Shown piece by piece: positions 1 to 64,000 of a stretch of DNA of 64,000 nucleotides (positions within the stretch are counted from its first letter, which is position 1; the number at the start of each line of letters is the position of its first letter). The notes under the pieces are model-generated. The model saw only the letters and a program-made list of their open reading frames with translations, had not been told where the DNA came from and searched no databases. The stretch lies in assembly GCA_949358305.1 (NCBI GenBank), contig OX442315.1, positions 1,550,001-1,614,000 of the forward strand, given 5' to 3'. Source of the DNA: Strigamia acuminata (lineage: Eukaryota > Arthropoda > Chilopoda > Geophilomorpha > Linotaeniidae). A program made the translations under genes and the position numbers.

Positions 1-90
1 CCAGCGACAGTGCACTTCAAATGAAAATTTTAATTTGTGTGAAGCAAATTGTACTCAACAGGAAATGAAGAAAATGAACTTTCACTGCAG
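1..90 (+). CDS. Gene A exon 4 (partial): Cys-rich extracellular segment, module 1
   Basis: Codons read QRQCTSNENF...; a conserved CxxxC pair sits in a region that matches exon 4 of genes B (30176-30285) and C (41176-41285). It ends TGCAG before a GTTGGT donor; the split codon completes as Arg with exon 5 (CRLPFM). The 5' end of the exon lies outside the window. Confidence 0.75.
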
Positions 91-691
91 GTTGGTTAAC
101 TGATGTTAAGTAGCAGTTTAAAGATCACATCTGCAATGTCCATAGACATAAACATAAAACTCATTGAAATCATTCACTCATTTAATTCACATTGCAATAA
201 TCACTCTGATGCGTGCTCATACAATCACAGAACATATCACAAGCACATCACAACCTGTAAGAAGAAGAAAAAGAAATCTGTTAATAAATTCTGTGTCATA
301 AAAAATCAATGGTGGATACAGTTAAAAGATGCTTATTTTGCAGTTGTAAGTTTATCTACCAGGTGGCATAAAAATCCATTGAGATTCAATGACATCAATC
401 TTGACCTGGTCTCTCGTCTTGCCCTAACAACAGTATTAAAAGATAGACTGGGCAAATAAGGATAGATAAACTTTTAAACCGCTAAACTGAAGGGAAGTTT
501 TTTTTGTCCACGACCGTACATGGATTTTGCACCTACAAAACGAGAAGGTGCATTTTGCATCTTAGATTAGATGTTTATTTATGTTTATTTTTGCAATTTA
601 GTTGCAGTTTAGTGATTAATATCACAAACAAAGTACCTACCGGTATTTGGGTAGGAAAACTTTGTTTTGCTTTGCTATACTGTATATTGCT
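91..691 (+). other. Intron 4 of gene A, non-coding
   Basis: AT-rich intron sequence between exon 4 and the solo LTR. The small open frames here have no counterpart in genes B or C. I see no gene in it, nor in the second intron part at 1516-1843. Confidence 0.6.
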
Positions 692-1515
692 TGTCGCATC
701 CTACTTTGTATAGGTTTAAATCCTACTTAAGTGAGCGAACGTGTTATACTTTACCTGTGATCTATTATGTTAATACCCAAATGAATACCAAATGTATGTA
801 AATGAACAAGTTATTTATTCAATAGGCGTTATGCCTTAAAATACACTCAGTACATATTCTAGAGTCGACTTGGTCGGAGTCGAATAAAGGATTTTTCAAG
901 ATGGCGTCCTCAGTTCCGCGTGGTTGGCAGAACAATGGTAGCGTCTCGAGTTGTCGTTAAGTCGTCACGGATTCGTCATCACGGACGCGGTGGAATGCTC
1001 TTTCGAGTCTTCTATTCATGCCTGTTGTCTAGGGGTTAGGTTTAGCGTCTCAAGGCTTCGTCCAGGAACGGGGGTTCCTTACAAAGCGCTCGGACACTTA
1101 GGTGATGGAATAATCATTGGGACGATTATTCAGTGTGAATCCACAAGGGCTATTCTCTTGCTTTCGCCGGAATAGCTCTTAAGTAAATTCGTGAGTTATA
1201 GTTGCACTTTACTCAGCGATCCTCGATCAATCCTAACTTGTACATGAAGTTGGCCTGACGGTGAGATAGTTGCTGTGTTCTTGGTGTCGTTTCTGTAAGT
1301 TCTTACTTTAGGCGGAAAACTGCCTTTTATGCACTGGGGTGAGGGGCCAGAGACTGCCAATGGGGGCTGGCCACCGGCCACCTCACTTCCCTCGGGGCAC
1401 GCGCTTTCCAGGGGGGGGAAGGCGGAGCCAGCGCAAGGGGAACGACCCAACTATCATAGTGACTCAGAAGGTTGGTATCTGCTCGGGGGGATAACCACCC
1501 AACTGGGTCACCACA
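692..1515 (-). mobile_element. Solo LTR of the Gypsy-like family (824 bp)
   Basis: It begins TGTCGCATCC and ends GTCACCACA, and is flanked by the direct repeat TGCT (688-691 and 1516-1519). The start (TGTCG), the end (CACCACA), the internal GTTGTCTAGG and the GGCCTGACGGTGAG stretch match the LTRs of the two full elements at 7768 and 31128, so it belongs to the same family in the same orientation (sense strand minus). No internal coding region remains, as expected after LTR-LTR recombination. Confidence 0.85.
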
Positions 1516-1843
1516 TGCTGGAAATTTGTCATTTTGTTTGAATATGTGCAAAGTTAGTTTATCGTTTGAAAAAGATTTGGCACGTTTCATGCATTGTTTA
1601 TTTATTTATTTGATGTTGAAATTTCTGCCCCATAGGAATGCCAACTTTTCCTATTTTTTCAAAAGCGCTTGGTATTTTTCTAAGTACTTCTAGGTTTTAC
1701 CAACGGCATGGCGTATGTGGTCCCATGTGATTTGTCAAATGTTGCCACAACCATGGCTATGTTTCAGAGTTTGCAAAAACCCACTAAAGCATTTTCTCAT
1801 ATGTCCTATTTAATCTAATTAATGAACATCTTCTTACACTTAG

Positions 1844-2690
1844 ATTGCCATTCATGTCAGGCTTTGATGAATTGCCGGAGTGCATAGAAAAGTATAGAGA
1901 TTTATACTTGACCACTTTAGACACTGAGTTTGGACTTTGGAAAGCCAATGCTTCAACTGACACTTGCAAGTGCACCACTCCTTGTAAGAAAGTCATAATC
2001 GCCAATCGATTCATAACAGAAGAGCAATCTGGATCGACCGTGAGAGTCAAAGTGATGCATTCAATAAGAACCGCCGAAGAAGTGTCTTCATACGGCCTCA
2101 TTGCCTTTTTCTGCGATTTAGGAGGAAACATCGGACTCACTCTCGGAGTGTCTTGTCTCATGATTGCTGAAATGACCATCATCTTAATCACTTCGATTCG
2201 TAGAAAGATAAAGAACTATAAGAAGAAATGGTTGTCTCACTCCACCTTCTTTGAAGACAAAGTGGAAAAATGTCTTAAGAAATATGCAGACACAAGTGGA
2301 GATTTGGCCAACAATTTCCAACTACCGGGCCTGCAGTACATCTTGTCCCGACAAAATGAAACCATAAAGTACTTGTGGCTTTTCCTCATTATTTTATCAA
2401 GTTTCGTCTGCGGCTTTCAAATTTACGACCGCATCGCGTATTTCTTGTCCTATCCGACTTCTGTGTCTGTAAAGATGAATGCACTTGAAGACATCAAACT
2501 TCCAAGTGTTGTTCTATGCTTGGAGAGTGGCAAACTGGCCTCCAAAAAGAAGAAATACATGAAACAGAATGGAATCCCTGGTTGTCCTGATGATTTTGAT
2601 ATGTTAAACATGGTGAATGACAATGTAACGCTCGACCAATTGTGGATTTGGTCTAGGATGGGGTCCAACTTTATGGCCGAAAAAAAAATG
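1844..2690 (+). CDS. Gene A exon 5: fusion exon, TM2 of module 1 joined to TM1 of module 2
   Basis: One open frame of about 282 codons between the acceptor CTTACACTTAG and the donor GTAGAT. Counting from the first Met (1845), residues 41-47 are the CxCxxPC signature, about 86-116 the second membrane span with the selectivity-filter triplet GVS (101-103), and about 117-175 a charged cytosolic linker. Residues 176-200 are a new first membrane span (KYLWLFLIILSS...), and 219-225 (LPSVVLC) is the post-TM1 FPxVxxC-type motif. In ordinary DEG/ENaC proteins TM2 lies near the C-terminus and TM1 near the N-terminus, so this exon joins the end of one channel subunit to the start of another. Both termini of the family are cytosolic, so the linker fits the topology. 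Genes B and C conserve the arrangement. Confidence 0.8.
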
Positions 2691-2847
2691 GTAGATAGGG
2701 CAATTCAGCTGTTATCTGCTGTTATCTGCTGTATTATTCTGCAACCATCCAGTCCTGACCTTGCCGGATAAAACAGCTTTTATTTTAATGTAGGCCACGA
2801 CATTTTACTTACAAGTTAGTAACCTATTGTATTTGCTTGTTATTTAG

Positions 2848-2929
2848 GATATCGCTCAAAATACACCAGTTCCAGTTAGGTTTGAAAGCTTTTCGACTGT
2901 TTTTGGCTTTTGTACTAAATTGAATCCAG
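2848..2929 (+). CDS. Gene A exon 6: extracellular segment, module 2
   Basis: 82 bases after acceptor TTATTTAG; codons DIAQNTP...FGFCTKLNP include the family's G-x-C-x-x-x-N motif after TM1. The following intron begins GCAAGA, a GC-type donor; gene C has GTAAGA at the same place. Confidence 0.75.
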
Positions 2930-3370
2930 GCAAGAAGCAACTTTTAACTTTTAACTGGATGGTCCAAATAAAACTGGCCTGACAATACAAGCAGGGTCAC
3001 TAAGGTTACAAAAAGTATCACAAAATTTAAAATTTAGGAATGACAAGTGCTATCAAACTTGATGAATTGGGACAAAAATTGATGAAAAACGCAAATATCT
3101 CGAGAGAGAAAGCTCGGATCGTCAAAAACTAAACACCAAACGAAAAAGCAGAAAAAACTTCACCAGAAACGTTAATCAAACAACACTGCCCACAACTAAT
3201 AATTAATATATACCGATATTTAATTGAGCACCATACTCTAGTTGCAGTCAAAAAGGCACTTTAGATTCTATAGTCCCATTGGTCGAGCCAGTTTACTACG
3301 TCATCAGTTCGAATCAGACAAACATTAACTTTACTACTAAAAATAAATACAAAATAAAAGCAAAAATTTT

Positions 3371-3443
3371 CACTGACAACAGGATTTGAACCTGTGTGGA
3401 AAGATTCCTAGTCCATTGCCTTAACCACTGGGCCACCACTACA
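3371..3443 (-). repeat. tRNA-Ser-like sequence (not a functional tRNA)
   Basis: On the minus strand it reads GTGGCCCAGTGGTTAAGGCAA...GACTAGGAATC...AGGTTCAAATCCTG, resembling the A and B boxes of a type II serine tRNA, but the long variable arm is lost and the acceptor stem does not pair. It is part of the arm of an inverted-repeat element, so I read it as a tRNA-derived repeat. Confidence 0.6.
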
Positions 3444-3594
3444 AACTATTGTTGCCTTCATGCAGGCAGTCATGTTGGTAAACAAAGTTGTGATGTCATA
3501 TGTCATGAGATATCAAATTACTTCGGTTCCAGAGTAAGGTTTGAACAGGCTAATCACCAAGTGTAGTGCTACACTTTTTTACTCAGCTTATTTG

Positions 3595-3830
3595 TGTGGT
3601 GTATTAAGACCACAAGGAATTTATGCAGGCTTTATTGCATTGAATTAGTACATTGTATTGCCAATAATACAATGTACAAAGCAGCATGTAGCTTCCATCT
3701 TTTTCCCTCTAGTGACAGTTGGTCAGGTTACTGACAAATAAATCTACTCTGTTTAGAAGAGTGGAGGATGAAGTTTTGGCCCAAACTGGTCTCCTGCTTA
3801 TTTTCCATTCAAGGGGGCAAGAATGGAAAA
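3595..3830. mobile_element. Unclassified 236-bp insertion with 5-bp direct repeat
   Basis: The sequence interrupts the palindrome arm between ATTTG (3590-3594) and ATTTG (3831-3835); the arm copies at 22440 and 26833 are continuous here. It starts TGTGG but ends in AAAA, so it is not a clean LTR. Class unknown. Confidence 0.55.
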
Positions 3831-4387
3831 ATTTGCATGAAAAATGAACTCTCTCAGCCAACAAAGTTCTACATTGACAATGTCATTGTTACTTAACTCT
3901 AGCTTATGGAGCAAAATGCTTTGAAATGGTTAAAGAACTACTTGTAATTGTTATCTCACATAATTAATTTTAAAATTTTAAAATAGCTTATTAGTGCTCT
4001 TCCCTTGTCAGTGCATTTGACCTTTAATGTTAATTTGATTTTTCTTATTAAAAAATGTTATTTCCATCATTGAAATGAAGTTTTACGCATATAAAAATGT
4101 CAAACTCTTGTTTGTTATGTTTATTGCTTACACAGTCTGGAAAGTTAACAATTTTGAATTTTTGGCAGTTGCCTAGGCAATCGATTACAATGTCTGTACA
4201 TTGTAATGCAATTCTGATGTTTGGGTCTACTTTTCTGGATCACTACACCAGTAAACTGGCTCGACCAATCGGACTGATTGCAACTAGAGTATATATACAT
4301 TTTTTGAGGCACCCTTAGTAACCCTCTTTGTATTGTCAGGCGGGTTTGATTTGAGCCACCCGGTATTTATTTACACTTGACTTCCAG

Positions 4388-4470
4388 AAATTACAAGACA
4401 TTTTCCTATGTTTTCTGGCTTTGCTGTCAACTTCATGAAAAATAGTGGGGACTGCAGAATGACCACAAAA
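4388..4470 (+). CDS. Gene A exon 7: extracellular segment, module 2
   Basis: 83 bases after acceptor GACTTCCAG, before donor GTTGGT. Codons read EITRHFPMFSGFAVNF...GDC...TTK, with the GDC conserved in genes B and C. It restores phase 0 after exon 6. Confidence 0.75.
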
Positions 4471-4536
4471 GTTGGTGGTTAGGCTGTATCCTTAAAACAA
4501 TTAAATTTCTTTTCATTTTTATATTATATCGTAAAG

Positions 4537-4632
4537 ATATTTCCGATATCTCCTGGTAATGAATTCAGCTTGAAGACATACCTGCACATACAAGACCCAG
4601 GAGTTTTTCAAATTGTGTTCACAATGCAAAAA
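4537..4632 (+). CDS. Gene A exon 8: extracellular segment, module 2
   Basis: 96 bases, exactly 32 codons, after an AAAG acceptor and before donor GTATGA. Codons contain PGNEFSLKTYLHIQDPG and the VFQIVFTM strand, equivalent to the pre-Cys beta segment of DEG/ENaC extracellular domains. Identical length in B and C. Confidence 0.75.
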
Positions 4633-4695
4633 GTATGAAATTAGAAATAATTTCCGAGATATACATGCACCGTTAACAGATATCCATTTTCTCAG

Positions 4696-4805
4696 TTAGT
4701 CAGAAAAAACACACCAAAGAGTCCATGCGTGGCCAAAAATGAATATTCGGAATGCTTAAAAGCGTGTCAGGATAGAAGAATGCTGGCACAACATCTTAGT
4801 TGCAA
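4696..4805 (+). CDS. Gene A exon 9: Cys-rich segment, module 2
   Basis: 110 bases after acceptor TTTTCTCAG; codons include SPCVAKNEYSECLKACQ with three cysteines. Donor GTACAG follows TTGCAA; joining to exon 10 gives Cys-Lys-Leu-Pro, parallel to Cys-Arg-Leu-Pro at the exon 4/5 junction of module 1. Confidence 0.75.
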
Positions 4806-4835
4806 GTACAGAATGCTACTTGTGTGCCAAGGCTA

Positions 4836-5054
4836 CTATACTCTTGTTCGACTCAAGAGTATACCCATCTCCCATTGGCCGATGGTGTAGTGATCCAAAA
4901 ATGTAGTAATAATCATAATAAAAATAAGAACTACTTCTCCTAGTGGTAGTAATACCATAGATTCTTTACTCTATGGTAATACAGACTGGAGTTAGGAGTA
5001 ATGCAGCTCGGCCAATGGGAGAAGGGTATACTCTTGAGTCGAACAAGAGTATAG
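4836..5054. mobile_element. MITE with Tc1/mariner-like ends
   Basis: Terminal inverted repeats CTATACTCTTGTTCGACTC / GAGTCGAACAAGAGTATAG enclose about 219 bases that are absent from intron 9 of genes B and C (66 and 59 bases there). Flanking TA is compatible with a TA target site. The same end sequence recurs at 30381-30805, in related form at 6179-6404, and in degraded copies at 6810 and 39580. Confidence 0.65.
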
Positions 5055-5215
5055 AATACTATAAGGTTGCGCAACTTGGAGAAAAAAGCCAACAATTTTG
5101 CGCATAGGTTTGCGCAAAACGTCACTGGAGGGCCCTGTGCTGTCACAAATTATAATCTGTGTTGCCGTATCACTGGCCATTCATGACGTCACACTTTACT
5201 GAAATGTCTTTTCAG

Positions 5216-5573
5216 ATTGCCCTTTATGAATACAACGCTGGAGACGTGCAAAGACGCCAAATCAGCAAAATCGGTCAAACGGCAATATCTTTCAGTGATG
5301 CTTAAAACCGATTCGAACGTCGATTGCAACTGTACCAAATCGTGCATCGATTCAATTTATTATCCTGAAATGAAGCTGCTCATTGACTACGACTCGCCGG
5401 CCAATATGATAACCACCAGTGTTTTTCATAACTTTGAAGAAGTAATTGAAGAAGTTTTGCTGTTTCCCTTCGTCAAACTTCTTTGCGACGTCGGCTCCAA
5501 CTTGGGTGTTGTTGTTGGCATGTCGGTCATGTCATTTTTACACGACACTTTGCATGCTCTCAATTTAGGATGA
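5216..5573 (+). CDS. Gene A exon 10: CxC motif, TM2 and C-terminus of module 2
   Basis: 358 bases from acceptor TCTTTTCAG to stop TGA. The 118 residues start LPFMNTTLETC, carry DCNCTKSC (the family CxCxxxC motif), and end in TM2 KLLCDVGSNLGVVVGMSVMS with the filter triplet GMS and a very short cytosolic tail (LHALNLG). TM2 of module 1 (exon 5) has GVS at the equivalent place, so both modules keep the G-x-S filter. Confidence 0.82.
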
Positions 5574-5837
5574 TAAATCTGCAAAATTGTTAATTAATGT
5601 ATTTTATCTATTGCACATCCACTGTTGCTTATAATTATATTACTTGATTTTATATCCTAGATGGTAACATATGTAGACAATTAAATGAAAGTACTGCAGT
5701 TGAAATTGCATTGTATCAAAATTGATCATTTCCATTTATAATAACTAAAGGCACATAATAGAATAATGTAGAAATTAAATTAAATAAAAGTACTAAAGTT
5801 GAAATAAATGACAATGTTTTTGTTTATTTCACTACAA

Positions 5838-5880
5838 ATATTTTATTTTATTTTATTTTATTTTATTTTATTTTATTTTT
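5838..5880. repeat. (ATTTT)n simple repeat
   Basis: About eight perfect pentamer units downstream of gene A. Confidence 0.9.
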
Positions 5881-6178
5881 TTTACTCGAAGTCTTTGGTT
5901 GCAGCCGCACTTTGTACTTGGAAGAACCGCCCCAATCATGTACAAAACTGAATTTATTGATTCAAACAATTCGTGACTTCACTCATCCTTTTTCATGTTT
6001 GTTCCCAACAAGCAATTTTTTTCTACGGTACAGCTTTAAATCGAAAATAAGGCTACGGTATCTTCCTTTTAGAACACTTTAATTTATCTCAAAAGTCAGC
6101 AGCCTACTATTGATAATTTTTAAAAACCTTTTTGAAGCGAAAACTGAGTGTATCTTGTTTTGGTGTGAATTTCTGGCT

Positions 6179-6404
6179 ATACTCTGAATCGACATAACGT
6201 TGTCCTATTTCCAGCCATATTATGTCTAACTGTGGACAGTACTCTACTACGCGGGAAAAGTAGTTTTTTGTCTTTAACAATGAAACAAGTGTTGGTAATC
6301 GACCACAATGTCTGGAGTTGGATTACAATTCTGGGGTTTTGGGCTACTTTTTTGTGCCACTACACCAGTGAAATAGGACAACGTTATGTCAGTTCAGAGT
6401 GTAG
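6179..6404. mobile_element. MITE with about 35-bp terminal inverted repeats
   Basis: CTATACTCTGAATCGACATA... at the left and the near-perfect complement ending GTTCAGAGTGTAG at the right enclose 226 bases. The TATACTC end resembles the elements at 4836 and 30381. Confidence 0.65.
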
Positions 6405-7488
6405 CTACCTAGCTATACTCTGTCTGACCTTAAAAATAGAGAAAACTCCAGCCTTATTACTCCTAACTGTGGAGTGTGTGAACCCACAAGCAAAAATAGT
6501 TCTTTTCTAGTTTGAATTTTTCCAATTATTTTTATTACTCCATCAGTTTAAGTTTAGTGGTTTCATGTATACTAACTAATAAAATGTTTTTTCTCTTCAT
6601 ACAATTAATGTGTAGTCTGTTTTTACTCTGATTTGCTTGAGTTTACACTTTATTGGTTAATTTTTTTGGGGAGTAAACAACATTTAACTGGTTATTGCTT
6701 GTTTTGCTTGGAACGATCCAAAATGTTGTCAAACATCTCCAGTAGATGTTGCGTTGTTACTAAAACCTGGTGTTTTATTAAAACCTAGTGTAGTGTTCTA
6801 CTTTTAGGTATCGCTACACCAGTGAAAAGGCTTCGACCAATGGGAGTTTTCTGTATTATAAAGGTCAGACAAAGCATAGCTTGAGTTTACCAGTTAAGCT
6901 GGTAAGCCAAAAGCGGGTCAAGTGTGCTTGTAAATGACTCCCTCTGAGGCGACCAAATAAACGGAATTAATTTCGTTTAAACCGGTCCCAGAGACATGAT
7001 ACAAGCGTGGTAAAAACACAAGAGCAAAAAGAGGGGAAACATAATGGTTATAATGATTATGGAATCTCAAAGGACAACTTAATGTCTGCATTGTTAGTTC
7101 ACATCTCAAAGGGCAACTTAATGTTTCAAAATATTTCCATGGCGCCCCATGTCAAACCACAGTTCAAGAATACAACACAACACTTGAAAGTTGCTGTGCA
7201 TGTACAACCTCAGAACACTTCATTAATCACTGGTTAAAAATTCACATGAAAAAGGAGTAACCATGTCGTACTCCTCACAAATTATATTTTCACTTTTTTT
7301 TTCAAAATATGCAAAAATCGGAACACGCAGCCTTTGGTTGCACTTGTACTTTGCATTAACAGATCCTCCCCATTCATGTACAAAACTTAATTTATAGATT
7401 TCAACAACTAGTGACTCCATTCATCCTTTTTCGTGCATGCATTTGAATTTATCATCGTAGCAAATTTCTTGCGGACAACCAGTTTGCG

Positions 7489-7767
7489 ATGGCCTTTAAG
7501 CTCAAGTCGCGTTCTCGAATAATAATCCGTCAATTGGTAGACAAGTATAATGCACCCACAGATACCAACTACGCTTTCTTAAGCATCGTCCGAAAGATAA
7601 ACGACGGTAAACTCAATTTTCTTTTCCGCTTCTTCTGGTGCTTCATTCTCATGCTGAGCATACTTCTCTGCATTGCATTGATCTACGACCGATTTGCTTA
7701 CTACTGGTCCGAGCCTTCAATTGTCAACATTTACAGCCAAGAGGTCAACACTATTGACTTTCCCGGT
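7489..7767 (+). pseudogene. Gene B exon 1, left part: N-terminus and TM1 of module 1
   Basis: It opens with ATG at 7489; MAFKLKSRSR... is a basic cytosolic N-terminus. TM1 is about residues 45-70 (FFWCFILMLSILLCIALIYD), and the exon reaches IDFPG, the first half of the FPxVxxC motif, where the Gypsy LTR enters. The target CGGT is duplicated at 7764-7767 and 21265-21268. The frame hits a stop inside the LTR. The start codon is chosen by position only; exon 1 of gene A is outside the window. Confidence 0.7.
7539..7767 (+). repeat. Segmental duplication, copy 1, left piece
   Basis: Matches 25433-25661 at a constant offset of 17894. It continues after the Gypsy insertion at 21265. The first ~50 bases of exon 1, including its ATG, are not part of the duplication. 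Confidence 0.85.
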
Positions 7768-8784
7768 TGTCGCGCTCAACTCTAACCGTCGCTAACTCGT
7801 GGGTTGATTACTTAATTCGACTAACTCACTACCGCTTTGTCTCAAGCGGTTTACCCAAAGAAATGATTACACAGATATAAAAGGTAAAATATAATATAGA
7901 TTTATTCTGTGGGACAATGTACAGATATATCTTATATATATATATGAAAGGTAGGTAAAAGGTAAATCGGAATGGGTGAAGGGAAATGGAAAGGTAAAGG
8001 TATGATGAAAGCTGGCTGGAATCGGCGAGGTCGTCTGTTGTTTCGTTCGCGTCCAAGATGGCGTCGTCGTTGTGGCAACGCGATGTCGTCTTGGGCCGGC
8101 GTGGCAATATGGCGTCCTCGGCTCGTCTCTGGCTGGTCCTTCGGGCTCACGCTGGTCGGGCGCGAGTGAATGCTTAGTTAAAAGGCTTACTTCGGGCTGT
8201 TGTCTAGGTTTTTGTGTGGTGTCCGGCGATCACACAGCGGCGGACTCTTCTGGCTCCCGGCGATCACACAGCGGCGGGAACGCTCGTCGTGGTTTAACTG
8301 CAGTTTAGGCTTGTGCGACCGTTTGTCTGCACAACTCGCTAAACTGGAGTGGTTTTTACTATTTCTAGCTGGTGTGCTAAAATAGTGTGGTAATCTTATC
8401 TCGCAGGTTACTCTGCGGAGTTTGACACTGACCAAACGTACTCACGGTAAATTGTCCTTTGTCCTTGGTCAATCCCAGTATATTTTACTTGGGCCTGATC
8501 TTGTAGGACGACGGGTTTACGTGTGTTTCTCGTTTGATGGTTGTGTTGGTTCTGCCCGCTCAGTGCAAGGCACATTCCTTTGCACAAAGCGGGGTTGACA
8601 GGTGACCGGAATCACCCAATGGTGGGGTGGACGAGCCATCCCCACTCCCTCAGGGCAGACGCCTGTCCATTGACTAGATGTCAATGCACTGAGGGAAGGG
8701 AGACGCGCTTGCGGCTCCCCTTACACCCGAAACGAGGTCACGAGAGAAACTCTTCGTTGACCCCGGTCCAGTCGGGTCACAACA
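7768..8784 (-). repeat. 3' LTR of the Gypsy element (1017 bp)
   Basis: TGTCGCGC...TCACAACA as read on the + strand. A minus-strand AATAAA (complement of 7901-7906) is a candidate polyadenylation signal. A 21-bp unit CCGGCGATCACACAGCGGCG(G) occurs twice, near 8223 and 8257. Short open frames here (e.g. 7829-8107) recur unchanged in the other LTR and are not genes. Confidence 0.92.
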
Positions 8785-8795
8785 CTTCCCCCTCC
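8785..8795 (-). other. Polypurine tract of the Gypsy element
   Basis: The minus strand reads GGAGGGGGAAG directly against the 3' LTR, where plus-strand DNA synthesis is primed in this class. Confidence 0.75.
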
Positions 8796-8820
8796 GAGCT
8801 CAGACCGTGGGGCTGAGCGA

Positions 8821-11586
8821 TCACTTCTTTCCTGGGGGACCCGACACTGAGTCCGTCACCTGGGCGTAACTCACTCCAGGGACAGGCGGTTGAGTGCCGG
8901 GTGGCGCGGGTAGATCGCCTACTAGCGCCGAGGACCGATCACGGGGGTCCTCATGCTCCGTAATGAAACATAATGCATGGCCGTCAACTGGCTCATGCGG
9001 GGCACGCGTCCTCTCGTGTAACCAAACGCTCGGGATGTAGGCGGAGAAGCCGGTGTTCGTATGCCGGATGGCATTGGCTTCCGCTGGCGTCACTGGCGCA
9101 CGGTGGGCTCTCAGCAACCTCTGGTGGAAGATGAGGTCTTTAGTCTTCCGGATCTGGTTGTGAAGCCAGATGAAGACCGATTTGCCTTTGTCCCGCTGCG
9201 CGAGGATAAACCTCCTGGTCGCCGTCGTCATCGAAAGATGGGGAAACTCGTCGATGATTCGCCCATAATAGTCTGGTGGAGGTGGTGCCGGCTTCGGCTT
9301 CTGGGTGGCCGCGGGAATCACTGCTTGCGTTGATGTCGCCGCTCGGGCCGGTGAGGTCCCGGGCGGTGTCGGCTTCGTTTGCTCGACGGACCTGACGGGT
9401 GGCGTTCGGCACAGCAAGCGCTTTGGTTTACCCGCCACTTCGAACAGGGCGGGTCCTTGCGGGGATATCTCCGCAGGCATCGGTGGCGGAATCGGAACTC
9501 CGCTCGTCGGCGAGATCACCATGTCTACATCCTCTGCCGATTCTTCCGTCTGGATGGTCAAGGCGCGCAGTTGTTGGGTAGGCGCCGCTGTCCAGGTGGC
9601 GGAGGTGTAACGAAACGCCGTGCTTCGCAACTTGTACCCCTCGAATTCGGGGTTTACCACATCCCTGGTTAGCTCGTACCGAGTCAACACAGGGTCGGGC
9701 AGAATGGAACTCCACTCTGCGAGGAGTGCACGGGGAACCTGTACACCCTCTCTGTCCACGACAGACCATGCGGCCATCGCCTGACGCCCTTCTCCGAAGA
9801 GTGCTGGGGTTAGCAGCTGCATCATGACCTTGGTCAATGATAGCTGTAGGCTGCGACGATTCACTGGATTCGATCGCTCCGAATCCGCAGTGAAGGCACA
9901 CGAGAGCTTACTCATCATCGCCGTTGCCCATTCGATGAAATATCGCTGGGCCTGGTCCACACCTCGCAAGGCGGGTGCGGAGACTCTTGGGTCTTCCATC
10001 ACGAAGCGGAACGCTGAGAGCTCGGAGATAGTCGGGTTGGCGGCTTCTCTCGCGAGTCGCGCTTCTTCGTCTCGCCTCTCGAAAAACAGGGCCGAGGAAC
10101 CGGGTCGGGGTTGGCTCGGCCTGTAAATGCCGGTCAAATTGGCTCGACATTCCTGCGCAATGCTCTGTCCAACGGGGAGAGGGACTGAGCGGTCGGTGTG
10201 CAAATCCGGCGGATCGCTCGAATTTAACAACGACGGCGGCGGCAGGTTCGGAGGCGGCTGCGTCTTGGTCGGCAGCGTTGGCGTCGGCAGCGGTGGTGTT
10301 GGCTGCGTCGGCGGTGGTGGCGTCTCCGTCGTCTGCACCCCAGTCATTGCGACTTGGGGCGCCGGGAGATGTTGTCCGGAGCCCGAAGGCTGCACGATGG
10401 CGGTTGGCGTGCCATCGGGTCGTGGTCGCGAATTTATGTAGTCTGCGAGCCACCTTGCCACCTCGTGTGGGGTCACCTTCCCGTCGGTGACAACACCCAT
10501 CTTCCTGGCGTGTTTCATCGCGGGATCGAAACGTGTCAGTTTCGTCCGCTTCATCTGAGTCAGAATCTCGCGAAGGTCCCGCGTATCTGCCGCTGGGACG
10601 CTTCGCTCACCTGACTGGCTACCACTTCGTCGACCCGCTCTCTTGGAGACGTAGGCGGGTTCGGGGATGGGACGGCCCCGAGCTTCGCACCTCGCGAAGT
10701 ATCGCTCTTTGCGATCTTTTTTCCGCTGCTCGCGATGAGTCAGCGGACGTCTAGAAGTGCTGGGACGAGAGACTCGCTCTTCGTCACCAGACATCCAAAC
10801 CTCCTTGTACTCCTTACCGTCTTTAATCTGACGGTTTACGAAAATTCGCGGTCGGGAATACTGCGAAGGGTCACGCACCGTACTGGTGGATGGCCCAGCT
10901 TCGTTGCCTTCAGTCGTGTTTTGAGTGACACGCTGTCTCTTGGTTGTCACCGGGGAACGCGACTGGCTGTTCCCGGCGCCTTTGGAGCGCTTGCGCTTCC
11001 GCGGGTAGCTGCTCTTGGGCCCCAAAATCCCCAGGTGGTGGAGCTGCCACATCTCGGCTTGGGACGTTAAAATTCCCATCCGAGGTCTCCACTGGGGCGT
11101 ACTCTCTCCCAATCGTAGCCTCTCAAACCACAGATGAATATCATCCGCGGTCATCCCCTCGTTTTGGAGGATGCGCTCGGCCACTGCCGCAGCGGTATCC
11201 ACCAGCTGTTGTCTATAATGCTGATAGATGGCCTCACGGGCCTCTTCTGTCTCGGCTGCTCGCCACGCATGCAGCACGTGTTCCTCCGCCGGGTTGCCAG
11301 TGTACTGACTTGACAATCCGGGGTGGAAAATTGGCGATTTCGGGTCATCGTCACGAGCTAACTCTGTGGCGATGCCTTCGCGCATTCCCTCCGGGAACGT
11401 ATCCAGGAGCGTGCAGTCTCGTACCCAACGTCGGGCGATGCATCGGGAATGTAGTATTCGCAGGCGCCAAGGGTCGGCGTCTTCGCCGAAACATCGTCGG
11501 TAAAAATCGGGCAGCGCGCCTCGAAATATCCCGCCACGAGTGATGCAAGCGGGGTCTAATGGTCCCCATGTTCTACGTAATGCCAT
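8821..11586 (-). CDS. Third ORF (env position) of the Gypsy element, 921 aa, unknown function
   Basis: It lies 1.4 kb after pol. The ATG follows directly on a strong minus-strand splice acceptor (TTTCTCCACCCTTCCAG, 11587 upward), suggesting a spliced message. Residues 1-190 form a conserved N-terminal block (TWGPLDP near 6-12, WRPRMGILTSQ near 167-177), about 195-220 a doubly basic nuclear-localisation-like stretch (PRKRKRSK...TKRQR), about 400-460 a proline-rich segment, and about 819-893 a conserved C-terminal block (QRLLRAHRAP, VWLHER, HEDPRDRSS). No signal peptide, membrane span or Cys pattern is visible, so it does not look like an envelope protein. The 787-codon ORF of the element at 31128 is homologous in both end blocks. 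I recognise no domain; a nucleic-acid-binding or nuclear role is inference from the basic stretch only. Confidence 0.8.
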   Translation of the reverse strand: MALRRTWGPLDPACITRGGIFRGALPDFYRRCFGEDADPWRLRILHSRCIARRWVRDCTLLDTFPEGMREGIATELARDDDPKSPIFHPGLSSQYTGNPAEEHVLHAWRAAETEEAREAIYQHYRQQLVDTAAAVAERILQNEGMTADDIHLWFERLRLGESTPQWRPRMGILTSQAEMWQLHHLGILGPKSSYPRKRKRSKGAGNSQSRSPVTTKRQRVTQNTTEGNEAGPSTSTVRDPSQYSRPRIFVNRQIKDGKEYKEVWMSGDEERVSRPSTSRRPLTHREQRKKDRKERYFARCEARGRPIPEPAYVSKRAGRRSGSQSGERSVPAADTRDLREILTQMKRTKLTRFDPAMKHARKMGVVTDGKVTPHEVARWLADYINSRPRPDGTPTAIVQPSGSGQHLPAPQVAMTGVQTTETPPPPTQPTPPLPTPTLPTKTQPPPNLPPPSLLNSSDPPDLHTDRSVPLPVGQSIAQECRANLTGIYRPSQPRPGSSALFFERRDEEARLAREAANPTISELSAFRFVMEDPRVSAPALRGVDQAQRYFIEWATAMMSKLSCAFTADSERSNPVNRRSLQLSLTKVMMQLLTPALFGEGRQAMAAWSVVDREGVQVPRALLAEWSSILPDPVLTRYELTRDVVNPEFEGYKLRSTAFRYTSATWTAAPTQQLRALTIQTEESAEDVDMVISPTSGVPIPPPMPAEISPQGPALFEVAGKPKRLLCRTPPVRSVEQTKPTPPGTSPARAATSTQAVIPAATQKPKPAPPPPDYYGRIIDEFPHLSMTTATRRFILAQRDKGKSVFIWLHNQIRKTKDLIFHQRLLRAHRAPVTPAEANAIRHTNTGFSAYIPSVWLHERTRAPHEPVDGHALCFITEHEDPRDRSSALVGDLPAPPGTQPPVPGVSYAQVTDSVSGPPGKK

Positions 11587-12997
11587 CTGGAAGGGTGGAG
11601 AAATAAACGATTAATAAAAAGTTAATATTAAATACGTAGATAAATGGTTGGTTTCGAGGGACGTTGCCGATACGTGCAGCCGTCCGTCGAGACCGATTCC
11701 TGTCTATCGGTGCAAACGTAGGACGAATTGTCCCTCGTCGGATAGAAAAAGAGAAGTCATCACGTAAAAATCTGTCTCATGTCCAAAACGCACAGCGAGA
11801 CGGAATCGAGCCTTTAATCCGGATTTTTATCATCAGATTTTTACTTTAAATTAATTCTAACGTTAATTAGAACATTACCAATAATTAAATTAATAATTAT
11901 CAGTCATTCGTAAAAAGAATTCGTCGGGTGTAAATTATTACTAAAATTGCACAATAAATGTGCTTGTCGAAATTTTATTAAATAAATAAACCTAATAAAG
12001 AATTATTCCGAAGTCGGACTTTGTCTAATTTTTTTTTTTTTAAAAAAGTTAAAGTCAAATTAAATTCATCCAACACACCGAAAAATTCATCGTACGAATG
12101 TTAAGTTGCATCAATTTGATGCGTCAAATTACTTGTGGAGAAAAATATTCTTTTACAGAATATTCTCCCCTTGTCATAAAATTATTTATGGCTCGAGCCC
12201 ATTGTCTCGCTCGTGACTCAAGTCATGAGGAATTTTCGAGACGCGAGGCGACGTGAAGTCTGCGCTCGCACCCCGAAAACAAATTAACAAGGAAAAAATA
12301 CGATCGTGTGAGCGATCGCGGTTAATAATTAATTATACACTATTTCGAGTGCAAAGCACTCATGTCAGGTATTAGTCAACAAAATTTCTCTTTCAGCAGC
12401 ACGGAAATAATTCTCATGTGCCGATGCCGACCTCTACCTGATCGGGTTGGACTTGGTTTACATCGCGGTCCCAGTTTTCCTCGTCATCGTGCTCGATGGC
12501 AAGCACGTCGTTCTCTTCCTCGTCCATGGCGAGGAGCGCGCACAAAAAGCTCAATCACGATTGAAAAAAGGATGATAAAACTATCTCAAAAAAAAAACTC
12601 GGTAAAACGTTAAAAACGAGGATCACGCACGAATGCAGAGATCAGCTGTGAAAAGCGGAAGTCCGTGTGAACACGAGGTAATCGCGATGGATTCTGGGTA
12701 ATATACTCCAGAACCCGGGTGTTTGAGACTAGTGCGCACCTACCCGTGCGCATGTTACGCTACGGGTCTCCTTTGTTCTCACTCCCGTGCGCGATTGCTG
12801 CTACGGGGTCTTTTGCACGCGGTATCCGACCCGTGCCGATAATTTTGCTACGGGTCCCGCGTTTCCACGCCATCTCGTGACGCGAATTCGACCGATATCC
12901 GCTTTGTTGGACTTAGCGAAATTTTCTGCGACGTGATGGCTTGCACTATCGGTCGATTACATTTATTTTTAGTGCCGCCATCGACTCGTAATTTATT
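11587..12997 (-). other. Spacer between pol and the third ORF
   Basis: 1.4 kb without a conserved frame. The end near ORF3 is AT-rich and carries the splice acceptor; the pol-proximal end is GC-richer and contains three consecutive hairpins (12742-12855). Confidence 0.6.
12742..12855. other. Three tandem hairpins with the same stem
   Basis: ACCCGT/ACGGGT pairs occur at 12742-12747 with 12762-12767 and at 12829-12834 with 12850-12855; the middle one pairs CCCGT with ACGGG at 12784-12788 and 12803-12807. Each has GCTACGGG on its right arm. The repeated design suggests an RNA structure in the element transcript. Confidence 0.6.
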
Positions 12998-15900
12998 TTA
13001 CTTTTTTCCTACGACCTTTCCGCCTTTTATAAACGGATTATCTCTTTTTGGTCGCAGGTTACGGATCGAGGCAGGTACGATATTTTTTGTTGTTTTTTGT
13101 GTCTGTACCTCCTCATTATTGTTTTCTTTTTTATCCGTGTTTTTTGTGTTTGTTTCAGGAGTTTCTCCTGTTTCCCCCCCGACCAAAATTGGATCCGGAA
13201 CGGATTCAACTATCTCGTTTACCGGAGGTGAAGGGGCGTCGAAATACTCCTCGTTGTCACTTGGCGGTGCTTTTTCCAACTCGCCAGCGAACATATCGAC
13301 GATTTGGCCGTCAGTTTTAGACTTGACTTGGCCTTTGGCCCACATTTCTTGCGGGAATTCCGGAATGTACGGAGTTAACTCTCGTACTTGTATCGACTTA
13401 TGCTCGGTGTTGTCCTCGAGCTTGCGTAATTTATACGCGTTACCGCCATGCTTGCCGATGATCACATACGGACCATCTCTCTTGTCGGCCAAGCTGGCGG
13501 TGATTCCTCTCGCTGCATTTGAGAGGATGTGTGTGTCCTTCCACACTAAATCATTGTTCTCGAAATTCACAAATTTTCCACCGCTTTTATCTTGTAAAAT
13601 GCGGTCGCGCATGTTAAAAATGTGCGCCATCATATGTTTGTATGTGCTCGAAATTGTTTGCTCCAATTTATACACATACTCATGTGGTTTCTCTGGGTCC
13701 ACCACATTTACCGACTCTGCCACTCGTGGGTCCCAAGGCACTCGTAGCTCTCGGGCGAAGTTGAGGTAGGCCGGAGAAAAATCTCTCGTCCTCGAGACTG
13801 TTGTTCGTATGCTGAACGCGATCTCCCTCAAGTATTCATCCCACCTATTGTGGATGTCAGTGAATATGCTTAGTGCATATTTAATGTCCCTGTTGAGTCG
13901 CTCAACGGGATTTGTTCTGGGATTGTAGGTCGAAGTATGTGACGCCACAATCCCGAATTTCTCACAAAACTTACCCCAAATTTTCGAGATAAATTGGGGT
14001 CCGTTATCGGATATTATTTTACGTGGAAATCCGTAACGTAACGCCACGTCGTAGATACATTCAACGATTTTCTCTGCTGAAGGTCTAGCGACGGCGTACA
14101 ACTCGGGCCAACGAGTCGCCACGTCCATTATTACGATAATGTACGCATTTTTATTTCCCGTAACGGGTTTTGGGCCCATCACATCGACACTTAAACAATC
14201 AAAAGGCGCGTAAGGCCCTAAGAAGATAGTTTCGAATGGTGATTTACTCCTCGGCTTGCACGCTTGACATCGCTGACATTGGTGGACAAAAAGAGCGATA
14301 TCTTTTTTCATCCCTGTCCAGTGAAAAAGCTGTGTAGCACGATAGAGTGTTCTGCTTACTCCCGCATGGCTCGCAAGCGGGTGCCCGTGTAACAACCACA
14401 GCACGCGACCGATTAAGGAAGCAGGTATTACTACCTTTACTGCGGTGTCCGATTCACTCAAGTCATCTTGGTGATTTGGGTGATGTTTCACTAAAAGGCC
14501 GTCATCCAATAGGTAATCTATGGATTCGTGCGCATAACGACGCTTCTGCCTTCTGGTTAAGTCGGGCGGATATTTTCCTGTCAGTACGAATCTAGCTCTG
14601 TCCTGACATTTTTTGTCTAATTTTTGTTGCACAATTATTTCCTCCCTTGTTGGGGGATTGCTTTGCATCTGCTTGCCGACATGAGCGTGGAAGGCGCTTA
14701 GAAGCGGGTCATTTATTCTCCGCTCTAGCTTAAATTCCTTCTTTGCATTTGGGTAATTGTCAGCAGCTGGTTGGTATAACCGCGTCCAAAATCCACAGAA
14801 TTTTACATCTGCCGGAGACGCGGTGGGGATTTCATTCATCTTCCTTAAATCCCAACGGTGACAACTCGTCGGGCAGTAAATGATGCGGGAATCATCCTCG
14901 CCATCATCGTCAGCGTCGATAGGATCTGACACTGGTGCCCGTGACAGAGCATCAGCCACGACGTTATATTTGCCGGGCTTGTATTGAATGGTCAAGTCGC
15001 ATGCCATCAGTTCTAACTGCCATCTGGCTAGTCGACCTGCTGGCTCCTTTAATTTCATCAGCCATTGTAACGCTTGATGATCTGTGTGGACTACAAATTT
15101 GGTATATTCGAGATAATCTCTGAATTTCCTTATGGCCCACACAACGGCTAAACACTCCAACTCTGTGGCGTTGTAATTTTTTTCAGCGCCTTGGAGTTTG
15201 CGACTTATAAACATGCACGGCAGGTCTTGTTCGACTCCGTCGCGCACGTGTGTTTGAAGCAACGCGGCTCCCAACCCAACTCTGCTGGCGTCCGTATGTA
15301 ATATGAACGGCCGGTTTAGTTCGGGTAGAGGCATTACGCCGACTTCCGTCAGCATCCTCTTTATCGCATTAAATGCGAAGCTGCACTCATTTGACCATAC
15401 AAATTCGTTTTCATTCTTCAGGAGGTCGGTAACTGGGGCTGCCACTTCAGCTAGACCCGGTAGCAACCTGCCGAAGAAGTTTATCATTCCCATAAACCGT
15501 TGGACACCTTTAACGTCCTCGGGTGGTGGGAAACGATTAATCGCATCGATTTTTTCGGGGCCAATAGCTAAACCATTGACTCCAATGCGATAACCCAGGA
15601 AGGCAAGCTCCTTTCGACAGAACTTGCTCTTGCCCGGATGCACGTGTAACCCAGCTTTTGCCAGCCGGGTGAGCACTTGGTCGATGTGCTCAATGTGCTC
15701 TTCGAATGTTTTGGAGGCAATAACTATGTCATCTAGGTATGCCCATACAAACTGATGCAGGATATCACCCAATACGCTTTCGATTAGCCTCTGAAAGGTA
15801 CTGGGAGCATTCACTAAACCAAATGGCATGACGTTGAACATCAACCGTCCAATTGGCGAGTAAAATGCTGTTTTTATCTTATCCTCTGGCCTCATCTCAA

Positions 15901-17068
15901 CTTGCCAGTATCCCTTCGACAGATCCATCGTCGTAACCCAAGAAAAGGGGCTAAGCTCTCTCAAAATGGATTCGATAGACGGCATCTGTATGGGATCTAT
16001 TTCTGTCACCGCGTTTAATGGGCGGTAATCAATGCATAGGCGTGGGTCCGAGCCCGGGCGCATCACGAGTACAACTCGCGTCGCGTATTCTCCCTGGGCC
16101 TCGGAGACAATGCCACTGTCTAGCATTTCTTGGCACATTTTTTGCACTATTTCACGTTTTTGCGGGTTCATTCCCTTATACGCAACTCGTATAGGTTTAT
16201 TATCCGTCAATTTAATTTCGTGAATAGCCTTATTCGTTCGGCCCGGTTTTTTCGACAGGATCCCCTCATATTTAAGTAGGACCCTTCGTAGGGCTGCCGC
16301 TTCGTTTAATTCTAAAGCGGCGTCGGCGACAAGCGTTTCCACTACATTGTCCCGTTGCAATTCTGTTACGAATGCTTTAAAATCGTAGTCTTGAACGAAT
16401 TTCTTTAGGCCTTTCTCCCACTGTGTCTTGTCGGCCGCTTCTTTTACAAGAGCTGGTGGCACGACAATTGCGGGTCTTTCCTTATCATTTCTGATATAAT
16501 TCCAAGATTTCGTTATTGGATTTGGTTGTATTTCCATTGACGCCATGAGGTCTAAGCCCAACAGAAAAATTCTGTCGCATGTGGGCAGGACCAGGAAAGG
16601 GTGCTGTTCTACTCCTCCGAGCCACTCCATGGTCAATAATATAACTCCTTTTGGACGCGCCATTCCGTTGGCGGTTTTTAGACGTATATTTTTATTAACG
16701 CCTTTTATCTTATCGGTGAGACCCAATGATGCTACTATGTCTTCGGAAACGAACGAGCGATCTGCTCCCGAGTCTAGTAGTCCCATAATTTTTTCACGTT
16801 CTATTGTCATGGGCAACATGCATAGGCGGTTGGTGTATTCGACCGCCACGTTGCACATGAAAACACGAAATTCTTCTGTGTCTTCGACTACTTGAGGTAA
16901 TTCTTCAAGCAGTAGGTTCGGTTCTTCCGCCTCAGCCTCAGCGTTTGCGGTAATTACCTGCAAAGCGTTGTTGGCCCTGTCTTGAATTTGGGCGTTAGCT
17001 ATGTCACTACCCATTTCTTTGACTGGTGGCGGCTTATCGAACCCTTTGTTAAACCCCTTCTTCTTCAT
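12998..17068 (-). CDS. pol: Pol polyprotein of the Gypsy element (protease, RT, RNase H, integrase)
   Basis: 1356 codons from the first ATG; the frame is open back to 17131, where a -1 frameshift from gag feeds it. Protease active site D99-S-G. Reverse transcriptase with YLDD at about 444-447. RNase H with D593 (HTDAS), E636 and D663 (HTDH). Integrase zinc-binding His/Cys near 896-934 (HxxxxH, CxxC), then D962, D1021 and E1056, with NPVER in place of the common GQVER. A GPY-type C-terminal segment (DGPYVIIGKHGGNAYKL) follows; no chromodomain is seen. The order PR-RT-RH-IN is that of Ty3/Gypsy elements. The frame is uninterrupted, so it is likely functional. Confidence 0.95.
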   Translation of the reverse strand: MKKKGFNKGFDKPPPVKEMGSDIANAQIQDRANNALQVITANAEAEAEEPNLLLEELPQVVEDTEEFRVFMCNVAVEYTNRLCMLPMTIEREKIMGLLDSGADRSFVSEDIVASLGLTDKIKGVNKNIRLKTANGMARPKGVILLTMEWLGGVEQHPFLVLPTCDRIFLLGLDLMASMEIQPNPITKSWNYIRNDKERPAIVVPPALVKEAADKTQWEKGLKKFVQDYDFKAFVTELQRDNVVETLVADAALELNEAAALRRVLLKYEGILSKKPGRTNKAIHEIKLTDNKPIRVAYKGMNPQKREIVQKMCQEMLDSGIVSEAQGEYATRVVLVMRPGSDPRLCIDYRPLNAVTEIDPIQMPSIESILRELSPFSWVTTMDLSKGYWQVEMRPEDKIKTAFYSPIGRLMFNVMPFGLVNAPSTFQRLIESVLGDILHQFVWAYLDDIVIASKTFEEHIEHIDQVLTRLAKAGLHVHPGKSKFCRKELAFLGYRIGVNGLAIGPEKIDAINRFPPPEDVKGVQRFMGMINFFGRLLPGLAEVAAPVTDLLKNENEFVWSNECSFAFNAIKRMLTEVGVMPLPELNRPFILHTDASRVGLGAALLQTHVRDGVEQDLPCMFISRKLQGAEKNYNATELECLAVVWAIRKFRDYLEYTKFVVHTDHQALQWLMKLKEPAGRLARWQLELMACDLTIQYKPGKYNVVADALSRAPVSDPIDADDDGEDDSRIIYCPTSCHRWDLRKMNEIPTASPADVKFCGFWTRLYQPAADNYPNAKKEFKLERRINDPLLSAFHAHVGKQMQSNPPTREEIIVQQKLDKKCQDRARFVLTGKYPPDLTRRQKRRYAHESIDYLLDDGLLVKHHPNHQDDLSESDTAVKVVIPASLIGRVLWLLHGHPLASHAGVSRTLYRATQLFHWTGMKKDIALFVHQCQRCQACKPRSKSPFETIFLGPYAPFDCLSVDVMGPKPVTGNKNAYIIVIMDVATRWPELYAVARPSAEKIVECIYDVALRYGFPRKIISDNGPQFISKIWGKFCEKFGIVASHTSTYNPRTNPVERLNRDIKYALSIFTDIHNRWDEYLREIAFSIRTTVSRTRDFSPAYLNFARELRVPWDPRVAESVNVVDPEKPHEYVYKLEQTISSTYKHMMAHIFNMRDRILQDKSGGKFVNFENNDLVWKDTHILSNAARGITASLADKRDGPYVIIGKHGGNAYKLRKLEDNTEHKSIQVRELTPYIPEFPQEMWAKGQVKSKTDGQIVDMFAGELEKAPPSDNEEYFDAPSPPVNEIVESVPDPILVGGETGETPETNTKNTDKKENNNEEVQTQKTTKNIVPASIRNLRPKRDNPFIKGGKVVGKK

Positions 17069-17073
17069 GAATG

Positions 17074-17125
17074 GCGCAGACGGTCGAGAAGTTATTTCTT
17101 CGCCGCCTGCGCTGACTCGTTTTTT
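17074..17125 (-). promoter_or_regulatory. Programmed -1 frameshift signal between gag and pol
   Basis: In the gag frame (TCA AAA AAC) the minus strand carries the classical slippery heptamer A AAA AAC at 17125-17119. Six bases later a 10-bp stem forms between GCGCAGGCGG (17112-17103) and CCGTCTGCGC (17083-17074), with one G-U pair and a 19-base loop that contains the gag stop codon. Slipping back one base enters the pol frame, which is closed by a stop just upstream (17129-17131). Heptamer, 6-base spacer and GC-rich stem match known -1 frameshift sites. Confidence 0.82.
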
Positions 17126-20100
17126 GACTCATTTTTTGCCATGGCGAGTTTAATCTCTGCCATCTGCTTCATTATTGCGTCAAATTTAGCGTCTTCTTTC
17201 GCTGTTCTTGGGCACTCATTGGAATAGTGACCCGGTTGGTTACACTTAAAACAACGAATATTTGATTTGTCTCTTGGGGCTTCAATCGATTTCTTTTTTT
17301 CAGGGTCTGCTTTCGACGGTGGCGTGTAATTTTTCCGAAAATACTTCGGAATTCGGCCGGCATTTGGTTTTAACCTGGCGCGAAATTCTTCTACCGCTCT
17401 ATCTCGATGGATGAGATGTACTAGCGGTCCTTCCTCATCGCAACCCGTTGATAAGGTATCGCGATAGCTTCGTATTTCTTCGTCCGTCGAATAATCGTCT
17501 TTTTCTTCTTTTTCGTCTGATTTTCCGGCATCTTGTCCGGCTTCCTCCCCCTCCTTGACCTCCTCCAGTGTCGCTTGCATGGCTGACGCTGTCGGTGCCT
17601 TTTTAGGGGCGGCCAAAGGGTTGGAAGGCAGCGTGGATGTCAGTTTATTTTTTATTTGTAAACCAACGCTAGCTTCTGCCAGCTCCATTATACCGCTAAG
17701 ATATTCAGTAGGGCGCATAATTTTATCTGTCGCCCCATATCTTTCCGCACTCAACTTGAGACGTTTAGCGGTTGCTGCTTTCTCCGCTTCTGGTAAAGCG
17801 GAATAATATCTCTTCTCGATATCTATCGTGTTCTCGAACAGGAAGGCGCTCATCTCCTCGTAGCTGCCTCCTGTCGGTGCCCTTTCTTCAAGTAGCACCC
17901 GTTGCGAGTACTCCGACAAACCGCCGAGAAAGAAAAGGTTGAATCCCGTGGCATGAAATTCCATCGGGGCCTTTTCGAACAACAATCTGGCGCGAATGTC
18001 GTAATCCATTATGGTTTCACCAGGCATCTGGCGAAGACCTCGCATCTTTCGGCTCACCTCTTCGGGTGTCTCGCCGTAGCGTAGGTCGAATCTCATTAAA
18101 AAGTCGTCCCAATTGACGCCTTTCAATCCTTGGTACCACTCACGTGCCGAGCCTGTCATTAGCTCGACAATACCGTGGGTGAGCATGTCTCCTACGGTGG
18201 CTTTAGTGGCAGTCTTAATTCGAATTACTTCGTCAAGGAAGCGATCTCCCGCTTTCCATGACCCGTCGAAACGGTTCTGAATATAAAATTGCCACCTAAT
18301 ATTCCCGGTAACACTCATGGTGTCACGTCGGGAGACAGCGTATTTTTTCTTTACGCGGTCACCAGTGCTACGATTACGATCGTTTCGTTTGCTCAGATCG
18401 ATTCCCTCGGCTTTTAACGAGCCAAGTAGTGCTCTTCCAAGCTCTCCCATCGTATACTGCCGACCCGTCGAATCGGTAAACGCGCTTTGTCGGGGAAGGT
18501 CCTGAAACTCCTCCCGTCGGTGGTCGCTATTTTCCGATCGACGTCGTTTCTCTCTATCGCGCGGAGAGTTGGATCTCTTCCGGCGATTACTTGATTTATC
18601 CTTTCGTCTGTCGTCGTTGGATGAGGGGTCGGAGCTGGGGTCGGGAGACGGTGAGCGGCGTGGCGGGTTGCGCCGTGAAGAGTTTGACTCTTTCCGGCCC
18701 CTACGACGGTCGTCACGTTCCCTTTCCCTGCGTTCATCGCGTTCTCTTTCCCTTCGTCTTTCTCCGGAACCTCTCTCCGAATCGTGATGACTGGGTGCAT
18801 TTGACTCCAGTCCATCTGACGACGAATCACTATTTCCATAGTGAAAATATTTCGGTCTTTCATCGCGTTTGCCTTCTTCTCGCGAAGAGGTGCGATCATG
18901 CGATTGTCTCCTTGACGACTCGTCGTCTTTAAGGATGGGCACTGGTTGTTGCCACTCAGTCCCTTGTGGATTATCATGCTGTTGACTTGTGAGAGCTTGC
19001 TCTTCATTTCGCCTAGCATTATTAGCGTTGATTAATCGCGTTATCGCATTATTTGTGGCTGAATCGAGAGCTTGCATGCGGGGCCGAGTTTGTTGTTCTC
19101 TGGCCGACGCATCTCTCTTGCGCGGAGTAGCTGGTGTTGCCCTCTCCGGCTGGGGTTTGGGTTTGGCCTTCGGCGTGCGCTTTGGGTCTCCCTCTAGGCT
19201 CTCGTCGGACAGCTCGGATGAACTGATCTCTGGTTTGCGAACGGATTTCGGGTCATCTCGTCGCAATCTGGCCATAAATGCTCGCTCTGCTTCTTGTTGC
19301 GAGTGGAAAGCATATCGATGTGCTCTCAGGGCTCGGTCAACTATTTCTACCTCCTCGGGAGTAGTCGGATTGGGCTGGGTTCTGCCGTACTCGAGAGCTT
19401 GCGCTTCTCTTTCCGCCAGCTTCCTCCGTCTCTCGCGAATGGCTTGTCGAGCCTCATTCTCTGCATCCGCTTCAAATTGAGCGGAATCAACCAATTGTTG
19501 AGCGTGTGCACCTTCAACAATGGTGATTTGTGGGGATACACTGTGCGCTTTTAAAGCTGCACGTACGATTTGTAACGTTTCGTACACTGTAATCTTTCCC
19601 GTCGGAAGGGTGTATCTCACTCCCTCCGCTTGTGCCAACTGCATCGCATCAATCAAGGTGCCCGAGACGCTGTAAGGCTGGCTCGAAACACGCTTGACAG
19701 AGGACGAGTTGGACTTGTGCCCTTCAGACACTACCGAGGCTGGTCGACTGTGCGTAACTGGCGTGTTTAGTGCCGAATTAGCGGTCGTATTTGAGGCCGT
19801 CTTTTGTATCGGAGACGCTGCTTTCGGACTGCCCACCTCGGTGTCGTGCGTTAGACGAGGCGATTGGTTACGGGATAAAACCTCGTTTCCGCTCGTCTCG
19901 CCGTCACGGTTAGAACGCGGCAGTTTGGAGTGAGATTGCTCTTCACCCCGCTCTGTCTCGTCCAATCGCTGCCTCGTCTCGGCGCGAGACGGGTGCGATG
20001 CCTCTGATGCGCTTCTACGATCGGGTTTAGGCTTACGCCGTTTTTGCCTCGCTTCGTGCGCTGAGGCTTTGGGTAAGGGACCTCCAGATCGCAAGTGATA

Positions 20101-20202
20101 GTCGGCGCCTTTACGACTGCCGGCTCTCTTGTTTGCGTCGGAGTCGGAATCTGTTACTCGGGTATTATCTGCCATTTCTTGCTTTGGGTATGATGTAATC
20201 AC
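17092..20202 (-). CDS. gag: Gag polyprotein of the Gypsy element, 1036 aa
   Basis: An unusually long Gag. The N-terminal half is low-complexity and charged, with an Arg/Glu/Ser-rich stretch in the middle (RERERDERRERERDDRRRG). A retrotransposon capsid region follows (around QFYIQNRFDGSWKAGDRF to EYSQRVLLEE, with the W-Y-Q-G-L motif). One zinc knuckle lies near the C-terminus, CFKCNQPGHYSNEC (CX2CX4HX4C), for RNA packaging. Start: ATG at 20202; a second in-frame ATG (MADNTR) ten codons on is an equally good start. Translation ends at 17092 unless ribosomes slip into pol. Confidence 0.9.
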   Translation of the reverse strand: MITSYPKQEMADNTRVTDSDSDANKRAGSRKGADYHLRSGGPLPKASAHEARQKRRKPKPDRRSASEASHPSRAETRQRLDETERGEEQSHSKLPRSNRDGETSGNEVLSRNQSPRLTHDTEVGSPKAASPIQKTASNTTANSALNTPVTHSRPASVVSEGHKSNSSSVKRVSSQPYSVSGTLIDAMQLAQAEGVRYTLPTGKITVYETLQIVRAALKAHSVSPQITIVEGAHAQQLVDSAQFEADAENEARQAIRERRRKLAEREAQALEYGRTQPNPTTPEEVEIVDRALRAHRYAFHSQQEAERAFMARLRRDDPKSVRKPEISSSELSDESLEGDPKRTPKAKPKPQPERATPATPRKRDASAREQQTRPRMQALDSATNNAITRLINANNARRNEEQALTSQQHDNPQGTEWQQPVPILKDDESSRRQSHDRTSSREEGKRDERPKYFHYGNSDSSSDGLESNAPSHHDSERGSGERRRERERDERRERERDDRRRGRKESNSSRRNPPRRSPSPDPSSDPSSNDDRRKDKSSNRRKRSNSPRDREKRRRSENSDHRREEFQDLPRQSAFTDSTGRQYTMGELGRALLGSLKAEGIDLSKRNDRNRSTGDRVKKKYAVSRRDTMSVTGNIRWQFYIQNRFDGSWKAGDRFLDEVIRIKTATKATVGDMLTHGIVELMTGSAREWYQGLKGVNWDDFLMRFDLRYGETPEEVSRKMRGLRQMPGETIMDYDIRARLLFEKAPMEFHATGFNLFFLGGLSEYSQRVLLEERAPTGGSYEEMSAFLFENTIDIEKRYYSALPEAEKAATAKRLKLSAERYGATDKIMRPTEYLSGIMELAEASVGLQIKNKLTSTLPSNPLAAPKKAPTASAMQATLEEVKEGEEAGQDAGKSDEKEEKDDYSTDEEIRSYRDTLSTGCDEEGPLVHLIHRDRAVEEFRARLKPNAGRIPKYFRKNYTPPSKADPEKKKSIEAPRDKSNIRCFKCNQPGHYSNECPRTAKEDAKFDAIMKQMAEIKLAMAKNESKNESAQAAKK

Positions 20203-20227
20203 AGGTTAGAATCAGTTATTCAACTTG

Positions 20228-20245
20228 ATCCCGGACAGGCCCCCA
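20228..20245 (-). other. Primer-binding site, proline-tRNA-like
   Basis: The minus strand reads TGGGGGCCTGTCCGGGAT two bases inside the 5' LTR. It is complementary to a tRNA 3' end with C as the discriminator base and resembles the proline-tRNA type used by several retroviruses (16 of 18 positions by my comparison). The element at 31128 has nearly the same site. Confidence 0.7.
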
Positions 20246-20247
20246 CG

Positions 20248-21264
20248 TGTCGCGCTCAACTCTAACCGTCGCTAACTCGTGGGTTGATTACTTAATTCGA
20301 CTAACTCACTACCGCTTTGTCTCAAGCGGTTTACCCAAAGAAATGATTACACAGATATAAAAGGTAAAATATAATATAGATTTATTCTGTGGGACAATGT
20401 ACAGATATATCTTATATATATATATGAAAGGTAGGTAAAAGGTAAATCGGAATGGGTGAAGGGAAATGGAAAGGTAAAGGTATGATGAAAGCTGGCTGGA
20501 ATCGGCGAGGTCGTCTGTTGTTTCGTTCGCGTCCAAGATGGCGTCGTCGTTGTGGCAACGCGATGTCGTCTTGGGCCGGCGTGGCAATATGGCGTCCTCG
20601 GCTCGTCTCTGGCTGGTCCTTCGGGCTCACGCTGGTCGGGCGCGAGTGAATGCTTAGTTAAAAGGCTTACTTCGGGCTGTTGTCTAGGTTTTTGTGTGGT
20701 GTCCGGCGATCACACAGCGGCGGACTCTTCTGGCTCCCGGCGATCACACAGCGGCGGGAACGCTCGTCGTGGTTTAACTGCAGTTTAGGCTTGTGCGACC
20801 GTTTGTCTGCACAACTCGCTAAACTGGAGTGGTTTTTACTATTTCTAGCTGGTGTGCTAAAATAGTGTGGTAATCTTATCTCGCAGGTTACTCTGCGGAG
20901 TTTGACACTGACCAAACGTACTCACGGTAAATTGTCCTTTGTCCTTGGTCAATCCCAGTATATTTTACTTGGGCCTGATCTTGTAGGACGACGGGTTTAC
21001 GTGTGTTTCTCGTTTGATGGTTGTGTTGGTTCTGCCCGCTCAGTGCAAGGCACATTCCTTTGCACAAAGCGGGGTTGACAGGTGACCGGAATCACCCAAT
21101 GGTGGGGTGGACGAGCCATCCCCACTCCCTCAGGGCAGACGCCTGTCCATTGACTAGATGTCAATGCACTGAGGGAAGGGAGACGCGCTTGCGGCTCCCC
21201 TTACACCCGAAACGAGGTCACGAGAGAAACTCTTCGTTGACCCCGGTCCAGTCGGGTCACAACA
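20248..21264 (-). repeat. 5' LTR of the Gypsy element (1017 bp)
   Basis: Reads the same as 7768-8784 along its whole length by line-by-line inspection. It should contain the promoter for the minus-strand transcript; no convincing TATA box could be assigned. Confidence 0.92.
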
Positions 21265-21603
21265 CGGTGTCTTCATGTGTACGTCCACTACCCCTGAGTT
21301 TACGGAGTTTGCTTTGAAGACTGATAACGGCAAGATTCCTGAATCTCTGTCGATATCATGCATAGAGCCGTTGATTTACTACAATGCACACGTGAAAGCA
21401 TCAAAACTGTGGTCCCTGTTGAACAGTAGTCGTGTTATTGACAGCATTCACTTTCTCCAAGTAATGACAAAAATGCTTCTTTCTATCTTTGATCAATTTC
21501 ATAATATTGACAAATTTCCTTTTTGAGAATCCATCCGAAAACCTGAAAGAAAATTTAACGCATCTGTCCACTCCGTTAGGGTTGTGTGCAGCGATCAGCA
21601 TTG
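21265..21603 (+). pseudogene. Gene B exon 1, right part after the Gypsy insertion
   Basis: Resumes at the duplicated CGGT and completes the FPxVxxC motif (FPGVFMC when compared with the uninterrupted copy at 25433). The frame stops at 21524-21526 but continues one base out of phase as FENPSENLKENLTHLS...GLCAAISI to a GTAAGA donor at 21604. The same break is present at 25917-25919, so it predates the duplication. Confidence 0.7.
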
Positions 21604-21982
21604 GTAAGAATATCTCATTTCAGTTTATTTATGCAAACTTCTCAATTTTACATCTAACAAGGGGAGAGCACTAATAAGCTATTTTAAAATTTTAAAATTA
21701 ATTATGTGAGATAACAATTACAAGTAGTTCTTTAACCATTTCAAAGCGTTTTGCTCCATAAGCTAGAGTTAAGTAACAATGACATTGTCAATGTAGAACT
21801 TTGTTGGCTGAGGGAGTTCAATTTTCATGCAAATAAGCTGAGTAAAAAGGTGTAGCACTACACTTGGTGATTAGCCTGTTCAAACCTTACTCTGGAACCC
21901 AAGTAATTTGATATCTCATGACATATGACATCACAACTTTGTTTCCCAACATGACTGCCTGCATGAAGGCAACAGTAGTGTG

Positions 21983-22054
21983 TAGTGGCGGCCCAGTGGT
22001 TAAGGCAATGGACTAGGAATCTTTCCACACAGGTTCAAATCCTGTTGTCTGTGA
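21983..22054 (+). repeat. tRNA-Ser-like sequence in left arm
   Basis: GGCCCAGTGGTTAAGGCAAT (A-box-like) and GGTTCAAATCC (B box) around a GACTAGGAATC anticodon-like loop. The variable arm is missing and the loop reads AGG instead of a serine anticodon, so it is not a working tRNA. Confidence 0.6.
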
Positions 22055-22217
22055 AAATTTTTGCTTTTATTTTTTATTTATTTTTAGCAGTAAAGTTAAT
22101 GTTTGTTATTTTATATTTGTTTTTAAAAAAATTTAATATAATTAATTTTAATTTTTTAACAAATATAAAATTACAAACATTAACTTTACTGCTAAAAATA
22201 AATAAAAATAAATTTTC

Positions 22218-22289
22218 ATAGACAACAGGATTTGAACCTGTGTAGAAAGATTCCTGGTTCATTGCCTTAACCACTGGGCCACCACTACA
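22218..22289 (-). repeat. tRNA-Ser-like sequence in right arm
   Basis: Inverted counterpart of 21983-22054 with a few substitutions. Confidence 0.6.
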
Positions 22290-22856
22290 CACTATTGTTG
22301 CCTTCATGCAGGCAGTCATGTTGGTAAACAAAGTTGTGATGTCATATGTGATGAGATATCAAATTACTTTAATTCCAGAGTAAGGTTTGAACAGACTAAT
22401 CACCAATTGTAGTGCTACACTTGACCTTTTTATTCAGCCTATTTGCATGAAAAATGAACTCCCTCAGCCAACAAAGTTCTACATTTACAATGACATTGTT
22501 ACTTAACTCTAGCTTATGGAGCAAAATGCTTTGAAATAGTTAAAGAACTACTTGTAATTGTTATCTCACATAATTCATTTTAAAATTTTAAAATAGCTTA
22601 TTAGTGCTCTCCCCTTGTAAGTTAAATTTTTTTATTTAAGTCTACTGCCATTGTGATTTGTGATAGGAACCTTCTCTGCTGATACATGCATTCAATAAAG
22701 CATAACACGGTCGAGAGGCTCGGTGTAACTTTTGTTTTGAGCCTTGAATTTGGAATTTGACCCAGAAATGTTAGTTTTTTTGGCTATTCTGGAAATTTGG
22801 GGAAATTTATGCCAATTTATGCCAATTTTTCTATGCGAGTGTTGGTGGTCAACCTA

Positions 22857-22918
22857 TAACATTTACAAGCATTTACATTTACAAGCATTTACATTTACAA
22901 GCATTTACATTTACAATA
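22857..22918. repeat. Short tandem repeat, 16-bp unit CATTTACAAGCATTTA
   Basis: About four units just before exon 2; copy 2 at 27250-27311 is identical, and gene C (39880) has only about one and a half units. Confidence 0.75.
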
Positions 22919-22946
22919 TTCTTATGTTTCAATTTGTTTTGTTTAG

Positions 22947-23041
22947 ATCAACAAGTTCATTTATCGAATCCAAAAATGCAATTGGTTTTTAAATTTGACG
23001 AAACGAATCTTGGCAACAGATGTTCAAATCCGCAAATTAAG
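22947..23041 (+). CDS. Gene B exon 2, copy 1: extracellular segment, module 1
   Basis: 95 bases between acceptor TTTTGTTTAG and donor GTGAAT. With the one-base carry from exon 1 it reads DQQVHLSNPKMQLVFKF...GNRCS and ends in phase 0, as exon 3 requires. It corresponds to exon 7 of module 2. Gene C has the same exon at 39930. Confidence 0.72.
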
Positions 23042-23230
23042 GTGAATTTTTAGTAAAGGGGGAGCTGTCATTAGGCTGACAAACATAAGTATTAATGGGT
23101 GAACGAACACTATTGCTGTTTCTGCTTACTCTACTCTTATGAATTCACAAATAATTCAGCTTGTTTTGAGTTATTGGAAATGACTACTTTTATAATTCCA
23201 AATCCTAAGAAAATTATTTTTACACCAGTT

Positions 23231-23609
23231 TGTGACTGGTATGGTCTTCGCTAGTGCAAACAGGGGACTGCAGACACTAGTTTGGGATGCACACTCACTT
23301 AAATAACGAGAACTCCCCTAATATTGGTTGGTTGGCCTTTATTAGTGTTGTCTAGGGGTATGGGGAATCCCGCTACCCGTTGCGGGGGTGCCACGAAGGC
23401 ACGCCGCACTGGCAACCGACCCGTCACACACTGGGCGTGAGTCCAATGGGTGACGTGGTCGGTTCGACTAAACATTCGTGTCGTACTTACCTACGACCCG
23501 CGTATCCGCTCATGGAGGCTGCGCTATGGAATCCGCCATAGCACTGAGCATCAACGTGGTGAATGGTGAGGAGTACAGAATCCAGCCGGGACACGTCTTG
23601 TCTCCTAGA
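23231..23609 (-). mobile_element. Truncated copy of the solo LTR at 27624
   Basis: Identical to the first 379 bases of the LTR at 27624-28211, preceded by the same AGTT target, and cut at the duplication breakpoint. It is a duplicate of one insertion, not a second one. Confidence 0.85.
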
Positions 23610-23680
23610 ATTCACCATAGACATACAAAACTTCAAATTTTATTTAAAATTTGGCAGCCTATCTCGGTAGAACCTCCACT

Positions 23681-25338
23681 TGTGACGATTCTACTTTTGG
23701 CTGGTTTAATAGCCATTTAAGATAGATAACTAATCGGTTTATACAAGACGTTGCTAAGTTTAGCAACAACCTAACCGAGATAAGCTACGGAAGCCTTCAC
23801 AAACATGAATACGTGATCGAATAGAAATAACTTACAGTTTTAGTGTGACTTAACATATTTATTACTAAATATTAATGATAACAAAAAAATGGGTTCTTCA
23901 CGCGTGTAAACGGGCGGCATCAACTGGTTGAGGATCCGGGCGAAGCCAGAGGGATACGGCTGACTTGCGGCATCGTCACAAATATCGCTACGGAGACGTA
24001 TTTGGTCCGCAGCATCGATTATCTAAATATGCGAAGAGTCCTTCGTATAAACAGGAATATTCGGCAGAATATTCCATTGTTTCAAATGAATAAAAGTAAA
24101 GTAATTAGTGGAATACAACAAATGAATTGTTGTATAAATATTAATTGGGCGGGGACCGTCACGACAATTGAGAGAACGTCGCGGGAGTTGTTGAGACTCC
24201 ATCCGCCAGCATGCCTTACGACGACAAGATCTCGTGATCAGGCGCCGAGTATTTAATTGTGTGCTTTAACTCGCTATCGGTGGTACCAACCACCAGGTAA
24301 ACATTTCTATGGACTTACCGGGTCTAAAAGATATTGCCAATACAGGATTACCAATGCCCGAGTAATTTGTTTAACATGATATATTTTATATCATTCACGG
24401 GTTACTAACCCGGAGGGTATGATGGGGCGGGGACCGTCACGACAGTCGAGAGAACCATCGCGGGAGGATTTGACTCCTCCATCCGCCAGCATGCCTTACG
24501 ATGGCGGGATCCAACGATCGAGCACCGGGTAAAATATTATTTGGCCACTGCCGTTGGATTACCATTATCCAGGTAGTTATTTATCGCAACATCTGCAGAT
24601 ATTACTCACGGGCTACCAACCCGGCGTGTTACCTGTGCATTAGGCCTTTACCGACTTTTAACGAGCGGAAGGACCAATCGTAGAAAGACGGGAACCTGCG
24701 TGGGCTGTTTACAACAACCATCCTGCAGCGGACTGTGGCCAGTTAGCTGAGAGACCTACTTTCATTTAGCAAGGTCGTACTGTATACGACCGTTATATTA
24801 AGCCACCGTACGAAGTCCTACTGTCCCGTAGAACAGCTGGCTAACGTTACGGGGCCATTTCATGCGAATGCATGTCTATTACCGGAGTTGGCCTTCCCGA
24901 AAAGGCCCTACAACAGTAATAACAAAATAGTAATGAATACTAATTGTGGAGAACTGAGGTGGCCTGATGTGTCGATAGAGAATAATGAAATCAAACGATA
25001 ACAATTCAACTACAGACAATATACAAGTTCAGTTATCAAAATCAAGCCAGGGGGTGGGTGAGAAACTGGAGCTTATATAGTTCTGTAGAACTACTAGATT
25101 GGCGACAGCCAATCAGCGTACGAATCGACGGATTCGTGGGTCACTAGTCCGGACCTAATATATGACTATGTCCAGATGGGCCCAGTTGGGGTCCAGAAGG
25201 GTCCGATTGGTTCCCTTCGACAGGTAAGTAATGTGGATATTGATTCGATAGAATCAACATCATCAAGTAATTAATACTTAGTTTATGTCGAATAAAATAG
25301 TTATATTTTATTCACCGTGTCTAAATAATTATTTATCA
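23681..25338. mobile_element. Solo LTR or LTR-like element (1658 bp)
   Basis: Starts TGTGACGATT and ends TTATTTATCA, flanked by CACT at 23677-23680 and 25339-25342. It contains a 270-bp tandem pair (24148 and 24424). The first ~330 bases recur as a diverged fragment at 40149, confirming a dispersed repeat. No coding region. It lies between the two copies of the segmental duplication. Confidence 0.65.
24148..24540. repeat. Two tandem copies, about 275-bp period, inside the LTR-like element
   Basis: GGGCGGGGACCGTCACGACA...ATCCGCCAGCATGCCTTACGA occurs at 24148-24260 and 24424-24540 with scattered substitutions. Confidence 0.75.
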
Positions 25339-25432
25339 CACTTTTTAGTTTTAACCGAGTTTGAAATACGCGCGTTGGTTAAACAGCGCCATCTATGGTG
25401 AACATTGATAACTATCGATTTGTAATCATCAC

Positions 25433-25996
25433 AGACAAGTATAATGCACCCACAGATACCAACTACGCTTTCTTAAGCATCGTCCGAAAGATAAACGACG
25501 GTAAACTCAATTTTCTTTTCCGCTTCTTCTGGTGCTTCATTCTCATGCTGAGCATACTTCTCTGCATTGCATTGATCTACGACCGATTTGCTTACTACTG
25601 GTCCGAGCCTTCAATTGTCAACATTTACAGCCAAGAGGTCAACACTATTGACTTTCCCGGTGTCTTCATGTGTACGTCCACTACCCCTGAGTTTACGGAG
25701 TTTGCTTTGAAGACTGATAACGGCAAGATTCCTGAATCTCTGTCGATATCATGCATAGAGCCGTTGATTTACTACAATGCACACGTGAAAGCATCAAAAC
25801 TGTGGTCCCTGTTGAACAGTAGTCGTGTTATTGACAGCATTCACTTTCTCCAAGTAATGACAAAAATGCTTCTTTCTATCTTTGATCAATTTCATAATAT
25901 TGACAAATTTCCTTTTTGAGAATCCATCCGAAAACCTGAAAGAAAATTTAACGCATCTGTCCACTCCGTTAGGGTTGTGTGCAGCGATCAGCATTG
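25433..25996 (+). pseudogene. Gene B exon 1, copy 2 (uninterrupted but frameshifted)
   Basis: Carries TM1 and the complete IDFPGVFMC motif of module 1. It continues to the stop at 25917-25919, after which the frame resumes one base out of phase up to the GTAAGA donor at 25997. An ATG at 25395 in the adjoining unrelated sequence could start translation but is not conserved. Confidence 0.7.
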
Positions 25997-26375
25997 GTAA
26001 GAATATCTCATTTCAGTTTATTTATGCAAACTTCTCAATTTTACATCTAACAAGGGGAGAGCACTAATAAGCTATTTTAAAATTTTAAAATTAATTATGT
26101 GAGATAACAATTACAAGTAGTTCTTTAACCATTTCAAAGCGTTTTGCTCCATAAGCTAGAGTTAAGTAACAATGACATTGTCAATGTAGAACTTTGTTGG
26201 CTGAGGGAGTTCAATTTTCATGCAAATAAGCTGAGTAAAAAGGTGTAGCACTACACTTGGTGATTAGCCTGTTCAAACCTTACTCTGGAACCCAAGTAAT
26301 TTGATATCTCATGACATATGACATCACAACTTTGTTTCCCAACATGACTGCCTGCATGAAGGCAACAGTAGTGTG

Positions 26376-26447
26376 TAGTGGCGGCCCAGTGGTTAAGGCA
26401 ATGGACTAGGAATCTTTCCACACAGGTTCAAATCCTGTTGTCTGTGA
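26376..26447 (+). repeat. tRNA-Ser-like sequence, left arm, copy 2
   Basis: Same as 21983-22054. Confidence 0.6.
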
Positions 26448-26610
26448 AAATTTTTGCTTTTATTTTTTATTTATTTTTAGCAGTAAAGTTAATGTTTGTT
26501 ATTTTATATTTGTTTTTAAAAAAATTTAATATAATTAATTTTAATTTTTTAACAAATATAAAATTACAAACATTAACTTTACTGCTAAAAATAAATAAAA
26601 ATAAATTTTC

Positions 26611-26682
26611 ATAGACAACAGGATTTGAACCTGTGTAGAAAGATTCCTGGTTCATTGCCTTAACCACTGGGCCACCACTACA
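26611..26682 (-). repeat. tRNA-Ser-like sequence, right arm, copy 2
   Basis: Same as 22218-22289, inverted relative to 26376. Confidence 0.6.
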
Positions 26683-27339
26683 CACTATTGTTGCCTTCAT
26701 GCAGGCAGTCATGTTGGTAAACAAAGTTGTGATGTCATATGTGATGAGATATCAAATTACTTTAATTCCAGAGTAAGGTTTGAACAGACTAATCACCAAT
26801 TGTAGTGCTACACTTGACCTTTTTATTCAGCCTATTTGCATGAAAAATGAACTCCCTCAGCCAACAAAGTTCTACATTTACAATGACATTGTTACTTAAC
26901 TCTAGCTTATGGAGCAAAATGCTTTGAAATAGTTAAAGAACTACTTGTAATTGTTATCTCACATAATTCATTTTAAAATTTTAAAATAGCTTATTAGTGC
27001 TCTCCCCTTGTAAGTTAAATTTTTTTATTTAAGTCTACTGCCATTGTGATTTGTGATAGGAACCTTCTCTGCTGATACATGCATTCAATAAAGCATAACA
27101 CGGTCGAGAGGCTCGGTGTAACTTTTGTTTTGAGCCTTGAATTTGGAATTTGACCCAGAAATGTTAGTTTTTTTGGCTATTCTGGAAATTTGGGGAAATT
27201 TATGCCAATTTATGCCAATTTTTCTATGCGAGTGTTGGTGGTCAACCTATAACATTTACAAGCATTTACATTTACAAGCATTTACATTTACAAGCATTTA
27301 CATTTACAATATTCTTATGTTTCAATTTGTTTTGTTTAG

Positions 27340-27434
27340 ATCAACAAGTTCATTTATCGAATCCAAAAATGCAATTGGTTTTTAAATTTGACGAAACGAA
27401 TCTTGGCAACAGATGTTCAAATCCGCAAATTAAG
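27340..27434 (+). CDS. Gene B exon 2, copy 2
   Basis: Same 95-base exon as 22947-23041. Lying nearer to exon 3, this copy would be the one spliced to it if the gene is transcribed from the second exon 1. Confidence 0.72.
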
Positions 27435-27623
27435 GTGAATTTTTAGTAAAGGGGGAGCTGTCATTAGGCTGACAAACATAAGTATTAATGGGTGAACGAA
27501 CACTATTGCTGTTTCTGCTTACTCTACTCTTATGAATTCACAAATAATTCAGCTTGTTTTGAGTTATTGGAAATGACTACTTTTATAATTCCAAATCCTA
27601 AGAAAATTATTTTTACACCAGTT

Positions 27624-28211
27624 TGTGACTGGTATGGTCTTCGCTAGTGCAAACAGGGGACTGCAGACACTAGTTTGGGATGCACACTCACTTAAATAAC
27701 GAGAACTCCCCTAATATTGGTTGGTTGGCCTTTATTAGTGTTGTCTAGGGGTATGGGGAATCCCGCTACCCGTTGCGGGGGTGCCACGAAGGCACGCCGC
27801 ACTGGCAACCGACCCGTCACACACTGGGCGTGAGTCCAATGGGTGACGTGGTCGGTTCGACTAAACATTCGTGTCGTACTTACCTACGACCCGCGTATCC
27901 GCTCATGGAGGCTGCGCTATGGAATCCGCCATAGCACTGAGCATCAACGTGGTGAATGGTGAGGAGTACAGAATCCAGCCGGGACACGTCTTGTCTCCTA
28001 GATGAATACCTTTCTCCTCGGGAGCTAATGCGGACACGTCCTTCTCCGTGTCCAGCAACACACACACACTACTCTCCACTCTTCTCCCCACCACACCACT
28101 CCACTCTCTCCTCCCCGGGCTAGGTCAATCACCCTCACAGGGGTTGACCTTTGGGGCCGTATGGCGGTGTGTGGCAGTGCCGCAGGTCACCCAGGTGGTC
28201 TGACGGTCACA
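27624..28211 (-). mobile_element. Solo LTR of the Gypsy-like family (588 bp)
   Basis: TGTGACTGG...GGTCACA flanked by AGTT at 27620-27623 and 28212-28215. Gene C intron 2 has the uninterrupted site (TTTACACCAATTG at about 40850). It contains the family marker GTTGTCTAGG in the same direction as the full elements. Confidence 0.85.
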
Positions 28212-30024
28212 AGTTGATCTAGTCTAGTGCACGAGATTTAGGATTACTTAGGTTTTGAGATTGAGATTGAGAAACGGTACTGGATACAGGGTGATTCAAA
28301 AGTTTGATCTCAAATATTTCCTGAGCAATTGCATCTAGGCCAACTTTGATGAAGCGATTGTATAGGAAGTTGGGCGAGAGTAATCCAATAATGTCATCAA
28401 ATTTGATCTTGAAGGCCATTTTCAAGGTCATTTACTCGCTAACTTCTAAACCAATTGGGTTAGAGCAAAAAAGTCAATAACAAAGTTGTAGAGCAGGGGT
28501 TTCTTCATTTCGTCGCCCTTCATTTCGTCGCCGTGTCATTTCGTCGCCGTTTTTGGCGACAAAATGACACCCAAAATGGAAAAAGGGCGACGAAATGAAG
28601 GGCGACGAAATGATATGGTTGAACAACCAAAAGAATCCAAACTGAACAGAAGGGCGACGAAATGACACGGCGACGAAATGAAGGGCGACGAAATGATACT
28701 GCTAAATAACCGGAACATTTGCCACAATTTGACCAGAATTTGGCCACGTTTTTGCCAGAATTTTGCCACATTTTGCCCACAAGTTTGCCACAATTTTGCC
28801 ACATTTTGCCCACAAGTTTGCCACAATTTTCCCACATTTTGCTCACAAGTTTGCCACAATTTTGCCACATTTTGCCCACAAGTTTGCCACAATTTGGCCA
28901 CAAGTTGGCCATAATTTGGCCAGAATTTATCCACAATTTGACCAGAATTTGGCCACGTTTTTGCCAGAATTTTGCCACATTTTGCCCACAAGTTTGCCAC
29001 AATTTTGCCACATTTTGCCCACAAGTTTGCCACAATTTTCCCACATTTTGCCCACAAGTTTGCCACAATTTTGCCACATTTTGCCCACAAGTTTGCCACA
29101 ATTTGGCCACAAGTTGGCCATAATTTGGCCACAATTTATCCACAATTTGGCCACAATTTTGCCACAATTTTGCCACAATTTGGCCTCAATGTTGCCAGAA
29201 TTTGGACAGAATTTGGCCAGAATTTAGACAGAATTTGGCCAGAATTTGGCCAGAATTTGGCCACATTTTGTCCACAATTTTGCCACAAGTTGGCCATAAT
29301 TTGGCCAGAATTTATCCACAATTTGGCCACAATTTGGCCTCAATGTTGCCACAATTTGGTCAGAATTTGGCCAGAATTTGGCCACATTTCGGCGCACGTC
29401 TATACGACGTTAGGCTTCGGCGTGTTCTGTGGCAATGGCGGCGAAATGCCACAACGATGACATGGCGACGAATTGATATGGCGACGAAACTATAGGGCGA
29501 CGAAATGATATGGCGACGAAATTATATGGCGACGAAATGAAATGTTTATGAAATAACGGCGACAAAATGAAAAAATTTTTTAAAAAAAAAATTTAAAAAA
29601 AAAAAGTGCGAGGGCGACGAAATGAATGGCGACGAAATGAAGTGACCTCGTAGAGCACCATCAAATTAGCCGTCTGGTTGTTCCATGAAAATCGTCAATC
29701 AAGCCATGTGAGACCAATGCAATTGGTTGTCTCTTTGACAACGTAAGCCCAAGCGCCTCATTGTTCTTCTTTGCCCACTTTTCTTATTTCTTTAGCTTGT
29801 CTGCATAAGCTGGGTCTTTTGATTGGGCATTTTTGGGCCCGGATTGGTAATTATTTCTTTTAAGCCTTTTGCAGCTAGCAATGCCATTATCTTATAAAAT
29901 AATTATCTGGTTTCAAAAGTTTTATTCTATTGAGCGAGCCACCCCAGATCAAACCCGACATTAAGCCTCATTTTGTTCAAATTCTATTCTTGCAAACTAA
30001 TTATTCCTCTTACATTTTTAATAG
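28212..30024 (+). other. Intron 2 of gene B, right part
   Basis: Apart from the composite repeat element at 28501-29653 I see only intron sequence; parts near 28220-28270 and 29990-30024 align with the shorter intron of gene C (40860-41025). No gene. Confidence 0.6.
28501..29653. repeat. Composite inverted-repeat element with 13-bp and 11-bp arrays
   Basis: The ends carry CATTTCGTCGCC (left, three copies) and its complement GGCGACGAAATG (right, many copies up to GAAATGAAG at 29642). In between, 28720-29390 is an array of about 11-bp units (CACAATTTTGC / CAGAATTTGGC) with a 209-bp higher-order repeat: 28722 onward recurs at 28931. Long open frames reading MWQNCGKL... on both strands come only from this array. 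Compared with gene C intron 2 the whole block is extra DNA. Confidence 0.65.
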
Positions 30025-30123
30025 TTTCTGCTGTTAGACAAGGCAAATCCCATTGTTTCAGGAACAAATGATGCTGGTTTGCCTTCGAAATATACAACAC
30101 TAAGCCTTGCATCTATTCAAAAC
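30025..30123 (+). CDS. Gene B exon 3: extracellular segment, module 1
   Basis: 99 bases, phase 0 at both ends, acceptor TTTTTAATAG, donor GTATGT. Reads FLLDKANPIVSGTNDAG...KYTTLSLASIQN, the counterpart of exon 8 in module 2. Confidence 0.72.
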
Positions 30124-30175
30124 GTATGTTTCTTTTAAAGTATGTCAGAGTTTATGCTCATTTTCTTTTGCACAG

Positions 30176-30285
30176 TATGAATTTATGAACAAAACCAAGC
30201 GACAGTGCATTTCGAATGAGAATTATGTTTCATGTGAAGCAGATTGTATACAACAGGAAATGAAGAAATCGAAATTACGTTGCAG
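30176..30285 (+). CDS. Gene B exon 4: Cys-rich segment, module 1
   Basis: 110 bases (the same length as its module 2 counterpart, exon 9) between TTTTGCACAG and GTTGGT. Reads YEFMNKTKRQC...SCEADC...LRC. Confidence 0.77.
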
Positions 30286-30380
30286 GTTGGTAAACTAATG
30301 TTTGGTTGCAGTTTCAAGATTCATTCACACTTTAGGAAAACTGTTGGGGATACCTTTGAAAATGATTGAAACCTTTTTTA

Positions 30381-30805
30381 TACTCTGGTTCGACTCAAGA
30401 GGGTGCCTTTCTCCCATTGGCTAAGCCGTATCACTGGTGTAGTGATCCAAAAATGTAGACCCAAACACCAGAAATGCATTCCAATGTGCAGACATTTTGT
30501 CTGTTATTCCAGAAAAAGCATCCAATAAATAATTCAAAAATTGTGTTTGGTCCAGACCAAAAAACCGATAAACAGCACAAAAATAAGTTTTTGATTTATA
30601 TGTTCATATAACTTTATTTCTTCAAAGAAAGTAACATTTATGGATACAAATAATCGAAATTATATTAACCTAAATGGTTATAGCAATCACAAATGATAAT
30701 AAAAATAAAAACTACTTCTCCTAGTGGTAGTAATACAAACTTGAGGTAGGAGTAATGCGGCTCAGCCAATGGGAGAAGGGCACCCTCTTGAGTCGAACCA
30801 GAGTA
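30381..30805. mobile_element. MITE with Tc1/mariner-like ends
   Basis: TATACTCTGGTTCGACTC at the left and GAGTCGAACCAGAGTATA at the right, with a longer inner complementarity (CCCATTGGCTAAGCCG / CGGCTCAGCCAATGGG). Same family as 4836-5054. It lies in intron 4 of gene B. Confidence 0.65.
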
Positions 30806-30887
30806 TAGGGCATTTAGTTGAGGATTTTCAGTAATTGTTGATGACTTGATGGGAAGTGAATAATTCGTCGCCTTTCCTTACACATAG

Positions 30888-31127
30888 GTTGCCGTTCATG
30901 ACTGGCTTTGATGAATTGCCGGAATGCGAAAAAAACTATATTAAAGTATATATGGATGCTTTGAACGCTTTCTTAGGATTTTCGAAAACGAATGCTTCAA
31001 CCGACACTTGCAAATGTGTCGCTCCTTGTAAGAAAGAAATAATCTCCAATCGTTTCATAATAGAAGAGCAATCTGGATCGACTGCGAGAGTCAAAGTGAT
31101 CGATTCAATAAGAACCGCCAAAGAAGT
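30888..31127 (+). pseudogene. Gene B exon 5, left part
   Basis: Starts after TTACACATAG with LPFMTGFDELPEC, includes the CKCVAPC motif, and stops being coding at AAAGAAGT (31120-31127), where the second LTR element enters. In genes A and C this is followed directly by the TM2 codons. Confidence 0.8.
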
Positions 31128-31739
31128 TGTCGTAACCTTGGTTCCGGTAAATAAACTTAACGCAATATCTTACTAATAACACCCTTTATTTCACACTTGT
31201 AATAATACAATAATGATACTTAACAATGTGGTCTCGGATCCTTGTTGGCGGATACGATTTGTTGCTGCACGGCAGTCTTACACGTGGCTTCTACTGTTGT
31301 CTAGGGTAATGGCGTCTGGCGAAACACGTGTTCGCAAACGCTTCGCTTCGGGAGATATTACAATCGTAGTATTGCTACGATAATATCTGTGACTTCTGAT
31401 TTATAGATGTAATTGGCAACGGGCATCGATCCTCTATCAATCCGGTAAAACGGCCTGACGGTGAGGTGGTGATGCTAATGTTGCTCTGGTATCTCTAAAG
31501 TGTCGGTTTCCGGTCAGACACGGGTTTAAATAGGGGCTGGACCGGAAATGACGTATTTGCATAAATTCGGGGAATTATACAAATTTATGACGTTGTCACG
31601 TCAGTCCCGCAGAAACGGTAAAACTAGTATAGCTAGTTTTCCCGCAATAATCTGACAATCATTTTACTATCAATATTAAAATTACTATTTATTAGGTTAT
31701 GATTAATTAAAACACTTTTGTGACCTCGTGGTCACCACA
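31128..31739 (-). repeat. 3' LTR of the non-autonomous element (612 bp)
   Basis: TGTCGTAACC...GTCACCACA on the + strand. Minus-strand AATAAA lies near 31183-31188. Confidence 0.9.
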
Positions 31740-31752
31740 CGTCCCCTCCTCA
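31740..31752 (-). other. Polypurine tract of the non-autonomous element
   Basis: The minus strand reads TGAGGAGGGGACG next to the 3' LTR. Confidence 0.65.
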
Positions 31753-31812
31753 GCAATGTTGTTGGGGGATTTACAATAAAACGACAAACATTGCGAAAAC
31801 TCAAAGTCAGAT

Positions 31813-34383
31813 TTAGTTCACTTCTTTTTCAGATGATCCCTGAGGAACGTCCGGAGGCGGAGGTGGAGGTAATTCTTCGGATACAGGTGGTTTAGCCATC
31901 TCCGAAGTTGCTGGAGTTATTGGTTTGGCGATCGGCAAAATCGAGGTGAGACGTGATGAACGATCACTCGGGTCTTCGAACTCCCCGATGAAGTATCGAT
32001 CGTGGCCGCCAACTGGTTCGTAGGGGGCGCCGACTCGTTCGTGTACCCAGATACGCGAGAGGAAGGGAGCCAGGCCTTGATTGGTATGGTGGATCTTCTG
32101 GGCCTCGGTCGGATTCGTCGGGGCGCGATGGGCACGCAGCAGACGTTGGTGCTGAATGAAATCGACGCCTGGACCCGCCTCTAGAGTTCGCTCCATCCAT
32201 AAGTAGAGCGAGTGGCCGTGGTCGCTCGATCGCTTGATCTGGTTCTTCGTCTTCTGGGTCATCGTCAAACTCGGGTAGTAGTGTTTGAGTTGTGCGTCGA
32301 TCGGAGGCAAAGGTTTCGGCTCTAATTTTTTCTTGGGCCGCAGGATCTTCGGTTTTGTTTTCGTCTTTCGGACGACTACTTTCACGCCTTCGATCGGAAC
32401 CAGTCCTTCGGGGAACTTTATCGTCTCCTCTGGAGTGGCTGCTGGGACTGTCTGGCTTGCCGGAGTTTCAGGAAGGGGTTCGTTGGTTAGTACAACCGGT
32501 TCGCTTTGTGGTACAGCCACAGCTCGGACTACCTGATACGATCGTTCTGGGTCGGCATCTTCTGCAATTAATTGCGCGCGAACCTGGATACAGGAAGGAA
32601 CCAATTTTAGCCATCGCTCGACGAGAGCGGGAGGCAGCTGAAAACTCTCATGCGCAACGACCGCCCAGGCTGCCAGTGCCACGCGGGCGTTTCTAAACGT
32701 AGACGCGGCCAGCACCAGCGACATCATGTCGGTGATTATGACCGTCGTCCGTGCCATTCGTGACGGGTGATCTCGTCCAGGGCTGTTGGTGAATTCGATG
32801 GCCGCACTTCGGATATTCGTCACTGCGATCTGCATCGTTCTGGCTTGGTAGTCATCGATGTCGGACACCATCTCTTTTGCTTGCTCGATCGTGGTTGTAT
32901 CGAGGAACGACTGTAATTCATACGACGTCGGGTCAAACTGGGTTGTGGCTCGAGTGTCCGAAGATCTGTTATTGGGGGGTGGTCTTGAAGGCGTTTGATT
33001 GCTTTCGTCGATTCTAACCACGGTATCTTGTCTTGAGTTAATTAAAACTCGTTGAACGTCGGGTTCGGGCTCATCCCAAACAATCGGTGTTCTCAACGTC
33101 GAAGTCTCGCTTCGTGTTTCTTCCGGTACGGCTGGGAAAATTGGTCCAAAACGATCTTGTCGTCGTTTGAGTTGTTCAAAGGGACTCAGCGATGTCGGGG
33201 CTCCGATGACCACAGTTTTTCGGAATGCGCTGGGCAGACTAGAAGGCACGCTGGTGGCTGGCTTCGTCGGTGCTTTGATGAACACGCTTGGCACCGAAGT
33301 TATGCTCATTTCGATCGATTTAGTCGGCCGGTAGACAGACTTCGATTGTTCATTCTTGGCTTTCAGGACTGCTGCTACCATGTCGGCTTCGGTATATTTT
33401 CTCTCTTGTTCCGGTACGATCATCGGCTCTACCGATTGTTCGTCTTCGATTGTCATCGGCACTTCTTGACGAACTTCTACTTGTAAAGTCTCTACCTCAT
33501 CGACTCCGCGTGATTTCTCAAAGTGTCTCCATGTTTCTGCTCGTGGCCTCGACAACCTGAGACATCCGCGTTGGTTCGGTCGATTTCTGGAGTAGCGGTA
33601 TGTCTCGACCTCCCGTGGCTTCTCGACTCTGGGCTCTCGTCGCGGCGAGGGTTCTCGAGCGTGTCGGTAATAAACTCGAGGATGAGACTGCGATCGATCG
33701 TGCGTGTTGTACGACGTGCTTGGCTGATCCAGGCGTCGTCGCTTGTTGTCGTGTGTGTGATTTAATAATTCGCTCGAGAGTCGCTTCTCCGCTTTCTGTC
33801 GCTTGCGCCCAAAGATGCCCAGGTAGTGGAGCTGGTGCATCGCTTTCTGTGAGGTGATAAATCCGTGTTCGGGTCGCCAATTGGGAACGTCTGGTCTTTC
33901 TCCTCGAACCTGGCTTAACCAAGTTTTTATCTCATCTGTCGAATACCCTGCTGGTTTCAGTATTTTGAAGAGATCTCGATACGCCGTTCGTCTGACTTCG
34001 TTGTAATAGTCTCTGTGTATTTGTCGGCGTTCTTCGTCTGTAGCGGCGTTCTGCCACTTCTCGAGGACGGCCCACTCTTCGGACCCGCTTGGATAGTCCT
34101 TTTCCAAAAACTTGTTTGGGAGCGGTGCTGGTGCGTCGTCGCGTTCTGGAATTTCAGCCCTCAGTGCGTCGCGCATTTTTTCTGGGAAGTAGTGTATCAG
34201 GGTCTCCTGGCTCGCCCAGAATCGCGATCGGGCTCTGGATGCGGTGAGCCGAATGCGCCATAGGCCGGCGTCGACGTCGTCTTCTAACGCTCTTCGAAAT
34301 GGAGTCGGGATCTCGCTCCTCCAGAGTGTGCCCGAAGATACGTTTTGTGGATCGATGGGTCCCCACGTAAGTTGGTGTTCCGG
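31813..34383 (-). CDS. Third-ORF homologue in the non-autonomous element (about 856 codons)
   Basis: The first ATG is at 34176 (787 aa), but the frame is open upstream and that part is homologous: TWGPIDP, a W-R-I-R motif and FPEKMRDAL line up with TWGPLDP, WRLRI and FPEGMREGI of the 921-aa ORF. I therefore start it at the splice acceptor TTCATTCCTCAG (34388-34384), phase 0 as in the larger element; the start codon must come from an upstream exon. Conserved features are WRPEHGFITSQ, a basic stretch GRKRQKAEKR...NKRRR, and the C-terminal QRLLRAHRAP, WVHER and FEDPSDRSS. No membrane span or recognised domain. Function unknown; survival of this frame when gag-pol is gone suggests it matters for the element. 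Confidence 0.75.
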   Translation of the reverse strand, partial: PEHQLTWGPIDPQNVSSGTLWRSEIPTPFRRALEDDVDAGLWRIRLTASRARSRFWASQETLIHYFPEKMRDALRAEIPERDDAPAPLPNKFLEKDYPSGSEEWAVLEKWQNAATDEERRQIHRDYYNEVRRTAYRDLFKILKPAGYSTDEIKTWLSQVRGERPDVPNWRPEHGFITSQKAMHQLHYLGIFGRKRQKAEKRLSSELLNHTHDNKRRRLDQPSTSYNTHDRSQSHPRVYYRHAREPSPRREPRVEKPREVETYRYSRNRPNQRGCLRLSRPRAETWRHFEKSRGVDEVETLQVEVRQEVPMTIEDEQSVEPMIVPEQERKYTEADMVAAVLKAKNEQSKSVYRPTKSIEMSITSVPSVFIKAPTKPATSVPSSLPSAFRKTVVIGAPTSLSPFEQLKRRQDRFGPIFPAVPEETRSETSTLRTPIVWDEPEPDVQRVLINSRQDTVVRIDESNQTPSRPPPNNRSSDTRATTQFDPTSYELQSFLDTTTIEQAKEMVSDIDDYQARTMQIAVTNIRSAAIEFTNSPGRDHPSRMARTTVIITDMMSLVLAASTFRNARVALAAWAVVAHESFQLPPALVERWLKLVPSCIQVRAQLIAEDADPERSYQVVRAVAVPQSEPVVLTNEPLPETPASQTVPAATPEETIKFPEGLVPIEGVKVVVRKTKTKPKILRPKKKLEPKPLPPIDAQLKHYYPSLTMTQKTKNQIKRSSDHGHSLYLWMERTLEAGPGVDFIQHQRLLRAHRAPTNPTEAQKIHHTNQGLAPFLSRIWVHERVGAPYEPVGGHDRYFIGEFEDPSDRSSRLTSILPIAKPITPATSEMAKPPVSEELPPPPPPDVPQGSSEKEVN

Positions 34384-34994
34384 CTGAGGAATGAATAATA
34401 AAATTAGATTTTGTCACATTCCGAATTTGGATTCAAGATGGCGCTATGGTCGACCATGTGCTTTTTTACACGTGTTGAATCTTTTAATAAAGGTTTTTTC
34501 GTAATTTTTTTGTATTGTTGAAATAACGATGTTTTCTTTTTACGAATATTGCTTCACGTGTTTCTCGTGGTTTAGCCACGAATTAAATTCTTTGTTAAGT
34601 TTACCTTTTCGTTACTATCGGGCTTTTCCCGATTCTCTTCTGGTTCAACCTCGTCCCATCTTGCGGGATCGTTCCACTCGTCTTCGCTTGGGTCCCGATC
34701 CATTTCTTCCTCCTCGTTGTCGGGTGATTGTTTCCAGTTTCTTCGCATTTTTGATTTAATTAGTTGGTTGCGATTTTTATCAAGCACCTGTTGTCGTCGT
34801 GACAGAACGCGGAGTGCAAAGTTGAAAGGGTAGTCGAGGTTAAGTATCTTGATTGGCTTTCGTATGTAATACGTAGTTGATTGTTGGAGTCTCCTTGTGA
34901 TTGTTTTTGTCCCTAGGAGGTCGGGGTAATTACGTCATATTGTTTTGTCGCTTTTGATTGGTTATGCCAACCATTTTGGATTTTTCTTGCTTTA
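34384..34994 (-). other. Spacer upstream of the third ORF in the non-autonomous element
   Basis: Equivalent in position to the 1.4-kb spacer of the 13.5-kb element. An open frame of 71 codons at 34572-34787 is acidic and unsupported; I see no conserved gene. Confidence 0.5.
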
Positions 34995-35570
34995 TCATGT
35001 CCTCCCGGTGATTTTACCGTCCTTTATAAACGGGTTTGGTACCTTTTTTCTTGTACTTTGTCGTATCATTGAATCGGCCTCGCTTTCGTTGTCCGCGTCG
35101 GAACTGGTTTGGGTCGAATCGTACGAGTCGGTTGTTTGGCCACCGGTCTTTTGGCGTTTGATGCTCCTTTTTCCCCGTCTGGCAGCTCGTTTTTCTGCTC
35201 GTTCCCTGGTTAGACGAAGTATTATTTCCATCTGGGCCAGGGGATCTCCATTTTCATCGAATGGTATTCCTTCTAACCGAGCGATTGTATAAGCTTCCAA
35301 ACATTGATTGATTTGAGATCGCGTCGAATTATATCCATGTTGAATGGTTACTCGATTATGTTGAGCTCCGTCGTCCTGGTCAAATAGGCTAAACCCGTCT
35401 TGACTTTTGTCGGATTGGTTATCGTTTATCGGTGGGTTAGGCTCTACACTCTTCGGCGTCTTTTCAATCGGTGTTTTGCCGACGGCCGTTTTCTCGACGT
35501 GGCTCGACGTCTTGGTAACTCGGTTTCTTTCTACGGGTTCCGGCGGCGTCGTATTTAACTTCGGGCTGGC
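34995..35570 (-). pseudogene. Pol C-terminal remnant
   Basis: The open frame ends NPFIKDGKITGRT, matching the last residues of Pol in the 13.5-kb element (NPFIKGGKVVGKK). It shows a charged linker and no enzyme motif. There is no ATG at its upstream end; it overlaps the 70-codon frame at 35464-35676 by about 107 bases in another phase, so the two may be read together through a frameshift or represent a deletion scar. Confidence 0.6.
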
Positions 35571-35676
35571 TTAACGCTTCGGCTGCTGCCTTGGCTTTTT
35601 CCATGGCGGCTTTTCGGGCGCTTGCGGTCGAAGGTTTTCGGTTCTTATTACTTTTCGTCATTTCGTTGGTTTGCAA
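35464..35676 (-). pseudogene. Short 5' ORF, probable Gag N-terminal remnant
   Basis: 70 codons, Lys/Arg/Ala-rich (MTKSNKNRKPSTASARKAAM), at the position where Gag begins in the larger element. The link to Gag is by position and composition only. Confidence 0.45.
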
Positions 35677-35727
35677 AGTTCAAACCGTAAGATATGTTTA
35701 TTTAAAATAGTTTGAATGTTCTAAACT

Positions 35728-35745
35728 ATCCCGGACAGACCCCCA
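35728..35745 (-). other. Primer-binding site, proline-tRNA-like
   Basis: TGGGGGTCTGTCCGGGAT on the minus strand, two bases inside the LTR; it differs at one base from the site at 20228. Confidence 0.7.
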
Positions 35746-35747
35746 CG

Positions 35748-36359
35748 TGTCGTAACCTTGGTTCCGGTAAATAAACTTAACGCAATATCTTACTAATAAC
35801 ACCCTTTATTTCACACTTGTAATAATACAATAATGATACTTAACAATGTGGTCTCGGATCCTTGTTGGCGGATACGATTTGTTGCTGCACGGCAGTCTTA
35901 CACGTGGCTTCTACTGTTGTCTAGGGTAATGGCGTCTGGCGAAACACGTGTTCGCAAACGCTTCGCTTCGGGAGATATTACAATCGTAGTATTGCTACGA
36001 TAATATCTGTGACTTCTGATTTATAGATGTAATTGGCAACGGGCATCGATCCTCTATCAATCCGGTAAAACGGCCTGACGGTGAGGTGGTGATGCTAATG
36101 TTGCTCTGGTATCTATAAAGTGTCGGTTTCCGGTCAGACACGGGTTTAAATAGGGGCTGGACCGGAAATGACGTATTTGCATAAATTCGGGGAATTATAC
36201 AAATTTATGACGTTGTCACGTCAGTCCCGCAGAAACGGTAAAACTAGTATAGCTAGTTTTCCCGCAATAATCTGACAATCATTTTACTATCAATATTAAA
36301 ATTACTATTTATTAGGTTATGATTAATTAAAACACTTTTGTGACCTCGTGGTCACCACA
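35748..36359 (-). repeat. 5' LTR of the non-autonomous element (612 bp)
   Basis: Pairs with 31128-31739; one difference seen. Confidence 0.9.
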
Positions 36360-36363
36360 AAGT

Positions 36364-36979
36364 GTCTTCTTACGGCATCATTGCCTTTTTCTGCGATTTA
36401 GGAGGAAACATTGGACTCACTCTCGGAGTGTCTTGTCTCATGATTGCTGAAATGACCATCATGTTAATCACTTTGATTCGTAGAAACATAAAGAGATATA
36501 AGATGGAACGGTCAGCTCATTCCACCTTTTTTGTAGACAAAGTGGAGAAATGTCTTAAGAAATATGCAGACACGAGCAAAGAAGATTTGGCCAACAGTTT
36601 TCAACTGCCAGGCATACAATACATCTTGACCCGAGAAAATGAAGGTCATGGCAGAAAGTACTTGGGGCTTTTTCTCATTGTTTTAGCAAGTTTTGTCTGC
36701 GGCTTTCAAATTTATGATCGCATCGCGTATTACTTGTCTTATCCGAAAGCCGTGACTGTAAAGATGAATGCACTTGAAGACATCGAACTTCCAAGTGTTG
36801 TTCTATGCTTGGAGAGTGGTAAACTGGCCTTGAAAAAGAAGAAACACATGAAAGAGAATGGAATCACTGGTTGTCCTGATGATTTTGATATGTTAAACAT
36901 GGTGAATGACGAGTTATCGCTCGACCAATTGTGGATTTGGTCTAGAATGGGCTCCAACTTTATGGCTGGAACAAAAAAT
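36364..36979 (+). pseudogene. Gene B exon 5, right part: TM2 of module 1, linker, TM1 of module 2
   Basis: Open throughout from TM2 (IGLTLGVSCLMIAEM, filter GVS) through the linker to TM1 (GLFLIVLASFVCGFQ) and LPSVVLC, ending at donor GTATAT. The frame continues exactly from 31127 once the insertion and the duplicated AAGT are discounted, confirming the recent break. Confidence 0.8.
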
Positions 36980-37028
36980 GTATATAATTCAAACAGTTCA
37001 AGCTGTTTTATCCGGCATTGGTGTAACC

Positions 37029-37352
37029 CAGGGGTCGGCAACTTGCGGCTCTTTCGATGTCAAGATGCGGCTCACCAGGATAGAAACACTCAACAGAGAA
37101 CAGTGAGAAAAGGTGGAGTAGAGAGTAGACAGACAGCTGACAGCCGCTTGGGAACCAGGCCCAACCCTACAGCCGTGCTATGAGCTGACATATTTAAAGC
37201 TATTTATTTTAAATCAAAAATCAAATTTATATACCTAATCCTAATCAAATACCATAATATTGAAACAAAAATGTTAGTGGCTCTTTAAGAACTGGGAAAT
37301 TTTGTAAATTGTAACTTTTGGCTCTTTCGTCTCAAAAGGTTGCCGACCCCTG
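37029..37352. mobile_element. hAT-like MITE (324 bp)
   Basis: Ends CAGGGGTCGGCAAC / GTTGCCGACCCCTG with an exact 8-bp target duplication GTGTAACC (37021-37028 and 37353-37360). 8-bp duplications and CAGGG ends are typical of hAT transposons. Too short for a transposase. Sits in intron 5 of gene B. Confidence 0.88.
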
Positions 37353-37718
37353 GTGTAACCGAAAGCTTTATTAACCGCAATCTGATGTGTTCAACTATTG
37401 CCAATAGTTGAGCACATCGTCATAACCAATAGTCTATTGGTTATGACAATAGGACGGTTAAATATTTAATTGTCTTAGATTGTGGGAACTGACCACCATA
37501 GAGTTCCGATCTTGTGACCAACTGTCACCAGTTGACACTTGCAACATTAAGCAGTGGCCTTGAGATGTTTGTATGGGGGAAAGGTGTGTCTTAGAATCAA
37601 AGAAATGTGGTAAAGTTGTAAGTTGTGGTAAATATGCGGGCTGATGTGCTGGATGAAACAGCTTTTAATGTGCAAAATTAATGTGCAAGTTACCTTACTG
37701 TATTTTGATGTTATTCAG

Positions 37719-37800
37719 GATATTTCTCCAAATATACCAGTTAAAATAACGCTCGCACAGTTTTCAACCATTTTTGGTGTATGTACTAAAGTGATCCCAG
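37719..37800 (+). CDS. Gene B exon 6
   Basis: 82 bases, DISPNIP...FGVCTKVIP; followed by a GC-type donor GCAAGA as in gene A. Confidence 0.74.
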
Positions 37801-37860
37801 GCAAGAAACAAAATAGGCCTAAATTTAAGAATTTAAATACTTACTTGCACTGACTTTCAG

Positions 37861-37943
37861 AAATTACAAGATATTTTCCTATGTTTTCTGGCTATTCTGT
37901 GACTTTCATGAAACCTTCTGGGGACTGCCCAATTACAACAAAA
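37861..37943 (+). CDS. Gene B exon 7
   Basis: 83 bases after GACTTTCAG, before GTTTGT; EITRYFPMFSGYSVTFMKPS and GDC conserved. Confidence 0.74.
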
Positions 37944-38005
37944 GTTTGTACTTCCTCCTATTCTTAAAACAAATTTGTTTTTCATTTTTACATTTTCTCG
38001 TAAAG

Positions 38006-38101
38006 ATCTTTCCGATTTCCCCTGGCAATGACTTCAGTTTGAAGACATATTTGCACATACAAGACCCAGGAATTTATCAAATTGTGTTCACAATGCAAAA
38101 A
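38006..38101 (+). CDS. Gene B exon 8
   Basis: 96 bases, phase 0, PGNDFSLKTYLHIQDPG; donor GTATGA. Confidence 0.74.
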
Positions 38102-38160
38102 GTATGAAATTACAAGTAAATTCCGAGATATACAGTGTTGACAAATATCCATTATCTCAG

Positions 38161-38270
38161 TTAATCAGAAAAAACACACCAAAGAGTCCATGCGTGGCCA
38201 AAAATGAATATTCGGAATGCTTAAGCGCGTGTCACCTTAAAAGAATGCTGGCACAACATCTTAGTTGCAA
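38161..38270 (+). CDS. Gene B exon 9
   Basis: 110 bases after CATTATCTCAG; SPCVAKNEYSECLSAC; donor GTACAG. The 66-base intron to exon 10 happens to be open in frame, but in gene C the same intron breaks the frame, so splicing is favoured. Confidence 0.72.
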
Positions 38271-38336
38271 GTACAGAACGCTAGTAGTTTACAACTGGGC
38301 ATACCGGTATTTGACTTTACTGAAATGTCTTTTCAG

Positions 38337-38694
38337 ATTGCCCTCTATGAATGCAACGCTGGAGACGTGCAAAAACGCAAAATCAGCAAAATTGGTCAAA
38401 TTTCAATACCTTTCAGTGATGCTTAAAATCGATCCGATCGACGATTGCAAATGCACAAAACCTTGTGTTGATCTAATTCGTCGTCCAGAAATGAAGCTGC
38501 TCATGGATTACGGCTCGCCGGCCAATATGCTAGTCATCAGTATTTTGAATAACCTAGAAGAAATTATTGAAGAAGTTTTGTGTTTTCCTTTCGTTAAACT
38601 TCTTTGCGACATGGGTTCCAACATGGGGGTTGTTGTTGGCATGTCGGTCATGTCGTTTTTACACGACACCTTGCATGTTTTCAAATTAGGATGA
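38337..38694 (+). CDS. Gene B exon 10: TM2 of module 2 and stop
   Basis: 358 bases; DCKCTKPC motif, filter triplet GMS in GVVVGMSVMS, tail LHVFKLG and TGA. Still fully open although the gene is broken upstream. Confidence 0.8.
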
Positions 38695-39929
38695 AAATGT
38701 TATCAAATGTGCAAATCTTTTAATATTACTTGCTGTACTGCCTCATTTAAACGCCCAGGCGTTTAAATTTTTTTTTTGGGTCGGGTGCCAGGCGGTAATA
38801 TGAAAACCAGGCGGTTAAATGAACCAGGCGTTTATCCAGAAAAATTGTTAAAAAAAAATCCGGAAAACAAAGTAGTATAAAGTCGTACAAAAGCTTTTTT
38901 TTAATCGGAGACATAACTGTGCTAACACGGAAACAATGTAACAACTAAACAGTGAAGACAATTTATATCCTTCACTGTACCACACGTAACGTGTGAGGAT
39001 GTGTGCGTACGTTATGCAGACGTAATTGCCTATTGCAGGTTTACCCGGCGCCAATTTGAAATCCGGCGTCAATACGGGGCCGGCGTCAATATAATTTTAG
39101 CCGTATGCCTGCCCGGCGTTAAAACGGGCCCGGCGTCTAAATGAATCCGGGCGTTTAAATGAGGCAGTACGGTATTCAATGTATTTTTTTCTATTGCACG
39201 TCTAGCGGTTGTTTATTTTAATTAGTCGGTATTAGTATTGTACACACGATAATTCAGATACTAATAATGCAGAAATGCAAATATAATGTAGAAATTAACA
39301 CTAGAAAGGCCGGAATTTCCGCCTACCTAGAAAGGCCAAATGCGGTCAAAATGACCGCTTGAAACAACTGCACAAGACATGCACGAAACGTGGACAAAAC
39401 GCGCACAAATCGTGCAAAATACATGAACAATACGTGTATCTTGCCTTTTGCCATCAAATTAATCAGTAACACGCCAAATATGCGAAGAAAATAGCAAAAC
39501 AAAAATTGATGGTTTTTATAAAATCTGATAAAATTGAAAACGGAAATTTAATTTTTCTTTTTTTACTTTTCCTAGTAGTAGTATACAGTCTGGAGTTTAT
39601 AGTAAATTGGCTCGACCAATGGGAGTACACATGGTGAGGTGCCTTTTTGAGTGCAACTCAAGTATAATTCTCCTGTTGTGTTAATTCTGTATTGAATGTG
39701 TGAATTGTTTTTCTTCGAATTGTTTTTCTTGCTCGTTGCAAGTGAGTTTTGGCGGGAATGTGTGATAAGTCCACTAATGTAAAAATATTTGACTAAGTTT
39801 TGCATTTACTGGTGGATAAAGGAATAAGCACTCACTCTGTCTGTATAAGTTAAATTTAAGTGTTGGTGGACAACCTACAACATTTACAAGCATTTACAAT
39901 ATTCTTATCTTGGAATTTGTTTTGTTTAG
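38695..39929. other. Spacer between gene B and gene C
   Basis: Holds the MITE at 38735-39170 and a partial Tc1/mariner-like MITE around 39575-39670 (GTATACAGTCTGGAG...TTGGCTCGACCAATGGG). No exon 1 of gene C could be found here, although exon 2 follows directly. Confidence 0.55.
38735..39170. mobile_element. MITE with 21-bp perfect terminal inverted repeats (436 bp)
   Basis: GTACTGCCTCATTTAAACGCC at 38735-38755 and its exact complement at 39150-39170. The sequence downstream of gene C (51578-51596, ATTACTTATTCAATG) is continuous where gene B carries this insertion. GGCGT(T/C)TAAAT-like motifs recur inside each end. Superfamily not assigned. Confidence 0.75.
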
Positions 39930-40024
39930 ATCAACAAGTTGATTTATCAAATCCAAAAATGCAATTGGTTTTTAAATTTGATGAAACGAATCTTGGCAAC
40001 AGATGTTCAATTCCGCAATTTAAG
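39930..40024 (+). CDS. Gene C exon 2
   Basis: 95 bases, acceptor TTTTGTTTAG, donor GTGAAT; DQQVDLSNPKMQLVFKF, open. Confidence 0.7.
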
Positions 40025-40148
40025 GTGAATTTTTAGTAAAGGGGGAGCTGTCAATAGGCTGACAAAAATGAGTATTAAGAGGTGAACAAACAGTGACGTT
40101 ATTGTTTACTCTACTTTTATGAATTCAAATAATTCAGCTTTTTTTGAG

Positions 40149-40510
40149 TGTGTGACGATTCTACTTTTGGCTGATTTATAAGCCAAATAACTAAGATAAA
40201 ACAAGACATTGCTAACTTTAACAATCACCTAACCGAGATCAGCTACAAAATGTGCGCTAGGTGAATAAATAACAGAATATTGAATAACTTACAATTTTAC
40301 ATGAAACATCTGTTTATTACTGAGATACAACGGGTTCTGGGTTATGGGCACGTGTAAACGGGCGGCATCAACTGGTTGAGGATCCGCGGCATCGTCACAA
40401 ATAACGTTACGGAGTCGTATTTGGCCTTGTGGCACGAACGACTGTGAATGCAAAGATTACTTTGCATTCGCCGAGATTAAATCCGTCGGTATTCAATAGA
40501 ATAATGCCGA
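40149..40510. mobile_element. Fragment of the LTR-like element seen at 23681
   Basis: TGTGACGATTCTACTTTTGGCTG and the following ~300 bases (GGGCGGCATCAACTGGTTGAGGATCC) match 23681-24010 with many substitutions and deletions. Truncated; right limit uncertain. Confidence 0.65.
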
Positions 40511-40529
40511 GATTTAATCAACACTAAAG

Positions 40530-40592
40530 CAAAAAGAGAATTTAACGTACGAACCTGCTTCGATAGGGTTGTGTGTAAGGATTAGAGTTTGT
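40530..40592 (+). pseudogene. Displaced 3' end of a gene C exon 1
   Basis: GAGAATTTAACG...GATAGGGTTGTGTGTAAGGATTAGAGTTTGTAAG is a diverged match to the last ~60 bases of exon 1 and its GTAAGA donor (21546-21609), but it lies 3' of exon 2. This indicates a rearrangement. Confidence 0.5.
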
Positions 40593-41025
40593 AAGAAAAA
40601 ATTAAGTATAACAAGTATAATCAGCCCAAATCAGCAGAAAATCATGGTTTGGGGTGATTACTTGATTAGTTGCTTAGTTGCTTATTTGATGAAATGATTA
40701 TTCTCGGGATTGGTTGAATCCAGTCACATGACACATACATCAAGTAATCGACTAATCAAAGTAATCAAAGTAATCAACTAATGGCTCATTTAATAAAACC
40801 CCTTATTAAAAATGACTACTTTTAAAATTCCAAATTCTAAGAAAATTAATTTTACACCAATTGCTCTAGTCTAGAGTACGGGATTTAGGATTACTTGGTT
40901 TTTGAGATTGAGAAACATATACGGTATATCTCTTAATTTTCTTACGTGTTTTTAAAGCTGTTGGCTCATGGGAAATTTTAATTTCTATTCTTGCAAACTA
41001 ATTATTCTTCTTACATTTTCATTAG
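40593..41025 (+). other. Intron 2 of gene C, right part
   Basis: No gene seen. Short direct and inverted AATCAA repeats at 40650-40790; 40810-41025 aligns with the intron of gene B without the solo LTR and the composite repeat. Confidence 0.5.
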
Positions 41026-41123
41026 TTTCTGGTGTTAAACAAGGTAAATCCCACTTTTTCACTAACAAATGATGGTACTTTGCCTTTAAAATATACAACA
41101 CTAAGCCTTGCATCTATTAAAAA
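41026..41123 (+). CDS. Gene C exon 3 (one base short)
   Basis: 98 bases; FLVLNKVNPTFSLTNDG...KYTTLSLASIKK. The lost base before GTATGT would put exon 4 out of frame. Confidence 0.6.
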
Positions 41124-41175
41124 GTATGTTTTCTTTAAAGTATGTCAGGGTTGATGCTCATTTTCTTGTTTATAG

Positions 41176-41285
41176 TATGAATTTTTGAACAAAACCAAGC
41201 GACAGTGCACTTCAGATGAGAATTTTGGTTCATGTGAAGCAGATTGTACACGACAGCAATTGAAGAAATCGAGCTTACGTTGCAG
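41176..41285 (+). CDS. Gene C exon 4
   Basis: 110 bases between TTGTTTATAG and GTTGGT; YEFLNKTKRQCTSDENFGSC and a second Cys pair. Confidence 0.75.
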
Positions 41286-41863
41286 GTTGGTTGACTAATG
41301 TTTGGTTGCAGTTTAAAGATTTATTCACAATTTTGTTCGCATTTCATTTGGAAATGATGTGATGGGGATACGGTCTGACCCGCCATGGTATGGGGATTTA
41401 CCACGGTGGGAGGGACACATACATCATGTATTAACAAGATAGGGACTCAGATTGTTGGGTTTTGGCCTTTAATCGTTGTCTAGGGGTTGGGTCACCTATC
41501 TTACTGTGTGGCTGTGCTGTTAGGCACGCTACACCCGCATCCGACTTGTCACACACAGGGCGTGAGCCCCATGAGTGACGTGGTCGGTCGCGTTGAACGA
41601 ACATTCTGCCGTACTTACCCGTACGACTCATGTAGCCGCTCATGGAGGCTGCAGCAGGCACATCTTTCTGCTACTGAGCGTCACAGTGGTGAATGGTGAG
41701 AGCAGCAGAGTAAGCAGTTGTCTCTGCTGTGGTTGGGACCGTGGCAGCTCACCTTGCCACGTCTTCACCCTCGACTCTTTCAGCAACGTCTCTACCTCAC
41801 CACACCACTCAACTCCTTCCTCCCCTGCTAGGCCGGTCCTCTCCTCCAAGAGGAGGATGGCTT

Positions 41864-42350
41864 TGTTGGGTTGCAAACCCATTTTGTGGTGCCTAAACAT
41901 TTGTTTCTGTGTTGCGTGATTTGTTAGTTACACACTTTCTGAATATGTGTAACAAGCATGCTATAATGTAATGTCCCGATGTTGTTTTTCAACCGATTCC
42001 GATTTTTATCAATGCCTGTTACGTACCGCGGTTGAATACTTTATTCTTTATAGCATGCGCCCACGATATCGTCTGCTCGAAAGAGTGAGTCTTGTTTTAT
42101 CATTATCGCTTGTTTATCAAATGCCAGTGTTTTATTTACTTTTGAATGTAAAGGACAAATCATTGATAATGTAACAATGATTTATCCTATGTTGATATGG
42201 AGGGCAAATAGCCTCCAACCGTGTACTGTCTCTAACGATTCTCACGAATTAAACATGGCGGACGCATTGTCGGCATCCCGCTCATTTTTAACCCGTTTAG
42301 CAGTTATTTCTCATGGATTCTGGCCAGGAAATTCTCCACAGGTCTCTTCA
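41864..42350 (+). repeat. 5' LTR of the Copia element (487 bp)
   Basis: TGTTGGGTTGCAAACCC...GGTCTCTTCA. Confidence 0.92.
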
Positions 42351-42352
42351 AA

Positions 42353-42367
42353 TGGTAGCAGAGGATC
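42353..42367 (+). other. Primer-binding site, initiator Met-tRNA type
   Basis: TGGTAGCAGAGGATC, complementary to the 3' end of initiator tRNA-Met, two bases after the LTR. Confidence 0.8.
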
Positions 42368-43623
42368 AAAACGATCCTGTTAGGAAGTTTTTGAAGAGTT
42401 GCACGACAATTTTTCAACGGTGTGAAGTCGCGAAGGTCGCGCCCGCCCAGTTCGTCGCAAAAACGAATTTTTCGGTGCGGTAATCGTCGTTGGAACGTGT
42501 GCGGAGAACTGTACGGGTATTATCGAACTATTATTTGTGTCTTTCAACGCGAAAATAAGCGTTGTCAACGTTTTGGCGTCGTACGATCAAACGACGGTCA
42601 TTCTCGTGCATTACGAGTTGCGGCGAAGCCTAACCGCCGAGTGTGTGCTTCGAGACGTCGTAGGATCATTTCGGGACGGTTGTGTGCTCAAATAAGCAAC
42701 AACCGAGATACCAAGGACGGTAGGAACAATTGTCGATTTTCTTTTGGCGAAATAAGCCATTTTTTCAAACGAATCCACGCCCGATGAAACACAAGATGGC
42801 GGCGGCCATCGTTCATCGTGTCTGCGTTTGACCACGGACGTTTTCGAGTAGTTTTGGGATACCCAGCGCTGGAATTTAACATTGTTGGATACCATTACGA
42901 TCGTGGGAAGGATAACCGACAATCGGCGGAATTTTCGAAGCGTTATTTACGTCGCTACGACGAATTTCGAGCGACGAGCGAACGTTTAGCAAACGAGACG
43001 AGTTTGCCGACAATTTCAAGAGGAAACCCTGGTTTAGCACATAGGGTGCACCAGTTGAGAGGGATTCTCCTCACATTAGCACCCCGGCGTGCGTGTGAGT
43101 TAATTCGACGGCGACGAGGTGAAATACCGTCATTTTTCCCCTCGTTTTGTGCGACGTGCGCATACGAGAAGGCACGCCAGCCCATTTCCGTGCAGGATCA
43201 ACGTTTTGCGGCGTGGGATCTCATCACGGAAGCCACCTTCACACCGACAGTGTACATTTATTTATTATCTCGTGAAACTTTGTATAGTTTTAAGGTTTTT
43301 GTTTTTTCCCTTGTTAGAATCGGTGCCACCCTACGTCCAGTCGGGCACGTGGCACTGTATTCTTTGCTGGGCTTATTCACGGCCACCCAACCATCCCGCG
43401 AGCCTAGGCGCTACGAACGGAAAAGTTGGGGAATTGCCAGCAAAGGTTATCTAATCTCACTTATTGAGATTCCCCGGGTTGTACTGCATTATTCGCCTTC
43501 ACTTTTGGGGGTGACATTTGTGCAAGTGTTGTGAATTTCAGTGAAGTGTTTGTGCGGAATAATTTCCGAAATTGTGATTTCTTCGCGCAATTTTCACCGG
43601 AATAGCGTTTTTGTGTCTCCGCG
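42368..43623 (+). other. Untranslated leader of the Copia element
   Basis: About 1.25 kb between primer site and gag. Several short frames (e.g. one of 238 codons at 42818-43534) show no gag, protease or other recognisable motif and I do not call them genes. Confidence 0.55.
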
Positions 43624-45309
43624 ATGGCTTCTAATAGGCATGATGACTATAAAGATGTCAAGAAGCTCGACGGCACGAACTATGCAACATGGGCGGTGCA
43701 GATTCAACTTCTGCTCAAATACAACGGTGTCTGGGGCCACGTGAACGGCACAGAGCCGAAATTGCCGGACACAGCGACGGCAAAGGAAAAAAGAGAATTT
43801 AATGTCCGGGAAGACAAAGCCATGTCTACGTTGTGCATGAGTTGCGCCGAACCGCAACAGGTCATAGCCGTTGCCTGCCCCACTGCTGCAAAAGTATGGG
43901 AGGCGTTGAAAGCGGCTTACCAGCCGACAACGAGAGCACGTCGGGCTCGTCTTCGCCGCGAATTTCTCAATTTGAAACTGCTAGAGAATGAAGAAATGTT
44001 GGTTTTCACCGGAAAAGTGGATCGAAAAGTCACTGAGCTGAAAGACGTAAAGATAGAAGTATCTGATGAGTTCTTAGCATTTCAATACTTGGACCTTTTG
44101 CCCCCGCAATATGAGGCTGTGAAGCAAACTGCATACCACTGGGGCGATGCAGAGTTCACAGCCCAAAATGTCAAAGACAGGTTGCTTGGCGAATACAATC
44201 GCCTTTATGAGCAAAACAACGAGTTTGGCGTCGTACAAAGTGCAGTAGACAACGCAAATGCATTTTTTGGCAAAAGCAACTGGAAACCTCGAGGGAAAAC
44301 TTCGAATTCGGCAGGGTTTCAGCGTGGCACGTGTTTTACTTGTGGCGGAACAGGCCACTTCGCCCGCGAATGCCCCTCGCCGCCGAAACAAGGGACATTT
44401 GCTTCTAATGTCAGCTCACCTGCCCAATCGAAACGTGGGGGTGGTCGTGGCAAAGGACGAGGAAAGAGCCAGCAAAGGGCCAATCTTACCCAAATACACA
44501 AGCTTGAAGACGAACCGCTTACGTTGTATTCTGCAGTTTTGGACGAGGCCCCGGCACAACCGTTGTCTCTTGTGTCGCACGGACAATTTGACTCGCAGTG
44601 GTACGTGGACACAGGAGCAACGGACCACTTTTTCTTCAACCGGAACTGGTTCTCCGAGTATAAGCCTTTGTCCAACTTCAGTGTGTTACAAGGAGAAGGC
44701 AAATCGAAGATCGAAGGGGTCGGCAACATTGTTCTTACCTCACTTTATGGAAACAAACAAAGGAAAATAACTTTGGAAAACGTTTATTATGCGCCGAATT
44801 TCCGCAAGAATCTAATCTCGCTAGGGCGCACCGACGAAGCGGGGTTGTGCACATTTGTCAAGAATGGGAAAATGTCGATTTATATGAACAAGATCGAGGA
44901 GCCATCGATCACGGCAGTTAGAACAAGCGATAGGCTGTATAAAGTCAGCTGCCGTATCGAGGCTAAGAATGTAAACACGGCTGCATTAACTGCGCAACAG
45001 AATGCAGCTGCTGTCCTCGACTTGATCAAGTCATCTGTAAAGGATGAAAAATTTGTACAACCGTTACTAACCATGCTTAACTATAAGTCCGCTTTACTAA
45101 ACAGTTCGAGCAAGTCGGATAAGAGAAAATCCGCACCAAATTTGATTGCGCAAGTGAGCGAAACAGCTAAGACAAACGCGCCTACGGCGATTACTTTGAC
45201 AAAGACGGGAAATGAGGTTCAAATACCTCCTGCGAATTTTCCCCAAGCAAATGCGAATGCGAAAGTTAATGGGAATTTGACCAAAGTAACAGTGAAAAAC
45301 AAAGAGTAG
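43624..45309 (+). CDS. gag: Gag and protease region of the Copia element, 561 aa
   Basis: MASNRHDDYKDVKKLDGTNY is a typical Copia Gag start (LxGxNYxxW). The Gag core ends near 200, the zinc knuckle CFTCGGTGHFAREC is at 237-250, a Gly/Arg-rich basic stretch at 270-285, and the protease active site D329-T-G (WYVDTGATDH). The frame ends at a TAG just before the integrase His motif; the intact relative at 60848 has no stop there, so I take it as a mutation rather than a programmed stop. Confidence 0.88.
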   Translation: MASNRHDDYKDVKKLDGTNYATWAVQIQLLLKYNGVWGHVNGTEPKLPDTATAKEKREFNVREDKAMSTLCMSCAEPQQVIAVACPTAAKVWEALKAAYQPTTRARRARLRREFLNLKLLENEEMLVFTGKVDRKVTELKDVKIEVSDEFLAFQYLDLLPPQYEAVKQTAYHWGDAEFTAQNVKDRLLGEYNRLYEQNNEFGVVQSAVDNANAFFGKSNWKPRGKTSNSAGFQRGTCFTCGGTGHFARECPSPPKQGTFASNVSSPAQSKRGGGRGKGRGKSQQRANLTQIHKLEDEPLTLYSAVLDEAPAQPLSLVSHGQFDSQWYVDTGATDHFFFNRNWFSEYKPLSNFSVLQGEGKSKIEGVGNIVLTSLYGNKQRKITLENVYYAPNFRKNLISLGRTDEAGLCTFVKNGKMSIYMNKIEEPSITAVRTSDRLYKVSCRIEAKNVNTAALTAQQNAAAVLDLIKSSVKDEKFVQPLLTMLNYKSALLNSSSKSDKRKSAPNLIAQVSETAKTNAPTAITLTKTGNEVQIPPANFPQANANAKVNGNLTKVTVKNKE

Positions 45310-46152
45310 CCACAGACCATGGACACATGGCACTCGAGGATGGGGCATCTGAATGCTAAGGGCATCTCCCACTTGGAAAAATTGGAAGATGTTTTCGGGA
45401 TTAGCATCTCAGACAGAAATTTGTCAACATGCGACGCATGTGCATGTGCGAAGAGCACGAGGGCGAGTTTTCCCCCTATTATTGCTATCTCTACGCAAGA
45501 GATTCTGGCCCTTGTACACATGGACGTGTGGGGCGCGTCACAGGAAACATCCCTGGGTGGGGCCAATTTTTACTTCATCCTAGTGGATGACTATTCACGT
45601 TATATGTGGATAATTACGATGAAGACCAAGGGGGAAGTTTTGGGCCATTTCAAACGTTGGTTAACGGAAATAGAACGAACAACGGGCAAAAAAGTGAAAT
45701 GTATCAAAACAGACAATGGCGGGGAGTTCATTTCCAGGAATTGGGACGATTATGCGTCGAAAATTGGATTGAAGTGCATTCGCACAAACGCATACTCTCC
45801 GGAAATGAATTCCGTGGCCGAAAGGGCCAACCGTACCATTGTTAGCGGGGTTAGGGCTTTAATGATCGAGAACAGTTTCCCCTATCCCCTTTGGGCTGAA
45901 TTGGCGACGACAGTCGTATACTTGAAAAACAGGTTTCCACATGCGGGGATTGAGGGGAAAACCCCTTACACAGTATTTTTCGACAAGAAATTGTCCCTAC
46001 GCCACATTAAATGTATTGGATCGAAAACTTTCGTCCACATCCCGTCCCAAGTCCGCAAAGGCAAATTACAAGGAAGGGCGTGGGCGGGAGCTTTGATTGG
46101 ATATGCAATATCCACAAGGGGCTACAGGATCTGGGATCCCGTACGGAACTAA
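45310..46152 (+). pseudogene. Integrase region of the Copia element
   Basis: Same frame as gag after the TAG. WHSRMGHL begins the zinc-binding His/Cys domain (CDACACAKS); the catalytic triad is in MDVWGAS, KTDNGGEF and NSVAERANR. The frame ends at TAA (46150) after YRIWDPVRN, but the same frame continues with coding character (VFASKHVRIFED...) to about 46460. Confidence 0.85.
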
Positions 46153-46481
46153 GTATTTGCGTCCAAACATGTACGCATTTTTGAGGATTCTTTTTGGTAT
46201 GAAGTGGGCAAGAGATTGCACCACCCACAGAGTGGATATAAGGAACCTGGATATTTTGCGGGTTCTCCTTCTGAAACCGAAGACGACGATGATGATTCCA
46301 TTGCCCCTGCCGAAGAAACGGAAGAAGAGGTTCAGGAAGTGGTTGTTGTCCCACCCCCTGCCCAACCTCCTGCTCAACCCCCTGCTCTGAAAACAAAACC
46401 TGCATTACCCACAACCCCAAAGCCCGCTTTTAGGCCTGAATTGAGACCACAGGTCAAGCAGGCGGCACAACTGCAGAGGAT
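46153..46481 (+). pseudogene. Integrase-RT linker of the Copia element
   Basis: Acidic and proline-rich (SETEDDDDDSIAPAEETEEE, PPPAQPPAQPPAL). The coding frame changes near 46460-46481. Confidence 0.6.
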
Positions 46482-48260
46482 TTGGTCGGGGATGATGAAC
46501 GTGATGGGTATAATCCGATTGAAGAAATTGGGGGGGCGAAGGGGGATAATGAAGAATTTTTCAACATTTATCCCGAAGACGATGAGGAAGTCGAACTTCC
46601 TCCGGGAATACAAGCCCGTCGCGGTTCGGGCAAAAGGGGTAAAGTCAAAGAAGCCCCAGACCCAATGTTGTTGCCGCTGGACATGACCAAGTGGAGACGA
46701 GTTGCGTCAGTCCGTAAAGCCGGGGCAACTGCGGGAAAAGTTGATGTAGTCTATTTCTCACCCAATGAGGATAAATTGAGAAGTCGAACGGATGTTGCAC
46801 GGTGGTGCGACGGAGAAGGCTATGCCTACGTCCCGGAACTTTTCGACTTCAAAACCGTTGACGGTGAAGAGCCCTTACCTTTTGCGGGGTTTTGCGCAGT
46901 TGAGCCTGACACCTACGAGGAGGCGATTGGGGGCATCAACAAACCCTATTGGGAAGGGGCCATGAAGGACGAGATAGATATTTTTGATGAGCGAGAAGTC
47001 TATCGCGAAATTGACAAGCCTAAAGACGTACAGCTTTTGGGGACAAAATGGATATATAAAATGAAGCGCGACCATACTGGAGTCATTAGACGTTATCGAG
47101 CTCGTTTAGTGGCCCAGGGATTTAAACAGAGGCCCGGAATTGACTTTACTGAAGTATTTTCTCCAGTTGTCAACTTCGTCCTCGTAATCGTCTTTTTCTG
47201 CACTTTGGTAGTGCTTAAGGGTTGGCGCGACGTGCACATCGATATTAAGGCTGCCTACCTCTATGGCGACCTCGATACAGTGCAATATTGTGAAGTCCCC
47301 AAGGGCTACAGAACATCGAAGAACCGACATAAATGTTGGATGCTGCTGAAGGCTTTATATGGTCTGCATCAGAGCGGACGGATGTGGTACCAGGTACTTC
47401 ACGACCGTCTGCTCCAACTGGGATTTGTACCGATGTTGGGATTAAATTGTGTCTATTCTCTGGACAACGAGGCCGTAATCGTCTTTTACGTGGACGACAT
47501 TGTTCTCTTCTCAAGAGACGATTACGTTGCGAAATGCGTTCTCAAATGGATTCGAAGTTTCTTCGACATTGTCGACTTGGGTCCGGTGACCCTATTGTTG
47601 GGTATCGAGTTCGACAGATCGGGGGGGCGAATCCGAATTCACCAGAGAAGGTACATAGAGAAGTTGTGTAAAATGTACGGAGTGGATCCGTGTCACCGCG
47701 TGAAAGTCCCGGGGACCCCGGGTACGATGATCCAAAAGGTCAAAGCTGGTGAGCGGGTTAACACCTCATTTCCGTACAGGAACTTGGTCGGAAGTCTTCT
47801 GTTTGTTGCGAGCAGGACAAGGCCTGATATCTTATTCTCGGTCATTGCCCTCTCGCAATATAACGAAACTCATTCTGCGCGTCATGTGGGCATGCTAATG
47901 CAAATTTTGCGATATTGGGGAAACACACCCGACTACGCCATTGATTTATCGAATTGCAAGAACGATTCACTCACAGTCTACACTGACGCGTCCTTTGCCC
48001 TGGACCAAGACAAAAGAAGGAGCTTTGGGGGCCATATAGTATATCTAGGGGGAGTTCCGATCTCGTGGAACTGCCGTAAGCAGACGATAACCTCCCTGTC
48101 GATCATGGAGAGTGAATTTCTGGCCGTGGTCGATGGGGTGAAGGATATTATATGGCTTCATCGGCTATACGACGCAGACATTATGTTCTGCGTTGATCGG
48201 TGCGTGTACGCCATGCGTGTACGCCGACTCTATGCCGGCGATCCAGTACACAAAGAATAG
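46482..48260 (+). pseudogene. MBD-like domain, reverse transcriptase and RNase H of the Copia element, 592 codons
   Basis: Residues about 70-125 (46689-46856) match a methyl-CpG-binding domain: RKAGATAGK, DVVYFSP, KLRSR, and FDFKT spaced as in MBD proteins. RT follows: LLGTKWIYKMK, the D-containing HIDIKAAYLYGDL, YGLHQSGRMWY and the catalytic YVDDIVLF. RNase H has YTDASFALD and SIMESEF. The frame is lost at a 13-bp tandem duplication (48201-48226) and resumes in another phase at about 48227 (VYADSMPAIQYTKNR...ADVLTKWLAK) to a stop at 48447. The MBD lies between integrase and RT, where Copia elements normally have an unstructured linker. Confidence 0.85.
46689..46856 (+). other. Methyl-CpG-binding-like domain inside Copia pol
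   Basis: Against the known MBD pattern (family knowledge, MeCP2 numbering): Arg111 corresponds to R78, Asp121 to D88, Arg133 to R100, with the AGK turn and the C-terminal FDF retained. The methyl-contacting Tyr123 position is Val (V90), the kind of change that weakens methyl preference in MBD3. DNA contact is therefore plausible; methyl specificity is not assured. Confidence 0.8.
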
Positions 48261-48447
48261 AATAGAGAACCGTGCTAATAAACATATAGATGTCAAATTG
48301 CATTTCGTCCGTGATTGGTTCGAGAAGGGCACGTTCTCTATTAAGCATATCGCAGGGGTTTTGAACGTGGCAGATGTTTTAACCAAGTGGTTAGCGAAAC
48401 CAAGGTTAAACACTCTTTGCGAACACATTTTTGTCGTAAATAAATAG
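48227..48447 (+). pseudogene. RNase H C-terminal end of the Copia element
   Basis: Continues the RNase H/C-terminal region after the 13-bp duplication: IQYTKNRIENRANKHIDVK and FVRDWFEKGTFSIKHIAG are the usual Copia C-terminal motifs. Stop at 48445-48447. Confidence 0.75.
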
Positions 48448-48465
48448 TTTAGGCAAAGGGGGATT

Positions 48466-48958
48466 TGTTGGGTTGCAAACCCATTTTGTGGTGCCTAAAC
48501 ATTTGTTTCTGTGTTGCGTGATTTGTTAGTTACACACTTTCTGAATATGTGTAACAAGCATGCTATAATGTAATGTCCCGATGTTGTTTTTCAACCGATT
48601 CCGATTTTTATCAATGCCTGTTACGTACCGCGGTTGAATACTTTATTCTTTATAGCATGCGCCCACGATATCGTCTGCTCGAAAGAGTGAGTCTTGTTTT
48701 ATCATTATCGCTTGTTTATCGATTATAAATGCCGGTGTTTTATTTACTTTTGAATGTAAAGGACAAATCATTGATAATGTAACAATGATTTATCCTATGT
48801 TGATATGGAGGGCAAATAGCCTCCAACCGTGTACTGTCTCTAACGATTCTCACGAATTAAACATGGCGGACGCATTGTCGGCATCCCGCTCATTTTTAAC
48901 CCGTTTAGCAGTTATTTCTCATGGATTCTGGCCAGGAAATTCTCCACAGGTCTCTTCA
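48466..48958 (+). repeat. 3' LTR of the Copia element (493 bp)
   Basis: Same as 41864-42350 except for GATTAT inserted near 48720 and one A/G change. Confidence 0.92.
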
Positions 48959-49120
48959 GGCTTGGGGCCACCAGGCGGTGTGTGGAGTGATGTAGGCCAC
49001 TAGGGTGGCCAAATGGTCACAATGATTGAAGCCTTTTTCAAAGCATTTAGTTGGGGATTTTCAGTAATTGATGAGTCAAAGATGAGAAGTGAATAATTTG
49101 TCGCCTTTTCTTACACATAG

Positions 49121-49973
49121 GTTGCCATTCATGTCTGGCTTTGATGAATTGCCGGAATGCGAAGAAAATTATAATAACGTAATGTTGAAAGCTTCGAACG
49201 CTTTCTTTGGACTTTGGAAAGCAAATGCCTCAACAGACACTTGCAAATGTATCGCTCCTTGTAAGAAAGAAATAATCTCCAATCGTATGATAATAGAAGA
49301 GCAATCTGGATCGACCGTGCGAGTCAAAGTGATCGATTCAATAAGAATCGCCAAAGAAGTGGCTTGTTACGACATCATTGCTTTTTTCTGCGATTTAGGA
49401 GGAAACGTTGGACTCACTCTTGGAGTGTCTTGTCTCATGATTGCTGAAATGACCATCATGTTAATCACTTTGATTCGTAGAAATATAAAGAGATATAAGA
49501 TGGAACGGTCGTCTCATTCCACCTTTTTTGAAGACAAAGTGGAAAGATGTCTTAAGAAATGTGTAGACACAAGCAAAGATTTGGCCACCAGTTTTCAACT
49601 GCCAGGCATGCAGTACATCTTGACCCGAGAAAATGAAAGACGTGGCAGGAAGTACTTGTGGATTTTTCTCATCATGCTCTCAAGTTCTGTACGCGGCTTT
49701 CAAATATACGACCGCATAGCGTATTTCTTATCCTATCCGACTTCTGTGTCTGTAAAGATGAATGCACTTGAAGACATCCAACTTCCAAGTGTTGTTCTAT
49801 GCTTGGACAGGGGAAAACTGGCCTTGAAAAAGAAGAACTACATGGAAGAGAATGGAATCACTGGTTGTCCTGATGATTTTGATATGTTAAACATGGTGAA
49901 TGACAATGTATCGCTCGACCAATTGTGGAGTTGGTCTAGAACGGGGTCCAACTTTATGGTTGTAACAAAAAAT
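49121..49973 (+). CDS. Gene C exon 5: fusion exon
   Basis: Acceptor TTACACATAG, donor GTATAG. The order is the same as in gene A: CKCIAPC, TM2 with VGLTLGVSCLMIAEM, charged linker, TM1 (WIFLIMLSSSVRGFQ), LPSVVLC. No stop across the module junction. Arg replaces Cys in the TM1 stretch (SSSVRGF versus SSFVCGF). Confidence 0.8.
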
Positions 49974-50103
49974 GTATAGAATTCAAACAGTTCAAGCTGT
50001 TTTATCCTGCATTGGAGCAACCAAAAGCTGTATTAACCACAATCTGATGTGCACAACTCTTGGTTGTGACTATAAGACGGTTGAATATTTAATTGTCCTA
50101 GAT

Positions 50104-50290
50104 CAGGGGTCGGCAACCTTTTGAGACGGGAGAGCCAAAAGTTAAAATTTACAAAATTTCTCAGTTTTTAAAGAGCCACAACATTTTTGTGTCAATATTA
50201 CGGTATTCGATTAGGATTAGGTATATAAATTTAATTTTTTTTCTGGAGAGCCGTATCTTGACATCGCGAGCCGCAGGTTGTCGACCCCTG
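50104..50290. mobile_element. hAT-like MITE (187 bp)
   Basis: CAGGGGTCGGCAACC...GTTGTCGACCCCTG with 8-bp flanks TCCTAGAT / TCCTAAAT (one mismatch). Same family as 37029-37352 but in opposite orientation and at a different point of the same intron, so an independent insertion. Confidence 0.85.
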
Positions 50291-50594
50291 TCCTAAATTG
50301 TGGGAACTGGCTACCATCGACTTCTAATCTTGTGACCAACTGCCACCAGTTGGCACTGGCAACATTAAGCAGAGGCCCTCAGCCGCTCCTAATCAATAAG
50401 CATATTTACATATTTCTCAGATTCTAAGATTCTGAGATGTTTTTATGAAGGGGGGGAGTGCGTCTTAGAATCAAAGAAATGTGGTATAGTTGTAAGTTGT
50501 GGTAAAAATGCAGGCTGATCAGTTGGATATAACAGCTTTTAATGTGCAAAATCTGTACTTTGTACTTACTTTACTGTATTTGGATGTTATTTAG

Positions 50595-50676
50595 GATATC
50601 TCTCAAAATCTACATGTTCCAATAACGCTTTCGGATTTCTCAACCATTTTTGGTGTTTGTACTAAAGTGACCCCAG
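50595..50676 (+). CDS. Gene C exon 6
   Basis: 82 bases; DISQNLHVPITLSDFSTIFG and VCTKVTP; canonical donor GTAAGA. Confidence 0.75.
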
Positions 50677-50736
50677 GTAAGAAACGAAATAGGCCCAAAT
50701 TTAAGAATTTAAATACTTACTTGCACCGACTTTCAG

Positions 50737-50819
50737 TAATTACCAGATATTTTCCTATGTTTTGTGGCTATTCTGTGAGCTCCATGAAACCTTCTGGGGA
50801 CTGCCCAATTACAACAAAA
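50737..50819 (+). CDS. Gene C exon 7
   Basis: 83 bases after GACTTTCAG, before GTTCGT; VITRYFPMFCGYSVSSMKPS, GDC. Confidence 0.75.
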
Positions 50820-50871
50820 GTTCGTATTCTTAAAACAAATTTGTTTTTCATTTTTATATTTTCTCTTAAAG

Positions 50872-50967
50872 ATCTTTCCGATTTCTCCTGGCAATGACTT
50901 CAGTTTGAAGACATACCAGCACATACAAGACCCAGGAGTTTATCAAATTGTGTTTGCAATGCAAAAA
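50872..50967 (+). CDS. Gene C exon 8
   Basis: 96 bases, IFPISPGNDFSLKTYQHIQD; donor GTATGA. Confidence 0.75.
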
Positions 50968-51026
50968 GTATGAAATTACAAGTAAATTCAGAGTTTACAC
51001 AGATATACAGATATCCATTTTCTCAG

Positions 51027-51136
51027 TTAATCAGAGAAAACACACCAAAGAGTCCATGCGTGGCCAAAAATGAATATTTGGAATGCTTAAAAGCGTGTCA
51101 CGTTAAAAGAATGCTGGCACAACAGCTTAGTTGCAA
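51027..51136 (+). CDS. Gene C exon 9
   Basis: 110 bases after CATTTTCTCAG; SPCVAKNEYLECLKAC; donor GTACAG, then a 59-base intron. Confidence 0.75.
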
Positions 51137-51195
51137 GTACAGAACCCCAGTAGTGTGCAACTGGGCATATTTGACTTACTGAAATGTCTTTACAG

Positions 51196-51553
51196 ATTAC
51201 CCACAATGAATGCAACACTGGAGACGTGCAAAGACGCAAAATCAGCAAAATTGGTCAAACGGCAATATCTTTCAGTGATGCTTAAAACCAATCCGATCGT
51301 AGATTGCAACTGCACCAAATCGTGCATCGATTCAATATATTATCCTGAAATAAGGCTGCTTATAGATTACGGCACGCCAGTTAGTATGCTAATCATCAGT
51401 GTTTTGAATAACCTAGAAGAAATTATTGAAGAAGTTTTGTCTTTTCCCTTCGTTAAACTTCTTTGCGACATGGGTTCCAACATGGGTGTTGTTGTCGGCA
51501 TGTCGGTCATGTCGTTTTTACACGACGTCTTGTATGTACTCAAGATGGGATGA
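51196..51553 (+). CDS. Gene C exon 10: TM2 of module 2 and stop
   Basis: 358 bases; DCNCTKSC, filter triplet GMS, tail LYVLKMG. Fully open. Confidence 0.82.
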
Positions 51554-51965
51554 AAATGCTATCAAATGTGCAAATCTTTTAATATTACTTATTCAATGAA
51601 TTTTTTTCTATTGCACATCTAACTGTTGCCTATTTAAATTATTCGGCATTAGTATTATACACATGATAATTCAGATACCAATAATGCAAAAATGCAAGTA
51701 TAATGTAGACATTAACAAATTTTGCAATACAGTCAAAACTCTTTATAACGAATTGCAAGGGTCCGGACAAATCGATTCGTTATAACGAGAATTCGTTAAA
51801 ACGAATTAGCTGAAAAAAATAAAATTTTATCATAAACAACATTATTTATTCATAAAATCATGTTAATTTTATCCGGATTCTTAAAAACTGTTTAAATTGT
51901 AAAACGGGACAAATTAAACTCAACTGTTACAATTGATAGCTTCTTGCCATTAGGTGTGTTCAATC

Positions 51966-52168
51966 TGTTAGAATGAGAAATAAATGTCCACTCATCACTT
52001 AGATAAACAAACAAACTGGTATAATGTCCAAAATAGTTTCAAAGTACACACAAGCGCTTCGCGCTGATTTACACGACAATCATCACGTACAAACAATCCC
52101 ACAATGCTTAGCAATACAAACATGTAATCTCTAACCCAGTATAATTATACATGAAAAACTCTCTAACA
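51966..52168 (-). repeat. 3' LTR of the minus-strand Copia (203 bp)
   Basis: TGTTAGAATGAG...CTCTAACA; ends are self-complementary. Confidence 0.9.
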
Positions 52169-52225
52169 AATTCCCCCCTTGTTATTATAATTATGCAAAC
52201 ATTTAAAAACAACACTTTCAATAAT

Positions 52226-52855
52226 TCAAACACTACTGTTCATTAAAATGTTCATGACTTCTTTGATTTTTACTCCAGACAAATTCTTGGTTAAGAAATC
52301 CGCTAATTGGTCTTCTCCTGGAATATGTTTCACTTCCACTTGTTGGCTTGTAATCAGGTCTTTAGCCAAATTTACTCTTCTATTCAAAAATTTTGTTCGC
52401 ATCTTGTGCGTCCCTTCAGTCATTAGTGTTATCACATTCAAACTGTCACAATAAATTTTTCCTTTTCCCTGCAAATCTTCTTTATTCAAATCCTTAATTA
52501 AATCTCTGTGCCAGATCAGTTCTTTGATGCCTTCATGAAATGCTTCCAATTCGCTTTCGGTCGTTGATTGTGCTACGAATTTCTGTTTCTTTGATTTCCA
52601 ATGAATTAAGTCTTTACCATACAAAACTAATAATCCCGAAAATGATTTGCTGTCCAACGTTTTATCCCAGCTAGCATCAGTAAATACTTCTAATGTCTTT
52701 CCTTCACTTCCGTACGTGATGCCATAATTTTCAGTTCCTTTGAGATAACGTAGAACTCTTTTTAATCCTTCCAGATGAATTTCTCTCGGTTCCTGGTTGT
52801 AACGCGATAAGTTTCCTAGCGTGAAACTTAGATCTGGTCTGGTGTGCGTTGCCAA
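52226..52855 (-). pseudogene. RNase H region of the minus-strand Copia
   Basis: THTRPDLSFTLGNLSRY, FTDASWDK, TTESELEAF, then KHIPGEDQLADFLTKNL: a complete Copia RNase H/C-terminus. Its frame joins the preceding pol frame by one base, lost or gained in the A run near 52889-52894. Confidence 0.85.
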
Positions 52856-52869
52856 GTATAGTAATCTTC

Positions 52870-55467
52870 CTAACAGTTCTTGGTAGATTTTTTATCCGTT
52901 TTTTGGCTTTCTTGGCATTCATCAATGTTTTGGTTTGGTTCTCCCGGCGACTTTGCGCCGTTGCATTTGTCTAGGCTGTACATTTCCAGTAATTTCTGTA
53001 CGTAAGCTTTCTGATGCACGAAAATTTTTCCTTCTGTTTGTTCTAGTTGCATTCCTAAAACAGTTTTCGCGTCTCCTAGGGTAACTAGGTTTACTGCATT
53101 TCTTAGTTTTTCCAAAATCTTGTTTTCAAATGTTATATTGCTTGCCACTGATAACATGTCATCCACGTGTAATCCAATTATCATATAATTTACTTCAATG
53201 AATATATAATACAAGCATTCATCATCCTTGGATTGCTTTAGTCCCATTGATTTCGCGTTTTGTTGTGTTTCGTCTTCATCTGTGTTGTCATCATCTTCTG
53301 TGGTGTTTCTATTATTTTCTTGTATCTCGTTGTTTGTCTCTGTATTTTCCTCATCAATGTTCTCTCCATTTTCTGATAATTGTTCATTATCCCCGTTGCT
53401 ACCTTCTTCTAGATTGTGCTCATCTTGATTGTTAATTTCAGCTTGTTCATCTGTATACAGATCAATGGTTTCTTCTTCATCTGAACTGTCATCAGCCGTG
53501 GGTGGTGCTGTTTTGTCTTCTTTCTTTTTGTTTTTCCATCTGTGTACGCCATTTTCTGTCTCGTCAAATTTTACATCTGATGTTTCCCTCACACAGTCTG
53601 CTTTGATATCATAAATTCTGTAGGCTTTTCTGTTCGTCGCATAGCCAATAAATACTCCTATTGTTGATCTGTCATCCAATTTCTTCTTTTTTCTTTTATC
53701 CAACATGAATGCTGTGCACCCAAATCTCTTAAAATAAGCTACGCTGGGTTTGTATTCAGACCACACTTCTTCCGGCGTCAATCCGTGTATTTTGGTTACA
53801 CAATGATTTCGAATTTTCATCGCTGTAAGTGCCGCCTCGCCCCAAAAATATTTCGGCAATTCTGAGTCCTTTAGTAAACACCGGATCATTTCCATTATTG
53901 TTCTATTCTGTCTTTCAACGACGCTATTGCTCTCGGGCGTGAATGCTGTCGTCAGCTGGTGATGTATTCCTCTGTCCGTCAACCATTTTTCAAATACATC
54001 TGATGTGAATTCACCTCCGTTGTCTGATCTGAGAAATTTTATTTTCTTCTCTTTTTGTCGTTCCCATCTTTCAATTAATGTCTTTATGGCATTTTCCGCT
54101 TCATTCTTGTGTTTCAACAATGTTATGTCCATTTTTCTCGAAAAATCATCGACTATAATCATTATGTATTTTTTTCCCGTGGGTGTTTTAGGATTCAAAG
54201 GTCCCATCAAGTCTACGTGTAACAATTCGTTTACTGCTGTCGATTGTCTCTCATTTATTTCTTTTCGCGGCCGTTTTGTCATTTTACTCATTATGCACAC
54301 GTCGCATATTTGGTTTTCCGGTCCATCTTTGTATTCTAACCCTCTCACAGCGTTTTTGTTCCTCATCTCATCTATTGAACGGAAATTTACATGTCCCATT
54401 CTGCAATGCCATGTTTTAATTTTTTCTTTGGCTGTAAATCCGCTTTCCATTGATTGTGCTTGAGTTTTGATAATATATCTGTCGCCTATTCGCTTCCCAC
54501 GCATCGCATAATCATTGAATGCAATTTCCACTTCAGTTTTATGTGCAATTCGTACCTCTTCCTTGTCATACACAACCACAAAATCGTTATCTGTCATTTT
54601 TGGCACAGATAATAAATTGTCTGAGATTCCTGGCACGTATAAAACATTTTTTAGTAATGTTTCTATTCTTCCTTCATCATGGCTAATTTTCATGTCTCCA
54701 ATTGCATCGGTATTCGTGATTCCTGATGCAGTTTCAATTTCCCTGCCATCTGCACGCACATTTATCAACAAATCACGTTCTTTTGTAATGTGGCTTGTTG
54801 CCCCCGAATCTGATATCCACTCAATATGGTGTTCTTTCTCATCTGTTCTTTCTTGTATTTCTTTTACCATCATTGATCTTTCTATTTTCAATTCTTTATC
54901 ATCTTTCACACAGTTGCAAATCTTGATTTTTTGCCCTGTTGCAACTAAAGTTTCATGTGGGATCAGGTCGCCATCTTTGTTTCTCTTAAATTCAGTTTTC
55001 CATATTTTTTCAGCTATTTCTTCACAAATATGCTTGTTTGGCTTCCCAACTGCTGTCATCACGTTTTGTTTCTGGCCTCTTCCTCTTCCTCTATTTCCAA
55101 AGTTTCCTCTTCCTCTGCCACGACCTCTGTTGCTGTCACTGTCGGGTTTTTTCTCATCTTTGCAGTCTGCTGCCAAATGCCCTGGCCGTCCGCAATTGTA
55201 ACATTTTTGTTTGCTGCGACAATCTCGTTTGTAGTGGCCCCTGCCTGAGCAGTTATAGCAAATTATATTTCTGTTCTCCCTGGCTTTTTGTATGTTCTCT
55301 GTGGGTTTTTTCTCGTTATTTTGTTTTTCCCCTTCGCACAGCTTTAGCCCGCTTCTTAAATCGGCCATTTGTAATCCTTTTTGAAAATTCAATGCTTGTT
55401 TAGCGTTCTGGAACTCTCTTCTCAGTCCATTCTTTATGTGAAAGATTAACTCTGTTTCTTCCATCAC
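52870..55467 (-). pseudogene. Late Gag, protease, integrase and RT remnant of the minus-strand Copia
   Basis: Two zinc knuckles in a row (CYNCSGRGHYKRDC, CYNCGRPGHLAADC), protease WISDSGATSH, integrase WHCRMGH...CDVC, VDLMGP, RSDNGGEF and NSVVERQNR, then an acidic Glu/Asn-rich linker. RT is represented only by GLKQSKDDECLYY...LHVDDMLSV; the fingers and the first catalytic Asp region are gone, with the frame still open across the deletion near 53250. Confidence 0.88.
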
Positions 55468-56117
55468 TCCTCCAGCTTGTAAATAGCATTGTCGTAATCC
55501 TTGTGTAATCCTTGTGTACAGTAGTCATCCACGGTTTCATGTTTTTCCATTGTTATATGTGAAACCGCATAGTTCGCCTCTATTTTTGTTTTTTCTGTTG
55601 TACTCTGCATGTCTTCTTCTATTTTTTTCCATAATTTTTTAGCATACTTTTCATGCATATATATCATCTGTTTACTCTCACTCATGTTGTCTATTAACAT
55701 CATTTTTGCCTTTGCATTTTTGTCGTCATAGTCATTCCAAGCCTTGTCTTCATCGTCTCCTTTCACTTTTCCTTGTGGCGGTTCATCTTCTATGATTACT
55801 GGTTTCCACAATTTTTTCCCTCTTAAATGGTCTTCTAAACGACAGGCCCACAGTGCATAATTTTGATCAGTAAGTGCGGGAATTCCGTACGTGTTTTCTT
55901 TACGGTGCGCCATCTTGTGGTCCTCTTCACTACTACTTGATGTGATTTCCTCGATGCTATCCGTGTTGCTTTTTCTATTATCACTGCTTGATGTGGTTTC
56001 CTCCTCACTGCTGCTTGATGCACTTTCTTCTTCTGTTTCCACTAACTTTCGTAGCTCAGATAAAAGTCTATTGTCCTCCCAAAAGCTCATCCGTGCCCGC
56101 TTTATGCACGCTTCCAC
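55464..56117 (-). pseudogene. Gag N-terminal part of the minus-strand Copia
   Basis: Ser/Glu-rich N-terminus, then a Copia Gag core (LTDQNYALWACRLEDHLR). It runs into another frame at 55464; an 11-bp tandem duplication (55495-55505 / 55506-55516) lies just before the break and its length accounts for the phase change. Confidence 0.8.
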
Positions 56118-56206
56118 TGGTTGGTTTCGGTTTTCGTTTTACTGCTTTTTCTAACCTTTTTTCCTCCACAGTGTTGAGTTTCAGCAAGTTCCTTCCTCTG
56201 CTACCA

Positions 56207-56409
56207 TGTTAGAATGAGAAATAAATGTCCACTCATCACTTAGATAAACAAACAAACTGGTATAATGTCCAAAATAGTTTCAAAGTACACACAAGCGCTT
56301 CGCGCTGATTTACACGACAATCATCACGTACAAACAATCCCACAATGCTTAGCAATACAAACATGTAATCTCTAACCCAGTATAATTATACATGAAAAAT
56401 TCTCTAACA
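56207..56409 (-). repeat. 5' LTR of the minus-strand Copia (203 bp)
   Basis: Pairs with 51966-52168. Confidence 0.9.
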
Positions 56410-56521
56410 CAATCTGAGGTAGAAGAAGTGACTTTCACTTTCCTTCCTTTCCTCATAGTCACTTTTTATTGAATGCACTTACTTTAGCACCAGACTTCCC
56501 TTACTTAGCACTAGCCTTCGC

Positions 56522-56776
56522 ATGCCACACGTGTGAATTTACGGTGTATACGTGTGAATTTACCGTGTGCCACACGTGTAAATTTACCGTGTGCCACACG
56601 TAAATTTACCGTGTGCCACACGTGAATTTACCGTGTGCCACACGTGAATTTACCGTGTGCCACACGTGAATTTACCGTGTGCCACACGTGAATTTACCGT
56701 GTGCCACACGTGAATTTACCGTGTGCCACACGTCCGAATTAACCGTGTGCCATGCCACACGTGTGAATTTACCGTA
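56522..56776. repeat. Minisatellite, about 22-bp unit containing CACGTG
   Basis: About eleven units of CCACACGTGAATTTACCGTGTG, the central ones identical, the outer ones with small changes (TGTGAATTTAC, TCCGAATTAAC). The CACGTG core is a palindromic E-box. Not a CRISPR array: no unique spacers. Confidence 0.88.
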
Positions 56777-57437
56777 AAAAAAATTATTAAAACACATTTC
56801 CTTACCCAAATACCTTTTCTTTTGGTGGTAACGGATTCATTTTTTAGCCAGTTAGATCAAGACCAAAATGGCGGCCACTGTAGCTTCGTTAAATGTGCAG
56901 TGCGCATGCGCAAGCACATGAAAGTGACTTCTAAAAGGTGGAAAAGTAACTTTTCAGTTACTTTCCTGAAAGTCACTTAGGTGACTTTACTTAGTCAAAA
57001 TGTGACGTAATTTTTGTCACTTCCGCCCTCTGAAAGGCAGTTAAGTCAGTTAAGTGACTTTCTGTTAGCAGATTGAACGCACCTAATGTTAATGGCATTA
57101 AAAATGTTCAACTTGTCCTAAATCAAAATTTCTTTTTATTTGGCAGCTATTTTAAAACAGAAATTTTTTTATTTTTTCTAAATGTGTTCCTAACATGGGC
57201 ATAGGATGTTGTGAGTCATGTGATCAGTTTTGAAAATTCGTTATAATGAGGGCTTGTTGGTATTAGAGTGTACTACATGAAAACTTGTTTGTTATAACGA
57301 ATAATTCGTTGTATTGAAATTCGTTAAAACGAAAATATTTAACATGGTGTTCTATGGCTGACCAACCAAGTCATTCATAATAATTCGTTATATCGATAAT
57401 TCGTTGCATCGCGATTCGTTATAAAGAGTTTCGACTG

Positions 57438-58653
57438 TGTTAGCAATTTGATTTATGGCTCGGTTGAAAACCAATGGAGCACTCCAAATTAAAATTTCGC
57501 CACCAGGTGGCGACAAATGTTTTCCAGGACTATGCGTGTTATAATTAGATTTAATTCCTGAAAAGGGCTAACAAGAGGGGCTGCGCCTCTCCTTGACCCC
57601 CCCGCAAATCTAACCTTACTGGTTTTTTGATAAAAAACCATTTTTTTGAGCCGGCTTATCGCGGTACATTGTTGTCGCGGTAAATTGTGTCGCGGCCCCA
57701 TCTTGTTGAATTATCGCATGCATAGTCCTGGAAAAGTGTTTGTGGTAATCTCGATTTTATTGTGTAACTTTACTAATAAAATGTCACCACTTAAAAATAT
57801 TTGTATTTTGTATTTCCTAATTAATTTGGTTTGGCATGCAACAAACCAAATCGTGTGCAACCGTTGCGCCCGTTGCGCGTGTTTTTCTGTGATTCATTGT
57901 TTGCGACCGTTGTCGCTGTTTTCTTCATTCAAGTTCGTTATTCCTAGTTTAGCCTAATTTATTCTTAGTACTAATTTATTGTAATTTATCAAATAAATTG
58001 TTTGTGTTCATCTTCACTTTACTTACTTGTATTTAATCATTTACCTCGAGACAACACTTTAGCCCGATATAAGTCTTATAAACGGCATTCACTTGCGTTA
58101 TCTTATACTGTATAATAAAAAGCCGGATCGCAGCGAGTTGTTGTGAGACGCTGCATTCGCCTTCAAATTTTTTAAGATTATGTCAAAAGCGGTTTGTTTT
58201 TTTTTTCTAATGACTGATTTACAGGGCTAAATTTATGCATAAGCAAAATAAGCATTTGCTAAAGGTCCTCACCTATCGAGGGCCCTGGAAGAAAATCTCC
58301 CAATTTTCCAGGAAAAAATGTTGTAATAATTTTGATGTTTTTGTTGTGAATGAATGTATTTAAATCAGACCTATAATGTATATTTAACTTTTAAGTAATT
58401 TTTTTCTTTGTCACAGGTATTTATATTTAAAAAATCTAAAAAAAAAATTGTGCTTGGGAGCCTTGCAATAGCTAAATGCGGCCCTACCGATTTATATGAA
58501 CAATGTGAGGCATTTAAATTTTGTTTTTTAATGCATAAGTGATTTTTATTTAGACACAGGTGGTGCTGCATGAGGGCAGTGTCACAAATTAACATATTTG
58601 TAAAAAAATTTTATGGAATGCAAACACTCCAGTATCCTTGAGTTTCACTATAT
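57438..58653. other. Intergenic DNA with a small MITE
   Basis: A pair ACAAATGTTTTCCAGGACTATGCG / GCATAGTCCTGGAAAAGTGTTTGT at about 57512 and 57718-57745 delimits a ~230-bp inverted-repeat element. Otherwise AT-rich sequence; a 103-codon frame at 57646-57957 starts inside this repeat and shows no motif. No gene called. Confidence 0.5.
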
Positions 58654-59220
58654 TGTCACGCGTACGGACCGCCCAGAATGACAGGCGATCCGTAACGCGT
58701 AATTAGGAATAAGATTTGATTAATGTTGCGAAATTTCGGCCACAGATGGCGCTGGCGTTCGGAAAAACGTCACCGCCATGTGATAGGACCGATCAATTCG
58801 ACTCCGGGGGCGATAGGAGATTTCCTATAAAACTGCCGCCCATTCTCGACAGAGCTCTTCTCATTCTCTCTTTTGTTTCAGATCATGACAACACACACTC
58901 TTATAACTCAGTAACTGAATGTCGCCCATTAAAGGGAACGGCTGAAGGTTGCTGGGATTGAATTTGAATTTGATAAACATTGCAAAGTGTTAATTTGTTG
59001 TTTCCTATGTTAAAGTGTCAAGTGAATCCAATGATAACCAAATGCTAATTAGTGTCATGAGTAAATGTGTAAGAAGTTGTATAATTTAAAAGGAATTGAA
59101 CAGACTTTGTCTGTCCAGTTAATAAAGAAATTGAAGTTTGAATTTAAACCATTAAATTGACTCCACTCATTTCCCTCTTCCTCACTCTAAAATTCCATAA
59201 ACAAATGTCACGTGGAAATC
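58654..59220 (+). promoter_or_regulatory. Promoter-like or solo-LTR-like segment
   Basis: TGTCACGCGTACGGA at 58654 forms an imperfect hairpin with TCCGTAACGCGT. TATAAAA lies at 58826-58832 in a GC-rich setting, and AATAAA at 59121-59126. This layout resembles an LTR with promoter and poly(A) signal, but I found no target duplication or clear right end. Confidence 0.35.
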
Positions 59221-59238
59221 CATAAAAGACCAGGAATC

Positions 59239-59777
59239 TGTTGGTCTAAAATAGTCCAAGTGTGTGTCGATGTGATATAGGATCACATTTGATCGTTTAT
59301 TTATTTCTATTTCGATGTATTTATCATTAATTGTCCTATTTAGCATTATTCTATGTTTATATACATTTTTATGTTCTTATGCATGTGGTATCATGCACTT
59401 TTCAGCCCTAGTTTATGTTTTCCCAAACTTTTACTTTGTATAACGCTTAATTACGACACTAGGTGTCGCACTTGTATATTCTCAACAATCCAACATGGCG
59501 CCGCACACGCCTGTGTACTTCCTCATTTTCTCAGCTCTGAAATGGAGCCATATTGTAAGTTATTATTGTTTTATTAAAGTGTTTATAGTTTTAGACAGTT
59601 GTCTTTCTTATTAGAGCACCTTCTGTGCTTAGTCAAGCGCATATAAGCGGCCATAAGCCGCGCGCTTTCGCCGGTTGTCACGTCGCATTTGCGTTCACGT
59701 TCGTACGGGTCGTACGACGCCGCCATTCGCTTCCACGTTCGGTATTCACCGAATTTGCGCCGCTCTCCTCTGCTACA
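59239..59777 (+). repeat. 5' LTR of a third Copia element (539 bp)
   Basis: TGTTGGTCTAAAATAG... to CTGCTACA, immediately followed by an initiator-Met primer site. The left limit rests on the TGTTGG start shared with the Copia at 41864; the partner LTR is outside the window. Confidence 0.65.
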
Positions 59778-59779
59778 AT

Positions 59780-59795
59780 TGGTAGCAGAGGATGG
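59780..59795 (+). other. Primer-binding site, initiator Met-tRNA type
   Basis: TGGTAGCAGAGGATGG, two bases after the LTR. Confidence 0.8.
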
Positions 59796-60847
59796 TTGGC
59801 TACTGTGCATAACACTTTTCTTTTTATCGCCGGAAATTTTCGCGAATTTCGCGAATTTTCGCGGCGATTTGTGTTTTTTTCAGTTTACGACGATCTCCGG
59901 GCCTATTTTCGTTTCGACGACGTATCACCGACGTCCAGACACGCCGAGCATCGTTCACCACACGATTCTACGTTAATTTCGTCAAGAATTGCGCGGTTTC
60001 GCGAATTCTTGGGCGAATTTCGTTTATTTGCAGTTTTCTCGTCGATTTTAAATCGACGACGTATCCACGACGTTCGCAGGCAACCAGTGTTGCTCACTAC
60101 ACGTTTCCGTCGTTAATTTCGTCCAAATTCTCGCGGTCTCGCGGTTTTTGCGACGAATTTTTCGTTTATTTTCAGTTTTCGACGGATTTTCGTCCCGACG
60201 ACGATTTTTCGACGATTTCTCAACAGAAACGAGACTTTTCTCGCTATATACACCCCGGCGTGTATATAGTATCGACGAATTCACGACGATTTATTTATTT
60301 TCGACGATTTTTGCGTATTTTTGTGAAGAGCCTCATTTAATGAGAAGAATTTGGATTTTCGAATCCAAATTAGCGCTTTTAACGGGTTTTTCGAGAAAAC
60401 CCGCTCGTGCCTTTATCACGAGCTCGCGTGACGTTACGCGAGAGATTCATCAACTTTTCTCCTTCCCTGTCGTGAAACTTTGTTATTATAAGATAGATAT
60501 TAAGATTTTTGGTTGGGTCATTATTAGAATCGCAATAGCCCTTCGGACAAGTCTGTCCACCGCTATTGTTGTATTCTAGAGTGAGGCTGAGCCCTGCGCC
60601 ACCTAGTATTCCCGCGATCCCAGGCGATCTCAAAGGACACTAGGGGGACACTCACTCTAGGTTATCAGCTGATTGTAGCATCGGCTCCCAATTTGTGGTT
60701 TTTCCGCCTCGAAAGTGCTTCGTTTTGTGATCGTGATTGTGCCATTGGATTGTGCAGTGCTACGAGTGTCTTCTATTACGCCCGTACCACTCTCTACGCC
60801 TTTGAGTTTTTCGCGGTGTGCGAAGTCTACTTTTTTTCCACGTTAGG
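59796..60847 (+). other. Leader of the third Copia element, with tandem repeats
   Basis: 59827-60200 holds about three diverged units of ~145 bases (TTTTCAGTTT...CGACGACGTAT...GTTAATTTCGTC...GCGGTTTCGCG). The rest is free of long coding frames with recognisable content; short frames on both strands are repeats read in frame. Confidence 0.6.
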
Positions 60848-63800
60848 ATGTCAAAATACGTGGAACCAACGGTTGGAAAGTGCCCGATGTTAGGAATAAA
60901 CAATTACGAACAATGGCGTCGTGCCATGTGCATGCTCCTAAAGTCAGAAGGCCTTTGGAGGCACGTAACCGAAGAAAAAGAGGCTGAATATCTATTGACA
61001 TTGACTCCAAAGGAGACTGAAAAATACAAGTTGAAGAAGGACAAGGCGTTGGGTCACATTTATTGCCACGTGAGCGAGGCGAAACGCGCTACACTGGACA
61101 ACGCCAATACCCCGAAGGAAGCTTGGGACATTTTGTCAAAAATCTTTGCTCCCAGCTCTCTGGCTCGTCAAGCAGCCATGAGATGGCAATTTTTGGGCCT
61201 ACATCTTCAACCGAACGAAGACATGGTCGATTTCGTCAGTCGTGTCGATCTCCACGTACGCCAACTCAGGGACATGAAGGAGGAAGTGTCGGATAAGCAT
61301 CACGCTTACCAATACTTGAATCGACTGCCTCCAGAATATGCTCAGGCCACGTTTGCCATCTATAACTGGCCTGAAGCTAACTTTACGCCGACTAAAGTGT
61401 CCGAACAATTGGTCTCTGAATATCTTCGCCTCAAATCAGTTGGTTTACACAACGTTTCAGCATCGGCTCATGCATCTGCCCAAAATCCACAACAATTTCG
61501 GCAAGGCTCACGTCCCCGTCGTCCGTTATCGCAGGTCAAATGCTTTAATTGTCATGAGTTGGGCCACTATGCGAACAAGTGCCCACATCCCAAACGCGAC
61601 GACAGGAACCAGCAACCAGCAGCTTCTTTTCAACGCTCCCGCAGCAAAAGCAAGAAGCGCGGCAAGAACTCGGCTCCCAAACCCGAGGACAATCGCCCGA
61701 GAGGAAGTTCGCATCCGGTTCGCAACGCAGTGTTTTTCGTAAATGCTCCGCAAATTGTTGAACGTCCTGTTGCCCACCTGATGCAATCCAACGAATGGAT
61801 AGTCGACTGTGGTGCTACAGACCATGTTTCCCACATACGATCGTGGTTTTCCGATTTTGTGAATATTGTCCCTTTTGACATTGAACTGGGCCAAGGGAAA
61901 TCACAAGTGACTGGTCGAGGAAGTGTTCAACTACAAACACGTGTGGACAATTCTCACTGCAATGTGACACTGACGAACGTTCTTTATGCGCCCAATTTTG
62001 AGGCGAATTTAATCTCAGTGTCCAAAATTGATAAGACCCGTCACCATATTCATATTTTCAATGGAGAAGTCCATATATATGAGACGGACATCACGAGTGC
62101 CGTTCTGAAAGCAAAGGAGAAAGGAGGACTTTACTACGTGGATGGGTTGTGTACAAATCCAACTGTTGCCACTACGACTTCACCAATGATTCAGCAATCA
62201 CCCGTACAGACATTTGTCACAACGGAAGTTGACTTCGTGAATATTCCGAAGCCAAGAAGGCAGAAGTCATCGCAAAAGGATATTTCGGATTTTAGGATTC
62301 AAATGCCGCCATTACCTGCGACAGAGGCCCCGACGTCAATTTCGGCTGCCGTCAATCCTACATCCATGACACAATCTTTACCTGTCCACCTAAACCCTCC
62401 AATCCATTCCTATGCTAATGCTCTCCAGCATATCCCCAGCAGTCCTCCACCCGTCACATCTCCTTCTCCCATCCAATCCGCTGGTAATCCTTCTCAATCA
62501 CAAAAGAAGGCAACTACTAATCCTGTCCAATTACCGAAGAAAGCCCTTGCCAACCCCGCTTCCACCAAAGACGCAACTGGCTTGTGGCATAGTCGCCTTG
62601 GGCATTTGCACACCAACGCGTTGAAGTTGTTAGCCAATAATGACAATGTATATGGACTCGAACCAGCGGAAGTGTCGCAAGAATTAGCGTGCAACGACTG
62701 CCGCCTTGCGAAATCCGTCAGAGCTTCCCACAAACCGGATCTACATCCTTCAACATCTCAGCCCCTTGATCTTTTGCATATGGACGTGTGGGGGCCGTAT
62801 CCGGTAGCCTCGTTTGGGGGCGCTCGCTTCGTTTTCACCGTCATTGACGACGCGACGCGATACACCTGGATCACGCCTTTAGCTCAAAAATCCCAAGTAT
62901 TCTCGTGCTTCAAGGAAATCGTCGCCAGAGTCGAGCGCGTTGCGAATACGCGCATCAAAGCCATTCGATCAGATAGAGGCGGCGAATTCATGTCCAACGA
63001 ATTCCAACAGTACTTGAAGGAAAAGGGGATCCAGGGACAGCGAACAAATCCGTCAAGCCCTCAAATGAACGGCACAGCCGAAAGAATTAACCGGACAATG
63101 GTTGACCACATTAGAGCTGTTATACAAGAGACACAACTTCCGGAAGGTTTATGGGCTGAACTCGCGGTCAATTTCGCCTACATTAAAAATAGAAGTCCAC
63201 ATTCCCGTTTGAACAACCAAGTGCCATACATACTTTGGCGTCAGCGTGCCCTTTCTTTGCGCCACCTGAGGAAAATTGGATCTAAGTGCTGGGTGCACTT
63301 TACTGCACCGGGACGCAAAAAGCTTGATCCTCGTGCTTGGGAGGGTTTCCTCGTAGGCTACGCCACGGGTACACGTGGTTACCGTATATGGAATCCTGTG
63401 GACAATAGCGTAACGGAGTCAACTCACGTTCGCATCGATGAACACCAATCTTATAAAAGGACACTAAGAAGTCAAAATGGTCATCGCAATCAAATCTTCG
63501 AGGAACCCGACGTTGGTCAACAACAACATGTGTCATTCGACGATAACGTCCACTATTTGGATTGGCCAAAAGCCGACACTGACGGGGATTCATCGGGTAC
63601 ATCCGATGACGATGACGATGATGATGATGGAAATGGATCAGTTTCGAAATCGATATCCATCCCAATGGTGCACATTTCCCCGCTTAACACACCTGAACGT
63701 CAGCTGGTAGAAGCATGCGCACTGGCATTACCGGATTCTGCGAGTTTGGGACGATCAGCATCATATCCAATTCTTTATCAAGAGGAAGGACAGGATACGG

Positions 63801-64000
63801 ATGAAGATGTTGGACAGATTGTTGATGAGGCAATTCAACCGGACGCGGCAGAGTTGCAACAGATTCAGTCTCAACACATCTCACCGGAAACGTCTCAAAC
63901 TAGTTCTCCTGGGCTTTCACCGCCTGGCTCACCAACTCGTTTCGTCACAACGCGCAGAAGAGACGGCCGGAATGTTTTGCAACATATGATGCCAATATTC
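60848..64000 (+). CDS. Gag-Pol polyprotein of the third Copia element (partial, 1051 codons in window)
   Basis: I read the frame codon by codon from ATG 60848 to the edge and found no stop. Gag core (NNYEQWRRAM), zinc knuckle CFNCHELGHYANKC at 232-245, basic Ser/Arg/Lys stretch 255-275. The protease active site is D320-C-G (IVDCGATDH), Cys replacing the usual Ser/Thr. Pre-integrase WHSRLGHL (His581) with CNDC; integrase D646 (MDVWGPY), D709 (RSDRGGEF) and E745 (NGTAERINR), a DD35E spacing. Then WEGFLVGYATGTRGYRIW and an acidic Asp run (DDDDDDDDGNG). The end falls in the integrase-RT linker, so RT and any extra domain cannot be judged. Confidence 0.9.
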   Translation, partial: MSKYVEPTVGKCPMLGINNYEQWRRAMCMLLKSEGLWRHVTEEKEAEYLLTLTPKETEKYKLKKDKALGHIYCHVSEAKRATLDNANTPKEAWDILSKIFAPSSLARQAAMRWQFLGLHLQPNEDMVDFVSRVDLHVRQLRDMKEEVSDKHHAYQYLNRLPPEYAQATFAIYNWPEANFTPTKVSEQLVSEYLRLKSVGLHNVSASAHASAQNPQQFRQGSRPRRPLSQVKCFNCHELGHYANKCPHPKRDDRNQQPAASFQRSRSKSKKRGKNSAPKPEDNRPRGSSHPVRNAVFFVNAPQIVERPVAHLMQSNEWIVDCGATDHVSHIRSWFSDFVNIVPFDIELGQGKSQVTGRGSVQLQTRVDNSHCNVTLTNVLYAPNFEANLISVSKIDKTRHHIHIFNGEVHIYETDITSAVLKAKEKGGLYYVDGLCTNPTVATTTSPMIQQSPVQTFVTTEVDFVNIPKPRRQKSSQKDISDFRIQMPPLPATEAPTSISAAVNPTSMTQSLPVHLNPPIHSYANALQHIPSSPPPVTSPSPIQSAGNPSQSQKKATTNPVQLPKKALANPASTKDATGLWHSRLGHLHTNALKLLANNDNVYGLEPAEVSQELACNDCRLAKSVRASHKPDLHPSTSQPLDLLHMDVWGPYPVASFGGARFVFTVIDDATRYTWITPLAQKSQVFSCFKEIVARVERVANTRIKAIRSDRGGEFMSNEFQQYLKEKGIQGQRTNPSSPQMNGTAERINRTMVDHIRAVIQETQLPEGLWAELAVNFAYIKNRSPHSRLNNQVPYILWRQRALSLRHLRKIGSKCWVHFTAPGRKKLDPRAWEGFLVGYATGTRGYRIWNPVDNSVTESTHVRIDEHQSYKRTLRSQNGHRNQIFEEPDVGQQQHVSFDDNVHYLDWPKADTDGDSSGTSDDDDDDDDGNGSVSKSISIPMVHISPLNTPERQLVEACALALPDSASLGRSASYPILYQEEGQDTDEDVGQIVDEAIQPDAAELQQIQSQHISPETSQTSSPGLSPPGSPTRFVTTRRRDGRNVLQHMMPIF

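Follow-up and report, generated by a model that had tools for sequence, protein, structure and literature searches.

A methyl-CpG-binding domain between integrase and reverse transcriptase in Ty1/Copia elements of the centipede Strigamia acuminata

The locus described here raises the question of whether a methyl-CpG-binding domain (MBD) has become part of the polyprotein of a Ty1/Copia retrotransposon and, if so, what such a domain would do for the element. It lies on chromosome 2 (37.79 Mb) of the centipede Strigamia acuminata, within a stretch of 64,000 nucleotides that was analysed as a whole and is referred to below as the window. An earlier note, made from the sequence alone, had pointed to an MBD-like segment at this place and had suggested that it could guide integration.

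Architecture of the element and identity of its MBD

The MBD of the window is carried by a broken but structurally complete Ty1/Copia copy with LTRs, gag, integrase and an RVT_2-type reverse transcriptase (RT); the features of this copy are collected in Table 1. The two LTRs are 98.4% identical over 498 columns, which include 6 gap columns and a few columns just beyond the LTR, and their ends agree with those of the LTRs of the near relatives L045 and L046. The primer-binding-site-like sequence, which is presumably complementary to the 3' end of the initiator Met tRNA, starts 3 bases past the matched 5' LTR end in L036, L038, L039, L045, L046 and L047. The window copy differs from L046 at 198 of 6,882 aligned bases. 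Its coding region is broken by two stops and by shifts of frame within the linker and close to the C-terminus, while many relatives have one long frame: the gag and protease-side frame stops at a TAG, near relatives having a single longer frame, and the integrase frame is closed by the second stop. A Pfam scan of the linker frame (46153-46686) returned no family.

Table 1. Features of the MBD-bearing Ty1/Copia copy, in window positions
Feature	Position	Strand	Basis or remark
Target-site duplication, left	41859..41863	.	5 bp GGCTT; identical GGCTT after the 3' LTR
5' LTR (TGTTGGG...TCTTCA)	41864..42350	+	Self-alignment against the 3' LTR
Primer-binding-site-like TGGTAGCAGAG	42353..42363	+	Sequence reading
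Gag and protease-side frame: Retrotran_gag_2, CCHC knuckle, Pol_BBD	43606..45309	+	Pfam E 4e-28, 2e-7, 5e-21
Integrase frame: GAG-pre-integrase, rve, SH3-like	45310..46152	+	Pfam E 1e-8, 8e-9, 2e-15
Linker, acidic and proline-rich by eye	46153..46652	+	Reading frame shifts within it in the window copy
MBD domain	46689..46856	+	PF01429 E 7e-12; PDB match to MBD2; fold
Reverse transcriptase RVT_2	46995..47711	+	Pfam E 2.6e-55, residues 186-424 of the 46440 frame
Pol C-terminal frame (RNase H side)	48142..48447	+	After a further frame shift; assigned by frame position
Polypurine-tract-like AAAGGGGGA	48455..48463	+	By eye, upstream of the 3' LTR
3' LTR	48466..48958	+	Self-alignment
Target-site duplication, right	48959..48963	.	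GGCTT

Both checks that the earlier note had proposed for the domain, a Pfam profile search and a structure prediction, bear out its reading of a true MBD. The Pfam MBD profile scores 45.2 bits on an 84-aa segment, well over its cut-off of 21 bits; a sequence search of the PDB matched the segment to MBD2, and the fold of its AlphaFold2 model matches those of MBD4, MBD2 and MeCP2. The fold does not single out one MBD family over another as the nearest kin, the best rows being tied. The domain is flanked by the SH3-like domain upstream and RVT_2 downstream, as assigned by Pfam, so that its identity and its position between integrase and RT, as the note had described them, are established. The pair of CpG-contact Arg residues and the Asp, which the note had listed as kept, are indeed retained in the window copy; both Arg and the Asp are also invariant in 13 of the 13 rows of alignment A2, where we equate them with the MeCP2-numbered residues. 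The domain is like the host proteins MBD2 and MBD3 in sequence, in fold and in both Arg and the Asp, and differs from them in being embedded in a retrotransposon polyprotein.

Several other features occupy the same window. A second, young Ty1/Copia element lies on the minus strand at 51966-56413, with LTRs that are 99.0% identical and with gag, integrase, SH3, partial RT and RNase H; a Pfam scan of its pieces gave no MBD match, and it constitutes a natural non-MBD comparison. A Gypsy-type element (12998-20205, minus strand) has an intact pol frame of 1,376 aa and an overlapping upstream frame of 1,037 aa. A direct repeat of 2,345 bases (21265-23609 and 25658-28002), 100% identical and 2 kb apart, is either a pair of very long LTRs or the product of a duplication that is recent. 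At 31128-36359, an LTR-like pair of 612 bases (99.8% identical) surrounds an 866-aa minus-strand frame (31813-34413) that resembles by eye a 929-aa frame at 8821-11610, for which a Pfam scan gave no match at E 0.01; the two frames possibly belong to an undescribed element family. Three frames (1788-2771, 36344-37183 and 49086-49979) are alike by eye, and the last of these is an ASC (DEG/ENaC channel) sequence by Pfam (E 8e-15). With one frame scored and two assigned by eye, they are apparently a local gene-family expansion interspersed with retrotransposons.

MBD-bearing lineages, selection and a published relative

The genome assembly searched (GCA_949358305.1) comprises 237,517,015 bases. 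Both genome searches were queried with MBD-containing pieces, so their counts cover MBD-bearing copies only and therefore cannot give the number of relatives without the domain. Among the best 150 of 1,424 candidates, all 150 match a 180-aa MBD-containing piece at 61-100% identity without internal stops, and an open frame of at least 1,500 aa is present in 113 of 148 of these best-match rows. A search of the genome with the PF01429 profile, in which the best 150 of 1,092 matches were scored, added further Copia lineages. In L040, L033, L034 and L031 a single frame encodes SH3_retrovirus, the MBD and RVT_2 in that order, and in a minus-strand fragment of L044 the MBD precedes RVT_2; the short frames L032 and L035 show the MBD only. 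In six intact representatives of clades A-F the domain sits 264-270 residues ahead of the YVDD motif of RT. Several distant Copia lineages of the S. acuminata genome therefore share an MBD at the same place, and the conservation in related copies that the earlier note had proposed to check is found both in the 150 best matches and in the lineages of L040, L033, L034 and L031. In L044, the distant MBD-bearing Copia fragment (6313-7149, minus strand) has a Tyr pocket; an Ile-pocket MBD is encoded about 2.3 kb away on the opposite strand.

Searches of a set of 5.8 billion proteins, which may be poor in arthropod genomes, gave 168 candidates for the MBD region of clade C, none of them at E 1e-3, and 70 candidates for that of the Tyr-pocket clade H, none of them at E 1. 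Given that possible scarcity, these empty searches are not taken as absence outside S. acuminata.

To what extent the domain is maintained was assessed from dN/dS in seven pairs among the intact representatives of clades A-F. The ratio was 0.05-0.09 for the MBD in four of the seven pairs (three not computable, and one of the four with a dS of 3.0, near saturation), 0.03-0.06 for RT in three (four not computable), and 0.20-0.41 for the upstream linker in six (one not computable), with linker values of 0.20-0.31 in the five pairs within clades A-D. In all seven pairs dN of the MBD was lower than that of the linker, and in six it was higher than that of RT, by up to about 4 times. The MBD is therefore under purifying selection that is looser than that on the polymerase core and stricter than that on the linker.

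The earlier note knew of no Copia family with such a domain. This part of it does not stand: the capture of an MBD by an arthropod retrotransposon family is reported in a 2019 paper (de Mendoza, Pflueger and Lister, 2019, Genome Res; PMC6673714), and a second-hand passage citing that paper among others locates copia in CpG-dense regions. The S. acuminata element has the defining trait of this family, a Copia polyprotein with an internal MBD in an arthropod host, and most likely represents this kind of element in a sister species. The published elements are said to be named CopiaMBD and to come from Strigamia maritima; their MBD reportedly binds methylated CpG-dense DNA, and their young copies are said to lie in CpG-dense regions, with an enrichment over other LTR elements. 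Common to the two is a captured MBD in the Copia pol of centipedes of the same genus, the S. maritima side being known to us by report; they differ in species, and for the clade of the S. acuminata window Val in place of Tyr is noted here. A broader parallel is provided by the DNMT-bearing retrotransposons of dinoflagellates and charophytes, in which, according to published work (PMC5890265), a host DNA-methylation protein has likewise been captured. There the captured protein is a writer, whereas the element described here has taken up a reader, and the elements and hosts are different.

The methyl-contact position

In MBDs, according to published work, two conserved Arg read CpG and a conserved Tyr confers methyl selectivity; in human MBD3 this Tyr is replaced by Phe and methyl selectivity is much lower (PMC5240623). 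The window copy has Val in this pocket where MBD2 has Tyr, in agreement with the earlier note. Among the 15 Copia-type rows of alignment A1, of which L032 and L035 are counted as Copia-type by likeness only, the position is occupied by Val in five (the window and clades A-D), Trp in one (clade F), Ile in two (clade E) and Tyr in seven (L033, L034, L040, L031, the minus strand of L044, L032 and L035); L033/L034 and L031/L032 are near pairs among these seven. The sixteenth row, taken as a host-gene exon, has Thr. Val was present in 30 of the 30 copy rows read, which come from 29 places and include the window's own. The best 150 of the 1,092 PF01429 matches look mostly Tyr-less, as judged from representatives, frame lengths and equal scores in a ranked list of which most rows are unread.

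In a tree built from the RT of the window and of 10 representatives (11 rows in all), a branch with a support of 98/98 separates the nine Val, Trp or Ile rows from the Tyr rows of G and H. A single loss of the Tyr therefore fits the tree, though both Tyr rows are long-branched. The MBD by itself is too short for its tree to be resolved (0 of 10 inner branches starred). The occurrence of Tyr-pocket Copia copies beside a Val/Trp/Ile branch that includes the window is a possible addition of the present analysis to the 2019 report.

As read from the sequence, a methyl pocket with Val speaks against a strong preference for methyl-CpG, and the selectivity of the window's clade is doubtful because its pocket residue is not Tyr. 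Owing to this replacement, the clade (with Ile or Trp in its sister clades) is predicted to discriminate less strongly between CpG with and without methylation, much as human MBD3 does. One could go further and suppose that a single branch lost the Tyr once, to Val, Ile or Trp, that its reader of methyl-CpG thereby became a CpG tether indifferent to methylation, and that it was this branch which came to fill the centipede genome; we put this forward tentatively, and regard it as somewhat doubtful.

CpG content, insertion sites and the role of the domain

The host has two DNMT1-type loci (C1:30368704 and C3:35919211), which match DNMT1 in the PDB, and the search for DNA methylases gave further matches besides these. 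A host MBD2/3 gene was not recognised among the PF01429 profile rows that were read; the exon in L043 passes PF01429 and resembles by eye a TAM domain of BAZ2 type. The Copia-MBD elements are themselves CpG-rich, with observed/expected ratios of 1.00-1.19 and 5.3-6.6 CpG per 100 bases in seven whole or near-whole slices. CpG decay was not seen in the window copy when it was compared with L046: 20 of 420 CpG of L046 (two mutable bases each) are TG or CA in the window, against 23 of 1,061 other C that are T; in the reverse direction the count is 22 of 426.

The surroundings of the insertions were assessed from the 300 bases of 3' flank at 31 insertions (20 of clade B, 3 of A, and 2 each of C, D, E and F), with 20 random stretches of 300 bases for comparison. 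The flanks contain on average about 5.4 CpG per 100 bases (5.6 in the first 20 and 5.1 in the other 11), against 3.0 in the random stretches (Mann-Whitney p 0.005). Their G+C content is likewise higher, with means of about 43.6% against 34.6% and medians of 43.7% and 43.3% against 33.5% (p 0.0001). The CpG observed/expected ratio did not differ between the 31 flanks and the 20 random stretches (p 0.26), and there was no gradient of CpG toward the insertion point between 0-150 and 340-490 bases (p 0.66). Some of the flanks are repeats in their own right: seven of the 31 align with one part or another of the window, and two flanks match one another. The CpG-denser flanks agree with insertion into CpG-dense DNA; as the CpG excess follows G+C and shows no local rise, they are explained equally well by insertion or survival in G+C-rich, TE-rich DNA.

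Taken together, we read the window as containing a broken Ty1/Copia copy whose polyprotein carries an MBD between integrase and RT, a domain that probably tethers the integration complex to CpG-rich centipede DNA. Tethering to CpG for integration is the best-supported mechanism, in part by way of the published relative. After reverse transcription, the MBD would stay joined to integrase, or would remain beside it as a cleavage product; it would touch CpG sites through its two conserved Arg and so bias the site of cDNA insertion, a role like that proposed for the chromodomains of chromoviruses. Chromoviruses are Ty3/Gypsy elements with a chromodomain at the end of integrase (cf. Gao et al., 2008). 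The two cases are alike in having a chromatin- or DNA-reading domain that adjoins integrase and has a proposed role in guiding insertion; they differ in that a Gypsy element there carries a chromodomain reading histone tails, and a Copia element here an MBD reading DNA.

Selection on the domain would likewise be maintained if the MBD served to counter host silencing, by competing with, or acting as a decoy for, MBD2/3-type readers on the methylated, CpG-rich DNA of the element, such that methylated copies stay transcribed. The high CpG content of the elements and the DNMT1-type genes of the host would suit such a use. The position of the MBD beside integrase in the polyprotein, however, would seem better suited to integration than to competition in the nucleus; in the rows read, the clades with most copies are without the methyl-sensing Tyr, which would be odd for a decoy of methyl-CpG readers, and no CpG decay of the kind expected under heavy methylation in the germline was seen in the window copy. 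We therefore consider a role against silencing unlikely.

The absence of the methyl-contact Tyr from the Val/Ile/Trp clade, together with flanks whose CpG observed/expected ratio is not above random and has no local peak, may instead be taken to mean that the MBD has turned into a general DNA clamp or a structural spacer, employed for example in cDNA binding, integrase multimerisation or nuclear retention, and makes no use of CpG. Against this, the CpG-reading Arg pair and the Asp are kept throughout A2, and the MBD has a slower rate of evolution than the linker, as would be expected if contact with CpG still matters; loss of CpG reading thus appears improbable. In favour of a chance match, or of an inconsequential acquisition by a single copy, nothing was found except that the window copy is broken; this reading is ruled out by the Pfam E of 7e-12, the fold match, the many copies and the purifying selection, and its probability is negligible.

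The published capture of a DNA-methylation reader by a retrotransposon is now extended to a chromosome-level genome. Since MBDs with a Tyr pocket and MBDs without it occur in one genome, with purifying selection on the domain, the choice of sites by methylation or by CpG only becomes testable there. Should the single loss of the Tyr and the subsequent spread of its branch prove true, the coexistence of Tyr-pocket and Val-pocket elements would amount to a natural experiment on the gain that a retrotransposon draws from reading, or from ignoring, the methylation of its host.
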